From: Methylophilus sp. QUAN
GTDB taxonomy: Bacteria > Pseudomonadota > Gammaproteobacteria > Burkholderiales > Methylophilaceae
Direction of reading: 5' to 3'
DNA: 64,000 nt
Assembly (NCBI RefSeq): GCF_015354445.1
Contig: NZ_JADKYT010000003.1
Span: 1 to 64,000, forward strand
The translations under genes were made by a program, and so were the position numbers. The notes under the pieces are model-generated. The model was given only the letters and a program-made list of their open reading frames with translations, made no database searches and was not told the origin of the DNA. Positions 1-64,000 of this stretch are shown piece by piece. Numbering within the stretch: the first letter of the stretch is position 1; every line of letters starts with the position of its first letter.

Positions 1-13
1 TTTTTAAAGAACA
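1..13 (-). promoter_or_regulatory. boxA-like rRNA leader antitermination site
   Basis: Read on the minus strand the first 13 bases are TGTTCTTTAAAAA, close to the boxA element (TGCTCTTTAACA) found in proteobacterial rRNA leaders. It lies about 50 bases downstream of the rRNA-type promoter at 61-88, with a small hairpin (AGCGAAAAGCT) at about 17-27 between them. I infer that a 16S rRNA gene begins just beyond the left edge of the window on the minus strand; the gene itself is not visible. Confidence 0.65.
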
Positions 14-60
14 TCAGCTTTTCGCTGTTTTCGTTACCGTTATTTCGTAACGAGGTGCGC

Positions 61-88
61 ATTATACAGAGGTTTTTCGTTCGGTCAA
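61..88 (-). promoter_or_regulatory. rRNA P1-type promoter
   Basis: On the minus strand TTGACC (88-83) and TATAAT (66-61) are separated by 16 bases and followed by the GC-rich discriminator GCGCACC, the same arrangement as stringently controlled rRNA promoters such as E. coli rrnB P1 (TATAATGCGCCACC). An AT-rich stretch at about 90-126 could act as an UP element. It points towards the left edge and the boxA-like sequence at 1-13, so it most likely drives an rrn operon outside the window. Confidence 0.8.
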
Positions 89-126
89 GCATCAAATTCA
101 TTTAACTTTAAAACGACTTTTTTGCT

Positions 127-203
127 TGGTTGCGGGAACAGGATTTGAACCTGTGACCTTCGGGTTATGAGCCCGACGAGCTGCCAGACTGCTCCATCCC
201 GCG
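127..203 (-). tRNA. initiator tRNA-fMet (CAT anticodon)
   Basis: A 77-base tRNA with encoded CCA. The anticodon loop reads CTCATAA, so the anticodon is CAT. It carries the two hallmarks of the bacterial initiator: an unpaired C1-A72 at the end of the acceptor stem and three consecutive G-C pairs in the anticodon stem (GGG/CCC). The body closely matches E. coli tRNA-fMet. It lies between its own promoter (246-275) and the rRNA-type promoter (61-88). Confidence 0.96.
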
Positions 204-245
204 TCCGAATCGACTAGTAAAACTTGTGTTGCGTCGAGAGGTGAG

Positions 246-275
246 ACTATAGCAAAGTTTCAAAAACAGTGTCAA
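246..275 (-). promoter_or_regulatory. sigma-70 promoter of tRNA-fMet
   Basis: On the minus strand a perfect TTGACA (275-270) is followed after 18 bases by TATAGT (251-246), about 43 bases upstream of the mature tRNA 5' end. The promoter starts only 3 bases beyond the msbA stop codon, so tRNA transcription is separate from, but directly downstream of, the LPS cluster. Confidence 0.8.
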
Positions 276-278
276 CAG

Positions 279-2012
279 TTATTTGCTAATTTCATGCATA
301 TTGTAGAGTGCGGCGTATTTGCCGCCAGCCTGCATGAGTTGCTCGTGCTGTCCCTCTTCCACGATTTGACCTTGATCCATCACAATAATTCGACTGGCAT
401 GTTGTATGGTCGTTAAGCGGTGGGCGATCATGATGGTGGTTTTGCCCTGCATGAGCTGGTTTAAAGCCGCCTGCACTTTGTGCTCGGATTCGTTGTCCAG
501 TGCTGAGGTCGCTTCGTCCAGAATTAATATAGGTGCATTTTTGAGCATCGCACGCGCAATCGAGAGCCGCTGCCGCTGGCCGCCTGACAGGCGCAGGCCG
601 CGGTCACCAATATGGGTATCCAATTGTTGCGGCAGCTTTTCGATAAACTCCCAGGCATACGCTGCCTTGGCCGCAGCAATCACCGCCTCTTTCGTGACTC
701 CACGCAAACTACCGTAAGCAATATTGTTATATATCGTGTCGTTAAACAGCACAGTGTCCTGACTGACCAGTGCAAATTGTTGCCGCAAATGTGGCAATGG
801 CAGTTGCTGAATGTCGATACCATTGATCGTGATCTTGCCTTGCTGTATTTCGTGGAAGCGCGGCAACAGATTGACCAGCGTGGATTTCCCCCCGCCCGAC
901 ATGCCCACCAGCGCAATACTTTCCCCCGCCAGGATCGTCAGATTGAGTTGCTTCAATGCCGCATGTTGCCCATAAGGATATTTAAAAGCCACATTCTGCA
1001 ATTGAATCTCTTTAATGGGCGCCCCCAATAGCAACTGCCCCTGATTGCTTTCTGCCGGGGTATCCAGCACGGCAAATACACTCTGGCAGGCGGTCACCGC
1101 AATTTGTACATCTTCGTTGACAGAAGCAATGGCTTTCACCGGGCCAATCAACATCAGCAAGGCACCGATAAAGGCGGCGAACTCGCCGGCGGTGAACTCG
1201 CCGGCGGCATAATAAATGACCGTCCCCAACGCAATCGCTGCCAACACTTCGACAAACATACTATTCAAGCCGGAAATGCGCCCCAGCCTCACCATCATCT
1301 GTCGATTTGTTGCGGAAATATTACTGAAGCGCTGATATTCATAGGCTTGGCCATTAAATACCTTGACCACACGCTGGCCGCTAGCGGCTTCTTCAATGAC
1401 TTGCGTCATATCAGTCATACTGGCTTGCACCTGCTTGCCGGAGTTGCGCAGCTTGGGCGTCATTTTCTTCAGGTAGCGGGTAATCAGCGGCGCCAGCATT
1501 AAAAACACCATGGTCAGCTTCCAGTCCAGGTACAACATATAAGCCACGATGCCGAGTATGGTCAGACTATCGCGGATGGAGGAAATAATGACTTTGGTGA
1601 CCGCACTATATAGTTGCTCACAATCAAAGGTCATTTTGGTAGTGATGTTGGCGATGGCATGCTGATCAAAAAAACTGGCGGGCAGCGTGAGCATATGGCC
1701 AAACACATGATTGCGTACATCTTCAATCACTCGCCGCCCGACGATACGCATCAGGTAATTGGAACCAAACCCGGCCAGCGCCCGCACAAATAACAGGCCA
1801 CACAGCATGGCAGCCAGATAAATGCGTGAATTATTTTCTGCGTGACCGGCAAAGCCTTCATCTGTCACATGCTTGATCGTACTCAAAAAGCCAGTATTAC
1901 TGGCGGAGAGCACCACCAGGCACACCAAGGCCATGGCAAATGTCAGCCAATAAGGCTTGATATAGGCCATCAGCCTGGCTAATTGTGTGTAAGCGCTCTG
2001 CGTATGATTCAT
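279..2012 (-). CDS. msbA: lipid A export ABC transporter MsbA
   Basis: A 577-residue fused permease-ATPase that flips lipid A-core across the inner membrane using ATP. Residues about 20-310 hold six hydrophobic segments (ABC exporter fold). The C-terminal ATPase shows Walker A GMSGGGKST (about 370), the signature LSGGQRQR (about 479) and Walker B ILILDEATSALD. Length matches the family (E. coli 582). It is the last gene of the LPS cluster, 49 bases after a GT9 gene, which supports lipid A rather than another substrate. The ATG at 2012 has a weak Shine-Dalgarno sequence. Confidence 0.93.
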   Translation of the reverse strand: MNHTQSAYTQLARLMAYIKPYWLTFAMALVCLVVLSASNTGFLSTIKHVTDEGFAGHAENNSRIYLAAMLCGLLFVRALAGFGSNYLMRIVGRRVIEDVRNHVFGHMLTLPASFFDQHAIANITTKMTFDCEQLYSAVTKVIISSIRDSLTILGIVAYMLYLDWKLTMVFLMLAPLITRYLKKMTPKLRNSGKQVQASMTDMTQVIEEAASGQRVVKVFNGQAYEYQRFSNISATNRQMMVRLGRISGLNSMFVEVLAAIALGTVIYYAAGEFTAGEFAAFIGALLMLIGPVKAIASVNEDVQIAVTACQSVFAVLDTPAESNQGQLLLGAPIKEIQLQNVAFKYPYGQHAALKQLNLTILAGESIALVGMSGGGKSTLVNLLPRFHEIQQGKITINGIDIQQLPLPHLRQQFALVSQDTVLFNDTIYNNIAYGSLRGVTKEAVIAAAKAAYAWEFIEKLPQQLDTHIGDRGLRLSGGQRQRLSIARAMLKNAPILILDEATSALDNESEHKVQAALNQLMQGKTTIMIAHRLTTIQHASRIIVMDQGQIVEEGQHEQLMQAGGKYAALYNMHEISK

Positions 2013-2061
2013 GAGGATTATTTATACCTGTTGTAGCTTTACATAGATGCTGGCCATGCAC

Positions 2062-2970
2062 TTATTTGCCTGTTTGAAGCAGCAATGTGTGCAATCTATC
2101 CACCACTTCTTGCACGGTGATGCCAGAAATACTCTGTTGCGGATCCTGGATAAAATACGCCTGCGTGGACCACGGCAAGTAGCGCCCAGGGGAGCCTGGC
2201 CCGAACAGGGTGAAGGTAGGCAGCCCAGCGGCAGCAGCCATATGGCCTAGGCCAGAATCATTGCCCAGATACACATGGCATTGTTTAAGCAGTGCGTAGG
2301 ATTGCGGCAGGCTCAAACGACCACACGCATCGTAGACCGGCAGGGTAGCCTGCGCAGTAAAGTGCTTTGCCAGTGAGCGATCAGCCGCACTGCCCAGCAA
2401 AACGATGCCATCAATGTGCGCAGCCAAGGCATTGGCGACGGCCACATAACGTTCAACTGGCCAGATTTTTCCGGCAAAATTTGCCCCGGGCCCAATCGCC
2501 AGCCAGCGCCCTGGTGTTGAAAACTGCGCGGCCACGGTTTGCTGATCTTGCTCGCTGGCCCATAACTGCACAGGCGACGTGCGACAGCCAACCAAGCCGT
2601 GTATGGCTGCCAGGTGTTTTTCTGCCGAATGTACATGCAAGGTATTTTGATTGGATAACTTTTTGAATTTCTGCTTTCCGCGTAGCAAATACAGCAGAAA
2701 GTCGGTGCGTAAATCCACAATGACGTCGTAATTCGTTTGCCTTAACGCAGCAATCAGTTGCCAATAGCCTTTCCAGCCGCTCTTTTTGTCCCGTTTAAAC
2801 AGTCGGCCCATATAAGGGCATGGTTCAAACAAGGCTGATGAGCGGACATCACAGACCAGATCTATCCGCGCATCAGGATATTGGGCATGCAAGGAAGCCA
2901 GTACTGGCGTAGTCATGATGGCATCGCCTATATTCGAGAGTGTCACAACAAGGATGCGTGCGCAGGTCAT
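2062..2970 (-). CDS. glycosyltransferase family 9 (heptosyltransferase-like)
   Basis: A 302-residue LPS core glycosyltransferase of the WaaC/WaaF/WaaQ (GT9) family, expected to transfer heptose from ADP-heptose at the cytoplasmic face of the inner membrane. The N-terminus ILVVTLSNIGDAIMTTPVL is the typical GT9 start, and the C-terminal half has GPGANFAGKIWP and LGNDSGLGHMAAAAG. The open frame continues upstream into the next gene; the ATG at 2970 was chosen because GT9 homology begins there. The particular core position cannot be told from sequence. Confidence 0.85.
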   Translation of the reverse strand: MTCARILVVTLSNIGDAIMTTPVLASLHAQYPDARIDLVCDVRSSALFEPCPYMGRLFKRDKKSGWKGYWQLIAALRQTNYDVIVDLRTDFLLYLLRGKQKFKKLSNQNTLHVHSAEKHLAAIHGLVGCRTSPVQLWASEQDQQTVAAQFSTPGRWLAIGPGANFAGKIWPVERYVAVANALAAHIDGIVLLGSAADRSLAKHFTAQATLPVYDACGRLSLPQSYALLKQCHVYLGNDSGLGHMAAAAGLPTFTLFGPGSPGRYLPWSTQAYFIQDPQQSISGITVQEVVDRLHTLLLQTGK

Positions 2971-2986
2971 AAAGGGACGTCCAACA

Positions 2987-4039
2987 TCATGCAACCGGCA
3001 AACCGATGGCGTTAAGCGCTGACATGAGCTGCTGACGCAAACGGGTTTCTGAAAAATGCATTTGATACCAACCATGCGCAGCCTGCCCCTGGTCACGTGC
3101 ACAACGCGACCACTGCACCACAGCCTCGGCCAGCGCAACCGGATTAGCGGCTTCAATTTGCCACAACCCTCGCGGCCTGTCATGGCTTAACTCAACCGGA
3201 TAAGCCGCGCTTGCACGAGTAATCACCGGTTTTGCACAAGCCAGTGCTTGGAATACTTTATTGGGAATCACTTGTGCAGCTTTCTCCGAATCCCCAAACA
3301 CGCCCAGCACAATATCCGCTTGCGCGATGCGGTGTGGCAGTTGCGTATAAGGAATACCCGCCTCAAACCGCACATTCGCCATGCCCACCGCCTGTTGTTG
3401 TGCACCGGCCTTTTCTGGCCCATCTCCCAGCAACACCCATTGAATATGGGACTGGCCAGCGGTCATTTTGGCGGCATTGATCACGGTTGCGACCCCATGC
3501 AAGGCAATAAAGCTGCCATAAAACAATACTTCAATCGCCGCCGGGCACGGCTCAACTTCCACCGGGGTAAACAAGGGCTGCTCAGCGCCTACATAAACAC
3601 AAGCCGTTTTTGCCGGTGACAACATGAAGCGCTGCGTAAACATGTGCTGTTGTGGCTCGGTATCCAGCAATACCATATCCACCGCTTGCAGCCACTGTAA
3701 CTCGCGGCGCAATAGTTGTTGGGCCTGCCTGCTATCAACCGCAAACTTCCGCCGCTCATACACCTGCTTTTGCCAGGCGCTAATTAGAGGGTCAAACAAC
3801 ACAGGAATATTTTTCTTGCGCGCCCATCGCGTGGCAGCTGCCACATCGCGATGCCGGAAACAGGGCACCCACACTAGGTCTGCGCGCAGGCCTTTTAACT
3901 GTGCCTCAATATCGGCCAGGGCACTGATGCGCGGTGAAAAATCAATCAGCTCATAGCCCATAGATTGCAGCAATTGCCGACAAATCCGGTTGCGCGAATA
4001 ATTGCGGTCTGACCGCCCCCACCAAATCACCTTAGGCAT
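2987..4039 (-). CDS. glycosyltransferase (GT4-like)
   Basis: A 350-residue protein with a two-domain GT-B layout: an N-terminal domain beginning MPKVIWWGRSD and a C-terminal nucleotide-sugar domain with VLLGDGPEK (about 220) and the acidic region VFGDSEKAAQVIPNKVFQALACAKPV typical of GT4 enzymes, though without a clean EX7E motif. The frame is open further upstream, but the ATG at 4039 overlaps the previous gene by only 8 bases and fits the conserved start. It sits between two GT9 genes and probably adds a core sugar; the donor is unknown. Confidence 0.75.
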   Translation of the reverse strand: MPKVIWWGRSDRNYSRNRICRQLLQSMGYELIDFSPRISALADIEAQLKGLRADLVWVPCFRHRDVAAATRWARKKNIPVLFDPLISAWQKQVYERRKFAVDSRQAQQLLRRELQWLQAVDMVLLDTEPQQHMFTQRFMLSPAKTACVYVGAEQPLFTPVEVEPCPAAIEVLFYGSFIALHGVATVINAAKMTAGQSHIQWVLLGDGPEKAGAQQQAVGMANVRFEAGIPYTQLPHRIAQADIVLGVFGDSEKAAQVIPNKVFQALACAKPVITRASAAYPVELSHDRPRGLWQIEAANPVALAEAVVQWSRCARDQGQAAHGWYQMHFSETRLRQQLMSALNAIGLPVA

Positions 4040-5144
4040 GCCTGGCCTCAGCCAAATAAGGTAGGATGCGTTGCGGGGTGAGTTGTTGCATACAGCTATG
4101 ATGGCTGCACTGCTTGGCATAACAGTTCTTGCACGGGAGGTCCAGTTGCACGGCCTGCACCTGCTGGCCTGGTGGTTTCACCCGCAAGGGATTGGTCGGG
4201 CCACAGATCACCGTCATGGGCGTGTGCGTCGCCGCGGCCAGATGCGCGGTCCCTGTATCATTAGCCATAATCGCGCTGGCATGCGCGCAGATGACGGGGA
4301 CTTCAAGCAAACGGGTCTGCCCGCATAAGTTCACCACTTGTTGCGGATATGGGCTGGCAATTGCCAGGCACTCTTCCGCCTCATCACGTCCGCCAAGCAA
4401 AACCACGCGTTGGCCCTGCTGCAGATAATACTCAACTAAGGCGCCATAATTGGCAGCCCCCCAACGCTTGGTCAGGCCACTGGCATGGCTACCACACAAA
4501 AAAACCACAAACGATTTGGATTGCAAACCATGTTGCGACAACAACTGCTCGGCAGCCGTCACTGAAGATGGCGCAATATGTAACTTGGGACCATGCGTGT
4601 GCAAAGGAATACCGGCCGCCAGCAAGGTTTGCTGCATGATTTGGAAGCTGTGTGCCTGTGGCAGGCGCTGCGGCTGACGAATGGTGTAAGGGAAACGCGG
4701 GTGATTACCCAATAACCAAATTGGAGCCTTGCCCATCAAACGGAGCATCGCCAGCAAACCACGGCTTTTATCGTTGGTTTGCAGGTCAATAATCAAATCG
4801 TATTGCATAGAAACTACTTCTGCCAGCCACTGTTTGTAAGCGCGCCAGCGGCCTGGCGTTTGCTGCAAGTTCACGCACCACACCCGCTGAAACCTGGGAT
4901 CATCCGCAAATAGTGATTGCCAGGCTGGCATGGTGTTCAAATGCAATTCGGCCTGTGGAAAAGCCTGACGGATATCCTCCATGATGGCGGTACTGATGAC
5001 GATATCTCCCATACCGCCCCACTTCATAATGAGGACGCGCCTAATGGCCGGGTCGCGTGGCAAGTCGCGCACGACGGTGTGATCCAGCGTAGCGCTCAAA
5101 CAATCAGCATCCTGGTATGACATCAACCTAGGTTGGATGGTCAT
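4032..5144 (-). CDS. glycosyltransferase family 9 (heptosyltransferase-like)
   Basis: A GT9 family LPS core enzyme of about 370 residues. RRVLIMKWGGMGDIVISTAIM is the family N-terminal motif, preceded here by about 36 extra residues, and IMANDTGTAHLAAA is the C-terminal nucleotide-sugar motif. The C-terminal region is unusually cysteine-rich (CKNCYAKQCSHHSCMQQ), perhaps a metal site or disulfides. The start at 5144 has GGAG spaced about 8 bases; an ATG at 5123 with AGG close by is the alternative. It overlaps the ligase gene upstream by 17 bases, so translation is likely coupled. Confidence 0.82.
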   Translation of the reverse strand: MTIQPRLMSYQDADCLSATLDHTVVRDLPRDPAIRRVLIMKWGGMGDIVISTAIMEDIRQAFPQAELHLNTMPAWQSLFADDPRFQRVWCVNLQQTPGRWRAYKQWLAEVVSMQYDLIIDLQTNDKSRGLLAMLRLMGKAPIWLLGNHPRFPYTIRQPQRLPQAHSFQIMQQTLLAAGIPLHTHGPKLHIAPSSVTAAEQLLSQHGLQSKSFVVFLCGSHASGLTKRWGAANYGALVEYYLQQGQRVVLLGGRDEAEECLAIASPYPQQVVNLCGQTRLLEVPVICAHASAIMANDTGTAHLAAATHTPMTVICGPTNPLRVKPPGQQVQAVQLDLPCKNCYAKQCSHHSCMQQLTPQRILPYLAEARHA

Positions 5145-6390
5145 CTTGGCTCCGCTCCAAGCTGGCAATAAACGCGCAAGCCAGTAACAGTAATACCGGA
5201 AACCACCACGGCACCAGCATTGGCTGTGTGGTATTGACCGGGAAGTAAAGCACCATCAACGGCAAGGCGTAAGGCCAGGCCTGAGATTGATCAGCGACTG
5301 TTGCCTGCCTGAACCAGCGTACACATAACACCACAATCGCCACCAACCCCAAACCGCCAACCAGTCCGGTTTCTGCCAGCCATTCGACATAAATATTATG
5401 GCTATGGGTAGGATTGTGGGCAAAAGGATCATCGGCCCGGCTGGTGTATTGTGCATAGGCACGCTTGTAGTTATTGCTGCCTATGCCGGTGATCGGTTCG
5501 GCTTGCCACATACGCAATCCGGTTTCCCACAAGTTCAGGCGATAACTGAGTGCATGATTCACCCGCTCAAAAGCGGATTGCTCAGCGGCAGCGATGGCCT
5601 GTGTATTCTGCAGTTTATATTTGGCTAACTGTGGATTTAGAAAGCTAGAACACAGAGTTACGACCAGTGGCACTGCCAAGACAAGCAGCCAGACTTTCCA
5701 GCTAGGCTGGCTACGCCATAGCCCCAGTAGCAACATCAGAAGATAAATATAGACATAACCACGTGCACCAGACAGCGCCACCACCACCCCGGCGCCCAGC
5801 AGCATTGCCCAGGCCAGCCAACCATATTTAGGCTGCCAGTGATAAAAAATAAGGGGTAACACAGCCAACATCAGGATGCCTTGGTGCAAATCGCTGAACA
5901 TGCCGGTAATCCGGCCCTCAGGCGTTTTGGGCATGCCCAGCACATCCACCCCAAACAGGTATTGAATAGCACTATCCATTATCCACAGGGCAATGACCCA
6001 ACTCAGCCAGCGCGCAAGTAATGGCCTAACCGTAGCCTGCTGCAATAGCATAATCAGGGCAAGTCCTGCCAGATACATCAGGCTAAACCAGGCAATAGCC
6101 GCTAATGTGGCTTTGACATCAAACGCATGCAGTAATGATAGCCACATAGGCAGCCATAACAGCAAAAAAACCGCTGTCCAGCGGCACACTGCGCGATGCT
6201 TGCGTAAATCTGAGAACCTCGCCAGCAACAATCCCGCACCAACAATAGCCAGTAACAAAGTAGGCAACCTCGCACCCCCAGAAAAAGGGCTCCAGGCGAT
6301 GATCATCACAGCCAGCAATAAGCAAATGTGTGCTAAAGCCTGCGGTATGCCGAGGGGCTTATCCTGATGTAAAGACGCAATGGCATGCAT
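5128..6390 (-). CDS. O-antigen ligase / polymerase-type membrane protein (WaaL-like)
   Basis: A 420-residue integral membrane protein with about ten to twelve hydrophobic segments and a large loop (about residues 255-330) containing RLNLWETGLRMW, PITGIGSNNYKRAY and HNPTHSHNIYVEWLAETG. The His-containing H-S-H-N-x-Y loop and preceding Arg are characteristic of the Wzy_C/O-antigen ligase family, which transfers polymer from undecaprenyl diphosphate to lipid A-core in the periplasm. Position inside the core cluster favours WaaL; a polymerase (Wzy) cannot be excluded. Confidence 0.8.
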   Translation of the reverse strand: MHAIASLHQDKPLGIPQALAHICLLLAVMIIAWSPFSGGARLPTLLLAIVGAGLLLARFSDLRKHRAVCRWTAVFLLLWLPMWLSLLHAFDVKATLAAIAWFSLMYLAGLALIMLLQQATVRPLLARWLSWVIALWIMDSAIQYLFGVDVLGMPKTPEGRITGMFSDLHQGILMLAVLPLIFYHWQPKYGWLAWAMLLGAGVVVALSGARGYVYIYLLMLLLGLWRSQPSWKVWLLVLAVPLVVTLCSSFLNPQLAKYKLQNTQAIAAAEQSAFERVNHALSYRLNLWETGLRMWQAEPITGIGSNNYKRAYAQYTSRADDPFAHNPTHSHNIYVEWLAETGLVGGLGLVAIVVLCVRWFRQATVADQSQAWPYALPLMVLYFPVNTTQPMLVPWWFPVLLLLACAFIASLERSQDDHPT

Positions 6391-6392
6391 GA

Positions 6393-7517
6393 TTAATTCC
6401 CCTGCCCGGCATCGGCCATCACATCATGATAGACCGCCAGTGTTTTCTGCTGCATCACCGGCAATGAAAACTGTGTGTTTGGCAACACGGTAGGGGGGTG
6501 TGCCAACCAGTTCAGTGTCAGCATGGCGACTTCGGCCACATTGCCCACCGGCACTGCCCCTTCCGGCAATAGCGCGGCCAACTGCTCAGCCACACCTCCA
6601 TGCTGGTAACCAATCACCGGCACGCCCAAACTCAATGCTTCCACTGTCGTCCGTCCAAAGGCTTCCGGCTCGGTAGATAAGGAGTAAACGATCTTGGATA
6701 TGGCCATAATCTGTTTTACATCGCGGCGGTGGCCGGTCAGCGTGACGCACTCGGACAATCCGGCTACGTGTATCTTCTGCTGCAAACCAGTGGCAAAGGC
6801 CTGCTTGTCAGCGGCCACCTCGCCCACCAGCAAAGCGTGTACATCCTGATGCTGCTGGCAAACAATGCGCAACATGTCTATAAAATCTGCACCGCCTTTC
6901 CAGCGTGAGACCCTGGCAGGCAACACCAACAAGCGCTTGCCGCGTGTCTGCGGATATTCGGCAAACCACGCCTGTTGCCAGTTCACATCTGGCGCATAGC
7001 CAGGGGAGTACTGGGCGGTATCCACCCCGCGGTAAATCAGCTGCAATTTGCGCACATCTGCCTGATACTCGCGCTGTGCATAGGCCTGTATTGTTTTAGA
7101 AATGACGATAACCCGCTCACCACAAGTCATGATGCGGCTATACCAGCCAGGCCGGTAATAGCCATGTACCGTCGTCACCATGCGTGGTCGCTGCTCAGGA
7201 GGCAGGCCTTTCCAGGCCAGATATACTACCCAGGCCGGAAAGCGCGAACGCACATGCACAATGTCCACTTGCTCACGCCGCCATAGCGCCCGCAATTTAG
7301 GAATCAATCCTAATGTCAGCAACGACTTGCGGCCAATGGGAAAGGTGAAATGGGTACTGCCTGCCGCCTCTAGCTCAGCCACCATACGGCCACCCGCCGA
7401 CATCACCAGCGAGCGGTGCCCTTGCGCAACCAGATGCGCTGCGACCTCCAGCGTGCCCCGCTCTACCCCGCCCGATTGCAAGGCAGGTAATACCTGTAAA
7501 ACTGTCAGTCTACGCAA
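6393..7517 (-). CDS. glycosyltransferase family 4 protein
   Basis: A 374-residue GT4 enzyme. The N-terminal domain starts LTVLQVLPALQSGGVERGTLEVA, with the GG(V)ER motif typical of GT4 acceptor domains; the C-terminal domain has LLVLPARVSRWKGGADFI (about 200) and the EX7E-type STEPEAFGRTTVEALSLGVPVIG (about 283). The start codon is TTG: no ATG or GTG lies upstream in frame, and the next ATG would remove the conserved N-terminus. The stop is 2 bases before the ligase start, so the two are cotranscribed. Confidence 0.85.
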   Translation of the reverse strand: MRRLTVLQVLPALQSGGVERGTLEVAAHLVAQGHRSLVMSAGGRMVAELEAAGSTHFTFPIGRKSLLTLGLIPKLRALWRREQVDIVHVRSRFPAWVVYLAWKGLPPEQRPRMVTTVHGYYRPGWYSRIMTCGERVIVISKTIQAYAQREYQADVRKLQLIYRGVDTAQYSPGYAPDVNWQQAWFAEYPQTRGKRLLVLPARVSRWKGGADFIDMLRIVCQQHQDVHALLVGEVAADKQAFATGLQQKIHVAGLSECVTLTGHRRDVKQIMAISKIVYSLSTEPEAFGRTTVEALSLGVPVIGYQHGGVAEQLAALLPEGAVPVGNVAEVAMLTLNWLAHPPTVLPNTQFSLPVMQQKTLAVYHDVMADAGQGN

Positions 7518-7533
7518 AACAGAACTTCAACCA

Positions 7534-8520
7534 CTAGGTTAATCGTGATACCAGGCGACGCCTTGTAGAAGGTCGATGGAAATAAGCCAGCAAGGCATCG
7601 CTGCAACGGCTGGCCTCATTAAAGCCAATCACTGGCCGCATATATTGACGATACAAACCATAAGGGTCATACCTGGTCACCAGTTGACGATCTATTAATT
7701 TTTCCATGCCCCGACTGACGCGGCTCTTGCCTTTGGCTGAGAGGTTAATCAGCCCCACCGCGACTTGTGCCGTGAGCGCTTCATACACCATAGAAACAGA
7801 ATCCTCGGTCACCCAGGCCGTAGACACGCGTGACAAGGTAGTTTGCACCCAGTCTTTATCGGTGTCGGCAATCGGGATAATAGTCAGGTTAGTTAACCTC
7901 ACACGCTGCATGGCAGACACAAAGCTGGCTGGCGTGCGTCTGGAAGTGGTCAGGATGTAATTGACTTCAGTATGCTTGCGCACTAAGTCATAGACTTGCG
8001 CAACCACACCCAATTCATCCCAGTGAAAATGCTTGCTGGGCCCACCTATCATGATCAAAACGTCACTACTCTCTTTGGCGGCAGTACTGGGCTGAATATG
8101 ATTAATGACACCGCGCGTCTCGATAAAACTGGAGAAACCACGGTATTGGTCGTGCTCAGGAATCAAACAAACATCAAACATTTCGGCAGGCAGGCTAGGC
8201 TGCATCATGCACACCGTTTGCCCACCATAAGCACGTTTGGCGGCCAGCATATGTCCGTGCGTGGCATGACCCGCGCCAATAATCATATCCGGTTTGGATA
8301 AGTGTTTGCCAGCTGGCCACACACCCGCAGCCAGGTATAACCAGCCTGCGCCACCACGGCCCACTGGCACATCGACCACTTGAACCAACATGCGTTGCTG
8401 CATGGCATTGACCAGACCAAGAGACTGATGCTCATGACCGGGTTTGCCGTCTAACAGACGCCAAACCACTAGCGCATTGCTTGAAGCCGGGGAATTGTTT
8501 GAGCGATTTTGACTAATCAT
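7534..8520 (-). CDS. ELM1/GtrOC1-family protein (DUF1022)
   Basis: A protein of about 328 residues with the family signature WRLLDGKPGHEHQSLGL near the N-terminus and IIGAGHATHGHMLAAKRAYGG, IMIGGPSKHFHWDE and TSRRTPASF further on. The family resembles glycosyltransferases and is named after a plant mitochondrial fission protein; its bacterial reaction is not established to my knowledge. The first gene of the LPS cluster, 16 bases upstream of a GT4 gene, so a role in envelope sugar assembly is likely. The ATG at 8520 (AGGTG about 8 bases upstream) is preferred to 8535. Confidence 0.78.
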   Translation of the reverse strand: MISQNRSNNSPASSNALVVWRLLDGKPGHEHQSLGLVNAMQQRMLVQVVDVPVGRGGAGWLYLAAGVWPAGKHLSKPDMIIGAGHATHGHMLAAKRAYGGQTVCMMQPSLPAEMFDVCLIPEHDQYRGFSSFIETRGVINHIQPSTAAKESSDVLIMIGGPSKHFHWDELGVVAQVYDLVRKHTEVNYILTTSRRTPASFVSAMQRVRLTNLTIIPIADTDKDWVQTTLSRVSTAWVTEDSVSMVYEALTAQVAVGLINLSAKGKSRVSRGMEKLIDRQLVTRYDPYGLYRQYMRPVIGFNEASRCSDALLAYFHRPSTRRRLVSRLT

Positions 8521-8602
8521 GGGCATCACCTGCATATGCCGTGCAGGTTAAATGCCTATGATGACAAAATCATTAAAGTAAAAAGAAAGAATTATGTCGA
8601 CA

Positions 8603-8624
8603 CACCCGCGCCGACGCGCGGGTG
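8603..8624 (-). terminator. hairpin after the DUF4197 gene
   Basis: A perfect 9-bp stem (CACCCGCGC / GCGCGGGTG) with a 4-base loop lies 26 bases after the stop of the DUF4197 gene. It lacks a clean T-run on the minus strand, so it may be a weak terminator or a transcript-end stabiliser. Confidence 0.45.
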
Positions 8625-8649
8625 CAATGTAGAAGCTGATGAGAGTCGG

Positions 8650-9405
8650 CTACTTGGCAGCACCAAATACCTTTTTGAGCAGATTACTGGCCTGGCCCAT
8701 CGGGTCCTGGCGAATGGCAGCTTCTTCTTTGGCAATCATCAGGTATACACCATCCAGTGCTTTCTGCGTCACATACTGGTTAATATTGGCATCCTCTTTT
8801 TTAATCACGCCAAACTTGCTGCCCATCTCGGCATATTTATTATAAGTGTCTGCCAGTTGCACATTGGCCGTGGCTTTTTGCACGATAGGCAGGAACTTGG
8901 CCGCCATATCGGTAGAAGTCGTTTTCTTGAAATATTGCGTGGCGGCATCTTGCGGACCGGTGAGAATATTTTTGGCATCGGTCACACTCATTTGCTTAAC
9001 CGAATTCACCAATAACGTTTTGGCCTCAGGCACGGCCTGTTCAGCGGCGCGGTTCATTTTTAAGATCAACTCATCGGCCTGGCTGCCCATGCCCACCATG
9101 CGCATGCCTTTTTCAATTTTCTTCAAAGAATCCGGCAACGGGATTTTGACCTCTTTATTGCCCATAAAACCATCGGTCGTGCCCAACAGGCCAACGGCTT
9201 TACTCACGCCCTGGTTAAGCGCTTGCTTGAGGCCGTCGCTGGTTTCCTGTTCGCTCAAGTTACTGACTGCGCTACTATTACCACCACTGCTACTGGACGA
9301 GCTACCACCGACTTTTTCAACAATATCGCCCAAGCCCTTGAGGTCCAACGCCTGTGCATCTGTGATTAATAAACCGGCCAACAATACCCATGCTGTGTTT
9401 TTCAT
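8650..9405 (-). CDS. DUF4197 family periplasmic protein
   Basis: A 251-residue exported protein. It begins with a clear signal peptide (MKNTAWVLLAGLLITDAQA), then a Ser/Gly-rich linker (GGSSSSSSGGNSS, about 32-45) and a helical DUF4197 domain containing LKQALNQGVSKAV, IPLPDSLKKIEKGMRMVG and DAATQYFKKTTS. The function of the family is unknown. The ATG at 9405 was chosen because the signal peptide begins there. It stands alone between hairpins at 8603 and 9449, so it is probably transcribed singly. Confidence 0.82.
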   Translation of the reverse strand: MKNTAWVLLAGLLITDAQALDLKGLGDIVEKVGGSSSSSSGGNSSAVSNLSEQETSDGLKQALNQGVSKAVGLLGTTDGFMGNKEVKIPLPDSLKKIEKGMRMVGMGSQADELILKMNRAAEQAVPEAKTLLVNSVKQMSVTDAKNILTGPQDAATQYFKKTTSTDMAAKFLPIVQKATANVQLADTYNKYAEMGSKFGVIKKEDANINQYVTQKALDGVYLMIAKEEAAIRQDPMGQASNLLKKVFGAAK

Positions 9406-9448
9406 GATAACGCTCTTTAACAAGTTAAATGCAGTGTACCCATAAAGC

Positions 9449-9478
9449 ACAAAGCAAGTCCAGATGGACTTGCTTTGT
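9449..9478 (-). terminator. terminator hairpin after glgP
   Basis: A perfect 14-bp inverted repeat (ACAAAGCAAGTCCA / TGGACTTGCTTTGT) with a 2-base spacer lies 21 bases after the glgP stop. Both ends are T/A-rich, so it may work in either direction, although the gene on its other side starts there rather than ending. Confidence 0.6.
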
Positions 9479-9498
9479 TGACGCTGTCAGATAAAAAA

Positions 9499-12000
9499 TC
9501 AGGCTTTAAATGGTGAAACCTGCCAGATACGTTGTGCGTAATCAGCAATCGTGCGGTCACTGGAGAATTTTGCCATGCGCGCCACATTTAAAATCGCCAT
9601 GCGTGACCAAGCCTCTTCATCCTGATACAAGGCAGCCACTTTTTCCTGTGTGGTGACATAGGCAGCATAATCCGCCAGCAACAGGTATTGGTCACCCTTA
9701 TGCAACAAGGTGTCGACGATGGCCTGGTAACGGCTAGGCTCTTCTACCGAGAAAAAGCCGTTACCTATCATGTCTATGACTTGTTTCAGCTCGCTGTTGC
9801 CATGGTAATAATCCCACGGGTTATAGTTGCTGGCTTTGAGTTGCGCGACTTCAGGCGTGGTCAGGCCAAAAATAAAGATATTCTCGTCGCCAACCTCTTC
9901 CTTGATCTCCACATTAGCACCATCCAGCGTGCCTATGGTCAACGCGCCATTCAACGCCATTTTCATATTACCGGTGCCGCTGGCCTCGGTGCCTGCGGTT
10001 GAAATCTGCTCAGACAAATCCGCCCCCGGGAAGAGGATTTCTGCCGCACTGACTTCATAGTTGGGGTAGAACACCACCTTCAACTTGTCATTCACGGCCG
10101 GGTCATTATTGATCATGGTCGCTACATCGTTAATGAGGCGGATAATCTGCTTGGCCAGCCAATAGCCTGGCGCAGCCTTACCGGCAAAAATGACCACACG
10201 CGGCGTGTGCTGGCTCACTTGTCCGCTACGGATACGGTTATACAAAGTAATGACGTGCAAGACATTTAATAACTGCCGCTTGTATTCGTGGATGCGTTTA
10301 ATTTGCACATCAAACAAAGCATTGGTATTAATGGCGATGCCTGTTTTTTGCAGGATTTTGTCGGCCAGGCGTTGCTTGTTGGCTTTTTTAACCTCACGGA
10401 ACGCTTTTCTGAACGCAGCATTATCAGCAAGCGGCTCAACCTTTTTGATCAAACTCAGGTCTTTCTGAAAACCAGCGCCAATATGCTTGGTTAACAATTC
10501 CGTCAGCAAAGGATTGGCCTGGTTTAACCAGCGACGCGGTGTAATACCATTGGTCACATTGGTAAACTTGCCCGGGTAGATTTTATTAAAATCAGCAAAC
10601 AAGGTGGTTTTCAATAACTCACTATGCAGCTCGGCCACGCCGTTGACGGTATGGCTACCGACAATCGCCAGGTGCGCCATACGCACGCGACGGCCATGCG
10701 TTTCATCAATAATAGAAACGCGTTGCAACAAGGCAGTATCGCCAGGAAAATGCTGGTTAACCATCTGCAAGAACTGATGGTTTATTTCGTAAATGATTTC
10801 CAGGTGACGTGGCAATAACTGCGCGAATAAATCGACCGACCAGGTTTCTAGTGCCTCGGGCATCAGCGTGTGGTTAGTATAAGCAAACATTTTGGTGATC
10901 AACTTCCAGGCTTTGTCCCATGGCAAGTGATAGTGATCTACCAGTTGATGCATCATTTCCGCAACCGCAATCGCCGGATGCGTATCGTTTAACTGGATCG
11001 CCACTTTTTCCGGCAAGGTATTCCAGTCAGCGTTGTAGTTGGTGAAGCGGTGCAGAATATCCTGCGTTGAGGCAGAGACAAAGAAGTATTGTTGCTTCAG
11101 GCGCAATGCCTTGCCAGACTCAGAAGTATCGTTGGGATACAGCACTTGTGAAATGGTCTCGGCGCTATGGCGGCCTTCAACCGACTTCTCGTAATTACCT
11201 TCATTAAAGTGTGCCAGGTCAAACTCGTTCGTCGCCTTGGCCGACCATAACCGCAGATTGTTCACGGTTTGCGTGCCATAGCCAGGCACCGGCACATCAT
11301 ACGGCATGGCCACCACGGTTTCGTGGTCTACCCAGTGATGCTCAATGCCATGTTCGGTATGCACATGCAACACGCGGCCATAAAACTTCACCTCACAGGT
11401 ATGCTCAGGGCGCTGTACTTCCCAAATGTTCTGGTAGCGCAACCAGTTGTCCGGGTTTTCTTTCTGCTGGCCGTTCTCAATCGTTTGTCTGAACATGCCA
11501 TAGTCATAACGAATGCCATAGCCGGTCGCCGGAATATCCATAGTCGCCATTGAGTCGACAAAGCACGCGGCCAGTCTGCCCAGGCCACCGTTACCTAAAG
11601 CAGCATCCGGCTCCAGCTCGGCCACACCTTCGAGCTTTTGGCCAATCTCCTGCAAGCCCTCGCTTAGTTCCGGTGCAATGCCCAAATTAAGTGCGGCGTT
11701 AGACAGCATGCGGCCAATCAAAAACTCCAGTGAAAGGTAATACACGCGTTTGGTATTAGCATCACGGTAAGCATCGCGCGTATTCACCCAGCGGCTCATC
11801 AAGTGGTCACGCACGGTAAAGGCCGCAGTCTGGTACCAGTCGCGTGTCGTCGCCCATGAGTTGGACTTGCCTAATGAAAAAGTGAGATGGTTACGTAATG
11901 CTTGTGGGATAGGTAATTGTTCGAGTACGAATTCGTCAGCCGCTTGGGCACTGTCAGGTTGTTGAGCGTTTTTACGTGTTTTTTTCACATTGGCAGTCAT
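9499..12000 (-). CDS. glgP: glycogen/alpha-glucan phosphorylase
   Basis: An 833-residue GT35 phosphorylase that releases glucose-1-phosphate from alpha-1,4-glucan in the cytoplasm. Visible motifs include YLSLEFLIGRML (about 87), AALGNGGLGRLAACF (about 131), VQIKRIHEYKRQLLN (about 590) and the pyridoxal-phosphate region EASGTGNMKMALNGALTIGTLDGANVEI (about 673, with the Schiff-base Lys). The ATG at 12000 has a strong GGGGAAG site; the longer frame to 12054 lacks homology. No other glg gene is nearby, so it is a stand-alone degradation gene here. Confidence 0.95.
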   Translation of the reverse strand: MTANVKKTRKNAQQPDSAQAADEFVLEQLPIPQALRNHLTFSLGKSNSWATTRDWYQTAAFTVRDHLMSRWVNTRDAYRDANTKRVYYLSLEFLIGRMLSNAALNLGIAPELSEGLQEIGQKLEGVAELEPDAALGNGGLGRLAACFVDSMATMDIPATGYGIRYDYGMFRQTIENGQQKENPDNWLRYQNIWEVQRPEHTCEVKFYGRVLHVHTEHGIEHHWVDHETVVAMPYDVPVPGYGTQTVNNLRLWSAKATNEFDLAHFNEGNYEKSVEGRHSAETISQVLYPNDTSESGKALRLKQQYFFVSASTQDILHRFTNYNADWNTLPEKVAIQLNDTHPAIAVAEMMHQLVDHYHLPWDKAWKLITKMFAYTNHTLMPEALETWSVDLFAQLLPRHLEIIYEINHQFLQMVNQHFPGDTALLQRVSIIDETHGRRVRMAHLAIVGSHTVNGVAELHSELLKTTLFADFNKIYPGKFTNVTNGITPRRWLNQANPLLTELLTKHIGAGFQKDLSLIKKVEPLADNAAFRKAFREVKKANKQRLADKILQKTGIAINTNALFDVQIKRIHEYKRQLLNVLHVITLYNRIRSGQVSQHTPRVVIFAGKAAPGYWLAKQIIRLINDVATMINNDPAVNDKLKVVFYPNYEVSAAEILFPGADLSEQISTAGTEASGTGNMKMALNGALTIGTLDGANVEIKEEVGDENIFIFGLTTPEVAQLKASNYNPWDYYHGNSELKQVIDMIGNGFFSVEEPSRYQAIVDTLLHKGDQYLLLADYAAYVTTQEKVAALYQDEEAWSRMAILNVARMAKFSSDRTIADYAQRIWQVSPFKA

Positions 12001-12087
12001 ACATCTTCCCCTGGGGTGTTGATCACAAATTTGCTTTAAGTGAGTCAAAAGCAAAAAGCAAGCCTACAACAAGAATGTGTCAGACAT

Positions 12088-12120
12088 AAAAAAGGCCACA
12101 AAATTCATGTTGTGGCCTTT
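12088..12120 (-). terminator. rho-independent terminator of the FadL-type gene
   Basis: On the minus strand AAAGGCCACA pairs with TGTGGCCTTT and is followed by TTTTTTAT, a classic intrinsic terminator. It lies 38 bases after the stop of the porin gene and just upstream of glgP, separating the two. Confidence 0.85.
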
Positions 12121-12157
12121 GATTATAACGCCCGAAAGCGGCGTCAATAAAAAAGTT

Positions 12158-13411
12158 TTACAGTTTCCAGGTATAGGCAATGCCCAGTGCATCCTGATAC
12201 ATCTTCAAATTAGCCTCACCACCACCAAAGGCAGCAGGAATCGAACCACTTCCATCCACTTTGTTTTCAAACGCATGCGTATAAGAGAATGACAGTTCAG
12301 ATTGCGGGCTTAATACCCAAGTCGCGCCAAGTGATACGTGATCTTTCACCACTCCTGGCGCCAGGATATTGAGCAAGGTATCGCCACGGCGGATAGGCTG
12401 GTCGACATGGTTAAACCCTGCACGCAAGGTCAAGCTTGGGCTATATTGATACAAAGCACCAATCTTATACACCTTGGCGTCCTGCCAGTTAAAACCGGCA
12501 CCATTGTCATTACCCAGGCCATTAAACAAATTCGTCAGCGAAGCATTACCCACCGCATCCACTTCACTATAGTTAATGCGCTGAAAGTCTGCCGCCAGCG
12601 TCAACGCCGGGGTCGCTTTCACTGCGATCCCCACGCCATAGGTAGATGGAATATCAAAGTCACCCTGTTCGGCAAACAGGCCTTTGTATTTATCAAACTT
12701 ACTCATATAAGTACGGCTCTGGTAAGTCGCACCCAAAGTCACGGTATCGGTGATTTCACCCAACCAGCCAATATGCACGCCTGCCCCATATGAATTGTCA
12801 TGCCCGTTATTGGTCACCCGCCCTGGTGCGGCGCTAAAGCTTGCATTATCAAAACCTTGCAAGCCTTTGGCCTCAAAGCGCTGATAAGCCAGATTTAATG
12901 ACGCACCGATAATATGTTTTTCAGACACTTTCCAGGTAGCCGTTGGTGCCACAAATACCTGGATCAAGTCTACCCCGGCACGGCCCTGGCTTTGGAACAG
13001 TGGAATACCGTTTTTGTAATCCGTATTCATACCACCATTGCCATACACGCTCACACCCAGCGTCACGTCGTCAGAATATTGCTTGTTGTAGCCAAACTCA
13101 GGGATCAAGAAATTCTGCGTATCATTGCCTTTGTAAGTGCCATTGGCGCCCGGTGAAGGGCTGCCTTCCAGCTCAGACTCACGTACTGGCCTGAACCAGG
13201 TCACCCCTGCATCAATACGGTCACCAACTTTCCCCAGACCCGCCGGGTTAGCTGCAGCAGCCAGTGCATCCTGCGGCAAGGCAATACCTACACCCGCCAC
13301 GCCCTGTGAACGCACGCCATAACCATGCGCAAAATAGCCGTCGGTTGCCCAAGCACTACCAAATGAAAACGAAACCAATAATGGAATCACTGCGGCCACA
13401 CTGCGTATCAT
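12158..13411 (-). CDS. FadL/OmpP1/TodX-type outer-membrane transport protein
   Basis: A 417-residue beta-barrel. A signal peptide ends at SAWA, and the mature N-terminus TDGYFAHGYGVRSQGVAGVGIA followed by DALAAAANPAGL is the hatch motif of the FadL family, which takes up long-chain fatty acids or other hydrophobic molecules. The remainder is alternating beta-strands ending in YTWKL, with the hydrophobic-aromatic C-terminus usual for outer-membrane proteins. The ATG at 13411 has AGAGGTG about 8 bases upstream; a GTG at 13420 is less likely. Flanked by terminators, so monocistronic. The ligand is not predictable. Confidence 0.88.
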   Translation of the reverse strand: MIRSVAAVIPLLVSFSFGSAWATDGYFAHGYGVRSQGVAGVGIALPQDALAAAANPAGLGKVGDRIDAGVTWFRPVRESELEGSPSPGANGTYKGNDTQNFLIPEFGYNKQYSDDVTLGVSVYGNGGMNTDYKNGIPLFQSQGRAGVDLIQVFVAPTATWKVSEKHIIGASLNLAYQRFEAKGLQGFDNASFSAAPGRVTNNGHDNSYGAGVHIGWLGEITDTVTLGATYQSRTYMSKFDKYKGLFAEQGDFDIPSTYGVGIAVKATPALTLAADFQRINYSEVDAVGNASLTNLFNGLGNDNGAGFNWQDAKVYKIGALYQYSPSLTLRAGFNHVDQPIRRGDTLLNILAPGVVKDHVSLGATWVLSPQSELSFSYTHAFENKVDGSGSIPAAFGGGEANLKMYQDALGIAYTWKL

Positions 13412-13518
13412 GACATTCACCTCTGTTTATACGGTTCTCGCCATGTACTCTAGCAAAGCCATTTAATATCAATAAATAATAAATATAAATATATTTATAA
13501 CTTTTAGATATAAAAAAT

Positions 13519-13540
13519 AAAGCCCGCCAAGGCGGGCTTT
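13519..13540 (-). terminator. rho-independent terminator of htpG
   Basis: On the minus strand AAAGCCCGCC and GGCGGGCTTT form a perfect stem, followed by ATTTTTTAT. It lies 20 bases after the htpG stop. Confidence 0.88.
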
Positions 13541-13559
13541 ATCAAAGCTCATAACAAAA

Positions 13560-15473
13560 CTACAAAATCAGGCTGTTCATGCGTTTGACAAAACTGGCCG
13601 GATCTTCCAGTTGCCCGCCCTCAGCTAACAAGGCCTGGTCAAACAACACATGCGCGTAGTCGGCAAATTTGGTGTCGTCAGCTTCGGCCTTGAGTTTTTC
13701 AACCAGCCTGTGACCAGGGTTAATCTCGAGGATAGGTTTGCTGTCTGGCGCTTTCTGGCCTGCAGCCTTCAGGATACGCGCCAAATTACCGGACAAATCA
13801 TGCTCGCCAGCCACCAGACACGCTGGTGAGTCGGTCAGGCGATGCGTCACTTTGACTTCTTTGACACTCTCGCCCAGCGCGGTTTTAATGCGCTCAACTA
13901 AATCCTTAGCCTGCTCTTCAACCTGCTTTTGTGCTTCTTTGTCGGCTTCGTCTTCCAGTTTGCCCAAATCCAAATCGCCTTTGGCAATCGACTGCAGTTT
14001 CTTGCCTTCAAACTCGGTCAAGCCGCCCAGCAACCATTCATCTACCTTGTCCGACATCAGCAACACTTCAATGCCTTTTTTACGGAAGATTTCCAGGTGC
14101 GGTGAGTTTTTGGCGGCAGCAAACGTATCGGCCGTGATGTAGTAAATCGCTTCCTGCTCGGGTTTCATGCGCTCAATATAGGCCTTGAGCGACACCTCTT
14201 GTGCTTCAGTATCCGCATGGGTAGAAGCAAAGCGCAATAAACCAGCAATCTTGTCCTTATTGGCAAAATCTTCGCCCGGACCTTCTTTGAGCACGCGGCC
14301 AAACTCGCCCCAGAACTTGGCGTAATCTTCCGGTTTGTTTTCAGCCACATCTTCCAGCAAGCTCAATACTTTTTTCACTGAGCCATTTTTAATCGCTTCC
14401 ACGTCGCGGCTGTCCTGCAAAATTTCACGCGACACGTTCAACGGCAAATCGGCTGAGTCAATCACGCCGCGCACAAAGCGCAGGTATTGCGGCATCAGCT
14501 TTTCCGCGTCTTCAAGGATAAATACGCGCTTCACATATAACTTGATGCCCTGACGGCGATCGCGGTCGTATAAATCAAACGGTGCCTTGCCCGGTACATA
14601 TAGCAATGAAATATATTCCTGCTTGCCCTCTACGCGGCTATGCGTATACGCCAGCGGGTTTTCGTAATCATGCGAAACGTGTTTGTAAAACTCGTTGTAC
14701 TCTTCTTCAGTGATGTCGCTTTTGCTGCGTGCCCACAACGCTGAGGCCTTGTTGATGGTTTCGTCTTCATTGGTGGTCACCATCTGGCCGCCTTCGCCGT
14801 TCTCGCCATCTTTCCATTCGGATTTCTTCATGACAATTGGCAAAGTAATATGGTCAGAATACTTGCGGATGATGGTTTTCAGTTTCCAGTCGTTGAGGAA
14901 CTCATCTTCACCTTCGCGCAGATGCAAAATGACCTCAGTACCACGACCAGCTTTTTCAGTGGTTTCAATGGTGAAATCACCTTCACCGCCAGATTCCCAT
15001 TTAATGGCTTCGGTTTCACCGGCACGGCGCGTAATCAGCGTCACTTTGTCGGCAATGATAAAGCTGGAGTAAAAACCCACGCCAAACTGGCCAATCAGGT
15101 TGGCATCTTTGGCTTGATCACCGGTCAGGTTCTGGAAGAACTCTTTGGTACCGGATTTGGCAATGGTGCCGATGTTGTTAATCACCTCTTCGCGGCGCAT
15201 GCCGATACCGTTATCGGCAATGGTCAGCGTACGTGCGTCTTTATCAAACGTGATGTTGATCTTTAACTCGCTGTCGTTTTCATACAGGCTGCCGTTAGAG
15301 ATAGCCTCAAAACGCAACTTGTCAGCCGCGTCCGATGCGTTGGAAATCAGCTCGCGCAACACGATCTCTTTGTTGCTATAGAGCGAGTGAATCATCAATT
15401 GTAGTAATTGTTTGACCTCGGCTTGAAAGCCCATGGTCTGTTTAAATTGCGATTCTGCTGTCGCTGTCGTCAT
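13560..15473 (-). CDS. htpG: molecular chaperone HtpG (Hsp90)
   Basis: A 637-residue Hsp90 that remodels client proteins in the cytoplasm using ATP. The GHKL ATPase motifs are clear: [14 protein letters not shown] (about 35), DNGIGM (about 83) and [11 protein letters not shown] (about 119). Middle-domain and C-terminal dimerisation regions follow at normal length (E. coli 624). The frame is open for 59 further codons upstream, but the ATG at 15473 has GGAGA at the right distance and matches the family start. A near-consensus RpoH promoter at 15516-15545 indicates heat-shock control. Confidence 0.97.
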
Positions 15474-15515
15474 GACAATTTCTCCAAAAACGGGTTGAAC
15501 ACAAAAATTTACGTT

Positions 15516-15545
15516 TAGATGGGGAAATAAAAACCGTTTTTCAAG
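15516..15545 (-). promoter_or_regulatory. RpoH (sigma-32) heat-shock promoter of htpG
   Basis: On the minus strand CTTGAAAA (15545-15538) is followed after 13 bases by CCCCATCTA (15524-15516), matching the sigma-32 consensus (CTTGAA, 11-16 bases, CCCCATNT) almost perfectly. It lies 43 bases upstream of the htpG start codon. Confidence 0.88.
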
Positions 15546-15739
15546 AGGGGGATTTGAAGAGATTGCTTGAATGCAGCCTAACCTGTGATTAAAGCATACC
15601 GCCATTGCGTGCATAGAGACCACAACGCACGCCATTGGCTGCTTGTTCACCCATTCAAACTGGTCGATTCAGCACACTTTTTGCTAGCTATTTGTTAAAG
15701 CAGCATTCTTTGTTCAGATGTCAGGTTAGGAGAGTAGGT

Positions 15740-16372
15740 ATGAATCTCTTTCACACGCTAATCGAGCAAATGCAGGTCATGAAACTGCCACTGTATGCAG
15801 TCACACTGACCGCCGTCCCGCGCGCAGATACACCTTTGCTACTCATGCTGCACTGGCATGGCTTCCGCAAACAGCCCACACCCGCCCTGCCCATGCTCAA
15901 ACCCATCCTACAGCCCGTGCCCGGCTCAGCCTTGCAGATCAATGACCGCTGGCGGCAGCCAGAAGTGGTCGAAGAAGCCATACTCGACGCCGCCTGGCAA
16001 TTAGGTGCTTGGGACGTGCAACGCGAAGAACACCGCGCCTGCACCTATGTCGGCGCCAGTGAACATGAAGCCCTCGCCTGCAAACAGGCGTTTGGCAAGT
16101 ATGACGAAGAACTCGAAAGTGAACTACTGGTCAGTGAAGCGCCGGACCGTGACGAAATGTTGCAACTGGGTGCCAAAGTTGGGTATATCCGCTGGCAGTT
16201 TAGGCCAGTAAATGGCGGTGTCTGGCAATCGACGGCAGAGGATGACACCCTGCTAGAAGATGGTCGGCGTATCCCGCCCTGCCCGATTCGGCCATTGGCA
16301 CTAAAAGGGGGCAAATTAACTAAGACGGCGTTTAGGTTGGGGCAGATTAATCGGATTATTTTGTTGAAATAG
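15740..16372 (+). CDS. hypothetical protein
   Basis: I do not recognise this 210-residue protein. It has no signal peptide or membrane segment. The N-terminal 100 residues include the Trp/Pro-rich stretch LLLMLHWHGFRKQP; the middle is acidic (YDEELESELLVSEAPDRDE) and the C-terminus basic. The ATG at 15740 has a good AGGAGAG site; coding statistics and the site support a real gene. It is divergent from htpG and ends beside repeat copy A. A cytoplasmic protein of unknown role. Confidence 0.7.
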   Translation: MNLFHTLIEQMQVMKLPLYAVTLTAVPRADTPLLLMLHWHGFRKQPTPALPMLKPILQPVPGSALQINDRWRQPEVVEEAILDAAWQLGAWDVQREEHRACTYVGASEHEALACKQAFGKYDEELESELLVSEAPDRDEMLQLGAKVGYIRWQFRPVNGGVWQSTAEDDTLLEDGRRIPPCPIRPLALKGGKLTKTAFRLGQINRIILLK

Positions 16373-16417
16373 GTTTGATGACCAGATTGGAATGCTGGCG
16401 ATTTTAGGAAACATTTC

Positions 16418-16966
16418 TTTTCGCCCTTTCGGCGAGTGACTTTTCTTTGCTTGCACAAAGAATAAGTAACCAAAAGAAATGCACCCCAGCTTCCGCTTGT
16501 TTCCTGCGTTGCTCGTCAAAATAAGCGGTCACGAAACTCAACCTGGTAGCTCACACAGAACGTGAGCTACTGCGGGATTCGAACAGTCGCTCCCTTCACC
16601 TTATTTTGCCTGCGCTACTCGGCGCGGCAGATGGGGACCCCGAACACCATGCGACTGCAACCATTCGCGAATTGAAGAAAAAGAATCTGGTTTTGGAACC
16701 GTCCAAACTTCTACTATGTGAGTTTGGCGAGAATAATCCCATCCCATCACGCTGAGTAGCGGAGACAAAATAAGAGTAGAGGGAGCGACTGTCTGAGCTC
16801 CGCAACAAGCCACGAAGTGTGTGGCTTGTCAGGGCGAGTTTCGTGACCGGCTTATTTTGTTGAGCAACGCAAGGGAGCCGCAGGCCGTGATGGCTGGGTG
16901 CCCTCCTCTTTGGTTACTTTCTGGGGGCAAGCACCAGAAAGTGACTCGCCAACAAGGCGAAAAAAT
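16418..16966 (-). repeat. dispersed MITE-like repeat, copy A
   Basis: A complete copy of the 550-bp element also found at 30853, 54844 and 63358, here inverted relative to the copies at 30853 and 63358. It starts with TTTTCGCC-n-GGCGAGTGAC and ends with GTGACTCGCC-n-GGCGAAAAA, so its ends are inverted repeats of each other; inside each end is a second hairpin (for example CTTTCTGG / CCAGAAAG). Interior hairpin cassettes GTAGCTCACAC/GTGAGCTAC and ACAAGCCAC/GTGGCTTGT occupy the opposite arms compared with copies B and D. No transposase frame. It fills the gap between two convergent genes. Confidence 0.85.
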
Positions 16967-16988
16967 ACGACTAATAAAGAACCACCCG

Positions 16989-17675
16989 CTATGGCGTCCA
17001 CCTCACCCCAATCGACAACCACTGTGTCTGACTATTGCCATTCACCTGCTGCCCGACCGTGCCATCAATCTGAAACACCTCCGGCACCAGCGAGTAACGC
17101 AAGCCCACTTGGTAGAAAGGATTTTGCGTATGGTCACCAAACACTTCAGCCACGCCTTTGAAGTTTCCACCCAATTTAAACTCGGAGCCGACACCCATAT
17201 TGACCTTGTTGCGATCTTCCTGCCGGTCGCGCAGCATGCCAACGTTGACATGCACAATCACATCGTCATCACGCAGCGAGAAAGAAACCGGCACATAAAA
17301 ATAGGTATTCCCCAACTGGTTGGGCCCAGGCTGAATATCCGGATGCATGACGCGCCCGGCGGCAAAGCCTATGCCCCAGCCATTGGTTTCCAGCGGTTTA
17401 AACAGGGTTTTAAACTGGGCGACCCAGTCTTCGGTGTGATAGTTGTCATCGCTGTTACGATAGCTACCGCCGCCCAGGGTAATTTCAAAATTCTCGCCGA
17501 GGTTGCATGCAGGCAGTGCCCATAGTTCATGACCGCCCTGATAACTGCGCATCCAGCTTTCCAACTGGCAGCCATGGGCATTGGTCAAACGGGCATCATC
17601 CGTGACCAATGGGCGTGCAGCATTGGCATTGTGGGCAATGCAAAGTAAGCATACGAGGTAAAATAAGTGACGCAT
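16989..17675 (-). CDS. hypothetical exported protein, probable beta-barrel
   Basis: A 228-residue protein of unknown function. The signal peptide MRHLFYLVCLLCIAHNANA precedes ARPLVTDDARLTNAHGCQLESW, after which the sequence alternates short hydrophobic and polar strands (for example FEITLGGGSYR, YFYVPVSFSLRDD, WLSIGVRWTP) as in small outer-membrane barrels or copper-resistance-type porins. The frame runs further upstream, but the signal peptide fixes the start near 17675; the Shine-Dalgarno sequence is weak. It faces repeat copy A at its 3' end and diverges from the small gene at 17831. Confidence 0.72.
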   Translation of the reverse strand: MRHLFYLVCLLCIAHNANAARPLVTDDARLTNAHGCQLESWMRSYQGGHELWALPACNLGENFEITLGGGSYRNSDDNYHTEDWVAQFKTLFKPLETNGWGIGFAAGRVMHPDIQPGPNQLGNTYFYVPVSFSLRDDDVIVHVNVGMLRDRQEDRNKVNMGVGSEFKLGGNFKGVAEVFGDHTQNPFYQVGLRYSLVPEVFQIDGTVGQQVNGNSQTQWLSIGVRWTP

Positions 17676-17830
17676 AAATAGTATCTTAGAGTTTTTTGAT
17701 GTTATTTTTTTGACATGACGATTTGATGAAATCAAGCCTGCCTATGCGGTTTCATTTTCATATTAGTTTCACTGGCCTCTGCCAACATAACGATTTATAC
17801 TGTTTGCAGCATTTGTCTGGGGAGGCAAGC

Positions 17831-18103
17831 ATGGCGACTATTGAGGTGACTGAAACCAGTCCGAACTCGTTTTCTGTCACGGTACATGGGTCGCACATCA
17901 CTACGCATCAAGTCAGTGTCAAACCTGATTATGCGGATCCGTTGCTCGATGCCAAGCACAACGTTGCCGAATTGGTGGCGGCTTCTTTCCAGTTTTTGCT
18001 CGACCGCGAGTCCAATACCAGTATTTTGAGAAGCTTTGATTTAAGCGTGATTGAACGCTACTTTCCAGAATACCCCAAGGCCATTAACCGCTACCTTAAG
18101 TAA
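17831..18103 (+). CDS. small conserved-looking hypothetical protein
   Basis: A 90-residue acidic cytoplasmic protein starting MATIEVTETSPNSFSVTVHGS with a strong GGAGG site 5 bases upstream. It appears to have an N-terminal beta-sheet half and a C-terminal helical half (ELVAASFQFLLDRE, LSVIERYFPEYPKAI). It ends 17 bases before ppx on the same strand and is probably cotranscribed with it. Function unknown; the context suggests a possible accessory role in polyphosphate metabolism, which is inference only. Confidence 0.7.
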   Translation: MATIEVTETSPNSFSVTVHGSHITTHQVSVKPDYADPLLDAKHNVAELVAASFQFLLDRESNTSILRSFDLSVIERYFPEYPKAINRYLK

Positions 18104-18120
18104 CCTACCCGTATTATCGC

Positions 18121-19599
18121 ATGCTAAATATTACTCATGACACCCAACTCGCTGCCGTAGATTTGGGTTCCAACAGTTTTCGCCTCGAAATCGGGCGCGT
18201 TGTGGACGGCCAGATTCTACGTGTCGACTATTTAAAAGAAGCTGTGCGACAAGGCGGCGACCTGGATGAAGAACGCAACCTGAAACCGCAGGCGTTTGAG
18301 CGCGGCCTGAAATGCCTGGCCCGTTTTGGCGAGCGCCTGAAAGGGTTTGCACCTGAGCATGTACGCGCGGTTGCCACGCAAACCTTGCGTGAAGCCGCCA
18401 ACAGCGACGAGTTTATCAAGCAGGCACAAAAAGTACTCGGCTACCCAATTGAGATTATCTCCGGCGTGGAAGAAGCGCGCCTGATTTACCAGGGCGTGAG
18501 CCGCATGCTGCCGCAATCAGACGAAAAACGCCTGGTAGTGGATATCGGCGGGCGCTCTACCGAATTTATCCTCGGCCAGCATTTCAAGGCCAATGTTACG
18601 GAGTCGTTACGCTTAGGCTCTGTTGGCTGGTCACAAAAATATTTTGCCGATGGCCAGTTCAGTGAGCGCAACTTTGAGCGCGCCGAAATTGCCGCCGAGT
18701 CCATTATCGACATGATTGCCAACCGCTACGTCGGCCAGTCCGAAGTGGCCTATGGCGCCTCTGGCACCGTGGGTGCCGTCGCTGATGTATTGGCGGGTGC
18801 CGGTTTTGCTACAGACCGCATCGAACGGGCACAACTGGAATGGCTGAAGCAAATTTTAATTAAGGCCAAATCTGCTGACCGCCTGAATATGGAAGGCCTT
18901 AAGGACGACAGGCGTGCCGTGATTGGTGGCGGGCTGGCGGTATTGACCGCGGTGTTTGACACCCTGAAACTGGACACACTGATGGTGGCGAACGGCGCCT
19001 TACGTCATGGCGTGCTATATGACATGCTGAGCTCTGACCATGCGACCGAAGATTTACGCACGGCATCGATTGCGCGGCTGTGTAAACGCTTTGGCGTCGA
19101 AATGGACCACGCCAACAATGTGAGCAAGCTGGCCTTGTATTTTTATGACGCCATGCAGGCTTGCGATAGCCAAAAACCACTGTTGCACTGGGCTGCATTG
19201 TGTCATGAAATCGGCTGGGCCATTTCGCACACCGACTGCAATAAACACGGCGCCTACATCCTGGACAACACAGAACTGATGGGTTTTGCACAAAGTGAGT
19301 TGCATACCATCAGCCTGCTGGTACTTGGCCATCAGGGTAAATTACGCAAACTGGCCGCCGACTTTGACAACCAGGACCTGGTCTGCCAGTTGATGGCCTT
19401 GCGGTTAGCAGTGATTTTCTGCCATTCGCGCCGCCTGCCAGCGCTCAAACACTTGCAACTGGAGCGTCATAAACAGCAATTTATCCTGGCACTGTCGTCA
19501 CAATGGGCCAGCCAGCACCCGCAAACCCATTACCTGCTGGAAGAGGAATGCCTGTTATGGCAAAAACTGGGCTGGCAGCTAGAGATCAGGCATAGCTAA
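18121..19599 (+). CDS. ppx: exopolyphosphatase (Ppx/GppA family)
   Basis: A 492-residue Ppx/GppA phosphatase, which removes terminal phosphate from polyphosphate (or from pppGpp). The actin-like ATPase-fold motifs are present: AAVDLGSNSFRLEIGRV (about 13), ATQTLREAANS (about 80), VEEARLIYQGV, VDIGGRSTEFILG (about 140) and AYGASGTVGAVADV (about 216); a C-terminal HD-type helical domain follows (HWAALCHEIGWAI). Facing ppk lies 2 kb away with a ParA locus between them, so polyphosphate is the likelier substrate. Ends at a bidirectional terminator. Confidence 0.9.
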   Translation: MLNITHDTQLAAVDLGSNSFRLEIGRVVDGQILRVDYLKEAVRQGGDLDEERNLKPQAFERGLKCLARFGERLKGFAPEHVRAVATQTLREAANSDEFIKQAQKVLGYPIEIISGVEEARLIYQGVSRMLPQSDEKRLVVDIGGRSTEFILGQHFKANVTESLRLGSVGWSQKYFADGQFSERNFERAEIAAESIIDMIANRYVGQSEVAYGASGTVGAVADVLAGAGFATDRIERAQLEWLKQILIKAKSADRLNMEGLKDDRRAVIGGGLAVLTAVFDTLKLDTLMVANGALRHGVLYDMLSSDHATEDLRTASIARLCKRFGVEMDHANNVSKLALYFYDAMQACDSQKPLLHWAALCHEIGWAISHTDCNKHGAYILDNTELMGFAQSELHTISLLVLGHQGKLRKLAADFDNQDLVCQLMALRLAVIFCHSRRLPALKHLQLERHKQQFILALSSQWASQHPQTHYLLEEECLLWQKLGWQLEIRHS

Positions 19600-19614
19600 A
19601 TAAAATAGTTAAAT

Positions 19615-19643
19615 AAAAAACGGGCATGTATGCCCGTTTTTTA
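19615..19643. terminator. bidirectional terminator between ppx and the ParA operon
   Basis: AAAAAACGGGCAT and ATGCCCGTTTTTT form a GC stem flanked by A and T runs on both sides, so it can end transcripts from ppx (plus) and from the ParA operon (minus). Confidence 0.88.
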
Positions 19644-19659
19644 TTGTGTTGATGACAAC

Positions 19660-19905
19660 TCAGTCTTTTTTCTTCTTGTCGCGTTTTTCGTCTTCTTCAC
19701 GCAGCTTGACCACTTTATCGCGCCACTCCTGCAATTGCTCATCTTCAATCTCAAGCTGCAAGGCCAGTGCTTCTTCCTGGCTTAGTTTTTCCTTGATAAA
19801 ACGCTTAGGCAATTTACCACCCATGCGTGACAGAATGCGTTCAGCCTCATCAGCGCTCAATTGTTTTACTTTATCCAGATACACCGGATTTACCTTGTCT
19901 TTCAT
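19660..19905 (-). CDS. small highly charged helical protein
   Basis: An 81-residue protein, unrecognised. It is rich in Lys, Glu and Asp and mostly helical: LDKVKQLSADEAERILSRMGG, FIKEKLSQEEALALQLEIEDE, then a coiled-coil-like WRDKVVKLREEDEKR and a terminal KKKKD. The ATG at 19905 has AGGGAG; the frame upstream overlaps parA and was rejected. It follows parA by 38 bases and is probably in its operon. By position it could be a ParA partner or adaptor, but nothing in the sequence proves it. Confidence 0.68.
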   Translation of the reverse strand: MKDKVNPVYLDKVKQLSADEAERILSRMGGKLPKRFIKEKLSQEEALALQLEIEDEQLQEWRDKVVKLREEDEKRDKKKKD

Positions 19906-19943
19906 AGCACTCCCTTTGATTCCCTGTTTGTCACAGGCTCGCT

Positions 19944-20564
19944 TTAACTGTTTTGCAGAATCCAGTCGGTGACCGGATTCCACTGCGCAATGTCGACCTC
20001 TTTCAAGCTGTTCGACAATTCAAAAATACTTAAGCCTTCCTCCGCTGCCGTCACATAAATTTGTGATGAACGCAGCATGGAAAGCACGGCAAAGCCTGAT
20101 TCATCCATAAATGCTAGCAGGCGCTCTGCTGAGCGCGTGCGAGGCATCACACGCATGCCCACCAGGCCAACAAATGTCTTGTGCTTGCGCACGGCTTTTT
20201 CTTCAGCCAGCAGCTCCAAAAAGTCTTGCGTGGCCCCAATATCAAATGCAGATGGCGCAATAGGCACCAACACCAGGTCAGCCTCGGTCACCGCATCAGA
20301 AATCTTTTTGTCCCGCAGCCCGCCCGGCGAGTCAGTAATCACCCAATCTGCTTTCTGCAAGGCAGATTTACCAAGGTCTTCGGCATTAAACACGGTGGCA
20401 ACATGCGATGGGCGGCGCGCCAGCCAGTCAGCTGAAGACTGCTGGCGGTCAATATCTTCCAGCACGATTTTGTGCCCCAGTTGCGCCAGATAGCCAGCAA
20501 GATTGGTGGCCAGAGTGGTTTTGCCGCAGCCTCCTTTGGTATTTGCCACCAATACCCTGCGCAT
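19944..20564 (-). CDS. orphan ParA-family ATPase
   Basis: A 206-residue ParA/MinD-type ATPase. The deviant Walker A is NTKGGCGKTT (residues 8-17) with both lysines; Walker A' is VLEDIDRQQSSADW, and switch II is WVITDSPGGL (about 74). There is no N-terminal DNA-binding domain, as in short orphan ParA proteins that position plasmids, chemoreceptors, carboxysomes or other cargo on the nucleoid. No parB gene is adjacent; instead a small charged protein lies downstream and a lysine/alanine-rich DNA-binding-type protein is divergent at 20708. It is placed between ppx and ppk, which suggests polyphosphate-granule positioning (inference). Confidence 0.85.
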   Translation of the reverse strand: MRRVLVANTKGGCGKTTLATNLAGYLAQLGHKIVLEDIDRQQSSADWLARRPSHVATVFNAEDLGKSALQKADWVITDSPGGLRDKKISDAVTEADLVLVPIAPSAFDIGATQDFLELLAEEKAVRKHKTFVGLVGMRVMPRTRSAERLLAFMDESGFAVLSMLRSSQIYVTAAEEGLSIFELSNSLKEVDIAQWNPVTDWILQNS

Positions 20565-20649
20565 CTCATACTCCCTGATTAAAGGTGCTGCATTTTGTCA
20601 TGAAAAACAGCCTCTATAACACCACAAAAATATGAAATATTTATGACAA

Positions 20650-20677
20650 TTGACGTCAGCAAAAAACGGTATAAACT
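20650..20677 (+). promoter_or_regulatory. candidate promoter of the H1-like gene
   Basis: TTGACG (20650-20655) is followed after 16 bases by TAAACT (20672-20677), with an overlapping TATAAA two bases earlier. The -35 box contains a palindromic TGACGTCA. The start codon at 20708 has a strong AGGAG site. The 143-base gap between divergent parA and this gene must hold both promoters. Confidence 0.45.
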
Positions 20678-20707
20678 GTTTTCACAATATCAATTCAGGA
20701 GAACCAC

Positions 20708-21223
20708 ATGGCCAGCAAACCAGTCGCCAAACCCTTGAGCACCAATAAACCAGCCACAGCAAAAACTAGCAACCCAGCCAAGCCAGTCGCAACCAAACCG
20801 GTTGCTGCCACGCCTGCCAGCGCGAAACCTGTTGCTGCAAAGCCCTCTACTGTAAAACCAGCCACGGCCAAACCTGCCATTAAGCCGATTGCCAAAGCCG
20901 TTGCAAAAACAGCGGCCGCTACGAAAAAAGTGGCTCCTGCCAGCTCAGCCATTAAAGTGGTGAACAAAACAGCGACAACGACTGAAAAGGACAAACCCAA
21001 AACCAGCAAGGTAAAAATGGAGCGCGATAGCTTCACCATGCCAAAAGAAGAGTATGCGCAAATCGCTACCTTGAAAAAACGCCTCGAAGGCCTGGCCAAA
21101 CCAGCCAAGAAGAGCGAACTGTTGAGGGCAGGCTTGAAGCTGCTATCAGCAATGGATGACGCCTCTTTGAAAGCAGCGATGGCGGCCGTGCCAACGATTA
21201 AAACCGGCAGACCAAAGAAATAA
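20708..21223 (+). CDS. histone H1-like Lys/Ala/Pro-rich protein with C-terminal ribbon-helix-helix-like domain
   Basis: A 171-residue basic protein. Residues 4-80 are low-complexity KPVA/KPATAK repeats like the tails of bacterial histone H1-like proteins (AlgP, HctB, PhaM), expected to bind DNA or polyanions. Residues about 105-150 look like a ribbon-helix-helix fold: strand DSFTMP, helix KEEYAQIATLKKRL, turn, helix KKSELLRAGLKLLSAM. The protein ends TGRPKK, an AT-hook-like GRP core. Divergent from parA and next to sixA-ppk. AlgP of Pseudomonas, a KPAA-repeat protein, has been linked to polyphosphate granules, so a granule-nucleoid linker is plausible but unproven. Confidence 0.75.
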   Translation: MASKPVAKPLSTNKPATAKTSNPAKPVATKPVAATPASAKPVAAKPSTVKPATAKPAIKPIAKAVAKTAAATKKVAPASSAIKVVNKTATTTEKDKPKTSKVKMERDSFTMPKEEYAQIATLKKRLEGLAKPAKKSELLRAGLKLLSAMDDASLKAAMAAVPTIKTGRPKK

Positions 21224-21267
21224 GCCTGCATGCACCTGACTTAAAATAGCCAGGTCATAGCCACCGC

Positions 21268-21732
21268 TTACTCAATCAAATCGGGGCTTTGCACACTATA
21301 TAATTTATAGGGTGGCCCCGATTTTGGTAGCCGCAACCACCACACGGCACCTTTCTTAATACTGATCTGCCCGTCTGGCATGCCCAGGCTTTGCGCTGCC
21401 AGTTCCCCTATCCAGGGCTGGTGGCCGACCAGCATCACAGTCTCAAACGGACTTTGCGCCAGCAACTGCAATAAAGGCTCCAATGGCCTTTCGGGCGCCA
21501 GCCGACTATCCTCCTGCCAATCATCGCCCCAATAAGCCACGGTTTCACGCGTACGCACCGCAGGGCTCACCAGCACATACGTCTGTTTTGGCAGATACTT
21601 CTTGAGCCAGCTCGCCATTTGCTTGGCCTGTTTATGCCCTTTTTTGGTCAGCGCGCGCTCAAGGTCAGAGGCGCCGTGCAATAACACTTCGGCTTCGGCA
21701 TGACGCCATAAAATCAAATTTTTCACTGACAT
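21268..21732 (-). CDS. sixA: phosphohistidine phosphatase SixA
   Basis: A 154-residue single-domain histidine phosphatase. The catalytic LILWRHAEAE lies at the N-terminus; VSPAVRTRETVAYW and VMLVGHQPWIGELAA supply the other conserved Arg and His. SixA removes phosphate from histidine phosphotransfer domains (ArcB, NPr) in E. coli. It begins 9 bases after the ppk stop, so it is cotranscribed with polyphosphate kinase, itself a phosphohistidine enzyme; whether SixA acts on it is unknown. Confidence 0.88.
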   Translation of the reverse strand: MSVKNLILWRHAEAEVLLHGASDLERALTKKGHKQAKQMASWLKKYLPKQTYVLVSPAVRTRETVAYWGDDWQEDSRLAPERPLEPLLQLLAQSPFETVMLVGHQPWIGELAAQSLGMPDGQISIKKGAVWWLRLPKSGPPYKLYSVQSPDLIE

Positions 21733-21741
21733 CGCGCGGCA

Positions 21742-23784
21742 CTACATGGAATGATATTGTTGCAATAACAGGTTCTGGCAAGACAGCGGCTCGGCATCCT
21801 GCGCCAATTGTGCCACAGGCACATACTGGCCTTTTTCTGCCAATTGCCAGGCATCCTTGTTGTCTTGCAGGTAAAGCTGCAGGCTTTCCTGGTAAATGCG
21901 GCTTTGCATGGCCGGGTCTTTAATAGGCCAGGCGAGCTCAACCCGCCGCATCATATTGCGGCTCATCCAGTCAGCGCTGGATAGCCACATCTGCACTTGC
22001 CCATCCAGCTCAAAATAAAACACGCGTGAATGCTCCAGCAAGCGACCGACGATAGAACGCACGCGGATCCGACCTTTGACTGCGGGTGAGTCGACCGGCA
22101 AGATGCAGGCACCGCGCACAATCAAGTCAATCTCCACGCCTGCGCTGGCAGCCTTCATCAAAGCGGCCACCAACGGCACATCTGTCAGGGCGTTCATTTT
22201 GGCAATCACCCTGGCTGGTTTGCCCTGTTTCGCCAGGCGCTGGGCCTTCTCCAGCTGCTTGATCATGCTGTTTTGCAGGGTAAATGGTGCCACCAGCAAA
22301 TGTTTCAGGGCCGGAATCGGCAACTCGCTGGTCAGGTGGCGGAACACCGTTTCCATTTCGCGCGTCAGGTTGGCATCCGCAGTCAGCATGCTCCAGTCTG
22401 TGTATAAACGCGTGGTTTTCGGATTGTAGTTACCGGTAGAAAGGTGGCCGTAACGGTGAATCACTTTGCCTTCGCGACGCATAATCAGCAACATTTTTGC
22501 GTGCGTTTTCAAGCCCACAACACCATATACCACTTGCGCGCCGACTGACTCCAAGGCCTCCGCCCAGTTAATGTTTGCCTCTTCGTCAAAGCGCGCTTTG
22601 AGCTCCACCACCACCAGCACTTCTTTGCCACGACGCACGGCCTCTTGCAGCAAGCGCAACATGCGTGGATCCGCACCGGTACGGTAAATCGTCATACGGA
22701 TAGCAAGCACCTGATCGTCTTTGACCGCTTCTTCCAGTAATTGGATGACCACCTCAAAACTCTCGTAAGGCTGGTGAATCAGCAGGTCTTTTTCACGCAT
22801 TTGTGCCAGCAAGGAGGTATTACGTTTGATATGTCGTGGCCAGTGCGGTTGGAAAGGCACAAACTTGAGGTGGTCGCCCTTGGCCATGTCTGGCAACTGG
22901 ATCAAACGCCCCAGGTTTACCGGCCCGTTAACGCGATAAAGCGCGAGCGGCGGCAGGTTAAACTGCTTAAGCAGAAACTCGGCCAGCGTGTCATCACATT
23001 CCTGTGTGACCTCCAGGCGCACGGCTTCACCATATTGACGATGCGCCAGCTCTTCACGCAAGGCCGTACGCAAGTTGATCACATCATCCTCATCTACCTC
23101 AAGGTCACTATTACGCGTGACGCGGAACTGGGAGAAATGCAGGATGCTGGCGCCCTGGAACAGCACTTCCAGATTGGCGCGGATAATACTGGTCAAGGAT
23201 ACAAAGCATTGTTCGCCTTTGCTGATGGACGGCGGCAACTGCACCAGCCGCGGCACCACACGCGGCACACGTACAATCGCAATTTTCTCTTCGTCATCAA
23301 CAGCAATGCGCACAATAAAATTGAGAGACTTATTGGCAACTTGCGGGAACGGATGCGATGGATCCAGCGAGACTGGCATTAAAAACGGCAGCACTTCACG
23401 CTTGAAGTAATTAGACACCCAAGTGGTTTGCTCTGGTGTACGCACACCACCAGAGACCAGGTGCACGCTTTCTTTCGCCAGCGCTGGCATCAGCGCATCA
23501 TTAAACAACTGGTATTGTTGCGCCACCAGCGCCTGTGCCATGGTAGCCACTTGTTCACAGGTCGTGGCTGACACTGGCCCGCTGGTCACACCTTGCTGAT
23601 ACGCCTCCATCTGCAAGGGCATGCGCACCTCAAAGAACTCATCAAGATTGTTAGAGACGATACATAAAAAACGTAAACGCTCGAGTAGGGGATAGTCCTC
23701 TCGCTGCGCTAAAGACAGTACACGGGCATTAAAACTGAGAATGCTAAGGTCTCTGTCAAGCAGAGCAGGCGTGGTATTTTTCAT
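21742..23784 (-). CDS. ppk: polyphosphate kinase 1
   Basis: A 680-residue PPK1, which builds long-chain polyphosphate reversibly from ATP at the membrane. The N-terminal domain starts LLDRDLSILSFNARVL with CIVSNNLDEFFEVRM; the catalytic C-terminal half has ARFDEEANINWAEALESVGAQVVYGVVGLKTHAKMLLI, with the His of KTHAK as the expected phosphorylated residue, then RYGHLSTGNYNPKTTRLYTDWSML. Length matches E. coli (688). Followed by sixA in an operon. Antisense frames of up to 213 residues across it are shadows. Confidence 0.97.
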   Translation of the reverse strand: MKNTTPALLDRDLSILSFNARVLSLAQREDYPLLERLRFLCIVSNNLDEFFEVRMPLQMEAYQQGVTSGPVSATTCEQVATMAQALVAQQYQLFNDALMPALAKESVHLVSGGVRTPEQTTWVSNYFKREVLPFLMPVSLDPSHPFPQVANKSLNFIVRIAVDDEEKIAIVRVPRVVPRLVQLPPSISKGEQCFVSLTSIIRANLEVLFQGASILHFSQFRVTRNSDLEVDEDDVINLRTALREELAHRQYGEAVRLEVTQECDDTLAEFLLKQFNLPPLALYRVNGPVNLGRLIQLPDMAKGDHLKFVPFQPHWPRHIKRNTSLLAQMREKDLLIHQPYESFEVVIQLLEEAVKDDQVLAIRMTIYRTGADPRMLRLLQEAVRRGKEVLVVVELKARFDEEANINWAEALESVGAQVVYGVVGLKTHAKMLLIMRREGKVIHRYGHLSTGNYNPKTTRLYTDWSMLTADANLTREMETVFRHLTSELPIPALKHLLVAPFTLQNSMIKQLEKAQRLAKQGKPARVIAKMNALTDVPLVAALMKAASAGVEIDLIVRGACILPVDSPAVKGRIRVRSIVGRLLEHSRVFYFELDGQVQMWLSSADWMSRNMMRRVELAWPIKDPAMQSRIYQESLQLYLQDNKDAWQLAEKGQYVPVAQLAQDAEPLSCQNLLLQQYHSM

Positions 23785-23851
23785 GGCGATTATTGTATCG
23801 ACTCAACCTGTGTCAAATGTGACAGTTTTATGAAATTAAACAAACGTGTTA

Positions 23852-25396
23852 TTACAAATACGCCAATTGCTGCAACCGTTGCTCAGCAAGTGTGCCAAGC
23901 GCTACCCGCTCATCTGTAGTCATCTTGGCAATATGTTTGACCATGAGCCGCGTACGTGGATTGCTCGCCAGCCAAGCCTCATGTTTGATTAAAAACGCCC
24001 AATACAACGTCGTCAACGGACAGGCACGCTCCCCTGTTTTTTGCTTGGGGTCGTATTTGCAACCCGCACAATAATTGCTCATGCGCTGAATATAAGCGCC
24101 ACTCGCCACATACGGCTTGCTGGTAAAACGGCCACCATTGGCAAACAAAGCCATGCCTACCACATTCGGCAACTCGACCCACTCGACGGCATCCACATAC
24201 ACCGCCAAAAACCAGTCAGAGACCTGCTGTGGCGACAGTTGCGCCAGGGTCGAGAATAGCCCAATGACCATCAGCCGCTGAATATGGTGGGCATAGCCCG
24301 TTTGCAAGGTTTGACTGATGCACTGCGACAAACATTGCATCTGCGTCTCACCAGTCCAAAACCAGCCTGGCAAATCCCGCGTATGCTGAAAATAATTGGC
24401 TGACTTTAGCCCCGGCATCTCCAGCCAATAAACCCCACGCACAAACTCGCGCCACCCCAATATCTGGCGAATAAAGCCTTCAACACTGCCCAATGGCGCC
24501 TGACCGCTCACATAGGCTTGCTCGGCAGCGGCAATCACTTCGCGCGGATTGAGCAATTTAAGGTTAAGCGCTGAGGCCAGCAGTGAATGCCATAAATATG
24601 GCGTGTTTTGCCACATGGCGTCTTGATATGGGCCAAATTGAGGTAATTTCTCGGTGATAAAGTGCGTAAGCAAGGTGAGTGCTTGCTCACGCGTGACTGG
24701 CCAGGCAAAAGCCTCCAGTTGGCCCGGGTGATCTGCAAAACGCGCCTTGACCAGCGCGAATACTTCCAGGGTGATTGCATCTGGTGTAAACCCCGGCGCT
24801 GGCACCAGCGCTTGCGGGCCTTGCCTGCCTAGTGGTTGCCGATTGTCATGGTCGTAATTCCAGTCACCGCCCGCAGGCGCATCGCCAGCCATTAAAATAT
24901 TGTATTTTTTACGCATGCCGCGATAAAAAAACTCCATGCGCAAAGAAGTATTTTTTTCGCCATACTTCGCGGCCCAGCGTTTGAACTGGTCTATGCTGCA
25001 CATAAAATGCGTGTCTTGCAGCACTTGTAAGGGCGTTGCATGTTGCTTAGCCACAGCCTGCAGGCTTTGCCAGACACGCCAATCACCGGGTTCACATACT
25101 TTGATTGCCTGTGGTTGATGCTGCTGCAACATGCGCTGCCAAATCGCAGGCAAATCCGGGTAGTCATGCGACGCGAGGCTAAAATAAGTGAGCGGGAATT
25201 GTTGGGCGCGCAACTGGTGGGCGAAGTGACGCATGGCAGATAAAAATAGTGTAATGCGCTGCCGGTGCGACCACACATGCTGAGACTCGTGAGCGACCTC
25301 TGCCATGACGATATGATCTTGCATGGGGTCAAACCCCTGTAATGCAGGGTTATCCAGCGTCAGCTGGTCGCCAAGAATAATGACAAGGTTTCTCAT
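23852..25396 (-). CDS. cryptochrome/photolyase-family protein (FeS-BCP / CryB-PhrB type)
   Basis: A 514-residue flavoprotein of the iron-sulfur bacterial cryptochrome/(6-4) photolyase group (COG3046). The N-terminus LVIILGDQLTLDNPALQGFDP, the central GSVEGFIRQILGWREFVRG and the C-terminal YCAGCKYDPKQKTGERACPLTTLYW, whose cysteines are expected to hold a 4Fe-4S cluster, are typical. Likely role: light-driven repair of UV-damaged DNA, or light sensing. The ATG at 25396 overlaps the stop of the DUF2256 gene by ATGA, which fixes this start. A longer frame to 25426 was rejected. Confidence 0.9.
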   Translation of the reverse strand: MRNLVIILGDQLTLDNPALQGFDPMQDHIVMAEVAHESQHVWSHRQRITLFLSAMRHFAHQLRAQQFPLTYFSLASHDYPDLPAIWQRMLQQHQPQAIKVCEPGDWRVWQSLQAVAKQHATPLQVLQDTHFMCSIDQFKRWAAKYGEKNTSLRMEFFYRGMRKKYNILMAGDAPAGGDWNYDHDNRQPLGRQGPQALVPAPGFTPDAITLEVFALVKARFADHPGQLEAFAWPVTREQALTLLTHFITEKLPQFGPYQDAMWQNTPYLWHSLLASALNLKLLNPREVIAAAEQAYVSGQAPLGSVEGFIRQILGWREFVRGVYWLEMPGLKSANYFQHTRDLPGWFWTGETQMQCLSQCISQTLQTGYAHHIQRLMVIGLFSTLAQLSPQQVSDWFLAVYVDAVEWVELPNVVGMALFANGGRFTSKPYVASGAYIQRMSNYCAGCKYDPKQKTGERACPLTTLYWAFLIKHEAWLASNPRTRLMVKHIAKMTTDERVALGTLAEQRLQQLAYL

Positions 25397-25554
25397 TTGA
25401 CGTGTTTTGATGGCGTGCGGCGACAACGTTCAGAACAATATTTGACTTGATCCCAATTGTTAGCCCATGCTTTACGCCAAGTCATGGGTCTGCCGCATTG
25501 CTGGCAAAGCTTGGTGGGTAGATGGCTTTTATTCCCTTTATAGTTGCCAGTCAT
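25393..25554 (-). CDS. DUF2256-type zinc-ribbon small protein
   Basis: A 53-residue gene found by reading the gap between tpiA and the photolyase gene. The protein begins MTGNYKGNKSHLPTKLC, has CQQCGRPMTWRKAW and then VKYCSERCRR: two Cys pairs (CxxC and CxxxC) that form a zinc ribbon. DUF2256 proteins of this size and pattern are commonly encoded beside FeS-type photolyases; their function is unknown. It overlaps both neighbours by ATGA (tpiA stop at 25551, photolyase start at 25396), so the three genes are translationally coupled. Confidence 0.88.
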   Translation of the reverse strand: MTGNYKGNKSHLPTKLCQQCGRPMTWRKAWANNWDQVKYCSERCRRTPSKHVK

Positions 25555-26381
25555 GCCTCAAACACGGGGACCGCTCGCGATGACTCACGCACAGCTGTTT
25601 TTTGCTGGTAGCAACGGCTGGCAATCTTGCAGATATCGACAAAATCTTCAGCAACCAGCGCGGCACGGCCCAATAAGCCACCATCTATATCTGGCATGCT
25701 GAGTAAACTGTAGGCATTTTTAGGCGCCATACTGCCGCCATAGACAATACGAATCTGCTCGGCAAACTCGCGGTCGCGCTCAGCAATCATCATACGGATA
25801 AACGCGTGCATGCGCTGTGCCTGCTCAGGCGTGGCATGCTCGCCGGTGCCAATCGCCCACACAGGCTCATAGGCAATGACCATATTGAATTTTTTGGCTA
25901 GCGCGAAGGCTTCATCATCCAGGCCATACACTACATTCAGCATCTGGTTGCGCACGATCAGTTCGGCCATATTGCCATCGCGCTCATCCTGGGTCTCACC
26001 GACACAAAAAATAGGCGTCAGCCCGGCATGCAAAGCATTGAGCAGGCGCTTGGTAGCGACCTGGTTACTTTCTAGTTTGAGGGCACGGCGTTCAGAATGG
26101 CCGATAATGGTATAGGTGCAGCCAAACTCGGCCACCATTTTGGCGGAAATACAGGAGGTAAACGCACCCTCTGTGAACTGGCTGACATTTTGCGCGCCCC
26201 AGGCAATCGTGGAGTCTTGCAGCAAGTCTTGCGCCTGATACAAGTACACATAAGGCAAGCAGACGGCAGTGGCTACGCCATCGAGGTCGTGCAACTCTTG
26301 CTTGAGCCTGTTCAGCAAGCCTTGATTTTCAAGCAAGCCGCCGTGCAGCTTCCAGTTACCAATGACTAGTTTTTCTCGCAT
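25551..26381 (-). CDS. tpiA: triosephosphate isomerase (copy 1)
   Basis: A 276-residue TIM-barrel enzyme interconverting dihydroxyacetone phosphate and glyceraldehyde-3-phosphate. The active-site set is complete: NWK at residues 8-10 (VIGNWKLHGG), His in TIIGHSERRA (about 95), Glu in AYEPVWAIGTG (about 170) and the phosphate loop YGGSM. It has about 20 residues more than E. coli TpiA at the C-terminus. It lies in a fbp-fba-tpiA cluster on the same strand, so it serves sugar-phosphate interconversion. A second, more divergent copy is at 48255. Confidence 0.95.
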   Translation of the reverse strand: MREKLVIGNWKLHGGLLENQGLLNRLKQELHDLDGVATAVCLPYVYLYQAQDLLQDSTIAWGAQNVSQFTEGAFTSCISAKMVAEFGCTYTIIGHSERRALKLESNQVATKRLLNALHAGLTPIFCVGETQDERDGNMAELIVRNQMLNVVYGLDDEAFALAKKFNMVIAYEPVWAIGTGEHATPEQAQRMHAFIRMMIAERDREFAEQIRIVYGGSMAPKNAYSLLSMPDIDGGLLGRAALVAEDFVDICKIASRCYQQKTAVRESSRAVPVFEA

Positions 26382-26448
26382 GATGGGATTCCTTTGCTCA
26401 TGCCCCCTCGATTTATAATTGCTTTTTTAGGCTGTTTATCTCATGTTG

Positions 26449-27483
26449 CTAATAGATAGCTGCCATTTTTTCCAGCGAAATTACTTTTATCTTACTCGCT
26501 TGTCCGGCACTACCAAAGGCCTCAAAGCGTTCTTTACACAAATGCTGTGCTGCCGTGGTTGCTTCTTTGAAATATTTGCGTGGATCGAACTCCTCAGGAT
26601 GCTCAACCATATAGGCACGAATCGCCGCCGTCATCGCCAGGCGAATATCAGTATCAATATTAACCTTACGCACGCCATTTTTAATGCCTTCTACAATCTG
26701 TGACACCGGCACGCCATAGGTTTCCTTGATATTGCCGCCATAATGCCGAATTTGCTCCAGCAGGGATTGCGGCACACTGGATGAACCGTGCATGACCAGA
26801 TGCGTGTTAGGGATTTTGGCATGGATTTCGCGAATACGTTCAATCGAAAGCGTATCGTCTGAAGGTGGCCGTGTGAATTTATACGCGCCATGACTGGTCC
26901 CAATGGCAATCGCCAGTGCATCGACCTTGGTCGCCTCGACAAACGCAGCGGCCTCATCCGGGTCAGTCAATAATTGTGACTCATCCAGCTTGCCTTCTGC
27001 GCCTACGCCATCTTCTTCGCCTGCCATACCGGTTTCCAGTGAGCCCAGCACGCCCAGTTCACCCTCAACCGACACGCCAACTGCATGCGCGAACTCGACG
27101 ACACGACGTGTCACCTCAACGTTATATTCATAACTCGCAGGCGTTTTTCCATCTTCCCGCAGCGAGCCATCCATCATCACGCTGGAGAACCCACTGCGAA
27201 TCGCCATCTGGCAGACCTTGGGTGACGCGCCATGATCCTGATGCATGCAAATGGGAATATGCGGATATTGTTCAATCGCCGCTTCAACCATTTTGCGCAA
27301 AAAAGACTCCCCGGCATAACCACGTGCGCCTGCTGAGGCTTGCAAAATCACCGGACTGTCGACTTCGTCGGCAGCCTTCATAATGGAGAGAATCTGCTCC
27401 ATATTGTTGATATTAAACGCAGGCAGGCCATAGCTGTGTTCTGCGGCGTGGTCGAGTAATTGCCTGAGCGAAATCAATGCCAT
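26449..27483 (-). CDS. fba: class II fructose-bisphosphate aldolase
   Basis: A 344-residue zinc-dependent aldolase of the Calvin-cycle/type B subgroup. Motifs: [11 protein letters not shown] at the N-terminus, the zinc ligands in ICMHQDHG (about 80) and [10 protein letters not shown] (about 230), [14 protein letters not shown] with a catalytic Glu, and [13 protein letters not shown] for phosphate binding. It converts fructose-1,6-bisphosphate and the trioses; in ribulose-monophosphate-cycle methylotrophs it works in the cleavage or rearrangement part. It lies between fbp and tpiA, 14 bases from fbp, in one operon. Confidence 0.95.
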
Positions 27484-27497
27484 GTCATACTCCTTTA

Positions 27498-28475
27498 TTA
27501 TTTTGAAACTTGCTGATGATAATCACGCAAGCGCTGGATTTCCTGTTTAGCGCCTAACAAGACCGGCACACGCTGATGACATGCCGTCGGCTGAATCGCC
27601 AGCACATCCTCCAGCCCGTCTATACTTGCCCCACCGGCCTGCGTCACCAGCAAACTCATGGGGTTAGCCTCATATAATAATCTCAAGCGACCTGCCTTGA
27701 CTGGCTGCTTGCTATCGCGCGGATACAGAAACACGCCGCCACGCGTCAGGATACGATGTACATCCATCACCATACTGGCGCACCAGCGCATATTAAAATC
27801 GCGCCCACGCGGGCCTTCGCTGCCTTGCAGGCATTCAACAATATAGCGCTGAACGGCAGGTTGCCAATAGCGCTGATTACTGGCATTAATGGCAAACTCA
27901 GACGTTTCCTCGCTCATCTGCACGGTTTGTTGCGTTAATACAAATGATTGAGTCGTTTGGTCCAGCGTAAATACATCCGTGCCCTGGCCAATGCTGAGCA
28001 CCAGCAAGGTAGCAGGACCATACATGATATAAGCCGCGGCACGCTGGTCCTGCCCCGGTTGCAAAAAGGCCTGATCACCCAGCGTAGCCACGCCGAGATT
28101 AGGAATCACCGAGAAAATACTACCGACGACCCCGTTAATCGCCAGGTTGGAAGACCCATCCAGAGGATCCATGCTGACCAGGAATGGTGCATCCAGCGTC
28201 TCGAACAATACCGGCGCATCCACCTCTTCTGACAACACACCCGCCACCACCGCCGAAGCCCGCAAATGAGCCACAGCCACCTCGTGACTGCGAATGTCCA
28301 GTTGCATCTGCGTTTCGCCCTGCACATTGGTACTGGTCATTTTTTCAGTGACGCCTTCCAATGCACCCTGCTTGATCAGGGCAGCAATTTCAATCCCCGC
28401 CTCGGCAATATGCCAGACCAGCACATTCAAGGCATGGTTGATAGAAACCTTCTTTAAAAACACATCCAATTGCAT
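27498..28475 (-). CDS. fbp: fructose-1,6-bisphosphatase, class I
   Basis: A 325-residue FBPase. The metal-binding MDPLDGSSN motif lies at about residue 112, preceded by an acidic run ([11 protein letters not shown]) that supplies further metal ligands; later [32 protein letters not shown] and [11 protein letters not shown] shape the sugar-phosphate site. The ATG at 28475 has AAAGGTG upstream; the extension to 28535 was rejected. First gene of an fbp-fba-tpiA-DUF2256-photolyase run. It makes fructose-6-phosphate for gluconeogenesis. Confidence 0.92.
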
Positions 28476-28728
28476 GGCAATCACCTTTAATGGATTAAGC
28501 GTACTTGGGCCATATGACACTGTAACGGATAGCACCGTCGCTTGAAGTCATGATGACAAGCTGAAAACCAGCGCATTTAAAAGTTAAGTCTGGATGGTTT
28601 CCGCGCGGTTAATGCACGAAAACATGCAATGTTTATGCCTGGCTTTTTAAAATAGACGCCACCATGCCCACATTGTTCAACCTGATTGGCCGATGGCGTG
28701 CCGCGAGCACTGAATAGACTTAAGTGCG

Positions 28729-29514
28729 TTAAAGCGCAATCAATTGCTGAATCGCTTGTTGTGCCGCGACAAACCCGGCACTGGCCGTCACGCAGATACT
28801 GGAGCCATAGCCCGCACAGTTGAGGCCAGTCAGCCCTGCCGACGACGTTTCACAAGCCTCTTCAGGCCGCTCTACCGGCTCATCCGAATACACGGCCACA
28901 ATGCCAAATTTGGCTGATTTTTTATGATCCGATGCTTTAGGGAATCCATGGTCTCGTCGCAACTGGTTGCGGACCTTGGCCAGCATGCGATCTCCCTGTA
29001 CATGTGCCAGGTCAGCCAGGCGTATGCGCGTCGCATCCAGCTTGCCGCCTGCACTGCCCACCATAATCAACGCCAATTGCTGCTGTTTGCAATAAGCTGC
29101 CAAGGCAATTTTGGCCTTGGTGTCATCCATGCAATCCACCACCACATCCGGTCGTTCGGCCAACATCGAGGCAAGATTTTCGGGGGTTACAAAATCCTCA
29201 ATCTCAACCACCTCACAAAGCGGATTAATCGCAGCAATCCGCTCGCGCATGGCAGTCACCTTGGCCTTGCCCAACGTATCTTCCAGCGCATGAATCTGGC
29301 GATTCATATTCGACTCGGCAATATTATCTAAATCGACCAGGGTTAACTTGCCAACCGCATTACGCGCCAGCGCTTCAACCGCCCACGAGCCGACACCACC
29401 AATACCAATCACCAGCACATGCGCTTGCTGCAAACGGGCCACCCCTTGCTCGCCATACAAACGGCGTACGCCACTAAAGCGGCGCTGAATATCCACTAAC
29501 TGATCTGCGGTCAT
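28729..29514 (-). CDS. tcdA: tRNA threonylcarbamoyladenosine dehydratase
   Basis: A 261-residue E1-like enzyme (TcdA/CsdL) that cyclises t6A37 of ANN-decoding tRNAs using ATP. The Rossmann motif VLVIGIGGVGSWAVEALARNAVG (about 30) and VDLDNIAESNMNRQIHAL are typical of the ThiF/MoeB fold, and VVDCMDDTKAK follows. C-terminal SSAGLTGLNCAGYGSSICVTASAGF is family-specific. The start overlaps the acpS stop by ATGA. The 193 bases between its stop and the fbp frame are AT-rich with nothing else I can name. Confidence 0.9.
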   Translation of the reverse strand: MTADQLVDIQRRFSGVRRLYGEQGVARLQQAHVLVIGIGGVGSWAVEALARNAVGKLTLVDLDNIAESNMNRQIHALEDTLGKAKVTAMRERIAAINPLCEVVEIEDFVTPENLASMLAERPDVVVDCMDDTKAKIALAAYCKQQQLALIMVGSAGGKLDATRIRLADLAHVQGDRMLAKVRNQLRRDHGFPKASDHKKSAKFGIVAVYSDEPVERPEEACETSSAGLTGLNCAGYGSSICVTASAGFVAAQQAIQQLIAL

Positions 29515-29900
29515 GCTGTTTGGGTCGTTTCCAGCACGACATAGGCCAGTGCCAGATTTTTTTCATCACTGATGCTGATATGCGATTGGTAAATATGATG
29601 CTGTTTGAGAAAAGCTTGCAGTGTCGATGACAGCTGTAACAAAGGACGCCCTAGCGCATCATGGGTGACAGCAATATTCTGAAAGCTGACATCACCGCGG
29701 ATGCCGGTACCAATAGCCTTGGCAAACGCTTCTTTTGCGGCAAAGCGTTTGGCCAGAAAACGGGCTTTGAGTTTGCTGGCTTCATAATCTGCCCATTCAC
29801 TGCTAGCCAGAATCCGTTTGGCAAAGCTATCACCGAACTGATCCAGTGAGGCCTCGATCCGTTCAACTTCGACAATATCTGTGCCTATGCCGTAAATCAT
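29511..29900 (-). CDS. acpS: holo-[acyl-carrier-protein] synthase
   Basis: A 129-residue AcpS that transfers 4'-phosphopantetheine from CoA to acyl carrier protein. IYGIGTDIVEVERIEASL holds the catalytic Asp, and LAKRFAAKEAFAKAIGTGI holds the conserved Glu and CoA-binding Lys. The ATG at 29900 has GGAGA upstream. Located directly after pdxJ, the standard order in beta- and gammaproteobacteria (pdxJ-acpS). Confidence 0.96.
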   Translation of the reverse strand: MIYGIGTDIVEVERIEASLDQFGDSFAKRILASSEWADYEASKLKARFLAKRFAAKEAFAKAIGTGIRGDVSFQNIAVTHDALGRPLLQLSSTLQAFLKQHHIYQSHISISDEKNLALAYVVLETTQTA

Positions 29901-29931
29901 TGATGTTCTCCACAATGATTGTGTAATTGCA

Positions 29932-30660
29932 TCATTTAGGTGAAAACTCTTTCATCAGCGCCTTCATCTCACGCACGGCGCTATCCCAGCCTACAAACAA
30001 AGCATGCGCTACAATGGCGTGACCAATATTGAGTTCCTCAAAGCCTGGCAGACGCGCAATATGGTGCACATTGTGATAATGCAAACCATGTCCGGCATTG
30101 ACGACCAGACCCGCCGCTTTCGCATGCTTGAGTGCAGCGTCAATTTTTTCCAGTTCATCCAACTGATCTTTTTCTGTTTCAGCATCGGCAAAAGTCCCCG
30201 TATGCAGTTCAATCACCGGCGCCCCCATTTTTGCCGCTGCATCAATCTGCGCCAAATCTGGCGCGATAAACAGTGACACGCGTATGCCTTGGTCAGACAG
30301 TTTCTTCACCGCATGCTCTACTTTGGCGTAGTGTGTGAGCACATCCAAACCACCCTCAGTTGTACGCTCTTCGCGGCGCTCAGGCACCAGGCAGACGTCC
30401 TGCGGGTTCACCTGAATCGCAATATCAATCATCTCACTGGTGACAGCGCACTCGAGGTTCATTTTGGTTTGCAGCAAGGGCCGTAAAGCAAAAATATCTG
30501 CATCCTGCATATGGCGACGGTCTTCGCGCAAATGCAAGGTAATACTGTCTGCACCAGACTGCTCAGCGCGCAGTGCGGCCTGCACCACGCTGGGATATTT
30601 AGTGCCACGCGCCTGACGAATGGTTGCGACGTGATCAATATTAACGCCTAGTTTTAACAT
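29932..30660 (-). CDS. pdxJ: pyridoxine 5'-phosphate synthase
   Basis: A 242-residue TIM barrel that condenses 1-deoxyxylulose-5-phosphate with 3-amino-2-oxopropyl phosphate in vitamin B6 synthesis. The N-terminus [21 protein letters not shown] is diagnostic; [29 protein letters not shown] and IELHTGTFA follow. Starts right beside repeat copy B, which separates it from recO. In many betaproteobacteria recO and pdxJ are adjacent, so pdxJ may here depend on a promoter in the 190-base interval 30661-30852, where I see no strong one. Confidence 0.96.
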
Positions 30661-30852
30661 AGCTCTCTTTGTAATTGGGTGAATGACGATATTTTAACTG
30701 TTGATGATGGTAAACCAAATTAATCGCGCGAAAAATAGAAAGATATTCCTGTTTAGACTTAAAGGCTTCCAGACAAACAGACATGCCTCTCCCAAATCCA
30801 TGTTTGTTTACCAGTTGCTTGAAAGTATCTTCGCGTTTAAAGGTGGATATTC

Positions 30853-31401
30853 TTTCCCCTCTTGGCGAGTCACTTTCTGGTGCTTGTCCCTCAGAAAGTA
30901 ACCAAAGAAGAGGGCATCCAGCCATCACGGCCTGCGGCTCCCTTGCGTTGCTCAACAAAATAAGCCGGTCACGAAACTCAACCTGGCAGCTCACACAAAA
31001 CGTGAGCTGCTGCGGGATTCGAACAGTCGCTCCCTCTACTCTTATTTTGTCTCCGCTACTCAGCGTGATGGGATGGGACTTATCTCGCCAAACTCATATA
31101 GTTGAAGTTCGGAAGGTTTGAAAACCAGATTCGTTTATTTAAATTATCAAACGTTGCGCTCACTTGGGTTTCGGGGTCCCCATCTGCCGCGCCGAGCAAC
31201 GCAGGGTTGACGGGAGTCTTCGGCCATCGGCTGTCCGAGTTCCGCAACAAGCCACGTTCTGTGTGGCTTGTCAGGGCGAGTTTCGATGGACGCCCGGCAA
31301 TTCGAGTAGCGCAGGATACAAGCGGAAGCTGGGGTGCATTTCTTTTGGTTACTTATTCTTTGTGCAAGCAAAGAAAAGTAACTCGCCTAAAGGCGAAAAG
31401 A
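30853..31401 (+). repeat. dispersed MITE-like repeat, copy B
   Basis: A complete copy of the element described at 16418, in opposite orientation. It begins with CTTGGCGAGTCACTTTCTGG and ends CTCGCCTAAAGGCGAAAAG. The hairpin GCAGCTCACAC/GTGAGCTGC with GGGATTCGAAC lies in the left arm, and the ACAAGCCAC/GTGGCTTGT hairpin in the right arm. It separates recO from pdxJ, both on the minus strand. Short frames inside it have no ribosome-binding sites. Orientation sign is arbitrary (same as copy D). Confidence 0.85.
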
Positions 31402-31424
31402 AACGCTCAGACAATTAAACGCCT

Positions 31425-32177
31425 TTAAAACCCCTGCAAATCCACCAATAACTGCCTAGTATGCAACGGCTTCTCACCCAAATAATGCTGCAACAAATAG
31501 CGCATCAATTGCTTGCTTTGTGACTGCGTCGTCACATTCGAGTAGTTACCCCGCGCCATTTCCAGCAGCGTTGCACCTTGTATCAACAAACCATTGCGGG
31601 TTGCCGATGGCGAGCAGGCGCCATAATCCGCTTCAAAACGATAGGTTTCATCCGCATGGATAATTTCACCGTTTTCGTCATGTGTGAGCGGGACGGCATA
31701 GCCTAGCTCTTGCAACATTTTGAGTTCAAACCGACGCAGAATTTCGGCGAGCTGACCACTCCCTACATCCTGTTGCAAGGTCGAGAGTAATTGTATGGTT
31801 TGTGCGTAATATTCGAATAGTTGCGCATGAGCGTCATCGCGTGGCAGCAAGCGCAGCAGTAACTCGTTCATGTAAAAGCCGCACATGAGCGCATCACCGC
31901 GCAGCAGCGTAAGGCCGGTCATCCATTCTAATTCATGCAGGGTTTTGAGTTCGTTTTTACCTGACCAGGTGCCAGCCAGTTGCTGAAAAGATTGCAACAT
32001 GCCGCGCATGGCAGAAAGTGGCCGCCGTGCACCTTTGGCCACAGCGGCAATGCGCCCGAGGTCGCGGCTGAACATTTCAACCACGAGACTGGTTTCTTTA
32101 AAAGGATAGGTGTGGAGAATGAAAACCGGTTGCTGCGATTGCTTGTGGCTACCGGAATCGGGGGATTTTACTGCCAT
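31425..32177 (-). CDS. recO: DNA repair protein RecO
   Basis: A 250-residue recombination mediator that, with RecR, loads RecA on SSB-coated single strands. FILHTYPFKETSLVVEMFSRDLGRIAAVAKGARRPLSAM at the N-terminus is the OB-fold with the family motif; a helical C-terminal domain follows, with LRRFELKMLQELGYAV. It follows era by 24 bases on the same strand, the conserved rnc-era-recO order. Its stop is 24 bases from the end of repeat copy B. Confidence 0.93.
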   Translation of the reverse strand: MAVKSPDSGSHKQSQQPVFILHTYPFKETSLVVEMFSRDLGRIAAVAKGARRPLSAMRGMLQSFQQLAGTWSGKNELKTLHELEWMTGLTLLRGDALMCGFYMNELLLRLLPRDDAHAQLFEYYAQTIQLLSTLQQDVGSGQLAEILRRFELKMLQELGYAVPLTHDENGEIIHADETYRFEADYGACSPSATRNGLLIQGATLLEMARGNYSNVTTQSQSKQLMRYLLQHYLGEKPLHTRQLLVDLQGF

Positions 32178-32201
32178 AAAATGCCAGTAGTGAATCTGCT
32201 A

Positions 32202-33107
32202 TTAGAAGCCCAGACTTTTCAGTGCACGCGCATCGTCTGCCCAGCCGCCTTTTACCTTGACCCATGTTTCCAGGTAGACTTTGGAGCCGAACAGCTTTTC
32301 CATGTCCTGGCGGGCTTCGGTGGAAATTTGCTTGAGCTTTTCGCCACCTTTGCCAATGATCATCGGCTTCTGGCTATCTTTGTCGACAATAATGGCGGCA
32401 AAAATACGGCGCAGGTTTTTAACCGTTTCAAACTTCTCGATCTCTACCGTCACAGAGTATGGCACTTCGTCACCCAGCAGACGGAAGACTTTTTCACGCA
32501 CCAGCTCGGCGGCCAGGAAGCGTTCATTCTTGTCGGTCAATTCATCTTCAGCATAGATGGCAGGCTGTTGCGGCAAGTGCTCGCGCACGGCTGACAGCAA
32601 CTCATCGAGGTATAAACTCTTTTTGGCGCTAACCGGGACAATGCCGGCAAAGTCAAACAGCAGGTCAAAGTCCTGAATTAAAGGCAGCAAATTACCTTTG
32701 TCGCCCATCAAGTCAGCCTTATTCACGACCAGTAATACCGGTTTATTTTTAGGCAGCAGTTTGAGGACGATTTCATCTGCTTCACCCAATTTCATCGGCT
32801 CAATCACAAACAGCACTACATCTACTTCAGTGAGTACCTGAGTGACGGTTTTGTTGAGCGTTTTATTCAGCGCGTTGATATGTTTTTGCTGGAAGCCAGG
32901 CGTATCCACAAACAAAAACTGCGTATCGTCTGTGGTATGAATGCCCAGCAGCCGATGGCGCGTGGTCTGCGCCTTGCGTGAGGTGATCGCCAGCTTCATG
33001 CCTAAAATATGATTTAGCAGTGTGGATTTACCGACATTGGGGCGACCCACAATGGCAACGGTACCACAACGAAAATCGTCTGTAGCGGGGGTAATTTCTT
33101 CTGTCAT
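32202..33107 (-). CDS. era: GTPase Era
   Basis: A 301-residue GTPase that assists 16S rRNA maturation and 30S assembly. G1 is [10 protein letters not shown] (about 20), G3 is DTPGF, G4 is VNKADL; the C-terminal KH domain contains [18 protein letters not shown] for rRNA binding. Overlaps the rnc stop by ATGA, so the two are coupled. Confidence 0.97.
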
Positions 33108-33775
33108 GATTGAATCTCGTCCATGGCCAATTTGGCCGCTTGTTGCTCCGCCACACGGCGACTGGTGCCCACGCCAGTGGTGGTCAGCTTGAGCTTTTTA
33201 ATAAAACACTGCACGGTGAAGGTTTGCGCATGCGCCTCACCTTCAATAGAAACGACCTGATACTCCGGCAGATCCATTTTCTTGCTTTGCAGATATTCTT
33301 GTAATTGTGATTTGGCGTCTTTGTCGATCGCTTTGGGGTCTATGGTTTGCAGCTTGTCGCGATACAACAATGCTACCACTTGTTGGGCAGCGTCAAAACC
33401 GCCATCCAGGTAGACCGCGCCGACAATCGCTTCCAGCGCATCAGCCAGAATAGAAGGACGGCGCCAACCAGCGCTTTTGAGTTCGCCCTCCCCTAGCTTC
33501 AGTGCGTCACCCAAGTGCAGGTCGGTCGCAATTTCAGCCAGACTGGCTTCACGCACCAGCTTGGCGCGCAAACGGCTTAAATCGCCTTCTGGCAAATGCG
33601 GAAACAAATTAAACAGCTGGTGCGCAATAATAAAGTTGAGCACGCTATCACCTAAAAACTCCAGGCGCTCGTTATTCGTGGCAGAAAAACTGCGGTGGGT
33701 AAGCGCTTGTTGCAGTAAGGCAGGCTGCGTAAAGCTATAACTAATTCTGGTTTGTAGTACCGGGAGTGCGTTCAT
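33104..33775 (-). CDS. rnc: ribonuclease III
   Basis: A 223-residue double-strand-specific endoribonuclease for rRNA processing. The catalytic signature [16 protein letters not shown] lies at about residue 35, [16 protein letters not shown] supplies the second acidic pair, and a double-stranded RNA-binding domain follows ([11 protein letters not shown] to [13 protein letters not shown]). Normal length. It belongs to the lepA-lepB-DUF4845-rnc-era operon. Confidence 0.97.
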
Positions 33776-33797
33776 TTAAATACGATCAAGCCAGCCA

Positions 33798-34151
33798 TTA
33801 AGGCTTGCTGGCGGCATCAAAGTCGATCAACAACGTCATGGTGTCTGTCAGTGGGATTTTTTTCTGGTAGCGCATGGCCACCGTACCGCCACTGATGTCC
33901 AAATCACGGCCAGTCACCTCACGGATGCTGTCGACTTGCATCTGATGATCAAACGCAGTGCGCATATCACTGTCGCTTTGCAGCAAAGGATCATGTGCAA
34001 TACGATTCACGGTCGCCTGGATGGAATAGTACTCCATATAAGATGGCAATGCCTTCAAGGCGACGGTGCCCAGGATGCCAAACGCCGTTAATACCAGCAA
34101 AAAGCCGATCAAGCCGATACCGTGTTGGTGAGCGCTCTTTGAGTCATTCAT
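33798..34151 (-). CDS. DUF4845 family small membrane protein
   Basis: A 117-residue protein with one membrane segment near the N-terminus (IGLIGFLLVLTAFGILGTVALKALPSYMEYYSI), the remainder expected in the periplasm. DUF4845 proteins are encoded between lepB and rnc across betaproteobacteria; their function is unknown. The N-terminal segment resembles a prepilin-like helix (GIGLIGFLLVL). The ATG at 34151 has GAGGG upstream; the longer frame overlaps lepB and was rejected. Confidence 0.85.
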   Translation of the reverse strand: MNDSKSAHQHGIGLIGFLLVLTAFGILGTVALKALPSYMEYYSIQATVNRIAHDPLLQSDSDMRTAFDHQMQVDSIREVTGRDLDISGGTVAMRYQKKIPLTDTMTLLIDFDAASKP

Positions 34152-34200
34152 TATACGATCCCTCAAGAAGATGTCTGTTTCCACACGGTTCACCGTGCAC

Positions 34201-35016
34201 TTAACCAATACTTTGCCCGATACGGCGCCATTGGTCAAAGTTAAACCAGATAAAGAATGCGCGGCCAACCAGGTGCTTTTCTGCGACAAAGCCCCAGACA
34301 CGACTGTCTGAACTGTTATCACGGTTGTCGCCCATGGCAAAGTACTCACCTTCTGGCACGATGATGGTTTCCCCTTGCATCAGGCGGTCACCCGCGCTGC
34401 CAGGGCTATACTGGTTCATGATGTCATGAATCAATACATCGTGTTTCACGTCGCCCAATTGCTCGCTCAAGCGGGATGCAGTCACATCCACGGCGCGCGC
34501 ATTACCGCTTTCGTCATTCACATTCAGTGCATATTGATACGGCTGCACAAAATCCAGGTTGATGACTTTACCGTTAATAGTTAACTGCTTGTCTTTATAT
34601 TGAATCTTGTCGCCTGGCAGGCCAATGACGCGCTTGATATAGTCAATCGAGGTGTCGGGCGGATAATGAAACACGAATACATCGCCACGCTTAGGCAGGC
34701 TCACCGGGTAAAACACATTATTGAGGATAGGCACGCGCAAACCATAAGTGAATTTATTCACCAGGATGTAATCGCCTGCCAGCAGGGTTGGCATCATGGA
34801 ACCGGAAGGAATCTTGAATGGCTCGACCACAAAAGAACGCACCATGAATACCAGCAAGATAACAGGGAAAAAGCTTTTACTGTATTCCACATACCATGGG
34901 TCGGCAACATCGCCCAAGGCACCTGCCTGGCGTTGTTTGCGCAAGACTAGAATATCGAGCAGCCAGATCACGCCTGAGACCAGCAAAATCACCAACATAA
35001 AGATTGCAAAATACAT
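34201..35016 (-). CDS. lepB: signal peptidase I
   Basis: A 271-residue membrane serine protease that removes signal peptides at the periplasmic face. Two N-terminal membrane segments (about 3-22 and 48-63) precede the catalytic Ser73 in IPSGSMMPTLLAGDYILVNKF; the general-base Lys is in YIKRVIGLPGD, and the C-terminal GEYFAMGDNRDNSSDSRVWGFV is box E. Directly downstream of lepA, as in E. coli. Confidence 0.96.
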   Translation of the reverse strand: MYFAIFMLVILLVSGVIWLLDILVLRKQRQAGALGDVADPWYVEYSKSFFPVILLVFMVRSFVVEPFKIPSGSMMPTLLAGDYILVNKFTYGLRVPILNNVFYPVSLPKRGDVFVFHYPPDTSIDYIKRVIGLPGDKIQYKDKQLTINGKVINLDFVQPYQYALNVNDESGNARAVDVTASRLSEQLGDVKHDVLIHDIMNQYSPGSAGDRLMQGETIIVPEGEYFAMGDNRDNSSDSRVWGFVAEKHLVGRAFFIWFNFDQWRRIGQSIG

Positions 35017-35052
35017 GCTTGTTTCCTGAGTAAGCTATTGCACTAAAAGTGA

Positions 35053-36846
35053 CTATTTATCTTCTACACGCAAGATGGCAAGGAAGGCCTCTTGTGGAAT
35101 TTCCACGTTACCCACCTGCTTCATACGCTTTTTACCTTCTTTTTGTTTTTCCAGCAACTTGCGCTTACGCGTAATATCACCGCCATAACATTTGGCAATC
35201 ACGTTTTTACGCATGGCCTTCACTGTTTCACGCGCAATAATGTTGGCACCAATCGACGCCTGAATCGCGATATCAAACATCTGGCGCGGAATCAATTCGC
35301 GCATTTTAGACACCAGTTCACGGCCGCGATACAGGCTATTGGCGCGGTGCACAATCAGGCTCAATGCATCGACACGCTCGCCGTTGACCATAATATCCAG
35401 CTTGACCAGGTCCGCAGCACGGAACTCAAGAAACTCGTAGTCCATGGAGGCATAGCCACGTGACACTGACTTCAGCTTATCAAAGAAATCCAGCACCACC
35501 TCATTCAACGGCATCTCGTAGCTCAACATGACCTGGCGGCCCATGTATTGCATATTGCGCTGGATACCACGCTTGTTATTACACAAGGTCATCACCGGTC
35601 CCACATAGTCTTGTGGCATCAGCAAGTTCACCACAATCATGGGCTCACGAATTTCTTCCACCCGCGAAGGCTCAGGCAAACGTGACGGGTTCTCTATTTG
35701 TACTACTTCACCACTTCTAAGTAACAGCTCATAAATCACTGTAGGCGCAGTGGTGATCAAATCCATGTCGTACTCGCGCTCCAGGCGCTCCTGTACGATC
35801 TCCATATGCAGCAAACCCAAAAAGCCGCAGCGGAAGCCAAAACCCAGCGCAGTCGAGTTTTCCGGCTCAAACTGCAAGCTGGAGTCATTCAACCTCAGCT
35901 TTTCCAGTGCAGTACGCAAGGATTCGAACTGGTTGGACTCCACCGGATACAAACCCGCAAACACTTGTGGCTTCACTTCTTTAAAGCCAGGCAGTGGCTC
36001 AGCAGCAGGTTTACCTGCCAGCGTTACCGTATCACCCACTTTAGCCGCTGCCAGCTCTTTAATACCGGCAATCACAAAACCCACTTCACCCGCGCTTAAT
36101 TGCGTACGCTGTAGTGATTTAGGTGTAAACACACCGACTTGCTCACACAAGTATTCAGCACCCGTCGCCATCAAGCGGATTTTTTCTTTGGCTTTTAGAG
36201 CACCATCCACCACACGCACCAGCATCACTACGCCCACATAGTTATCAAACCAGGCGTCAATCACCAGGGCTTTCAACGGCGCATCAATATCACCGACTGG
36301 CGGTGGTACCTTGGCAACCACCTCTTCCAGCACATCGCGCACGCCTTCACCAGTTTTGGCGGAACAACGTACGGCGTCAGTCGCATCCACACCGATGACG
36401 TCTTCAATTTCTTGCGAAACGCGCGCTGGGTCGGCAGATGGCAAATCAATCTTGTTGAGGACAGGCGTCACTTCGACACCCAGGTCAATCGCGGTGTAGC
36501 AGTTGGCCACACTTTGCGCTTCCACCCCTTGCGAGGCATCCACTACCAGCAAAGCCCCTTCACAAGCAGACAGCGAGCGGCTCACTTCGTAGCTAAAGTC
36601 GACGTGACCGGGGGTATCAATCAGGTTGAGCTGATAAATTTCACCGTTATTGGCCTTGTATTGCAGGGCCGCCGTTTGTGCCTTGATGGTGATGCCGCGC
36701 TCACGCTCGATATCCATGCTGTCCAGCACTTGTGCTTCCATTTCACGGTCGGCCAAACCACCGCACAATTGAATAATGCGGTCTGCCAGTGTCGATTTGC
36801 CGTGGTCAATGTGAGCAATAATCGAAAAATTACGAATATTTTTCAT
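35053..36846 (-). CDS. lepA: elongation factor 4 (LepA)
   Basis: A 597-residue ribosome-associated GTPase. G1 [14 protein letters not shown] starts at residue 9; [16 protein letters not shown] and [11 protein letters not shown] are G3 and G4. The EF4-specific C-terminal domain ([46 protein letters not shown]) is complete. Lies between degP and lepB, 36 bases from lepB. Confidence 0.97.
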
Positions 36847-36873
36847 GTTCAGTTATGCGTTATTTACAAGCAA

Positions 36874-36896
36874 GAAAGGCGCTTGAAGCGCCTTTC
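36874..36896 (-). terminator. hairpin in the degP-lepA gap
   Basis: A 9-bp stem (GAAAGGCGC / GCGCCTTTC) with a TTGAA loop lies 28 bases upstream of the lepA start. It lacks a T-run on the minus strand, so it may be an RNA stabiliser or a weak attenuator rather than a true terminator. Confidence 0.4.
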
Positions 36897-36990
36897 AAAT
36901 GGGGTGCATTTTACAACAAATGCATGAATATCAGTGATTTATTTTCCGTCCAAGCCCAGGCAGGCAACGTTAATCTCGACCTTTAAAAAA

Positions 36991-37020
36991 ACAAAAAGAC
37001 AGGCTGACCTGTCTTTTTGT
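36991..37020 (-). terminator. rho-independent terminator of degP/mucD
   Basis: On the minus strand ACAAAAAGACAGG pairs with CCTGTCTTTTTGT, followed by a run of seven Ts. It lies 17 bases after the protease stop and divides the sigma-E genes from the lepA operon. Confidence 0.87.
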
Positions 37021-37036
37021 AACATCAAAACAGCCC

Positions 37037-38455
37037 TTACTTGATTTTAATCGGCACGTACAAGGTATTTTCACCTCGTTGTACCAGCACGGCCACGGTT
37101 TTACCTGCAGCCACGGCATTGATCTGTTTGTTAAATGCATCCACGCTTTGGCTTTCATTGTTATTCAAACCAAGAATGACATCACCACGGCGAATACCGG
37201 CTTGTGCCGCCGCACCGCTACTTTCAATCACCAGCAGGCCATTTTTGCCATTTAGCTTCTTCTTCTGCAACGCAGTCAGCTCGCGCAACGTCAGGCCAAT
37301 TTTATTTGCCTCAGGCTTGACCGGCTCTTTACTGGATGCAACCACTTCTGGTTGCTCGCTAGGCATTTCGCCCACCCCCAATTGCAGCGTTTTGTTGGCA
37401 CCTTTGCGCACAATCTCCACGGGCACCACTTTGCCTGGCTTGGTGGTCGCCACCACACGCGGCAAATCACTTGAAGTCGTAATTGGCTTGCCATCAAACT
37501 TGAGAATAATATCGCCCGCTTCCAAGCCGCCCTTGTCTGCCGGGCTGTTTTTCTCAATGCCTGCGATCAAAGCACCGCTGGTTTGCTTGAGACCAAACGA
37601 ATCAGCCAGGTCTTTGGTCACTTCCTGGATACCGATACCTAACCAGCCACGCGCAATGCGGCCAGTCGCCTTGAGCTGATTGGAAATATCAATCGCAACA
37701 TCAATCGGGATACTGAAAGACAAGCCCATGGAACCGCCACTCTTACTGTAAATCTGCGAGTTCACGCCCACCACTTCGCCACGCAGGTTAAACAACGGGC
37801 CACCTGAGTTACCCGGGTTAATCGCCACATCGGTTTGAATAAATGGTACATAGTTTTCTTGCGGCAGCGCACGACCCTTGGCACTGACAATACCGGCGGT
37901 CATGGTGTTTTCAAGGCCAAAAGGCGAGCCAATCGCTGCCACCCACTCACCGACCTTCAATGCGTTCGGATCGCCAACAGTCACCTTGGGCAAGCCAGTC
38001 GCTTCAATCTTGATCAAAGCGACGTCGGTACGCTTATCTGCACCAATGATTTTTGCCTTGAATTCACGCTTGTCATACAGCTTGACCAACACTTCATCTG
38101 CTTCATTCACCACATGTGCGTTAGTGAGAATGTAACCATCGGCACTGATAATAAAACCAGAACCCAATGACTGCGTTTTATAGTCCTGACCACCGTCCTG
38201 GCCTTGCCCACCAGGCATGCCGGGGATACCAAAGCGACGCAGAAACTCTTGCAGATTTTCGTCATTTGGCATGCCAGGAAAGCCAATATTGCCACCATGC
38301 ACCACAGAGGTAATGCTGATATTGACCACCGCAGGCCCTTGCTTTTCTGCCAGCTCAGTGAAGTCCGGCAAATCCTTGGCCTCTACGGCCACCACTGGCA
38401 TAGCGATGGTGATTGCACATGCCAACATCACGCCAGAAATCCATTGTTTCATCAT
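37037..38455 (-). CDS. degP: periplasmic serine protease DegP/MucD (Do family)
   Basis: A 472-residue envelope-quality-control protease-chaperone. A signal peptide (ISGVMLACAITIAMPVVAVEA) precedes the trypsin-like domain with the triad His in LTNAHVV (about 115), Asp in KRTDVALIKI and Ser in INPGNSGGPLFN; two PDZ domains follow (GWLGIGIQEVT, about 270, and IGLTLRELTALQ, about 380). Position downstream of rpoE-mucA-mucB matches Pseudomonas mucD and betaproteobacterial order, which argues for sigma-E regulated envelope stress. Confidence 0.94.
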   Translation of the reverse strand: MMKQWISGVMLACAITIAMPVVAVEAKDLPDFTELAEKQGPAVVNISITSVVHGGNIGFPGMPNDENLQEFLRRFGIPGMPGGQGQDGGQDYKTQSLGSGFIISADGYILTNAHVVNEADEVLVKLYDKREFKAKIIGADKRTDVALIKIEATGLPKVTVGDPNALKVGEWVAAIGSPFGLENTMTAGIVSAKGRALPQENYVPFIQTDVAINPGNSGGPLFNLRGEVVGVNSQIYSKSGGSMGLSFSIPIDVAIDISNQLKATGRIARGWLGIGIQEVTKDLADSFGLKQTSGALIAGIEKNSPADKGGLEAGDIILKFDGKPITTSSDLPRVVATTKPGKVVPVEIVRKGANKTLQLGVGEMPSEQPEVVASSKEPVKPEANKIGLTLRELTALQKKKLNGKNGLLVIESSGAAAQAGIRRGDVILGLNNNESQSVDAFNKQINAVAAGKTVAVLVQRGENTLYVPIKIK

Positions 38456-38643
38456 GATTATCCTACCATTTAATGATTAAAAAAATCGTTTACGCCATCC
38501 TGCTAAATGCAGCACGGGAATATTGATACTTGAAAGCGTCACCATCATTACATGGCGACGTTGTAGAGAAATACAAGTTGCGGAGAGATTGGATGCGCAC
38601 CATATCATTGAACTGGCTGAATGATTGTTCACCAGGATGAAAA

Positions 38644-39612
38644 TTATTTTTTAAATGTCACCTGCTGTGCGATTTGTTCAACCGTTTGCGCAGGCACTTC
38701 GCCCACCACGACCAACTGGTAACCATTCAATACATGCGCATAGACATTGGTTGACCCCATGGTTTTCTTACCAACGCGGGGCTGCATGCCCTTCGCCATG
38801 GGCTCCACAAACAGCGATACGGACGCCAGGCCATCAGAGAAAATCAACTGTTGCACCGGCGCAGTCCTGCCGGGTACTCTCAACTGGATTTGATCGACTT
38901 TTTTGTAGCCCGTGGGCAAATTTGCCACCACTAGATTATCCACGGTATGCGTCAAATCAGTGGTGTCATCCATGACATATGGTTTGGTCGCATCGATCTT
39001 GGGCTGAAACCAGTCCAGGTCTTTGGTGTGCAGCATGGCCACCTGGTTAAAACCTATCTGCTCCAGCGTATGGCCTTGCATATCAAGCATGCTCATTTTG
39101 AGCAACAAACCATATTCGGCATCCGACCAGATGCGATACTGATAACGCAGATTATCATTCGGCACCATATCGATGACTTGCGCCAGCCGCCCGGCAATGC
39201 GCTCCTGGCCGACAAATTTCAGCTTGTAATTTTGCTTGAGGGGGTATAACTGTGTGGGCAACATGGCCGGAAACAGATTCTGGCCACGCCGTTTCTCGAT
39301 CACGACTTTGTCATTTTTGGCATTGAAGATGACGATATCATCGCCTTCACTGAAGACCTCGCGCGGCCTGCCATCCAGCACCACATTGCGGGTAAACTCG
39401 CGCCCACCTTCATAAATATGGGTAATCTGCACCGAGCGTATCATCGCCCCATTGTGATACACAAACAGGCCCTGGTAATTCAATTCACGGGCAGCAGAAG
39501 CGGTTTTCTGCATGGTTGCCCAGAGGTCCTCTTCGGCAAATGCTGGCAGGCTGATCGCAGCCAGACACAAGACAGGCAGAAGTGCCCGCAGGAAATCATT
39601 CTTAGGTGACAT
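38644..39612 (-). CDS. rseB: sigma-E regulatory protein MucB/RseB
   Basis: A 322-residue periplasmic protein that binds RseA/MucA and senses mislocalised lipid or outer-membrane intermediates. After a signal peptide (FLRALLPVLCLAAISLPAFA) come the lipoprotein-like domain (ARELNYQGLFVYHNGAMIRSVQITHIYEGGREFTRNVVLDG) and the smaller C-terminal domain (GLASVSLFVEPM, VGEVPAQTVEQIAQQV). Eighteen bases after mucA on the same strand. The 188 bases after it to degP hold only AT-rich sequence. Confidence 0.93.
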   Translation of the reverse strand: MSPKNDFLRALLPVLCLAAISLPAFAEEDLWATMQKTASAARELNYQGLFVYHNGAMIRSVQITHIYEGGREFTRNVVLDGRPREVFSEGDDIVIFNAKNDKVVIEKRRGQNLFPAMLPTQLYPLKQNYKLKFVGQERIAGRLAQVIDMVPNDNLRYQYRIWSDAEYGLLLKMSMLDMQGHTLEQIGFNQVAMLHTKDLDWFQPKIDATKPYVMDDTTDLTHTVDNLVVANLPTGYKKVDQIQLRVPGRTAPVQQLIFSDGLASVSLFVEPMAKGMQPRVGKKTMGSTNVYAHVLNGYQLVVVGEVPAQTVEQIAQQVTFKK

Positions 39613-39630
39613 ACAGTAACGACAGTAAGG

Positions 39631-40095
39631 TTATTCGCCAGCGTTGTAAGCTACATTGTGCATGTAATAAGTGGCACTATTGGGCGCATAATTATGATGC
39701 GCGACGACATACTGGTCGGTGTCGTTATCCGCAATTTGTGTTGGTGCACCAACCTCAGGCTGATTGAGCACGAACATGCCGACAAAGAAAGCGGCAGCCA
39801 CAGAAGCGGCAATTGACCAGCTATATTTACTGAAACGCGGGCGGATATGGGTCACTTTGTCAGAGACAGTCACGGCTTGCGGCACCAGCATGGTTGGCTC
39901 GTCATCCAGCTGCGCCATAATGCGGCTGGTCATATCAGATTCCACCCAACACTCTTCACGAAGCACATCACGAATCACATGATAGTCACGCCAGGCCTGG
40001 GCAACCTCGCCCGTAGATTTGGCTGCGAGAAAAATATGTTCGCAGCGTTCAACATCGACTTCACCGTCGACCAATGCAGATAATTGCTGCTTCAT
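39631..40095 (-). CDS. rseA: anti-sigma-E factor MucA/RseA
   Basis: A 154-residue membrane anti-sigma factor. The cytoplasmic N-terminal domain starts MKQQLSALVDGEVD and has AQAWRDYHVIRDVLREE, the sigma-E-binding helices; a single membrane segment (SWSIAASVAAAFFVGMFVL, about 92-110) leads to a short periplasmic tail that would contact MucB. It follows rpoE by 100 bases. Its sequential proteolysis releases the sigma factor. Confidence 0.92.
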   Translation of the reverse strand: MKQQLSALVDGEVDVERCEHIFLAAKSTGEVAQAWRDYHVIRDVLREECWVESDMTSRIMAQLDDEPTMLVPQAVTVSDKVTHIRPRFSKYSWSIAASVAAAFFVGMFVLNQPEVGAPTQIADNDTDQYVVAHHNYAPNSATYYMHNVAYNAGE

Positions 40096-40195
40096 AATAA
40101 CCCCAAGTCAATCAATGTTTTTATGTTAGCATTTAACAAAAAATTTGTCATAACACCTACACACCCGCTACCGTTTTGTAGCAAATATCGCGCGA

Positions 40196-40825
40196 TTACC
40201 AACGTTTATGCTGAGGCGTATCCAACAATGGTCTCAGCTTTGCTGCAATCGTTTCGCGCGCCCTAAAAATACGTGAACGTACGGTACCAATCGGACACTG
40301 CATCACGTTTGCAATGTCTTCATAACTCAAGCCTTCCAACTCGCGCAAAGTAATTGCGGTGCGTAACTCTTCAGGCAATGCGGCAATCGCATCGTTCACC
40401 GTTTGCGCAATTTCTTTTGTCATCAGCGAGGTCTCAGGCGTTTCCATCGTACGCATATCATCGCCTTCATCGAAGTTTTCTACATCTTCGATTTCCACAT
40501 CCTGCATCACCTGTGGCTTGCGCCCCAAAGACACCAGATAATTTTTGGCCGTGTTAATACCAATGCGGTATAACCAGGTATAGAACGCGCTATCGCCCCT
40601 AAAACTGTGCAATGCACGATAAGCCTTGATAAAAGACTCCTGCACCACATCTTCAACTTCGGCCTGGTCACGAATCATGCGCGACAACAGGCGTCCAAGC
40701 TTACGGTGGTATTTTTCTACCAACAATCCAAAGGCGCGTTTATCGCCTTGCTGAGCGCGCTCAACCAGCATTTGGTCAAACTCTTTATTCTCTTGCTGTT
40801 TGGCGTTCGCCGCCTGAACAGTCAT
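40196..40825 (-). CDS. rpoE: ECF sigma factor RpoE/AlgU
   Basis: A sigma-E family factor of 209 residues from the chosen start. Region 2 is RAFGLLVEKYHRKL to FRGDSAFYTWLYRIGINTAKNYLV; region 4 is LPEELRTAITLRELEGLSYEDIANVMQCPIGTVRSRIFRARE. The frame stays open to a GTG at 40972. An ATG at 40936 has a better GAGG site and would add 37 residues absent from most homologues; the ATG at 40825 has GGGAG 10 bases away and best matches family length. Autoregulation is suggested by a sigma-E-type promoter at 40989-41016. Confidence 0.93.
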   Translation of the reverse strand: MTVQAANAKQQENKEFDQMLVERAQQGDKRAFGLLVEKYHRKLGRLLSRMIRDQAEVEDVVQESFIKAYRALHSFRGDSAFYTWLYRIGINTAKNYLVSLGRKPQVMQDVEIEDVENFDEGDDMRTMETPETSLMTKEIAQTVNDAIAALPEELRTAITLRELEGLSYEDIANVMQCPIGTVRSRIFRARETIAAKLRPLLDTPQHKRW

Positions 40826-40988
40826 ATCGCGATGACTCCCTTGGGTAATTTTATGATTGGGAGTAGTATACGCTTTTGTGTTATTTTCGACGAACCCGGT
40901 GCGCGTTAACGCCTCTAAATTTGCTGTGTGTAACATCGCCTCATCCCTTATTTTTGCCTGCCACTGCAACACGCAATACAGACAATTA

Positions 40989-41016
40989 TGTGACCCTGCA
41001 TTCCCTTCAAAGTTCC
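40989..41016 (-). promoter_or_regulatory. sigma-E-type promoter of rpoE
   Basis: On the minus strand GGAACTT (41016-41010), a perfect sigma-E -35 element, is followed after 16 bases by TCACA (40993-40989), near the TCTRA -10. It lies upstream of rpoE, consistent with the autoregulation known for rpoE/algU. It also overlaps the leader of divergent nadB, which starts at 41034. Confidence 0.72.
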
Positions 41017-41033
41017 ATTGATCTCAAAACAAT

Positions 41034-42644
41034 ATGAATAAAGTGTTTGATGTCCTGATTATTGGCAGCGGGCTGGCGGGTCAATCGCTGGCGTTACGCT
41101 TGGCCGATCAACACCGGGTATGCATCTTAAGCAAGCGCGAACTCACCTTGAGTGCCAGCAACTGGGCACAAGGTGGCATTGCTGCGGTACACAACAGCGA
41201 AGACTCCATAGAAGCACACATTAAAGACACCCTGGATGCAGGCGCCGGACTGTGTGACAGCGAAGTGACCCGCATGGTGGTGACCAATGGCCGCGCCAGT
41301 ATTGAGTGGTTACTAGAGCAAGGCGTAAATTTCACCCGTGAAGCCGACGATGACCGCTTGCACCTGACGCGCGAAGGTGGCCACAGCCACCGACGCGTGG
41401 TGCATGTCGCTGACGCGACGGGTCAGGCAGTACAAACCACGCTGACAGATCGCGTGCGCGAACATCCAAACATCACCATCCTTGAACACCATATCGCGGT
41501 TGACCTCATCACCACGCACAAACTGTTCAAACAAACCGCCAGCGATGGCCCCAACCGCTGCCTAGGCGCCTACGTGCTCAACAACCAGACCGGCAAAGTG
41601 ATCACACTGTCTGCACAATATACCGTCACAGCGACAGGCGGCGCGGGCAAAGTTTACTTGTATACCACCAACCCGGACATCAGCACCGGTGACGGCATCG
41701 CCATGGCCTGGCGCGCAGGCTGTCGGGTGGCAAATATGGAGTTCGTGCAATTTCACCCGACCTGCCTCTACCACCCGCATGCCAAATCGTTTTTGATCTC
41801 AGAAGTATTGCGTGGTGAAGGCGGCTTATTGCTGTTGCCTGATGGCACGCGCTTTATGCCGTGGCATGACGAACGCGCTGAACTGGCGCCACGTGATGTC
41901 GTCGCGCGCGCGATTGACTTTGAAATGAAAAAGCGCGGCCTGGATTGCGTTTACCTGGATATCAGCCACAAACCAGCCGAATTTATTCAATCGCATTTCC
42001 CCAATATTTATCAACGTTGCCTGCAATTGGGCATTGATATCACCAAGCAACCAATTCCCGTGGTCCCTGCCGCGCACTACACCTGTGGCGGCGTGATGAC
42101 TGACATGCATGGCCGCACCGACATTGATTGCCTGTATGCAATTGGTGAAACGGCGTGCACCGGCCTGCACGGGGCGAACCGCCTGGCGAGCAACTCATTA
42201 CTGGAATGCCTGGCCTTTAGTCAAAGCTGCGCACTGGACATAGAAGCGCAAGGCTTGCAGCCAACCATTTCATTGCCTGACTGGGATGAAAGCCGCGTCA
42301 CCGATGCCGACGAAGAGGTTTTGATTACCCACACCTGGGATGAGCTACGCCGCTTTATGTGGAACTACGTTGGCATTGTGCGCACCACCAAGCGCCTGAG
42401 CCGCGCCCTGCATCGCATCCACATGCTCAGGGACGAAGTGGGTGAGTTTTACAGCAATTTTAAAGTCAGCCACGACCTCATCGAACTGCGTAACTTGCTA
42501 CAAGTGGCCGAGCTGATTGTGCGATGTGCCATTGACCGCCATGAAAGTCGCGGTTTGCATTTCAGCAAAGACTACCCTGACTTGTTGCCAGAGGCGATTC
42601 CCAGCGTACTGACGCCAGACAACTACACCAGCTTGCTGGATTAG
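41034..42644 (+). CDS. nadB: L-aspartate oxidase
   Basis: A 536-residue flavoprotein oxidising L-aspartate to iminoaspartate, the first step of NAD synthesis. The FAD-binding [19 protein letters not shown] is at the N-terminus; [12 protein letters not shown] and [16 protein letters not shown] follow, with HEARD-type catalytic residues in the region [40 protein letters not shown] is typical of the succinate dehydrogenase/NadB family. Divergent from rpoE, as in E. coli. The Shine-Dalgarno sequence is weak. Confidence 0.95.
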
Positions 42645-42650
42645 CGTGCC

Positions 42651-43127
42651 ATGATAAAAACCTGGCTGCCAATTGGCCTGCTGCTGGCAAGCGCTTATGT
42701 CCATGCAGCGCCTGCGCTGGTCAACGTCATTGATGGTGACACAGTTATCATTCGTGACAACAGCCTCACCTACCACTTACGCCTGCTGGATATAGACGCC
42801 CCCGAGCGGCAACAGGCCTTCGGCATCCAGTCCAGGCGTAGCCTGAAACAACTCTGCGAACACGCAAACATCGCCGTCCACCTGCAAGGCCGTGATATGT
42901 ATGGCAGGACACTGGGGCATTTGCATTGCAACAACACTGACGCCAGCCAAGCACAAATTGCGCTAGGCATGGCCTGGTTTAACGCACGTTATTCAAAACG
43001 TTTTGAGCTGGATGCGCTACAACACCAGGCGCAGCAACAGGGCCTAGGCCTATGGCAAGATGCCCAGCCCATGCCGCCCTGGCAATGGCGAAAACTTTAT
43101 GGTCAATATTATCGTCGGCAAGAATGA
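42651..43127 (+). CDS. exported thermonuclease-family (SNase-like) protein
   Basis: A 158-residue staphylococcal-nuclease fold protein. A signal peptide (MIKTWLPIGLLLASAYVHA) precedes VNVIDGDTVIIRDN, LRLLDIDAPERQQAFG with the catalytic Arg and Asp, VHLQGRDMYGRTLGHL with the second Arg, and a C-terminal helix QQQGLGLWQDAQPMPPWQWR. Seven bases after nadB, perhaps cotranscribed. Likely a periplasmic or secreted nuclease. Confidence 0.85.
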   Translation: MIKTWLPIGLLLASAYVHAAPALVNVIDGDTVIIRDNSLTYHLRLLDIDAPERQQAFGIQSRRSLKQLCEHANIAVHLQGRDMYGRTLGHLHCNNTDASQAQIALGMAWFNARYSKRFELDALQHQAQQQGLGLWQDAQPMPPWQWRKLYGQYYRRQE

Positions 43128-43186
43128 CACATGCCGACAATATCCTTTAGAATACTGTTTTACCAAAGAACTTTAGGACTTTAGAC

Positions 43187-43666
43187 ATGCAAGTAGCGAT
43201 GAACACCGTGGTCACCATGACCTATAAACTGCAAAATAGCGATGGCGACACCTTGGAAGAAAGCAAGGATCCGGTTGCCTATCTGCATGGCGGTTATGAC
43301 AATATTTTCCCGAAAGTGGAAGAAGCCATGCACGGCAAAAACGTGGGTGACGTGGTGGAAGTGAGCCTGGATCCGGAAGATGCTTTTGGTGAATACGACG
43401 ATGCCTTGGTGCAAATCGAACCAGCCAGCGCATTCCCAAGCAAAGACCTGAAAGTGGGTATGCAGTTTGAAGGTGAAGACGAGACTGGCGACGTGATTTT
43501 GTACACCATCACTGACATTGCAGATGGCAAAGTCGTGGTTGACGGCAACCATCCATGGGCTGGTCAACGCCTGCTGTTTACTGCAACTATCGCCAGCGTA
43601 CGCTCAGCGAACCAGGAAGAAATTTCTCACCAGCACGTGCATGGTGCCGGTGGTCATCACCACTAA
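43187..43666 (+). CDS. slyD: SlyD-type FKBP peptidyl-prolyl isomerase
   Basis: A 159-residue prolyl isomerase/metallochaperone. The FKBP domain starts VTMTYKLQNSDGDTLEESKDPVAYLHGG; the insert-in-flap chaperone domain is YDDALVQIEPASAF to NHPWAGQRLLF. The C-terminus HQHVHGAGGHHH is a short His-rich tail that can bind nickel or other metals. Cytoplasmic. The stop is followed by the palindromic element at 43699. Confidence 0.92.
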   Translation: MQVAMNTVVTMTYKLQNSDGDTLEESKDPVAYLHGGYDNIFPKVEEAMHGKNVGDVVEVSLDPEDAFGEYDDALVQIEPASAFPSKDLKVGMQFEGEDETGDVILYTITDIADGKVVVDGNHPWAGQRLLFTATIASVRSANQEEISHQHVHGAGGHHH

Positions 43667-43698
43667 CTTTTCGCGTTAGTTATAAACACAGCATTACT

Positions 43699-43805
43699 GA
43701 GCGAGCGGGATGAAGTACCAGGCGCACGGCACGCAGAAACCGGAATGTACTCGAAGTACATGAGGATTTCGAGTACCGTGCAACGCCGTGATTCGCCCGC
43801 GCAGC
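43699..43805. repeat. short palindromic GTAC-rich intergenic element
   Basis: About 107 bases in the convergent gap between slyD and modC form nested inverted repeats: TGTACT/AGTACA, then GTACTCGAA/TTCGAGTAC, then GCACGG/CCGTGC, with an outer GCGAGCGGG/CCCGCGC pairing. It resembles dispersed structured intergenic elements of proteobacteria and may also act as a bidirectional terminator. Only one copy is in this window, and it is unrelated to the 550-bp element. Confidence 0.55.
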
Positions 43806-43807
43806 CA

Positions 43808-44464
43808 CTAATCAACAACCTGGCGCAAGACTCCTTGCGCCAGCGTTAACACCTCATCGGCGACCTCCGCCACTTCATCCCCCACATGGCTGACGTACAG
43901 CGTTGGCAAACCAAACGTTGCAATCACCTGCTTGATATAAGGTAAGACTTGTTGTTTGAGCTGATCATCCAGGCCACTCAATGGCTCGTCCATCAACAGT
44001 ACCGACGGCTGGCGCAACAAAGCACGCCCGATGGCCACCCGCTGTTTTTCACCGCCAGACAACTGGCTGGGCTTGCGTTTAAGCAAGGGCTGGATAGCGA
44101 GTACATCCACCACCTCGGGTAACACGATCCGGGCCATGCCTGCGGGCATGCCATAGCGTAAATTCTGCTCTACGCTCATATGCGGAAACAAGCGGCCATC
44201 CTGGAACACCAAGCCCACCGGGCGTTGCCATGGCGGTAATTGAATCGCCTGTTTATGATCGAACCAGAGATGATCACCACTGCGGATCACGCCGGAAGAC
44301 GGCATCAACAACCCAGCAATACTATGCAGTAAAGTGGTTTTTCCTGAACCTGATGCGCCCATGATTCCCAGGCATTGACCTGGCGCCAGCGCGAAGCTTG
44401 CCTGCAGGTTAAATGCAGTGCTTGCCGCATAAGGCTGCTGTATCTGGATATCCACCGTAAACAT
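43808..44464 (-). CDS. modC: molybdate ABC transporter ATP-binding protein (short ModC)
   Basis: A 218-residue ABC ATPase: Walker A GIMGASGSGKTTLL (about 35), Q-loop VFQDGRLFPHMSVEQNL, signature LSGGEKQRVAIGRAL, Walker B VLLMDEPLSGLD and the H-loop VSHVGDEVAEVADEVLTL. E. coli ModC has about 350 residues with a C-terminal TOBE/Mop molybdate-binding domain; here the protein ends after the ATPase. Its ATG shares one base with the modB stop (TGATG). The identity rests on context with modA and modB. Confidence 0.88.
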   Translation of the reverse strand: MFTVDIQIQQPYAASTAFNLQASFALAPGQCLGIMGASGSGKTTLLHSIAGLLMPSSGVIRSGDHLWFDHKQAIQLPPWQRPVGLVFQDGRLFPHMSVEQNLRYGMPAGMARIVLPEVVDVLAIQPLLKRKPSQLSGGEKQRVAIGRALLRQPSVLLMDEPLSGLDDQLKQQVLPYIKQVIATFGLPTLYVSHVGDEVAEVADEVLTLAQGVLRQVVD

Positions 44465-45153
44465 CAGCGCTGACTCCTGAGTAGACGGCGCTCCAGCCAC
44501 TGGCTTGCCAGCAAAGCGAATACAGAGACCAGCACACTCAATATCACCAGTCGCAGGGCGGCAGCATCCCCTTCGGGTGACTGGGTAAGGCTATAAATCG
44601 CCAATGGCAAGGTACGGGTTTCACCTTCGAGGTTACCCGCAAAGGTAATCGTGGCACCAAATTCACCCAGACTACGGCTAAATGCCAGAATACCGCCAGT
44701 GAGTACACCGTGATAAGAAAGCGGCAGGGTAATTGAAAAAAATGTCTTGATGGGTGTGGCACCCAACGTCTGCGCGGCCTGCTCCAATAAAGGATTTACC
44801 TGCATCAGCGCCTGGCGAATAGCACGCACCATCAGCGGAAATGCCATCACGGCAGAGGCAATTACCGCCCCCCACCAGTGGAAGGTCAGCTGTATGTGAA
44901 ACTGCTCATACAGCCAGCTGCCAATCCAGCCGCGCCGTCCCAGCAATACCAGTAACATATAGCCCAGCACCACCGGCGGCAAGACCATGGGAAGATGCAC
45001 CAGCGCATCCACAACAGCATGTCCCCAGAACTGCTTTCTGGCCAGCAGCCAGGCCATGGCGATGGCTGGCAACAACAACACCAGCACACAGCAGGCAGCC
45101 ACTTTCAGTGACAACAGCACGATGTCGATTTCAACAGGAGACAACGACCACAT
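44464..45153 (-). CDS. modB: molybdate ABC transporter permease
   Basis: A 229-residue permease with five to six membrane segments and the cytoplasmic EAA loop VNPLLEQAAQTLGATPIKTFFSITLPL. FSRSLGEFGATITFAGNLEGETRTLPLAIYS is typical of ModB and CysT-type permeases. The ATG at 45153 is preferred to a GTG 9 bases upstream; neither has a strong ribosome-binding site. Lies between modA and modC. Confidence 0.92.
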   Translation of the reverse strand: MWSLSPVEIDIVLLSLKVAACCVLVLLLPAIAMAWLLARKQFWGHAVVDALVHLPMVLPPVVLGYMLLVLLGRRGWIGSWLYEQFHIQLTFHWWGAVIASAVMAFPLMVRAIRQALMQVNPLLEQAAQTLGATPIKTFFSITLPLSYHGVLTGGILAFSRSLGEFGATITFAGNLEGETRTLPLAIYSLTQSPEGDAAALRLVILSVLVSVFALLASQWLERRLLRSQR

Positions 45154-45176
45154 AACAGTCACAAACAGCTTGCAGA

Positions 45177-45932
45177 TTAATCGTTGAACAAGGGTTTAAA
45201 ACCGTAAGAGAGTAACAGTTTTTTAGCTTCGGCAGATTGCAGGTAGTGGTAAAAAGCATTGGTTTCTGCTGTCGCCTGTGGCAACAATGCCATCGGGTAA
45301 ATAATCGGCACATGACTGCTTTCAGCAAACTCCCCAGCCACTTTAACCTTGCTGGACGATTGCGCATCGCTGGCATAGACAATGCCCACATCGCATTCAT
45401 CACGCTCAACCAGGCTCAGGGTTGCTCGCACGTCCTGTGTGCTCACCAGGCGGGTTTTCAGCTTGTCCCACCAGCCCAGAGCGGTCAGTGACTGTTTGGC
45501 ATAAATTCCCACCGGCACCGACAAGGTATCACCCGTGCACCAATAGCCCGGAGCTTGCTGGTTCACATCTACATTGGCATCAGCCTTGATCGTTAACGGT
45601 TTGTTTTGCGGCGTAATCATCACCAGGCGGTTACCCAGCCATGGTTTGATCGTTGAGATCTGCACCAATTGCTTATCCTTCAGGTATTGCATCCACTTTT
45701 CGTCTGCGGAAATAAACAGGTCACCTGGTGCGCCCTGCTCCAGCTGTTTGGCCAACGTGCCCGAGCCTCCATAGACAGGCACGACCTGCACACCGGTTTG
45801 CTGGCCATATTGCTTGACCAGCACGTTCATCACATCGGTCAAACTTGCCGCAGCAAATACCTTGATTTTCTTGTCTTCCGCCTGCGCCAATACGCTGATC
45901 AGGCACAACCCCAGCCACACCCACTTTTTCAT
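45177..45932 (-). CDS. modA: molybdate-binding periplasmic protein
   Basis: A 251-residue type II binding protein. After a signal peptide (KKWVWLGLCLISVLAQA), KIKVFAAASLTDVMNVLVKQYG and VVPVYGGSGTLAKQLEQGAPGDLFISADEKWMQYL carry the Ser residues that bind the oxyanion; LVERDECDVGIVYASDA closes the site. The ATG at 45932 fits GGGTGA upstream. First gene of modABC; a candidate ModE-type operator lies at 45978. Confidence 0.92.
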   Translation of the reverse strand: MKKWVWLGLCLISVLAQAEDKKIKVFAAASLTDVMNVLVKQYGQQTGVQVVPVYGGSGTLAKQLEQGAPGDLFISADEKWMQYLKDKQLVQISTIKPWLGNRLVMITPQNKPLTIKADANVDVNQQAPGYWCTGDTLSVPVGIYAKQSLTALGWWDKLKTRLVSTQDVRATLSLVERDECDVGIVYASDAQSSSKVKVAGEFAESSHVPIIYPMALLPQATAETNAFYHYLQSAEAKKLLLSYGFKPLFND

Positions 45933-45977
45933 TACGATCACCCAGTTATCAATTCATCATACATATGCGATGCTACC

Positions 45978-46005
45978 ATCGTTATACCCACATATGCATT
46001 ACGAT
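45978..46005 (-). promoter_or_regulatory. candidate ModE-type operator before modABC
   Basis: An imperfect palindrome ATCGTTAT ... ATTACGAT (half-sites 45978-45985 and 45998-46005, arms matching at seven of eight positions) lies 46 bases upstream of modA, between the modE-like gene and modA. The E. coli ModE site also has CGTTATAT-type arms. Assignment as an operator is inference. Confidence 0.45.
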
Positions 46006-46016
46006 AATTAAAAAAA

Positions 46017-46364
46017 TCAGTCTTTCTTCAAATGCTGTGTAATTAAATGCAATTCGTCCGCAGCCGCTTGCGCTGACTTTTGCAGAATCTGCTGATAAGC
46101 CCCTATCAGTGCCTGGCCAAACTCGGTCACTTGCGCGCCACCGCCATGAGAACCACCCGCTGAACTCACCACCACCGCCTGGTCAAAACAGCGGTTCATC
46201 ATGTCTACCAACTCCCAGGCACGGCGATAAGACATGCGCATCTGTTTGGCGGCCGCGGAGATTGAACCATGCTGCGCAATATGTTGCAAAAGCTCGATCT
46301 TGCCCGGCCCGAGCGCAGTGTTGCCTTCGTGGTTGATTCTGATTTTAAGTAGCGACGCTTGCAT
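46017..46364 (-). CDS. ModE N-terminal-domain HTH regulator
   Basis: A 115-residue LysR-type winged-helix DNA-binding protein: KIELLQHIAQHGSISAAAKQMRMSYRRAWELVDMMNRCF is the helix-turn-helix, followed by the wing SSAGGSHGGGAQVTEFGQALI and a dimerisation helix. It matches ModE residues 1-115 and lacks the C-terminal Mop/TOBE molybdate sensor of E. coli ModE (262 residues). It starts 8 bases after scpB and precedes modABC, so it probably controls molybdate uptake. Confidence 0.87.
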   Translation of the reverse strand: MQASLLKIRINHEGNTALGPGKIELLQHIAQHGSISAAAKQMRMSYRRAWELVDMMNRCFDQAVVVSSAGGSHGGGAQVTEFGQALIGAYQQILQKSAQAAADELHLITQHLKKD

Positions 46365-46372
46365 AATCTATC

Positions 46373-46921
46373 TTACTCCAGCGGGATTTCTGTTTGCGCA
46401 AACGCTTCAAAAGGCGGCAATTCCGCCAGCGAACGCAAGTTCAAGTCATCCAAAAAATGTTTGGTGGTTGCATACAACGAAGGCCTGCCCGGCACTTCAC
46501 GTTGCCCGACCACATCTATCCAGTCACGTTCCTGCAGTTGGCGGATCACATTGGGATTCACGGCCACGCCACGAATCTGCTCAATATCACCGCGTGTGAC
46601 GGGTTGCCTGTAGGCAATAATCGCCAGCGTTTCCATCACCGCCCGCGAATATTTTGGCTGACGCTCAGGGTTCAAGCGCGACAAATATTCGCCGTACTCC
46701 GCTTTGGCCTGAAAGCGGTAACCACTGGCCACCTGCACCAGATCCAGCGTTTTCTCTACCCAGTCCGCTTTCAGTTCATCCAGCAACATGCGCAAGGTCG
46801 CACGCTCCATGCGACCAGCAAATAACTTGAGCAAGTCGTCTAGCGCCAATGGTTGCGGCGATGTCAGCAATGCAGCCTCCAGAATACGCTTCATCTCTTC
46901 TATGCTGTCAGGTTCACGCAT
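46373..46921 (-). CDS. scpB: segregation and condensation protein B
   Basis: A 182-residue kleisin-associated winged-helix protein of the SMC complex, starting EEMKRILEAALLTSPQPLALDDLLKLF, with ETLAIIAYRQPVTRGDIEQIRGV as the family signature and TKHFLDDLNLRSLAELPPF near the C-terminus. Eleven bases after scpA on the same strand. It helps condense and segregate chromosomes. Confidence 0.95.
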   Translation of the reverse strand: MREPDSIEEMKRILEAALLTSPQPLALDDLLKLFAGRMERATLRMLLDELKADWVEKTLDLVQVASGYRFQAKAEYGEYLSRLNPERQPKYSRAVMETLAIIAYRQPVTRGDIEQIRGVAVNPNVIRQLQERDWIDVVGQREVPGRPSLYATTKHFLDDLNLRSLAELPPFEAFAQTEIPLE

Positions 46922-46932
46922 GCAATCGCCTT

Positions 46933-47718
46933 CTAGCCTGTACTATTGGCTTGCACATAAATAGTGCCAAACGCTTCTTGCTGCGTGATACGCACCAGGC
47001 CCTCTTTGGCCAGCTCCAGCATGGCCAGGAAATTGACCACCAACTTAGGTACACCCTCGGTTTCAAGGTCGAATAACTCATCAAACCGCAGCACCTGCAC
47101 GCTACTTAACCTGCGCAATAGCAAGCTCATATGCTCACGCACAGAAAGCTCGGCACGCCCCAGCTTGTGGTGCTGATTCAACTTGGCGCGTTTGAGCACA
47201 TTGCGCCAGGCTTCCACCAGATCGTCCAGGCTCACTTCCGGCGGCTTCACCAGGCTGATCTGCTGGTAATACGCTGCCGCCACATCAATCTCTTCACCCA
47301 CTTTGGGCATCGCATCCAGCCGCTGTGCCGCCAGTTTGATCGCCTCGTACTCCATCAAGCGCCTGACCAGTTCCGCGCGCGGGTCCTCTTCCTCTTCCAC
47401 CTCAGCCGGTTTGGGTAACAACATGCGCGACTTGATCTCAATCAGCATGGCAGACATCAATAAATATTCTGCTGCCAGCTCGAGGTTGACCGCTTTCATC
47501 TTATCCACATACGCCATGTACTGCACCGTCAGGTCAGCCATGGGAATATCCAGGATATCCAGATTGTGCTTGCGGATCAGGTATAGCAACAAATCCAGCG
47601 GGCCTTCAAAGGTCTCCAGGTAGACTTCCAGCGCGTCCGGTGGAATATACAAATCCTGCGGCAGCGCCGACAGCGGCTCGCCTTTAATTTTGACAGGACT
47701 GTGAGTGGTAAACTCCAT
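46933..47718 (-). CDS. scpA: segregation and condensation protein A
   Basis: A 261-residue kleisin linking SMC heads. The signature FEGPLDLLLYLIRKHNLDILDIPMADLT lies at about residue 34; the middle is acidic (AEVEEEEDPRAEL) and the C-terminus is a winged helix (VVNFLAMLELAKEGLVRITQQEAFGTIYV). The scpA-scpB pair precedes the modE-like gene. Confidence 0.95.
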   Translation of the reverse strand: MEFTTHSPVKIKGEPLSALPQDLYIPPDALEVYLETFEGPLDLLLYLIRKHNLDILDIPMADLTVQYMAYVDKMKAVNLELAAEYLLMSAMLIEIKSRMLLPKPAEVEEEEDPRAELVRRLMEYEAIKLAAQRLDAMPKVGEEIDVAAAYYQQISLVKPPEVSLDDLVEAWRNVLKRAKLNQHHKLGRAELSVREHMSLLLRRLSSVQVLRFDELFDLETEGVPKLVVNFLAMLELAKEGLVRITQQEAFGTIYVQANSTG

Positions 47719-47755
47719 GCAAGGATTGTAACGATTTGCCGCTTGGGGTTAAAGG

Positions 47756-48190
47756 TTATTCTGCATAAGGATTCACAAAGCCCAGCTTTTGCATGACGGC
47801 GACTTCCATCGCTTCCATCAAATCGGCCTGCGCATCCACCTCATGGTCATAACCGTGCAGATGCAGTACGCCATGCACGGTCATGTGGGCATAATGGGCA
47901 AGCAGCGGCTTGCCCTGCTCCATTGCCTCTCTGGCAACGACGGGCGCGCAAATCACAATATCGCCCATCAGCATAGGCTCTTCAGTAAGCGGGAAAGTCA
48001 GCACATTAGTGGCATAATCCCGACCGCGGTATGCGGCGTTTAACTGCCGCCCTTCTGCCTCATCCACGATCCGGATAGTCAGACTGGTATCCACCCGCAG
48101 TGCGGTACGCACCCAGCGCTTAAATTGCGCAGCCGCAGGAATATCCGCTGCGTCCGAGGCCAGTTGTAAGGAAAAATCTAATGCGGGCAT
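47756..48190 (-). CDS. ybeY: endoribonuclease YbeY
   Basis: A 144-residue single-strand endoribonuclease needed for 16S rRNA 3'-end maturation. The zinc motif HGVLHLHGYDH lies at about residue 107, and LNAAYRGRDYATNVLTFPL precedes it. In most proteobacteria ybeY follows phoH (ybeZ) in the miaB operon; here that operon is at 61021-63314 without ybeY, and ybeY stands beside scpA. Confidence 0.95.
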   Translation of the reverse strand: MPALDFSLQLASDAADIPAAAQFKRWVRTALRVDTSLTIRIVDEAEGRQLNAAYRGRDYATNVLTFPLTEEPMLMGDIVICAPVVAREAMEQGKPLLAHYAHMTVHGVLHLHGYDHEVDAQADLMEAMEVAVMQKLGFVNPYAE

Positions 48191-48254
48191 AAGGTCAAGT
48201 TTTCTGTAGAATATCCGTCATTATAGAAAGAAAACCCGCAAAGGAAACGGTGTG

Positions 48255-49037
48255 ATGACAAATCGCCCCAAGCTGGTGGTTGCCAACCGCAAAATGCACG
48301 GCAACTTGCCAGACAACCAGCAATTCATGCAAAGCCTGTTGCAACAGACACGGCATCACCGCGCCCGTTATGCGGTATGCCCGCCACACCCTTATTTGTA
48401 CCAAGCCCAGCAAGTGCTGCAAAACAGCCATATTAGCTGGGGCGGACAAAACATGAGCCGCTATGAAAAAGGGGCTTACACAGGCTCAGTATCACCGCTC
48501 ATGCTGAAGGAGTTTGGCTGCACCTATGTGATTATTGGCCATTCTGAGCGTAGGCAGCGCGGTCATGATAGCGATGAAACCTGTGGTGAGCGCTTTGAGG
48601 CTGCCTTAAAAGCCGGGCTAACGCCTATTTTGTGCATAGGTGAAACACTGGATGAATACGAACAGGGCGAAACTGACCTGGTAGTGGTACGGCAACTAAA
48701 CCCGGTGATTGCCCATGTGGGTATCCATGCCTTATCAAAAGGGGTGATTGCCTATGAACCGGTATGGGCCATCGGTACTGGCAAGGCCGCCACACCGCAA
48801 CATGCACAGGCTATTCTGTCTTTTATTCGCGGCCATATTGAATTGCTGGATGCACAGGCAGCGGAAGAGATTTCCTTGTTATATGGCGGCAGCATGAACC
48901 CTGGTAATGCTGCGCAATTACTCAGCATGCCAGATGTCGATGGCGGATTGATTGGCGGAGCGGCATTGGTCGCAGAAGACTTTATCCGTATTTGCCAGAT
49001 TGCAAATGAGTTAACCCCACTCAAAAGCGCTGCCTGA
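48255..49037 (+). CDS. triosephosphate isomerase (copy 2, divergent)
   Basis: A 260-residue TIM paralogue of the enzyme at 25551. Catalytic Asn/Lys are in VVANRKMHGN (the usual NWK has become NRK), His in VIIGHSERRQ (about 97), Glu in AYEPVWAIGTGKAAT (about 172), and the phosphate loop is YGGSMNP. All acid-base residues are kept, so it is likely active, with altered substrate handling possible from the Trp to Arg change. AAGGAAACGG precedes GTG-ATG; the ATG was chosen. Divergent from ybeY, monocistronic, ending at a terminator. Confidence 0.88.
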   Translation: MTNRPKLVVANRKMHGNLPDNQQFMQSLLQQTRHHRARYAVCPPHPYLYQAQQVLQNSHISWGGQNMSRYEKGAYTGSVSPLMLKEFGCTYVIIGHSERRQRGHDSDETCGERFEAALKAGLTPILCIGETLDEYEQGETDLVVVRQLNPVIAHVGIHALSKGVIAYEPVWAIGTGKAATPQHAQAILSFIRGHIELLDAQAAEEISLLYGGSMNPGNAAQLLSMPDVDGGLIGGAALVAEDFIRICQIANELTPLKSAA

Positions 49038-49074
49038 CAGGCCACCATTTTTAGCTGTGATTGCAGCACAAATA

Positions 49075-49100
49075 AAAAAGCCGACTTTCGTCGGCTTTTC
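49075..49100. terminator. bidirectional rho-independent terminator
   Basis: AAAAGCCGAC / GTCGGCTTTT with a TTTC loop, flanked by A and T runs, between tpiA copy 2 (plus) and the small lipoprotein gene (minus). Confidence 0.88.
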
Positions 49101-49180
49101 TACATCTAAGCAAGCTTGGATTTTAAGTGAATCTTTTAAGTAAACCAGATCTAATTAAAACCAGATTACTCAAGTCTGAA

Positions 49181-49414
49181 TTACTTAGCTTCTTCAGCTG
49201 GAGCAGCTTCAGCAGGTGCAGCTTCAGCAGGTGCAGCTTCAGCAGGAGCAGCTTCAGCAGGAGCGGCTTCAGCAGCAGGTGCCTCAGCTGGAGCTTCAGC
49301 AGCTGGAGCTTCAGCAGCAGGTGCCTCAGCAGCAGGCGCTTCTTCAGCTGGTTTTTCACCACAAGCAGTCAAAGCCAAAGCCAACAATGCAGCCAACAAT
49401 GCAGAACGTGTCAT
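49181..49414 (-). CDS. small Ala/Glu/Pro-repeat lipoprotein
   Basis: A 77-residue predicted lipoprotein: MTRSALLAALLALALTACGEKP, with lipobox LTAC, so the mature protein begins at Cys18 and is anchored in the outer or inner membrane. The rest is EAPAA and then AAPAE repeats ending EEAK, an extended, acidic, probably periplasm-spanning or flexible stalk. The ATG at 49414 has AAGGA; a longer frame upstream is spurious. Similar short Ala/Pro-rich lipoproteins are frequent but their role is unknown. Confidence 0.78.
   Translation of the reverse strand: MTRSALLAALLALALTACGEKPAEEAPAAEAPAAEAPAAEAPAEAPAAEAAPAEAAPAEAAPAEAAPAEAAPAEEAK
49203..49277. repeat. 15-bp tandem repeat within the lipoprotein gene
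   Basis: Five near-identical 15-base units (GCAGCTTCAGCAGGT or with GGA) encode five AAPAE pentapeptides on the minus strand. The unit length is a multiple of three, so gain or loss of units keeps the frame and would only change stalk length. Confidence 0.85.
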
Positions 49415-49619
49415 CTTTATTTCCTTAGTATGTATGAGCAAAAAATTATGTACGGTCAATCCCCTAAACGCAGAACCAGCCGAGTGAAAAAATTGTATCA
49501 GTAATTTATTAAAAAAAGAACGTAAATCCAGTGAAAAACAAAGGATTTTTTTGTGCAAGAACAACATCCCTGTGTTTTTTTCACAAAAATCCAGCCTAAA
49601 TCATTTGTTACCAATGCAA

Positions 49620-50783
49620 TTAAGCCGCATTTTCTGCCAAATGTACATAACCTGACAGGTACATGTCATGCAGCCACGGCAACAGGCAAGTAACCGCCGG
49701 GGCCTGGCACAAAGTGACGGCCAACTGACGCTGATTGGCCAATACATTGAGCAAGGACGCGCCCTCGACAGGCGCAGCAACCGCCTCACCATTGATAAAA
49801 TATTGCCCTTGCCAATGCAGCATCTGCGTTTGCAAGTCCATCACTACCCCATGCTGTGCCACTCGCTGCGTAAACTTGTCCAGGCTAAGTTTACGATTAG
49901 GCGAAAAAACCACATATGCCTTGGGCTCAGAAAAATACTTGGCCAAAAAAGGCCCTAATTGTTCAGTTTGCCACGGTAAACGGCGCAACATGGCGGCCAC
50001 ATTGCCAACCATGTCAGCATCTACCGCGGCGGCATCTGCCACTGGCTGCAATTGAGGGTCACGATATAACTCGTCCGGCAGGCTATCCTGGCGGCATGCC
50101 TCGAGAAACTCTACCGCCAGTTCCCGGGCAGCTGGCGCGCGGAAGCCTATCGAATACGTCATGCAATCATCATCTTCGGCGATCCCCCAGTGCGCTACAT
50201 TGGGCGGCAGGTAAAGCATGTCACCGGGCTCCAGCACCCACTCCTGCTCACTCACAAAATGCGACAGGATGCGTAAGGGTGCATCAGGAATCAAGCGTAA
50301 GTCGGTTTGCTGGCTGATGCGCCAGCGACGCTTGCCCGCGCCTTGCAGCAAGAACACATCATAACTATCAATATGCGGCCCGACGCCACCGCCGGTAGGC
50401 GCGTAACTAACCATGACGTCATCCAGCCTGGCCGTCGGGATAAAGTTAAACTGGGACAGCAAGGCTTGTGCTTCCGGCAGGAGATGGTTCATGCCCTGCA
50501 CCAGCAGCGTCCAATGCTGCGCTGGCAATGCCGTAAAATCATCGTCTTCAAACGGTCCTTGTCTGACTTTCCAGCCATCCCCGTGCTGTGCCCGATCAGG
50601 ATCAAACTGTATCAACCTGGCAGGCACGTCGCTATCGCAGGCAATCCCGGCTAATTCTGCAGGATCAAGCAGGCCCTGGAAGCCCGGCATTGCGCCACGA
50701 ATCAACAATGGTTTTTTTTGCCAGTATTCCGCCATAAACTCGGCGGGGGTTAAGCCATTAAGTAAGGTCAGTGCTTGTTGCAT
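49620..50783 (-). CDS. roxA: JmjC-type ribosomal oxygenase (RoxA/YcfD-like)
   Basis: A 387-residue 2-oxoglutarate/Fe(II) oxygenase. MAEYWQKKPLLIRGA begins the domain; the metal site is HxD in GGGVGPHIDSYDVFLLQGAGKRRW (about 125) with the distal His in LPPNVAHWGIAEDDDCMTYSIGF. E. coli YcfD hydroxylates an Arg of ribosomal protein L16. Close in length (E. coli 373). It lies 8 bases after a lipoprotein gene and may be transcribed with phoR. Confidence 0.9.
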   Translation of the reverse strand: MQQALTLLNGLTPAEFMAEYWQKKPLLIRGAMPGFQGLLDPAELAGIACDSDVPARLIQFDPDRAQHGDGWKVRQGPFEDDDFTALPAQHWTLLVQGMNHLLPEAQALLSQFNFIPTARLDDVMVSYAPTGGGVGPHIDSYDVFLLQGAGKRRWRISQQTDLRLIPDAPLRILSHFVSEQEWVLEPGDMLYLPPNVAHWGIAEDDDCMTYSIGFRAPAARELAVEFLEACRQDSLPDELYRDPQLQPVADAAAVDADMVGNVAAMLRRLPWQTEQLGPFLAKYFSEPKAYVVFSPNRKLSLDKFTQRVAQHGVVMDLQTQMLHWQGQYFINGEAVAAPVEGASLLNVLANQRQLAVTLCQAPAVTCLLPWLHDMYLSGYVHLAENAA

Positions 50784-50791
50784 GATTCAAT

Positions 50792-51529
50792 TTATCTAAA
50801 AGGGAGAAAAGGCGCCGTGGTAATACTTTGCGTCAGGCGCGAAATAAAGCGTTGCGATTTTTCAGCCAGGGTCAGCGCCAGTAAATCGGTGCGGGCAATC
50901 AACTTGCTAAACTCGCGCTCAAAACTGAGATTTTGCACCTCACCGGGCTGGCTGTTGGTGAGCAGCAATAAGTCGCCTTGCGCATTTCTGGCATTGGTCA
51001 GCTTCCATACTGCAATTTCAATATTCCTGGCCGCATTATACAAACTTTGCGGCTCTATGCTGTCGGTGAGGAAAAAAGCTGATTTATTACCATGGGCGCG
51101 GAACAGCATGGACTGGATGCCAACCACCAGCGCCAACACGCGGTCTCCACTATATTGCGCATTGAGTGCGAGTTTAATCGCCGCGGTGTCTTGCGCGCCA
51201 CTCAGCGCATCAAACCGCCAGTGATGCACACCTGTTTGCTCAAACACATAGCTGGCAATTTGCTCTGGCGACCCCAGCCCTGATTTTTGTGCTTCGGCCG
51301 GGTTGCGCTTGTACATTTTGAGCATGAGCAAGCGCAAGGTGCTGACATTTTCACTATATTCAATATCGGCCAGGCGATCGAGGTCAGTCTTGGCCAGTTG
51401 ATGCAAGGTATTGCGGTCTTGCCGCACAGGCACCGGCCGCCCGTTAGGCGAATCCACATAGCCGCCATCCGGCGTCGTGCTGCATCCGGCCAGCAGTAAA
51501 ATGATCACCCACCAGCCGGGACACCTCAT
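50792..51529 (-). CDS. hypothetical lipoprotein
   Basis: A 245-residue protein with an N-terminal lipobox (IILLLAGCSTTPD), so a probable outer-membrane lipoprotein. The remainder is mostly helical (LHQLAKTDLDRLADIEYSENV, LLMLKMYKRNPAEAQKSG, NAARNIEIAVWKLTNARN). I do not recognise the family with certainty. Its start overlaps the phoR stop by ATGA, so it is coupled to PhoR. Confidence 0.72.
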   Translation of the reverse strand: MRCPGWWVIILLLAGCSTTPDGGYVDSPNGRPVPVRQDRNTLHQLAKTDLDRLADIEYSENVSTLRLLMLKMYKRNPAEAQKSGLGSPEQIASYVFEQTGVHHWRFDALSGAQDTAAIKLALNAQYSGDRVLALVVGIQSMLFRAHGNKSAFFLTDSIEPQSLYNAARNIEIAVWKLTNARNAQGDLLLLTNSQPGEVQNLSFEREFSKLIARTDLLALTLAEKSQRFISRLTQSITTAPFLPFR

Positions 51530-52824
51530 GCAGGCAATACCCGCTGGGCTGGAAACACAATCTGGAAGCGACTACCTTGCCCTGGCTCACTTTCAACCTG
51601 CAAGCTGGCCTGATGATGATGCAAAATATGCTTGACGATGGACAAACCCAAGCCGGTGCCGCCGGTGTCACGGCTGCGGCCGCTGTCGACACGGTAAAAG
51701 CGTTCAGTTAACCGCGGCAAATGATGTGACTCGATACCAATGCCGGTATCTTGCACGCTGAATACAGCATCTTCACCGCGCATTTGCCAGTAAATATCAA
51801 TACGGCCTTGCGCCGGTGTGTAGCGTACCGCGTTGCTGGTCAGGTTACTCAGGGCACTCAATAGTTCATTGTAGCTGCCACGAATATTGACCCCGGTTTC
51901 CATATGCAGCGTCACTGTATGCTGGCCCTGGCTCAGCGCCTGCGCATCTTTCTGCAACTGCTGCAGCATGGCAGGCATGGCAATATCGGTTTCATCTTTA
52001 AGCGTGACGTTATTTTCCAGGCGCGACAAGGTCAACAAGTCTTCAATAATGCGGCGCATACGTGTCGTTTGTGACTGCATCATGTCGAAATAAGGCTGGA
52101 TATCCGGTGAGACCTCACCTTGCATGTCGCTAATGGTTTCGAGGAAGCCGCCAATGACCGTCAGCGGCGTGCGCAACTCATGCGACACATTGGCTATAAA
52201 ATCGCGGCGCATGACTTCGGTTTTTTCAATGGCCGACACATCGCGGCAGATCAGCAAACGCTGTTTGCTGGCAAACGGAATAATCTGTAACTCCAGCGTC
52301 ACGTCCGGGCTACGCCAGGACTTGAGTTTCAGCGGCTCGCTGTAATCCTCTGCCTGCAAATAGGTGACAAACTCGGCTTGCCGCAGCAAGTAATAAATCG
52401 GCTGATTTTCATCATGATGCCGCTTTAAGCCTAAGCGTTGAATCGCGGGTTCGTTAAACCATTCAATTTCGTTACGGTTGTTGAGCACCACCACGCCATC
52501 CGGCAATGCACTGGTGGCATGACGCAGCCGTTCCAGCGTGCTGCTCAGTTGGCTTTGGCTGCGCGAATGACGGCGCATTTCATGATAGAGATTGGCAAAG
52601 ATGTCTTCCCAGATGCCTTTGCCGTTCGGCATAAAATTAAGGCTGGGTTTAAGTGCCCACTGATACAGGCGGTGTATCCAGTAAATATGCGCAGCCAGAT
52701 AGGCCAATGCACCGACTGTAAATAATAGCCATGCTGTTTCCGCACCGCAGAACCAGCCAACCATCAGGCAGCAAAATGCCCAAAACAGCAGGCTCCAGAA
52801 CGCTTTCCAACGAATATCTTGCAC
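51526..52824 (-). CDS. phoR: phosphate-regulon-type sensor histidine kinase PhoR
   Basis: A 432-residue membrane kinase. Two membrane segments (about 6-44) precede a PhoR-type linker (NLYHEMRRHSRSQSQ), a PAS domain (LPDGVVVLNNRNEIEWFNEPA), the H-box FIANVSHELRTPLTVIGGFLE (about 205) and the ATPase with SNAVRYTP, DTGIGI and GGTGLGLSIVKHIL. PhoR normally follows phoB; no phoB is adjacent, the upstream gene being a TIGR03790 protein. The PhoR call is by architecture. Confidence 0.85.
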   Translation of the reverse strand: MQDIRWKAFWSLLFWAFCCLMVGWFCGAETAWLLFTVGALAYLAAHIYWIHRLYQWALKPSLNFMPNGKGIWEDIFANLYHEMRRHSRSQSQLSSTLERLRHATSALPDGVVVLNNRNEIEWFNEPAIQRLGLKRHHDENQPIYYLLRQAEFVTYLQAEDYSEPLKLKSWRSPDVTLELQIIPFASKQRLLICRDVSAIEKTEVMRRDFIANVSHELRTPLTVIGGFLETISDMQGEVSPDIQPYFDMMQSQTTRMRRIIEDLLTLSRLENNVTLKDETDIAMPAMLQQLQKDAQALSQGQHTVTLHMETGVNIRGSYNELLSALSNLTSNAVRYTPAQGRIDIYWQMRGEDAVFSVQDTGIGIESHHLPRLTERFYRVDSGRSRDTGGTGLGLSIVKHILHHHQASLQVESEPGQGSRFQIVFPAQRVLPA

Positions 52825-52921
52825 AAGCCATTCTCAACACATCAATGTCGGCGATTATACGACACATCTGCGCGCAGGCAATGACAGGATGATGACAGCA
52901 GCCCAGAGGCCCGCAAACCAG

Positions 52922-54013
52922 TTACTCAGCCATGACCGGAGCACTTCTGGCATAGGGCTTGGCCAGCGGCTCGCCGACAAATACACCTTGCATCGGCCAT
53001 TTGACGCTCTTCCAATAGGCCTCAATCAAGGTTTCACCTGACAGGTAATGCGCAATCACAATTTGCGGATTGGGAAATTTTTGCCAGTAATTACAGGGCT
53101 CGGAAACCGTGCCATAACTGCCGGTGACGCCAGCATCCAGCCAGCGTGACGCTGGCATCTGGCCGTTATAACTCGCCAACACGCCACCCGCAGAAGTCAG
53201 GTGATCGGCAATCGCGCCCGGCAAGTAGGTATTGGTCAGCATGAAATCCACCTGCTTCTGCCCGGTAAAATAAAACATCACCGAGCCCTGGTTTTCAATC
53301 GACTCCTGGGGCAAGGTATGCAGGGTGAGTTTCTTGGATTTAATGGTCATGCCATCTTGCGGGAAAAATGGCTCACGCGGTTTGGAGCGCGCAACATCGC
53401 GCGTTTTGAGGAAGTAACCATCGGCGTCATTTAAGCTAAACTCACTCAGCACACCACGGTCAATCAAGGCCTTGGCGGCCTCTACGCTGCTAATCGGCAG
53501 CAACATGGACAAGCGGATATGATGATCTGCCCATGGCCGCAATGACAGGCTATTAAAGTAAGGGCTATCACGGCCGGGGTCACAGGTTTTGCGGCACTGA
53601 TTTAAATCCAGCCCCAAGGTCAGCGCACTGGTGATGCTGTTGCACTGCACGGCAAACGGCGTGCGCCACACCAGCAACAATACTTGCTGATTGCCCAGCT
53701 TGGCATCTAGCTGCGCTTTTAACGACTCAAACTCCGGCACGGTCAACGCATCCTTGGCATGCCTGGGCAGCTCCACGCCAATCAGGTTTTCTGCAGGCAC
53801 TTGCCTCGCTTGTAAATAATACCGGGCAATTTCTTCACTCTGCGCATCATTGACGTTGTAAACCACTGCGACATCTTCTGGCTTTAATAAAGAAGGCCTG
53901 AGCGGAATTCTTTTACTGACATCAACAGCGCCCGCCATCGCCTGTGTGACCAGCAACATGCAACACAACCCAATCCAGACTCGCACCTGACTCAAACGAT
54001 GACTAACACCCAT
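52922..54013 (-). CDS. TIGR03790 family protein
   Basis: A 363-residue exported protein of the TIGR03790 type (function unknown). A signal peptide (VRVWIGLCCMLLVTQAMAG) precedes DVAVVYNVNDAQSEEIARYYLQARQVPAENLIGVELP; the central CNSITSALTLGLDLNQCRKTC carries Cys residues likely to form disulfides; GSYGTVSEPCNYWQKFPNP and HYLSGETLIEAYWKSVKWPMQG are family features. The ATG at 54013 was chosen over 54082 because the signal peptide starts nearby. Divergent from the SDR gene. Confidence 0.75.
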   Translation of the reverse strand: MGVSHRLSQVRVWIGLCCMLLVTQAMAGAVDVSKRIPLRPSLLKPEDVAVVYNVNDAQSEEIARYYLQARQVPAENLIGVELPRHAKDALTVPEFESLKAQLDAKLGNQQVLLLVWRTPFAVQCNSITSALTLGLDLNQCRKTCDPGRDSPYFNSLSLRPWADHHIRLSMLLPISSVEAAKALIDRGVLSEFSLNDADGYFLKTRDVARSKPREPFFPQDGMTIKSKKLTLHTLPQESIENQGSVMFYFTGQKQVDFMLTNTYLPGAIADHLTSAGGVLASYNGQMPASRWLDAGVTGSYGTVSEPCNYWQKFPNPQIVIAHYLSGETLIEAYWKSVKWPMQGVFVGEPLAKPYARSAPVMAE

Positions 54014-54120
54014 CCACTCAACACTCCGTTGCAATTGCAAAAATACCACCCTGGCAAACAAACCAGCGTAAAATTCAATCATATCCCAGATTCAATGGAT
54101 TCAAGAAAACGAGGCAAATA

Positions 54121-54813
54121 ATGACGACACAAACGATTTTAATCACAGGTGCCAACCGTGGCATTGGGCTAGAATACGTCAAACAATATGCTGAAAGCGG
54201 TCAACAGGTATATGCCACCGTGCGCGACCCGGCCAAGGCGACCGCGTTGCAGCAATTGGCGGCCAAACACACGAACATCCAGGTATTGGCGCTGGACGTA
54301 AGCGATGTGAGTGCCATTCGTGATCTGGCTGGGCAATTATCGGCAGTCACCATCGATATTTTAATCAGTAACGCTGGCACCTACCCTGATAGTGCCTTCG
54401 GTAAAACCGACCCACAAGCCTGGCTGCACGCGTTCCAGGTCAATACGCTGACCACTTACTATCTTGCAGAAGCCTTTTTACCGCAACTACGCCGCGCCAA
54501 CCAGGCGAAACTGATCGCCATGACCAGCAAAATGGGCAGCATAGAAGACAATGGCAGCGGAGGGGAATATATTTACCGTAGCAGCAAAACTGCTTTGAAT
54601 ATGGTGGTGAAAAGCCTGGCGCTAGACCTGCGCGAATTCAATATTCAGGTAGCAGCTTTGCACCCGGGCTGGGTGCGTACGGATATGGGTGGGCCGAATG
54701 GATTGATTGATGCGGAAACCAGTGTGCGTGGGTTACGGCAGGTGATTGAAGGCTTAAACAGTGCGCAATCGGGTGAGTTTATTGCTTATGATGGGAAAAG
54801 GATTCCTTGGTGA
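54121..54813 (+). CDS. short-chain dehydrogenase/reductase
   Basis: A 230-residue SDR of the classical type: the NAD(P) motif ILITGANRGIGLEYVKQYA, DILISNAGTYPD, Ser in the MTSKMGSIEDNGSGG region, catalytic YRSSKTALNM, and the C-terminal HPGWVRTDMGGPN. It resembles the C-factor/carbonyl reductase group. Substrate unknown. GAGG precedes the ATG. Its 3' end meets repeat copy C. Confidence 0.88.
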   Translation: MTTQTILITGANRGIGLEYVKQYAESGQQVYATVRDPAKATALQQLAAKHTNIQVLALDVSDVSAIRDLAGQLSAVTIDILISNAGTYPDSAFGKTDPQAWLHAFQVNTLTTYYLAEAFLPQLRRANQAKLIAMTSKMGSIEDNGSGGEYIYRSSKTALNMVVKSLALDLREFNIQVAALHPGWVRTDMGGPNGLIDAETSVRGLRQVIEGLNSAQSGEFIAYDGKRIPW

Positions 54814-54843
54814 TTGGTGGTGAGTGGCAACTCGTAGGATTGC

Positions 54844-55064
54844 CTTTCGCCTGTAGGCGAGTTACTTTTCTTTGCTTGCACAAAGAATAAGTAACCAAAA
54901 GAAATGCACCCCAGCTTCCGCTTGTTCCCTGCGTTGCTCGTCAAAATAAGCGGTCACGAAACTCAACCTAGTAGCTCACACACAACGTGAGCTACTGCGG
55001 GATTCGGACAGTCGCTCCCTTTCTCCTTATTTTGCCTGCGCTACTCGGCGCGGCAGATGGGGCC
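54844..55064 (-). repeat. dispersed MITE-like repeat, copy C (half element)
   Basis: A 221-bp truncated copy, the same orientation as copy A. It carries only one arm: TTCGCCTGTAGGCGAGTTAC, the CTTTG/CAAAG inner hairpin, the GTAGCTCACAC/GTGAGCTAC cassette and the block ending CGGCGCGGCAGATGGGG, after which similarity to the other copies stops. It lies between convergent SDR and acyltransferase genes. Confidence 0.82.
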
Positions 55065-55142
55065 CGAAAGAGGCACCGTTAGAGCGCTTAAGTGGCATCT
55101 GGATACTTAATCTTATCGGCGTTCATCTGTGTTTATCGGCGG

Positions 55143-56291
55143 TCAACTAGCCTTGTAAGGACTACGCTCTTCAAGCTCATCGACATAGTCCTGCATGGTG
55201 CTGGCTTCGCGAACCAAAAAGCGTGCCACGCTCTGGTGAAAATCGGGGTGACTTAGCCAGTGATAGGAGCAGGTCGTATACGGGGTGAAACCGCGTGCCA
55301 GTTTGTGTACGCCTTGCGCACCACCTTCAAAATAGCGGATGCCGTGGCTGATGCAGAACTGTTGCGGCTGGTAGTAACACAACTCGAAATGCAGGCACGA
55401 AATATCACGCAGGCTGCCCCAGTAACGGCCATACAAGGTGTCTTCACCCCAAATACAGACACTAGCAGCGACATCTTCACCCTCTTGCGCGGCAATAAAC
55501 AGCCTGAACTGTTCAGGCATGTCACGGCTGATTTGCTCAAAAAATGCCAATGATAAATAAGGGCTGCTGCCATGCCGGTGATAGGTATTGCAATAACATT
55601 GATAAAACAACGCTAGTTCTGCCGGGCTGACGTCATGCCCGCTCAGTACGCGGCAATGCACTCCTTGCTGGGCGACCTTGTTGCGCTCCTGACGTATTTT
55701 TTTACGCTTGTCGCGGCTAAGCACGGCTAAAAACGCCTCCCAATCGGCGTAACCAGGATTCTCCCAGCGAAACTGCACGCCATGCCGACGCAAGCCATCT
55801 GCTTCGGCGCATGCACGCGCCGAAGTGGCATCCGGGAACAACACATGCAGCCCGGACCAGGCCTGCGCCTGACAGACGTCACGCATTTGCGACAACATCG
55901 CCGTTGCCAAAACCTGCGGCTCAGCGCAATCAGGGTGAATTAACAGCCGGGGCCCTGTGACCGGCGAAAAAGGAATCGCTGAAATCAGTTTGGGGTAGTA
56001 CTGGCCGCCCGCCTGTTCATAAGCATCGGCCCACGACCAGTCAAACACATATTCGCCATAGGAGTGGGTTTTAATATAACAAGGCGCTACAGCAAGCAGT
56101 TGCTCGCCATTAAACACTGCTAAATGATAGGGAATCCAGCCCGTTTGATGATCCACGGCTGCCGACAACTCGAATGCCCGCAAAAACCGGTAATCCAGCA
56201 TAGGGTGAGATCCAGCCAATGCCTGCCAGGCCACGGCGGGGATATCCTTTAAGCCGCGATACCAGACAAACGATAATTGGCTGATATCCAT
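55143..56291 (-). CDS. COG3146-type GNAT-like acyltransferase (DUF482)
   Basis: A 382-residue protein of the Fem/GNAT-like DUF482 family (COG3146). IPYHLAVFNGEQLLAVAPCYIKTHSYGEYVFDWSWADAYEQAGGQYYPKLISAIPFSPVTGPRLL is diagnostic, as is the C-terminal ARGFTPYTTCSYHWLSHPDF. The annotated guess for the family is peptidoglycan-related acyltransfer; the substrate is not known. The 96 bases upstream to the EF-hand gene hold nothing recognisable. Confidence 0.82.
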   Translation of the reverse strand: MDISQLSFVWYRGLKDIPAVAWQALAGSHPMLDYRFLRAFELSAAVDHQTGWIPYHLAVFNGEQLLAVAPCYIKTHSYGEYVFDWSWADAYEQAGGQYYPKLISAIPFSPVTGPRLLIHPDCAEPQVLATAMLSQMRDVCQAQAWSGLHVLFPDATSARACAEADGLRRHGVQFRWENPGYADWEAFLAVLSRDKRKKIRQERNKVAQQGVHCRVLSGHDVSPAELALFYQCYCNTYHRHGSSPYLSLAFFEQISRDMPEQFRLFIAAQEGEDVAASVCIWGEDTLYGRYWGSLRDISCLHFELCYYQPQQFCISHGIRYFEGGAQGVHKLARGFTPYTTCSYHWLSHPDFHQSVARFLVREASTMQDYVDELEERSPYKAS

Positions 56292-56387
56292 ATGGCGTTA
56301 AGCACCGATGAGACGCAGATGAGAAAAAAGACACGCCGGGGCTGAGGTTGGCATGTAGATAGACATAGAACAGCGGCTTAGCTATTG

Positions 56388-57008
56388 TTAGCTAGGGCGT
56401 TTGCGTATGACCGAAACGTCTTTGCCGGTGGAGTTCACCGTACTGTTGGCAGGAATCACTGCAGAAGGGGATTTAGATTTATTTTTGGATTTATCCGTGT
56501 CTGAATCCGACACAATAGCTTGCTGTGCCTGAGTTTTCGCCTCAGCTTCGCGTTGCCGCTCCACCATCTGCGCATAAGCATTCTCCAGCTCATCCAGGGT
56601 GATGACACCATTGCCATCAAGATCAACATAAGAGAAATGTCGCGCGACCTGCGGCAAACAGAGGGTGGCTTCTTCGCGATCCAGCGAGTCATCGTTGTCG
56701 CGGTTACACTCATTAAATCGCTGGGAAATACTGTCGTGCATCACCTTGCGCTTTTGCAGCATGAGTTGGTGATCAGGGTCGGTGTTACGGGCATAATCAG
56801 ACAGTGCCTTGCGTAAACGCGCACGGTCTTCAGGACTGAAATTATGTTCCAGGGTTTTGGAGAGGCCCGCATCATCATTATCGATCATGCGATTATCCGT
56901 CAGCCGAATAGGTAACTTAAGGTCGGCAGACACAGGCGATGCCAGCAACATGGTCGTTGTTAGCAAAAAAACCTCTTTCAAATGTTTGTTCGCTTTACAC
57001 ATCCACAT
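56388..57008 (-). CDS. EF-hand calcium-binding exported protein
   Basis: A 206-residue protein with a signal-type N-terminus (LLTTTMLLASPVSA) and two EF-hand loops, CNRDNDDSLDREE (about 100) and DLDGNGVITLDEL (about 129). A Gln/Ala/Glu-rich coiled segment and a Lys/Ser-rich tail (DKSKNKSKSPS) follow. Likely periplasmic, with calcium-binding capacity; the first loop begins with Cys-Asn rather than Asp and may bind weakly. Divergent from ompR across a 446-base gap. Confidence 0.78.
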   Translation of the reverse strand: MWMCKANKHLKEVFLLTTTMLLASPVSADLKLPIRLTDNRMIDNDDAGLSKTLEHNFSPEDRARLRKALSDYARNTDPDHQLMLQKRKVMHDSISQRFNECNRDNDDSLDREEATLCLPQVARHFSYVDLDGNGVITLDELENAYAQMVERQREAEAKTQAQQAIVSDSDTDKSKNKSKSPSAVIPANSTVNSTGKDVSVIRKRPS

Positions 57009-57317
57009 CCAAACGTAATACCTTCATTCTTGTTTCACTAATTCTTGCTTCACTTAAAGCTTTTTGAAACACAAGCTTTTGAAAAACACTCTTTTTCAAG
57101 TAGAACCAAGCACGATTAACATGACAGATATTGCCTGACTTTAAAATCAGGCTGCCTAACATAACGCAACTCTGGTCGCGGCATCAACTGATTTAACAAA
57201 AAATAGCGATTCTTTCATCGCCATGACTGTCAATTTCAGGCAGTCATCTTGCAACAGGATTGTAAATGCAATATTTCATCCCCCGCGCTATTTGTAACCA
57301 AGTTGTAACTACCCCAC

Positions 57318-57346
57318 TTCATGCAAGATACGGCTTGGAGTATAAT
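57318..57346 (+). promoter_or_regulatory. candidate sigma-70 promoter of ompR-envZ
   Basis: A perfect TATAAT at 57341-57346 with a poor -35 (TTCATG, 57318-57323) at 17-base spacing, about 110 bases upstream of the response regulator. The rest of the 446-base gap (57009-57454) is AT-rich; I see a hairpin (GACTGTCAATTTCAGGCAGTC, 57225-57245) and no gene. Confidence 0.5.
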
Positions 57347-57454
57347 GATGAAGATAAGTTTTATGGCTGAGCCGTTTTAGCATTTGATGTCAGGTCATCC
57401 TGATCACGGCCAGACGCGTTAACAAAACGCACGCTTCTGTGTAAAAAGGTACGT

Positions 57455-58180
57455 ATGGCAGAACAGTTAAAAAAAATATTGATGGTTGATGATGATTTGC
57501 GTATGCGCGAACTTTTACAGCGCTACCTGACTGAACAGGGATTCAATATCAAATCCGTGTCCGATGGCAAAGAGCTGGATAAAGCCATGTCTGCCGAAAG
57601 CTTTGACCTGCTGATTCTAGACCTGATGTTGCCTGGCGAAGATGGCCTGGCCATTTGCCGCCGCCTGCGCGGCGCCAACCACATGACGCCGATTATCATG
57701 CTGACCGCACGTGGCGATGAAGTGGACCGCATTGTTGGCCTGGAAATGGGGGCTGACGACTACCTGCCCAAACCATTTAATCCACGCGAATTACTGGCCA
57801 GGATCAATGCCGTATTGCGTCGCCATGAAATCACCCCTAAACAGGCGGTTGAAGAAAAAAGTGCTGCGTTTCAGTTTGGTGAATTTGTGTTTGACATCAA
57901 CACACGTAGCCTGACCAAAAACGGCGCGCCGATCACCATTACCAGTGGCGAATTCACGTTATTAAAAGTATTTACCGAGCATCCGCGCCAGCCACTGTCG
58001 CGTGACCGTCTGATGCAACTGGCACGCGGCCGCGAACTGGATGTATTCGACCGCAGTATTGATGTGCAAGTATCGCGCTTGCGCCGCATTATCGAGCCAG
58101 ATCCGGCACATCCACGCTACCTGCAAACCATGTGGGGCTTTGGTTATGTGTTTATTCCAGATGGCGAAGCGCCGCAATAA
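57455..58180 (+). CDS. ompR: OmpR-type response regulator
   Basis: A 241-residue regulator. The receiver has acidic residues DDD (12-14), phosphorylation Asp in DLLILDLMLPGEDGL (about 55), and Lys in DDYLPKPFNPREL; the C-terminal winged helix has FDINTRSLTKNGAPITITSGEFTLLKVF and SRDRLMQLARGRELDVFDRSIDVQVSRLRRII, the OmpR DNA-binding motif. Followed 24 bases later by envZ. Expected to control porins in response to osmolarity or pH. Confidence 0.93.
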   Translation: MAEQLKKILMVDDDLRMRELLQRYLTEQGFNIKSVSDGKELDKAMSAESFDLLILDLMLPGEDGLAICRRLRGANHMTPIIMLTARGDEVDRIVGLEMGADDYLPKPFNPRELLARINAVLRRHEITPKQAVEEKSAAFQFGEFVFDINTRSLTKNGAPITITSGEFTLLKVFTEHPRQPLSRDRLMQLARGRELDVFDRSIDVQVSRLRRIIEPDPAHPRYLQTMWGFGYVFIPDGEAPQ

Positions 58181-58204
58181 GCGACCTGCCTAAGCCTCAT
58201 TCAC

Positions 58205-59518
58205 GTGCGCTTACTGCCTCGCCGACTATTGTCCCGCATCATGTTACTGATTGCCATTTTGTTGGCCGTCAGTATCTATGCCTCGCTCAAAATCTTTGAT
58301 TATTTTGACCGCGAACCACGCGCAACAGCGGCCGCCTTACAGGCAGTCACCATCGTCAACTACACCCGCGCCTCGCTGATTGCCTCGCATGAAAATCGCC
58401 GCCTGGCCTTACTATCAGAACTGTCCGGACGCGAAGGCGTACGCGTCTATGCGGCCGACTTCCTCGAAGACATTGAGCCGCTGCCGCTAGACCCGTTTAT
58501 CAACCTGGTCGCACAAAAAATCCGCGAACGCCTGGGTGAAGAAACCATTATCACCGTCAATCATTACGACATTCCCGGCCTCTGGATCAGCTTTAATGTT
58601 GGCCAGGATGACTTTTGGGTGGTGATTCCCAAAATCCAGGTTGACCGCCCTTTCCCTTGGCACTGGCTGGGCTGGGCCGCCGTGGTAGGCTTGCTGTCAC
58701 TGGTCGGCGCCTACCTGCTGACTGCGCGTATTAACCGTCCACTGACCATGCTGGTGCATGCAGCCGAGCGTTTGCGCAATGGCGAACCAGCGCCCAAACT
58801 GCCGGAAGACAGCGTGGAAGAGTTGCGTGAAGTGACGCATACTTTTAACGAAATGGCCGAATCACTGGCGCGACTGGATGCAGAGCGCACCTTATTATTG
58901 GCGGGGGTGTCGCATGATATCCGTACGCCTTTGGCACGCTTGCGGCTGGCGGTAGAAATGTTGCCGCCTGATGCTGACTATATGAAACACGGCATGATTG
59001 AAGATATTTCCGACATGGACAATATCATTCACCAGTTCCTGGATTTTGTGCGAGGCGTGGAAGGTGAACCCACCCGCATGATGGACATCAACGACTTGTT
59101 ACATGCGCTGGCTGAGCGTCAACGCCGCGCAGGACGTGAGTTAAAAGTATCCCTGGGGCCTAAATATTTTATTCCTATCCGGCCGCTGGCCATGCAGCGC
59201 CTGCTCGACAACCTGGTCGGCAACGCCTACAACTATGGTAAAGGCAAGGTGGAAGTGCGCAGCCAGGTCATGGCAGACAAGATCGTGATCAGCGTACTCG
59301 ACAACGGCCCCGGCATTCCACCAGAACATGCAGAACGTTTGCTGCGCCCGTTTGAACGCATGGATAGCGCGCGCAACAAATATGAAGGTGGCAGCGGCTT
59401 GGGGCTCGCCATTTGCAACCGCATTGCTACCCTGCATGGCGGCCAGCTGGCGCTACTTAACCGTAGCGAAGGCGGCCTGGAAGCCAGATTATCACTCCCT
59501 ATCCTACCTAACGCCTGA
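58205..59518 (+). CDS. envZ: EnvZ-type sensor histidine kinase
   Basis: A 437-residue inner-membrane kinase: two membrane segments (about 11-30 and 157-178) flank a periplasmic domain, then HAMP (INRPLTMLVHAAERLRNG), the H-box LLLAGVSHDIRTPLARLRLAVEML (about 237) and ATPase motifs GNAYNYGKG, DNGPGIP and GGSGLGLAICNRIA. The start is a GTG with no strong ribosome-binding site. Its stop is 1 base from the convergent cysG stop, so no terminator fits between them. Confidence 0.92.
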   Translation: MRLLPRRLLSRIMLLIAILLAVSIYASLKIFDYFDREPRATAAALQAVTIVNYTRASLIASHENRRLALLSELSGREGVRVYAADFLEDIEPLPLDPFINLVAQKIRERLGEETIITVNHYDIPGLWISFNVGQDDFWVVIPKIQVDRPFPWHWLGWAAVVGLLSLVGAYLLTARINRPLTMLVHAAERLRNGEPAPKLPEDSVEELREVTHTFNEMAESLARLDAERTLLLAGVSHDIRTPLARLRLAVEMLPPDADYMKHGMIEDISDMDNIIHQFLDFVRGVEGEPTRMMDINDLLHALAERQRRAGRELKVSLGPKYFIPIRPLAMQRLLDNLVGNAYNYGKGKVEVRSQVMADKIVISVLDNGPGIPPEHAERLLRPFERMDSARNKYEGGSGLGLAICNRIATLHGGQLALLNRSEGGLEARLSLPILPNA

Positions 59519-59519
59519 T

Positions 59520-60911
59520 TTATTCGCCGTCTGGCGTAAACCAGTTCAGGCGTGAGCGTAGCTGCACGACTTCACCAATAATGGTCAGACTGGGTGGCTT
59601 CAACCCGGCCGCGGCCACATCGGCTGCCAGGTTTTTCAAGGTAGACTCCACCACACGTTGCTTTTGCGTGGTGCCCTGTTGAATCACCGCTGCAGGCATC
59701 TCAGGTGACACGCCTTGCGCTATCAATTTGGCACAAATTTGCTCCAGCCCCACCAGGCCCATGTAAATCACGACTGTTTGCCTCGGGCGCGCCATGGCCT
59801 GCCAATCCAGGTCTATGGTGCCGTCTTTGAGATGGCCAGTAATAAACAAACAGGCTTGCGCATAATCGCGGTGCGTCAGCGGGATGCCCGCATAGCTTGA
59901 AACTCCGTTTGCCGCCGTGATGCCAGGCACCACCTGGAAGGGGACGCCATGCTGCATCAGGGTTTCAATCTCTTCGCCGCCGCGACCAAAAATAAACGGG
60001 TCGCCGCCCTTGAGGCGCAACACACGCTTGCCTTCTAGCGCCAGCCTGGCCAGCAATTGGTTAATTTCCTCTTGCGGCAAGGTATGCTGGTCGCGTGATT
60101 TACCCACATAAATCAGCTCCGCATCACGGCGCACCAACTCCATCACCTCTTTACTGACCAGCTTGTCATAGACACAGACATCACATTGCTGCATCAGGCG
60201 TAACGCGCGGAACGTCAGCAAGTCAGGATCTCCTGGGCCGCCGCCCACCAGATACACTTCGCCGCGTGTGGGCGCATCTTCGCTTTGGCTTAATAACTCA
60301 CAGAGCAACTCACGCGCTGCCTGCTCCTGGCCAGACAACACACGCTCAACCAAGGGACCGTTGAGCACATCCTCCCAAAAACGGCGGCGCGCAGGCATAT
60401 TGCTGAATTTGGCTTTCACCTGCTCGCGAAACTCACCCGCAATCGCCGCAATCCGTCCATAGGCCGCAGGCAACATGGTTTCAATCTTGCTGCGGATATG
60501 CCGCGCCAATACCGGCGCATTCCCTTCACTAGAAACAGCAATCACCACCGGGCTGCGGTCTATGATAGAACCCATGGTAAACGTGCATAATGCCGGTGCA
60601 TCGACCACATTGACCGGGATATTCAAGCGTTTGGCGGCAACAGACACCGCTTCATTGACGGATTCATCATCAGTCGCCGCAATCACCAAACAGGCACTAG
60701 TCAGTTGCTCAGGCTGAAACTCAGTCTCCACATAATCAATCTCGCCCTGCTCAAACAACACGCGCAATTCATCACACAAAACAGGTGAAATCACCGTGAC
60801 CTGACCTTGCGCTTTGCGCAGCATCAGCACCTTGCGTGTCGCCACATCACCGCCGCCAATGACGATACACAGGCGTTGCGCAATATTGAAAAAAATCGGT
60901 AAGGCTTGCAT
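59520..60911 (-). CDS. cysG: siroheme synthase (trifunctional CysG)
   Basis: A 463-residue fused enzyme for siroheme, needed by sulfite and nitrite reductases. The N-terminal dehydrogenase/ferrochelatase half has CIVIGGGDVATRKVLMLRKAQ and TGSIIDRSPVVIAVSSEGNAPVLARHIR; the C-terminal uroporphyrinogen methyltransferase half has VYLVGGGPGDPDLLTFRAL and VLRLKGGDPFIFGRGGEE. Length matches E. coli CysG (457). Convergent with envZ. Confidence 0.96.
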   Translation of the reverse strand: MQALPIFFNIAQRLCIVIGGGDVATRKVLMLRKAQGQVTVISPVLCDELRVLFEQGEIDYVETEFQPEQLTSACLVIAATDDESVNEAVSVAAKRLNIPVNVVDAPALCTFTMGSIIDRSPVVIAVSSEGNAPVLARHIRSKIETMLPAAYGRIAAIAGEFREQVKAKFSNMPARRRFWEDVLNGPLVERVLSGQEQAARELLCELLSQSEDAPTRGEVYLVGGGPGDPDLLTFRALRLMQQCDVCVYDKLVSKEVMELVRRDAELIYVGKSRDQHTLPQEEINQLLARLALEGKRVLRLKGGDPFIFGRGGEEIETLMQHGVPFQVVPGITAANGVSSYAGIPLTHRDYAQACLFITGHLKDGTIDLDWQAMARPRQTVVIYMGLVGLEQICAKLIAQGVSPEMPAAVIQQGTTQKQRVVESTLKNLAADVAAAGLKPPSLTIIGEVVQLRSRLNWFTPDGE

Positions 60912-61020
60912 GAAACAACGCTCAAATGAAAGATGTCTATTTTACCGCAGTCGCCAAGCGCGCTGGGGTTTCATCTACAAATACGCTAAAATACTGTTTT
61001 TGTGAGAAATTTAGCGTGCA

Positions 61021-62358
61021 ATGAAGCAGGACAGCGGTAAAAAAATATTCATCAAGTCGTTTGGTTGCCAGATGAACGAATACGATGCCTCACGCATGGT
61101 GGACTTGATGCGTGAGCACGACGGCATGACCCAGACCGACAACATGGAAGAAGCCGATGTCATCCTGCTCAACACCTGCTCGGTACGCGAAAAAGCCGAA
61201 GAAAAAGTATTCAGCCACCTCGGCCGCATGATTCCGCTTAAGGAAAAAAACCCCAACCTGGTGATTGGTGTCGGCGGCTGCGTCGCCAGCCAGGAAGGCG
61301 ACGCCATTATCAAACGCGCGCCTTATGTGGACGTGGTATTCGGCCCACAAACCCTGCACCGCCTGCCAGACCTGATTAAAGCCAAACAGACCGAAAACAA
61401 GCCGCAAGTCGACATCACCTTCCCCGAGATTGAAAAATTTGACCACTTGCCGCCACCACGCATCGAAGGCGCGACTGCATTCTTGAGCATTATGGAAGGC
61501 TGCAGCAAGTATTGCAGCTTTTGTGTGGTGCCTTACACCCGCGGCGAGGAGTTCTCGCGCCCGTTTGAAGACATCCTGACCGAAGCCATCCAACTGGCCG
61601 AACAAGGCGTCAAGGAAATCACACTGCTGGGACAAAACGTCAACGCTTACCGCGTACAGTATCAAGGCATAGAGGCCGACCTCGCCATGCTGATTGAAAC
61701 CGTGGCTGAGATTCCGCAAATCGAGCGCATCCGCTATACCACCAGCCACCCCAACGAGATGAACGAACGCCTGATTGCCTGCCATGCCAATGTGCCCAAA
61801 CTGGCTAATCAATTACATTTACCAGTACAAGCTGGTAGCGACCGCATTTTGATGGCGATGAAACGCAACTACACGGCGCTGCAATACAAAGGCCTGATCC
61901 GCAAGCTCAAAGCGGCCAACCCGCAACTGACGATTACCAGCGACATCATCGTCGGCTTCCCTGGCGAAACAGAAAAAGACTTCCAGGCGACGCTCAAGCT
62001 GATGCGCGATGTGGGCTTTGATTATAGCTTTAGCTTTTTGTATAGCCCGCGCCCGGGTACGCCAGCCAGTTACCTGCCTGACGAAACGCCGCAAGCCGAC
62101 AAAGCCGCCTGGCTCAAGCAACTGCAAACCGAAAACGAAACCAACGGTGACGCCATCAGCCGTGCCATGTTAGGCACGGTGCAACGCGTGCTCATTGATG
62201 GCCCGTCATGGAAAGATCCTAACCTGCTGGCAGGTAAAACTGACAATGGCCGTGTTGTAGATATCGCCGCCGATGCGCGCTTTATCCACCAGATGGTGCA
62301 AGTCAAAATCACCGACGTCTACAACCCCAAACGCCTAGTTGGCGAAATTGTGAATTAA
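61021..62358 (+). CDS. miaB: tRNA-2-methylthio-N6-dimethylallyladenosine synthase MiaB
   Basis: A 445-residue radical-SAM methylthiotransferase acting on i6A37 of tRNA. The N-terminal cluster cysteines are in [22 protein letters not shown] and VGGCVAS; the radical-SAM CxxxCxxC is [18 protein letters not shown] (about 157); the TRAM domain ends the protein. Followed 2 bases later by phoH, the standard miaB-ybeZ order. Confidence 0.97.
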
Positions 62359-62360
62359 GC

Positions 62361-63314
62361 ATGGAAATTACGTTAAGCCCTGAAGACAACCTGATGCTGG
62401 CCAACTTATGTGGCCCGCTGGACGAGAACATCCGCCAGTTAGCGAACGGCCTGGACATTGACATCAACCGTCGTGGCAGCACGTTTTACCTGAGCGGCAC
62501 ACAAACCAATATGCGCTTGGCCGCGCAAATGCTGGAAAACTTTTACGCACGCTCCAAAAAACCGATAGACCTGGAAGACATTCAACTGGGCCTGGTAGAA
62601 ATCGACAAACTCAAACCAGAAGAAGTCAGCTCCAGTGCCATGCCCACGCTGATGACCCGCCGTGGCGACCTGCATGGCCGCACCCCGCGCCAGGTCAGCT
62701 ATTTGCAACAGATACAGGATCACGACATCACGTTTGGCATTGGTCCTGCCGGTACCGGTAAAACCTACCTGGCCGTCGCTAGCGCGGTGGATGCTATGAC
62801 ACGTGACCGTGTAAAACGTATCGTGTTGGTTCGTCCTGCCGTAGAAGCGGGCGAACGCCTGGGCTTTCTGCCAGGTGACTTGAACCAGAAAGTCGACCCT
62901 TACCTGCGTCCACTATACGATGCGCTGTATGACTTGGCCGGTTATGACACCGTGAACAAGATGTTTGAACGTGGCGCCATTGAAGTCGCCCCGCTTGCCT
63001 ATATGCGTGGCCGTACGCTCAACCAAAGCTTTATTATTCTGGATGAAGCGCAGAACACCACTCCAGAGCAAATGAAGATGTTCCTCACCCGTATTGGCTT
63101 TGGTACCAAAGCCGTCATTACAGGTGACGTCACGCAGATTGACTTGCAGCGTCATCAGAAAAGCGGCTTGGTAGAAGCGCAGAAGATTCTCAAGGATGTG
63201 AAGGGCATTGCCTTTACTCAGTTTATGTCGCAAGACGTAGTGAGGCATCCGCTAGTGCAGAAGATCATTAATGCTTACGAGAAGTTTGAACAGAGTACAC
63301 AGAAAACTGACTAA
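62361..63314 (+). CDS. ybeZ: PhoH-family protein (YbeZ)
   Basis: A 317-residue PhoH-like ATPase, an RNA-helicase-type partner of YbeY. A KH-like N-terminal region precedes Walker A IGPAGTGKTYLAVA (about 134), QKVDPYLRPLYDALYDL, Walker B SFIILDEAQNTTPEQMKMFLTRIG, and ITGDVTQIDL. In most proteobacteria ybeY follows immediately; here repeat copy D follows instead, and ybeY is at 47756. Confidence 0.95.
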   Translation: MEITLSPEDNLMLANLCGPLDENIRQLANGLDIDINRRGSTFYLSGTQTNMRLAAQMLENFYARSKKPIDLEDIQLGLVEIDKLKPEEVSSSAMPTLMTRRGDLHGRTPRQVSYLQQIQDHDITFGIGPAGTGKTYLAVASAVDAMTRDRVKRIVLVRPAVEAGERLGFLPGDLNQKVDPYLRPLYDALYDLAGYDTVNKMFERGAIEVAPLAYMRGRTLNQSFIILDEAQNTTPEQMKMFLTRIGFGTKAVITGDVTQIDLQRHQKSGLVEAQKILKDVKGIAFTQFMSQDVVRHPLVQKIINAYEKFEQSTQKTD

Positions 63315-63357
63315 ACACTTCTGATATTTAAGTGTTGTGCATTTTAGCATCAGATTG

Positions 63358-63942
63358 TTTCGCCTCTCGGCGAGTCACTTTCTGGTGCTTGTCCCCCAGA
63401 AAGTAACCAAAGAGGACGACACCCAGCCATCACGGCCTAAAGGCTCCCTTGCGTTGCTCAAATTAGGGCTTTCGTCCGTTGCTTTGCCGGACTTAGGCAT
63501 AAGCCGGTCACGAAACTCAACCTGGCAGCTCACACCCCCCCGTGAACCGCTGCGGGATTCGGACAGTCGCTCCCTCTACTCTTATTTTGTCTCCGCTACT
63601 CAGCGTGATGAATGGGATTTATCTCGCCAAACTCACATTGGCGAAGTTTGGACGGTTCAAAAACCAGATTCGTTTATTAAAACCACCAACCATTGCGCTC
63701 ACTTGGTGTTCTGGGTCCCCATCTGCCGCGCCGAGCAACGCAGGGTTGGCGGGAGTTTTCGGCCATCGGCTGTCCGAGTTCCGCAACAAGCCACGTTCTG
63801 TGTGGCTTGTCAGGGCGAGTTTCGATGGACGCCCGCCAAGCCGAGTAGCGCAAGGAAAAAGCGGAAGCTGGGGTGCACTTTCTTTTGGTTACTTGTTCTT
63901 TGTGCAAGCAAAGAAAAGTAACTCGCCGAAAAAGGCGAAAAA
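63358..63942 (+). repeat. dispersed MITE-like repeat, copy D
   Basis: A complete 585-bp copy, the same orientation and cassette arrangement as copy B. It starts TTTCGCCTCTCGGCGAGTCAC and ends CTCGCCGAAAAAGGCGAAAA. About 45 bases in the left arm (63461-63504) carry an extra insertion (GGGCTTTCGTCCGTTGC and following) not seen in A or B. Located 43 bases after phoH. The remaining 58 bases to the window edge hold nothing I can identify. Confidence 0.85.
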
Positions 63943-64000
63943 CGATGTCACCCAAGCCCACTCAGCAGAATGACTTTCTTAAGCAATGTCCACTCAGCCG

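Follow-up and report, generated by a model that had tools for sequence, protein, structure and literature searches.

The short ParA-type ATPase encoded among the polyphosphate genes of Methylophilus sp. QUAN and its small partner on balance probably use energy to position polyphosphate granules, in a way similar to McdAB, the positioning system of carboxysomes. The evidence comes from the gene anatomy, the recurrent linkage of parA with polyphosphate genes, the alternation of partner genes at parA and the Pho-box-like sites, which were observed in the window (the whole analysed stretch of 64,000 nucleotides) and in related genomes.

Gene organization of the locus

The preliminary description had placed genes for a ParA, a small protein and a Lys/Ala/Pro-rich, ribbon-helix-helix (RHH)-like protein (gene rhh) between ppx and sixA-ppk, which was confirmed from the open reading frames (ORFs) and family matches (Table 1). 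In strain QUAN, the stretch between ppx and sixA-ppk1 contains parA and the small gene as one unit, with rhh on the other strand, in the order ppk>sixA>rhh<parA>small>ppx<. None of the ORFs from ppx to ppk resembles parB, in line with the orphan ParA of the preliminary description. Among 22 genomes of the same genus, 19 carry this parA, 14 of them in this type of locus and five elsewhere; ppx is close in 13 of the 14 loci and about 4.7 kb away in the remaining one (G075).

Table 1. Features identified at the polyphosphate locus of the window.
Feature	Position	Strand	Evidence
ppx, exopolyphosphatase (Ppx/GppA family)	18121..19599	+	Pfam PF02541 (Ppx-GppA) 9.4e-72, PF21447 2.5e-32
Hairpin with 16-bp perfect stem, terminator-like, where the parA-small and ppx units converge	19612..19645		
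Small charged all-helical protein, 81 aa, candidate ParA partner	19660..19905	-	Homologue alignment, structure model
parA, 206-aa ParA/MinD-type ATPase, deviant Walker A KGGCGKTT	19944..20564	-	CbiA, AAA_31
Pho-box-like site upstream of parA	20632..20649	-	3 mismatches to E. coli consensus
Sigma-70-like promoter TTGACG-16-TAAACT before RHH-like gene	20650..20677	+	Conserved in 8 aligned loci
H1-like protein: Lys/Ala/Pro-rich N-terminal part and C-terminal RHH-like domain	20708..21223	+	
sixA-type histidine phosphatase	21268..21732	-	His_Phos_1 1.7e-10; TIGR00249 64.9 bits, cut-off 74.5
ppk1, polyphosphate kinase 1	21742..23784	-	TIGR03705 6e-247
Pho-box-like site upstream of ppk1	23819..23836	-	2 mismatches to E. 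coli consensus
Promoter match TTGACA-16-AATAAT adjoining ppk1 Pho-box-like site	23816-23789		

Small helical protein

The ORF of the small protein was first listed as 19660-19983, and we set its start at the ATG at 19905 instead of 19983 because the homologues start with MK and a GGGAG site is present; the gene therefore does not overlap with parA. The earlier account of a small charged helical protein is matched with the structure model, which is helical (mean pLDDT 84), and only the listed start had to be corrected. The aligned homologues mostly begin with lysines (MK.K). Several of them (L122, L124, L137, L152, L337) carry C-terminal Lys/Ala/Pro-rich, H1-like tails, and the window's own protein is without such a tail. 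Domain searches recognised no polyphosphate-binding domain in the small protein, and a fold search against the PDB gave no significant match. The Pfam phasin domain had no match in the window proteins, and PhaP_Bmeg gave a weak match (0.013) in only two of 30 small homologues.

Of the 104 Methylophilaceae loci, 57 have the small gene no more than 1 kb from parA. The small gene also stands beside ppk in G180, a genome in which no parA was found, and, away from parA, it is beside CHAD or one gene off in three of 16 CHAD loci (G157, G144, G158).

Linkage of parA with polyphosphate genes

This parA was found in 103 of 187 Methylophilaceae genomes, and therefore at least 43 of the 146 ppk-bearing genomes are without it. 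The 106 matches in the 103 genomes gave 104 loci, with two pieces in G044 (internal stops) counted as one and a second match in G157 (31% identical) left out. Within 1 kb of a ppk, ppx, sixA or CHAD gene we found 55 of the 104 loci, or 57 when CYTH-only partner genes were counted too, with flanks of about 1.5 kb for the 14 Methylophilus loci of the type described above and up to 6 kb for the others; ppk, ppx and sixA were each searched with one query, which may miss divergent copies, and gaps between genes are approximate because the longest ORFs were taken as gene starts.

In a second Burkholderiales family (f14), all 14 fetched parA loci (a second match in G199 was left out) have ppk or sixA at a distance of 1 kb or less, and 12 have CHAD as close as that. 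ppk and parA overlap by 4 nt in four of these loci (L157, L158, L162, L164), which belong to one genus. In an alphaproteobacterial parA clade, 14 of 17 loci lie within 2.5 kb of CHAD, where four of the 17 are from one species and loci within any one clade are not independent; Indioceanicola (L370) has a CHAD-linked parA in addition. It means that the linkage is conserved outside the strain, in two Burkholderiales families and in alphaproteobacteria; a lack of such linkage had been named beforehand as a refuting result, and this result did not occur. Such linkage shows a common process, not a mechanism.

Alternative partners at parA

At the 104 Methylophilaceae loci, a CYTH or CYTH-CHAD gene is near parA in 29 and the small gene in 57, but both together in none. 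The two proteins are mutually exclusive there, as if they were alternatives, and this holds only at the locus because 14 of 18 tested genomes with parA beside a CYTH/CYTH-CHAD gene have the small gene elsewhere. The CHAD domain (PF05235; 8.1e-50 in L117 and 4.2e-63 in L048) is reported to bind polyphosphate (PMC6537752). It had no match in the Methylophilus sp. QUAN genome. When CHAD and CYTH-only proteins were separated afterwards, the numbers were 21/8 in Methylophilaceae, 12/0 in f14 and 14/0 in alphaproteobacteria; the eight CYTH-type partners of 29 in which no CHAD was found (209-366 aa) do not suit CHAD as a necessary adaptor. A C-terminal PFW tail of CHAD proteins was considered as a ParA-binding signature and rejected, as it is also found in CHAD proteins distant from parA.

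These partners can also be read in another way: rather than space finished granules, ParA may recruit or place an enzyme of polyphosphate metabolism (PPK1, SixA or the CYTH phosphatase) or tie its synthesis to the nucleoid or the cell cycle. The neighbours of parA within 1 kb do include enzyme genes as well as CHAD (sixA 42, ppx 21, ppk 3, CYTH/CYTH-CHAD 29 of 104), and the CYTH proteins without CHAD and the ppk-parA overlap in one f14 genus point in the same direction. We regard this as rather unlikely, for the partner common to f14 (12/14) and alphaproteobacteria (14/17) carries CHAD, a published granule binder. PPK1 and granules are hard to separate, and therefore the enzyme and granule readings overlap.

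Unlinked loci and controls

In 49 of the 104 Methylophilaceae loci, none of the genes for ppk, ppx, sixA and CHAD is within 1 kb of parA: 34 have the small gene only, two a CYTH gene only and 13 nothing recognised, with some reaching a contig end. As controls, one of 66 other betaproteobacterial parA loci was linked at 1 kb (64 distinct, because G191 and G265 were fetched twice) and none of 49 gammaproteobacterial loci at 2.5 kb (L055-L111 minus the alphaproteobacterial list, including one record titled Halobacteria); both counts take CYTH-only proteins as CHAD, since the CHAD HMM was built from whole CYTH-CHAD proteins.

The unlinked loci, 65 of 66 in the controls from other betaproteobacteria and almost half in Methylophilaceae, would fit a single-copy housekeeping ParA with another cargo (the chromosome, a chemotaxis array or an unknown one) whose neighbourhood is incidental. 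This is improbable, as the linkage recurs with different polyphosphate genes and in different gene orders (ppx<small>parA>htpG>; small>parA>ppk>; sixA>parA>CYTH-CHAD>; ppk>parA>CYTH-CHAD>; CYTH-CHAD>parA>) that are spread over separate groups in the ParA tree, and by our rough estimate a gene taken at random would have such genes within 1 kb well below 1% of the time.

H1-like protein and relation of ParA to partition systems

Lys, Ala and Pro make up 59% of the first 95 aa of the RHH-like protein, and its whole net charge is +27. By composition, its N-terminal part is a Lys/Ala/Pro-rich H1-like segment such as the AlgP and PhaF tails, which agrees with the preliminary description. The C-terminal "ribbon-helix-helix-like" assignment is weakly supported: the structure model has helices after an SFTMP segment (pLDDT 87) and family members matched Pfam RHH_1 in two of 33 and ParD in one of 33, but the protein itself had no Pfam domain above its cut-off and the domain had no significant fold match in the PDB.

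The rhh gene is within 1 kb of parA in only 14 of 104 Methylophilaceae loci. In four of five fetched loci with parA elsewhere (L138, L144, L145, L146; not L143), rhh stays at the ppk-sixA-ppx locus. Among 29 rhh loci of other genomes, which are among those with the highest scores in 59 matches outside the window, 12 are beside ppk, ppx or sixA and one is beside parA. This family therefore belongs to ppk/ppx/sixA loci in its own right, and not to parA. The suggestion of a nucleoid-based granule partition system made of three genes thus survives in the linkage of parA with polyphosphate genes, but not as one fixed system; with rhh following ppk/sixA/ppx, we rejected the H1/RHH protein as its adaptor. 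The H1/RHH protein is probably an AlgP-type protein of the granule that binds the nucleoid or polyphosphate.

The ParA protein, with KGGCGKTT and with CbiA (1.1e-13) and AAA_31 (4.3e-14) matches both above gathering, is assigned by sequence to the ParA/MinD (A/D) ATPases. NCBIfam NF041546 (ParA_partition) gave 131.5 bits, below the curated cut-off of 180, and five relatives scored 114.6-137.3 bits. The solved structures nearest to it by sequence are ParF (1.3e-14) and a close ParA.

ParG has a basic N-terminal tail. The RHH-like protein has one too, and rhh is divergent to parA both in strain QUAN and in another family (L258/L335), so that a domesticated ParF/ParG-like DNA partition or nucleoid system, with this protein as ParG-like centromere binder and polyphosphate proximity incidental, might be considered; it is quite improbable, since the RHH partner does not travel with parA, the region between parA and rhh (20540-20730) has no direct repeats that could be such a centromere, none of the 4838 matching plasmid records carries a relative of the chromosomal parA at >=60% identity (the small protein has no plasmid match), and the recurrent CHAD linkage would be left unexplained. 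A plasmid origin of parA or the small gene was rejected on the same records, in which no close relative was found.

Pho-box-like sites

The window has three Pho-box-like sites against 0.12 expected from an E. coli consensus, including those that precede ppk and parA. At parA, a site with three or fewer mismatches was found in 13 of 14 Methylophilus loci versus one of 89 others, and by this sequence match it is confined to one genus, Methylophilus. The pstS gene was dropped as a control, having only a weak match in the QUAN genome.

Proposed function

For granule positioning by ParA and the small protein, we infer protein contacts, granule binding and movement of the following kind. ATP-bound ParA dimers would coat the nucleoid. 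On the granule, an adaptor (in strain QUAN the helical protein of 81 aa) would stimulate ATP hydrolysis and ParA release. In relatives the adaptor would be the CYTH-CHAD protein, which may hold polyphosphate via its CHAD domain. The granule would move up the ParA gradient, and this movement would keep granules apart and give both daughter cells a share. The small protein (or CHAD) is a likelier ParA adaptor than the H1/RHH protein because parA pairs with either of them while rhh stays at the ppk-sixA-ppx locus.

In its widest form, the proposal extends to alpha- and betaproteobacteria and Acidithiobacillia: a widespread machine, driven by ATP, would partition polyphosphate granules there by means of one kind of ParA and of adaptors that can replace each other, either CYTH-CHAD or a small helical protein that is often H1-tailed, and in Methylophilus it would have been recruited into the phosphate-starvation regulon. 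We lean only slightly to this form. If true, it would be a ParA system with a shell-less polymer condensate as cargo, which means a new cargo class for ParA/MinD positioning and a role for some orphan ParA proteins. A 2025 review states that the use of energy in the localisation of PHB and polyphosphate granules is still to be seen and that further proteins beyond the known nucleoid-binding ones may take part (PMC13052382). Our finding supplies a named ParA, puts forward CHAD or the small protein as candidate adaptors, and points to a genus that is in culture. Positioning of polyphosphate granules by this ParA was not found in open-licence PMC text, and the titles and abstract openings of three papers on Methylophilus granules had nothing on this subject.

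Comparison with known systems

Acidithiobacillus has a conserved ppk-parA-CHAD gene cluster (PMC6416229, PMC10892726), which is similar to the clustering of these genes in f14 genus g95. The cluster was read via cAMP synthesis or copper resistance, and in the relevant parts of these papers ParA is called a chromosome or plasmid partition protein and granule positioning is not proposed.

In Pseudomonas aeruginosa, polyphosphate granules are spaced by AlgP, a histone H1-like protein for which the corresponding sections of the paper name no ParA partner (PMC9239181). The likeness would be one of composition: the Lys/Ala/Pro-rich H1-like segments are N-terminal in the RHH-like protein and C-terminal in several small homologues. 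AlgP carries KPAA repeats at its C-terminus, a kind of tail that the window's small protein lacks.

In arrangement the unit is similar to McdAB, where a short ParA-type ATPase is beside a small adaptor-like gene and adjoins cargo-making genes. Here we found a ParA ATPase, cargo genes (55/104 loci linked) and a partner gene (small in 57 or CYTH/CYTH-CHAD in 29). Partners of Mcd type are reported to act through basic N-terminal residues (PMC12204374), to which the N-terminal lysines of most small homologues may correspond. The systems differ in that the cargo genes here encode polyphosphate enzymes, and the putative adaptor in relatives is an enzyme-like CYTH-CHAD protein.

Organization of the locus

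The genes surrounding parA in the window are listed in the table. The start of the gene for the small charged protein was set at 19905 because its homologues place it there. A perfect 16-bp hairpin stands between the parA-small unit and the convergent ppx. The window ParA was 100% identical to ParA of Methylophilus sp. 14 and sp. 42, and the QUAN genome has two further ParA-like matches, which align with only part of the query, at 30 and 40% identity. The short gene before ppx is kept in eight named Methylophilus loci (L033-L040); its product had no Pfam or NCBIfam match.

Genes of the parA locus and Pho-box-like sites in the window
Feature	Position	Strand	Remarks
short gene before ppx	17828-18103	+	
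ppx	18121-19599	+	flanks the parA/small/rhh interval on one side
small	start 19905		81 aa; charged; downstream of parA
parA	between ppx and sixA-ppk1	-	206 aa
rhh	20708-21223	+	Lys/Ala/Pro-rich; divergent from parA
sixA-ppk1	21268-23784	-	flanks the interval on the other side
Pho-box-like site	before parA		3 mismatches
Pho-box-like site	before ppk		2 mismatches
Pho-box-like site	52881-52898	-	3 mismatches; CTGTCATCATCCTGTCAT

Linkage with polyphosphate genes in Methylophilaceae

Window-type parA (E at most 1e-20) was found in 103 of 187 Methylophilaceae genomes; for ppk1 (1e-100) the number was 146, and for ppx (1e-40) 145. The small-genome genera g2 and g15 (around 1.3 Mb) gave no genome among those with a parA match, and a match to ppk or ppx was also lacking in many members of these two genera.

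The flanks of 104 parA loci were searched with the window Ppk, Ppx and SixA as queries and with HMMs for CYTH-CHAD, the small protein and the H1/RHH protein (rhh). Within 1 kb of parA there were ppk at 3 loci, ppx at 21, sixA at 42, CYTH or CYTH-CHAD genes at 29, small at 57 and rhh at 14. Domain-specific HMMs left CHAD in 21 of the 29 CYTH/CYTH-CHAD partners, the other 8 (209-366 aa) being CYTH only, so ppk, ppx, sixA or CHAD lies within 1 kb at 55 of the 104 loci (57 counting CYTH-only genes). Small and CYTH/CYTH-CHAD genes never occurred at the same parA (0/104). Neither partner was present at 18 loci, five of which adjoin sixA or ppx; small stood alone, the other searched genes being absent nearby, at 34, and no searched gene was recognised near parA at 13.

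Linkage in other lineages

At 1e-30, 187 of 399 Burkholderiales genomes had a parA match. In a second family (f14), ppk or sixA lies within 1 kb of parA in all 14 fetched loci and CHAD in 12 of them. The gene order in its genus g95 is ppk>parA>CHAD, and in L157, L158, L162 and L164 the ppk stop overlaps the parA start by 4 nt, so the two genes are probably translationally coupled there; CHAD was not found in L164. A locus of a third family (L336, genome G386, family f24; 6313-17945) holds sixA, rhh, ppk, parA and ppx in about 12 kb.

In an alphaproteobacterial clade, drawn from a scan with ParA alone, CHAD lies within 2.5 kb of parA in 14 of 17 loci, four loci representing one species; the linkage is also present on a 1.18-Mb Indioceanicola replicon. 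Among 66 loci (64 distinct) of other betaproteobacteria, the only cases were ppx in L224, within 1 kb, and, in L210, a CYTH-CHAD-family gene 2 kb away; 49 gammaproteobacterial loci searched over 2.5 kb gave no linked polyphosphate gene.

In a maximum likelihood tree of ParA (211 rows, quick search, SH-aLRT support only), Methylophilaceae and f14 each grouped apart, as did the alphaproteobacteria and the remaining betaproteobacteria. With CYTH-only scored as CHAD, this tree needed 9 changes for linked/unlinked and 13 for partner state, both as raw counts.

Partner proteins

In alphaproteobacteria the gene 5' of parA, and in many other Methylophilaceae genera the gene 3' of it, encodes a protein with CYTH at the N-terminus and, in most cases, CHAD at the C-terminus; the two domains were matched in Pfam at 2e-23 and 8.1e-50 in L117 and at 2.5e-18 and 4.2e-63 in L048. 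CHAD domains are described in PMC6537752 as specific polyphosphate binders, and that paper, with reference to Tumlirsch and Jendrossek 2017, reports their localisation to granules. CHAD was detected in 37 of 187 Methylophilaceae genomes; a search of the QUAN genome found none. CYTH genes without recognised CHAD follow parA in L118, L121, L127, L129, L312, L313, L314 and L322 and are perhaps shortened CYTH-CHAD relatives.

The small protein has the core motif ERLLSRM.GKLPKR..KEKLT..EA.AIQLE.EDEQL.EWR, and R22, R26, M27, K30, L40, A47, Q49, E51, L57 and W60 are invariant over 30 rows. Its predicted model is helical, fold and domain searches matched no known fold or domain, and several homologues carry a Lys/Ala/Pro-rich C-terminal tail. 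It is rare outside Methylophilaceae: in a set of 250 order-level genomes it occurred in 11, of which 4 belong to the family itself.

We sought it in 64 genomes. It was present in 3 of 18 ppk-bearing genomes without parA (G148, G042 and G180, adjoining ppk in the last), in none of 9 streamlined genomes, and was absent in G073, where parA and ppk were also not found. It was encoded elsewhere in 14 of 18 genomes with parA beside CYTH/CYTH-CHAD, and in 10 of 18 whose parA locus has neither partner. Among CHAD loci away from parA, 3 of 16 have small, adjoining CHAD in G157 and G144 and one gene off in G158. Such neighbourhoods of small and CHAD away from parA (L355, L349 and L353) link the two putative adaptors.

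The rhh C-terminal domain occurs in 57 of 250 order-level genomes. Outside the window, ppk, ppx or sixA lies within 1.5 kb at 12 of 29 fetched rhh loci (five families) and parA at one. Of 5 fetched Methylophilaceae loci with parA elsewhere, 4 (L138, L144, L145, L146; not L143) still have rhh together with ppx, sixA and ppk. It means that rhh belongs to the polyphosphate locus independently of parA, and its product probably binds DNA or polyphosphate. In family f5 (L335:7170-8369, genome G314) parA and a gene for an RHH-like H1 protein are transcribed away from each other, some 61 bp apart, and likewise in L258; this head-to-head pair is the window arrangement in another family, and neither stretch had a ppk, ppx or sixA match.

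Pho-box-like sites

Scanning the window with an E. coli Pho-box consensus at up to 3 mismatches gave 3 sites versus 0.12 expected. Before parA, 13 of 14 Methylophilus loci carry the site with no more than 3 mismatches and the remaining one with 4; these loci are aligned orthologues, and therefore represent one conserved site, not 14 events. At most 3 mismatches were reached at 1 of 89 other family loci and in 31 of 2080 random 306-bp windows from the same loci. Upstream of ppk, 3 of 13 script-readable loci reach 3 mismatches and 8 reach 4; for ppx the numbers are 2 and 6 of 15.

Comparison with known systems

One kind of ParA recurs with enzymes and binders of a single polymer in six gene orders, and this linkage is best explained by an McdAB-like ParA system for polyphosphate granules, whose mechanism we infer throughout. 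We found no paper in open-licence text proposing such a role for ParA. A ppk-parA-CHAD cluster is already in print for Acidithiobacillus (PMC6416229 section 11; PMC10892726 section 15), and these sections assign the ParA to partition of chromosomes or plasmids, drawing no granule role. The exchange of CYTH-CHAD and small fits the partner proteins of McdA-like ATPases, which part of PMC10241942 describes as very diverse. For the H1-like protein the comparison is with AlgP, also H1-like, which according to a passage of PMC9239181 spaces polyphosphate granules in Pseudomonas.
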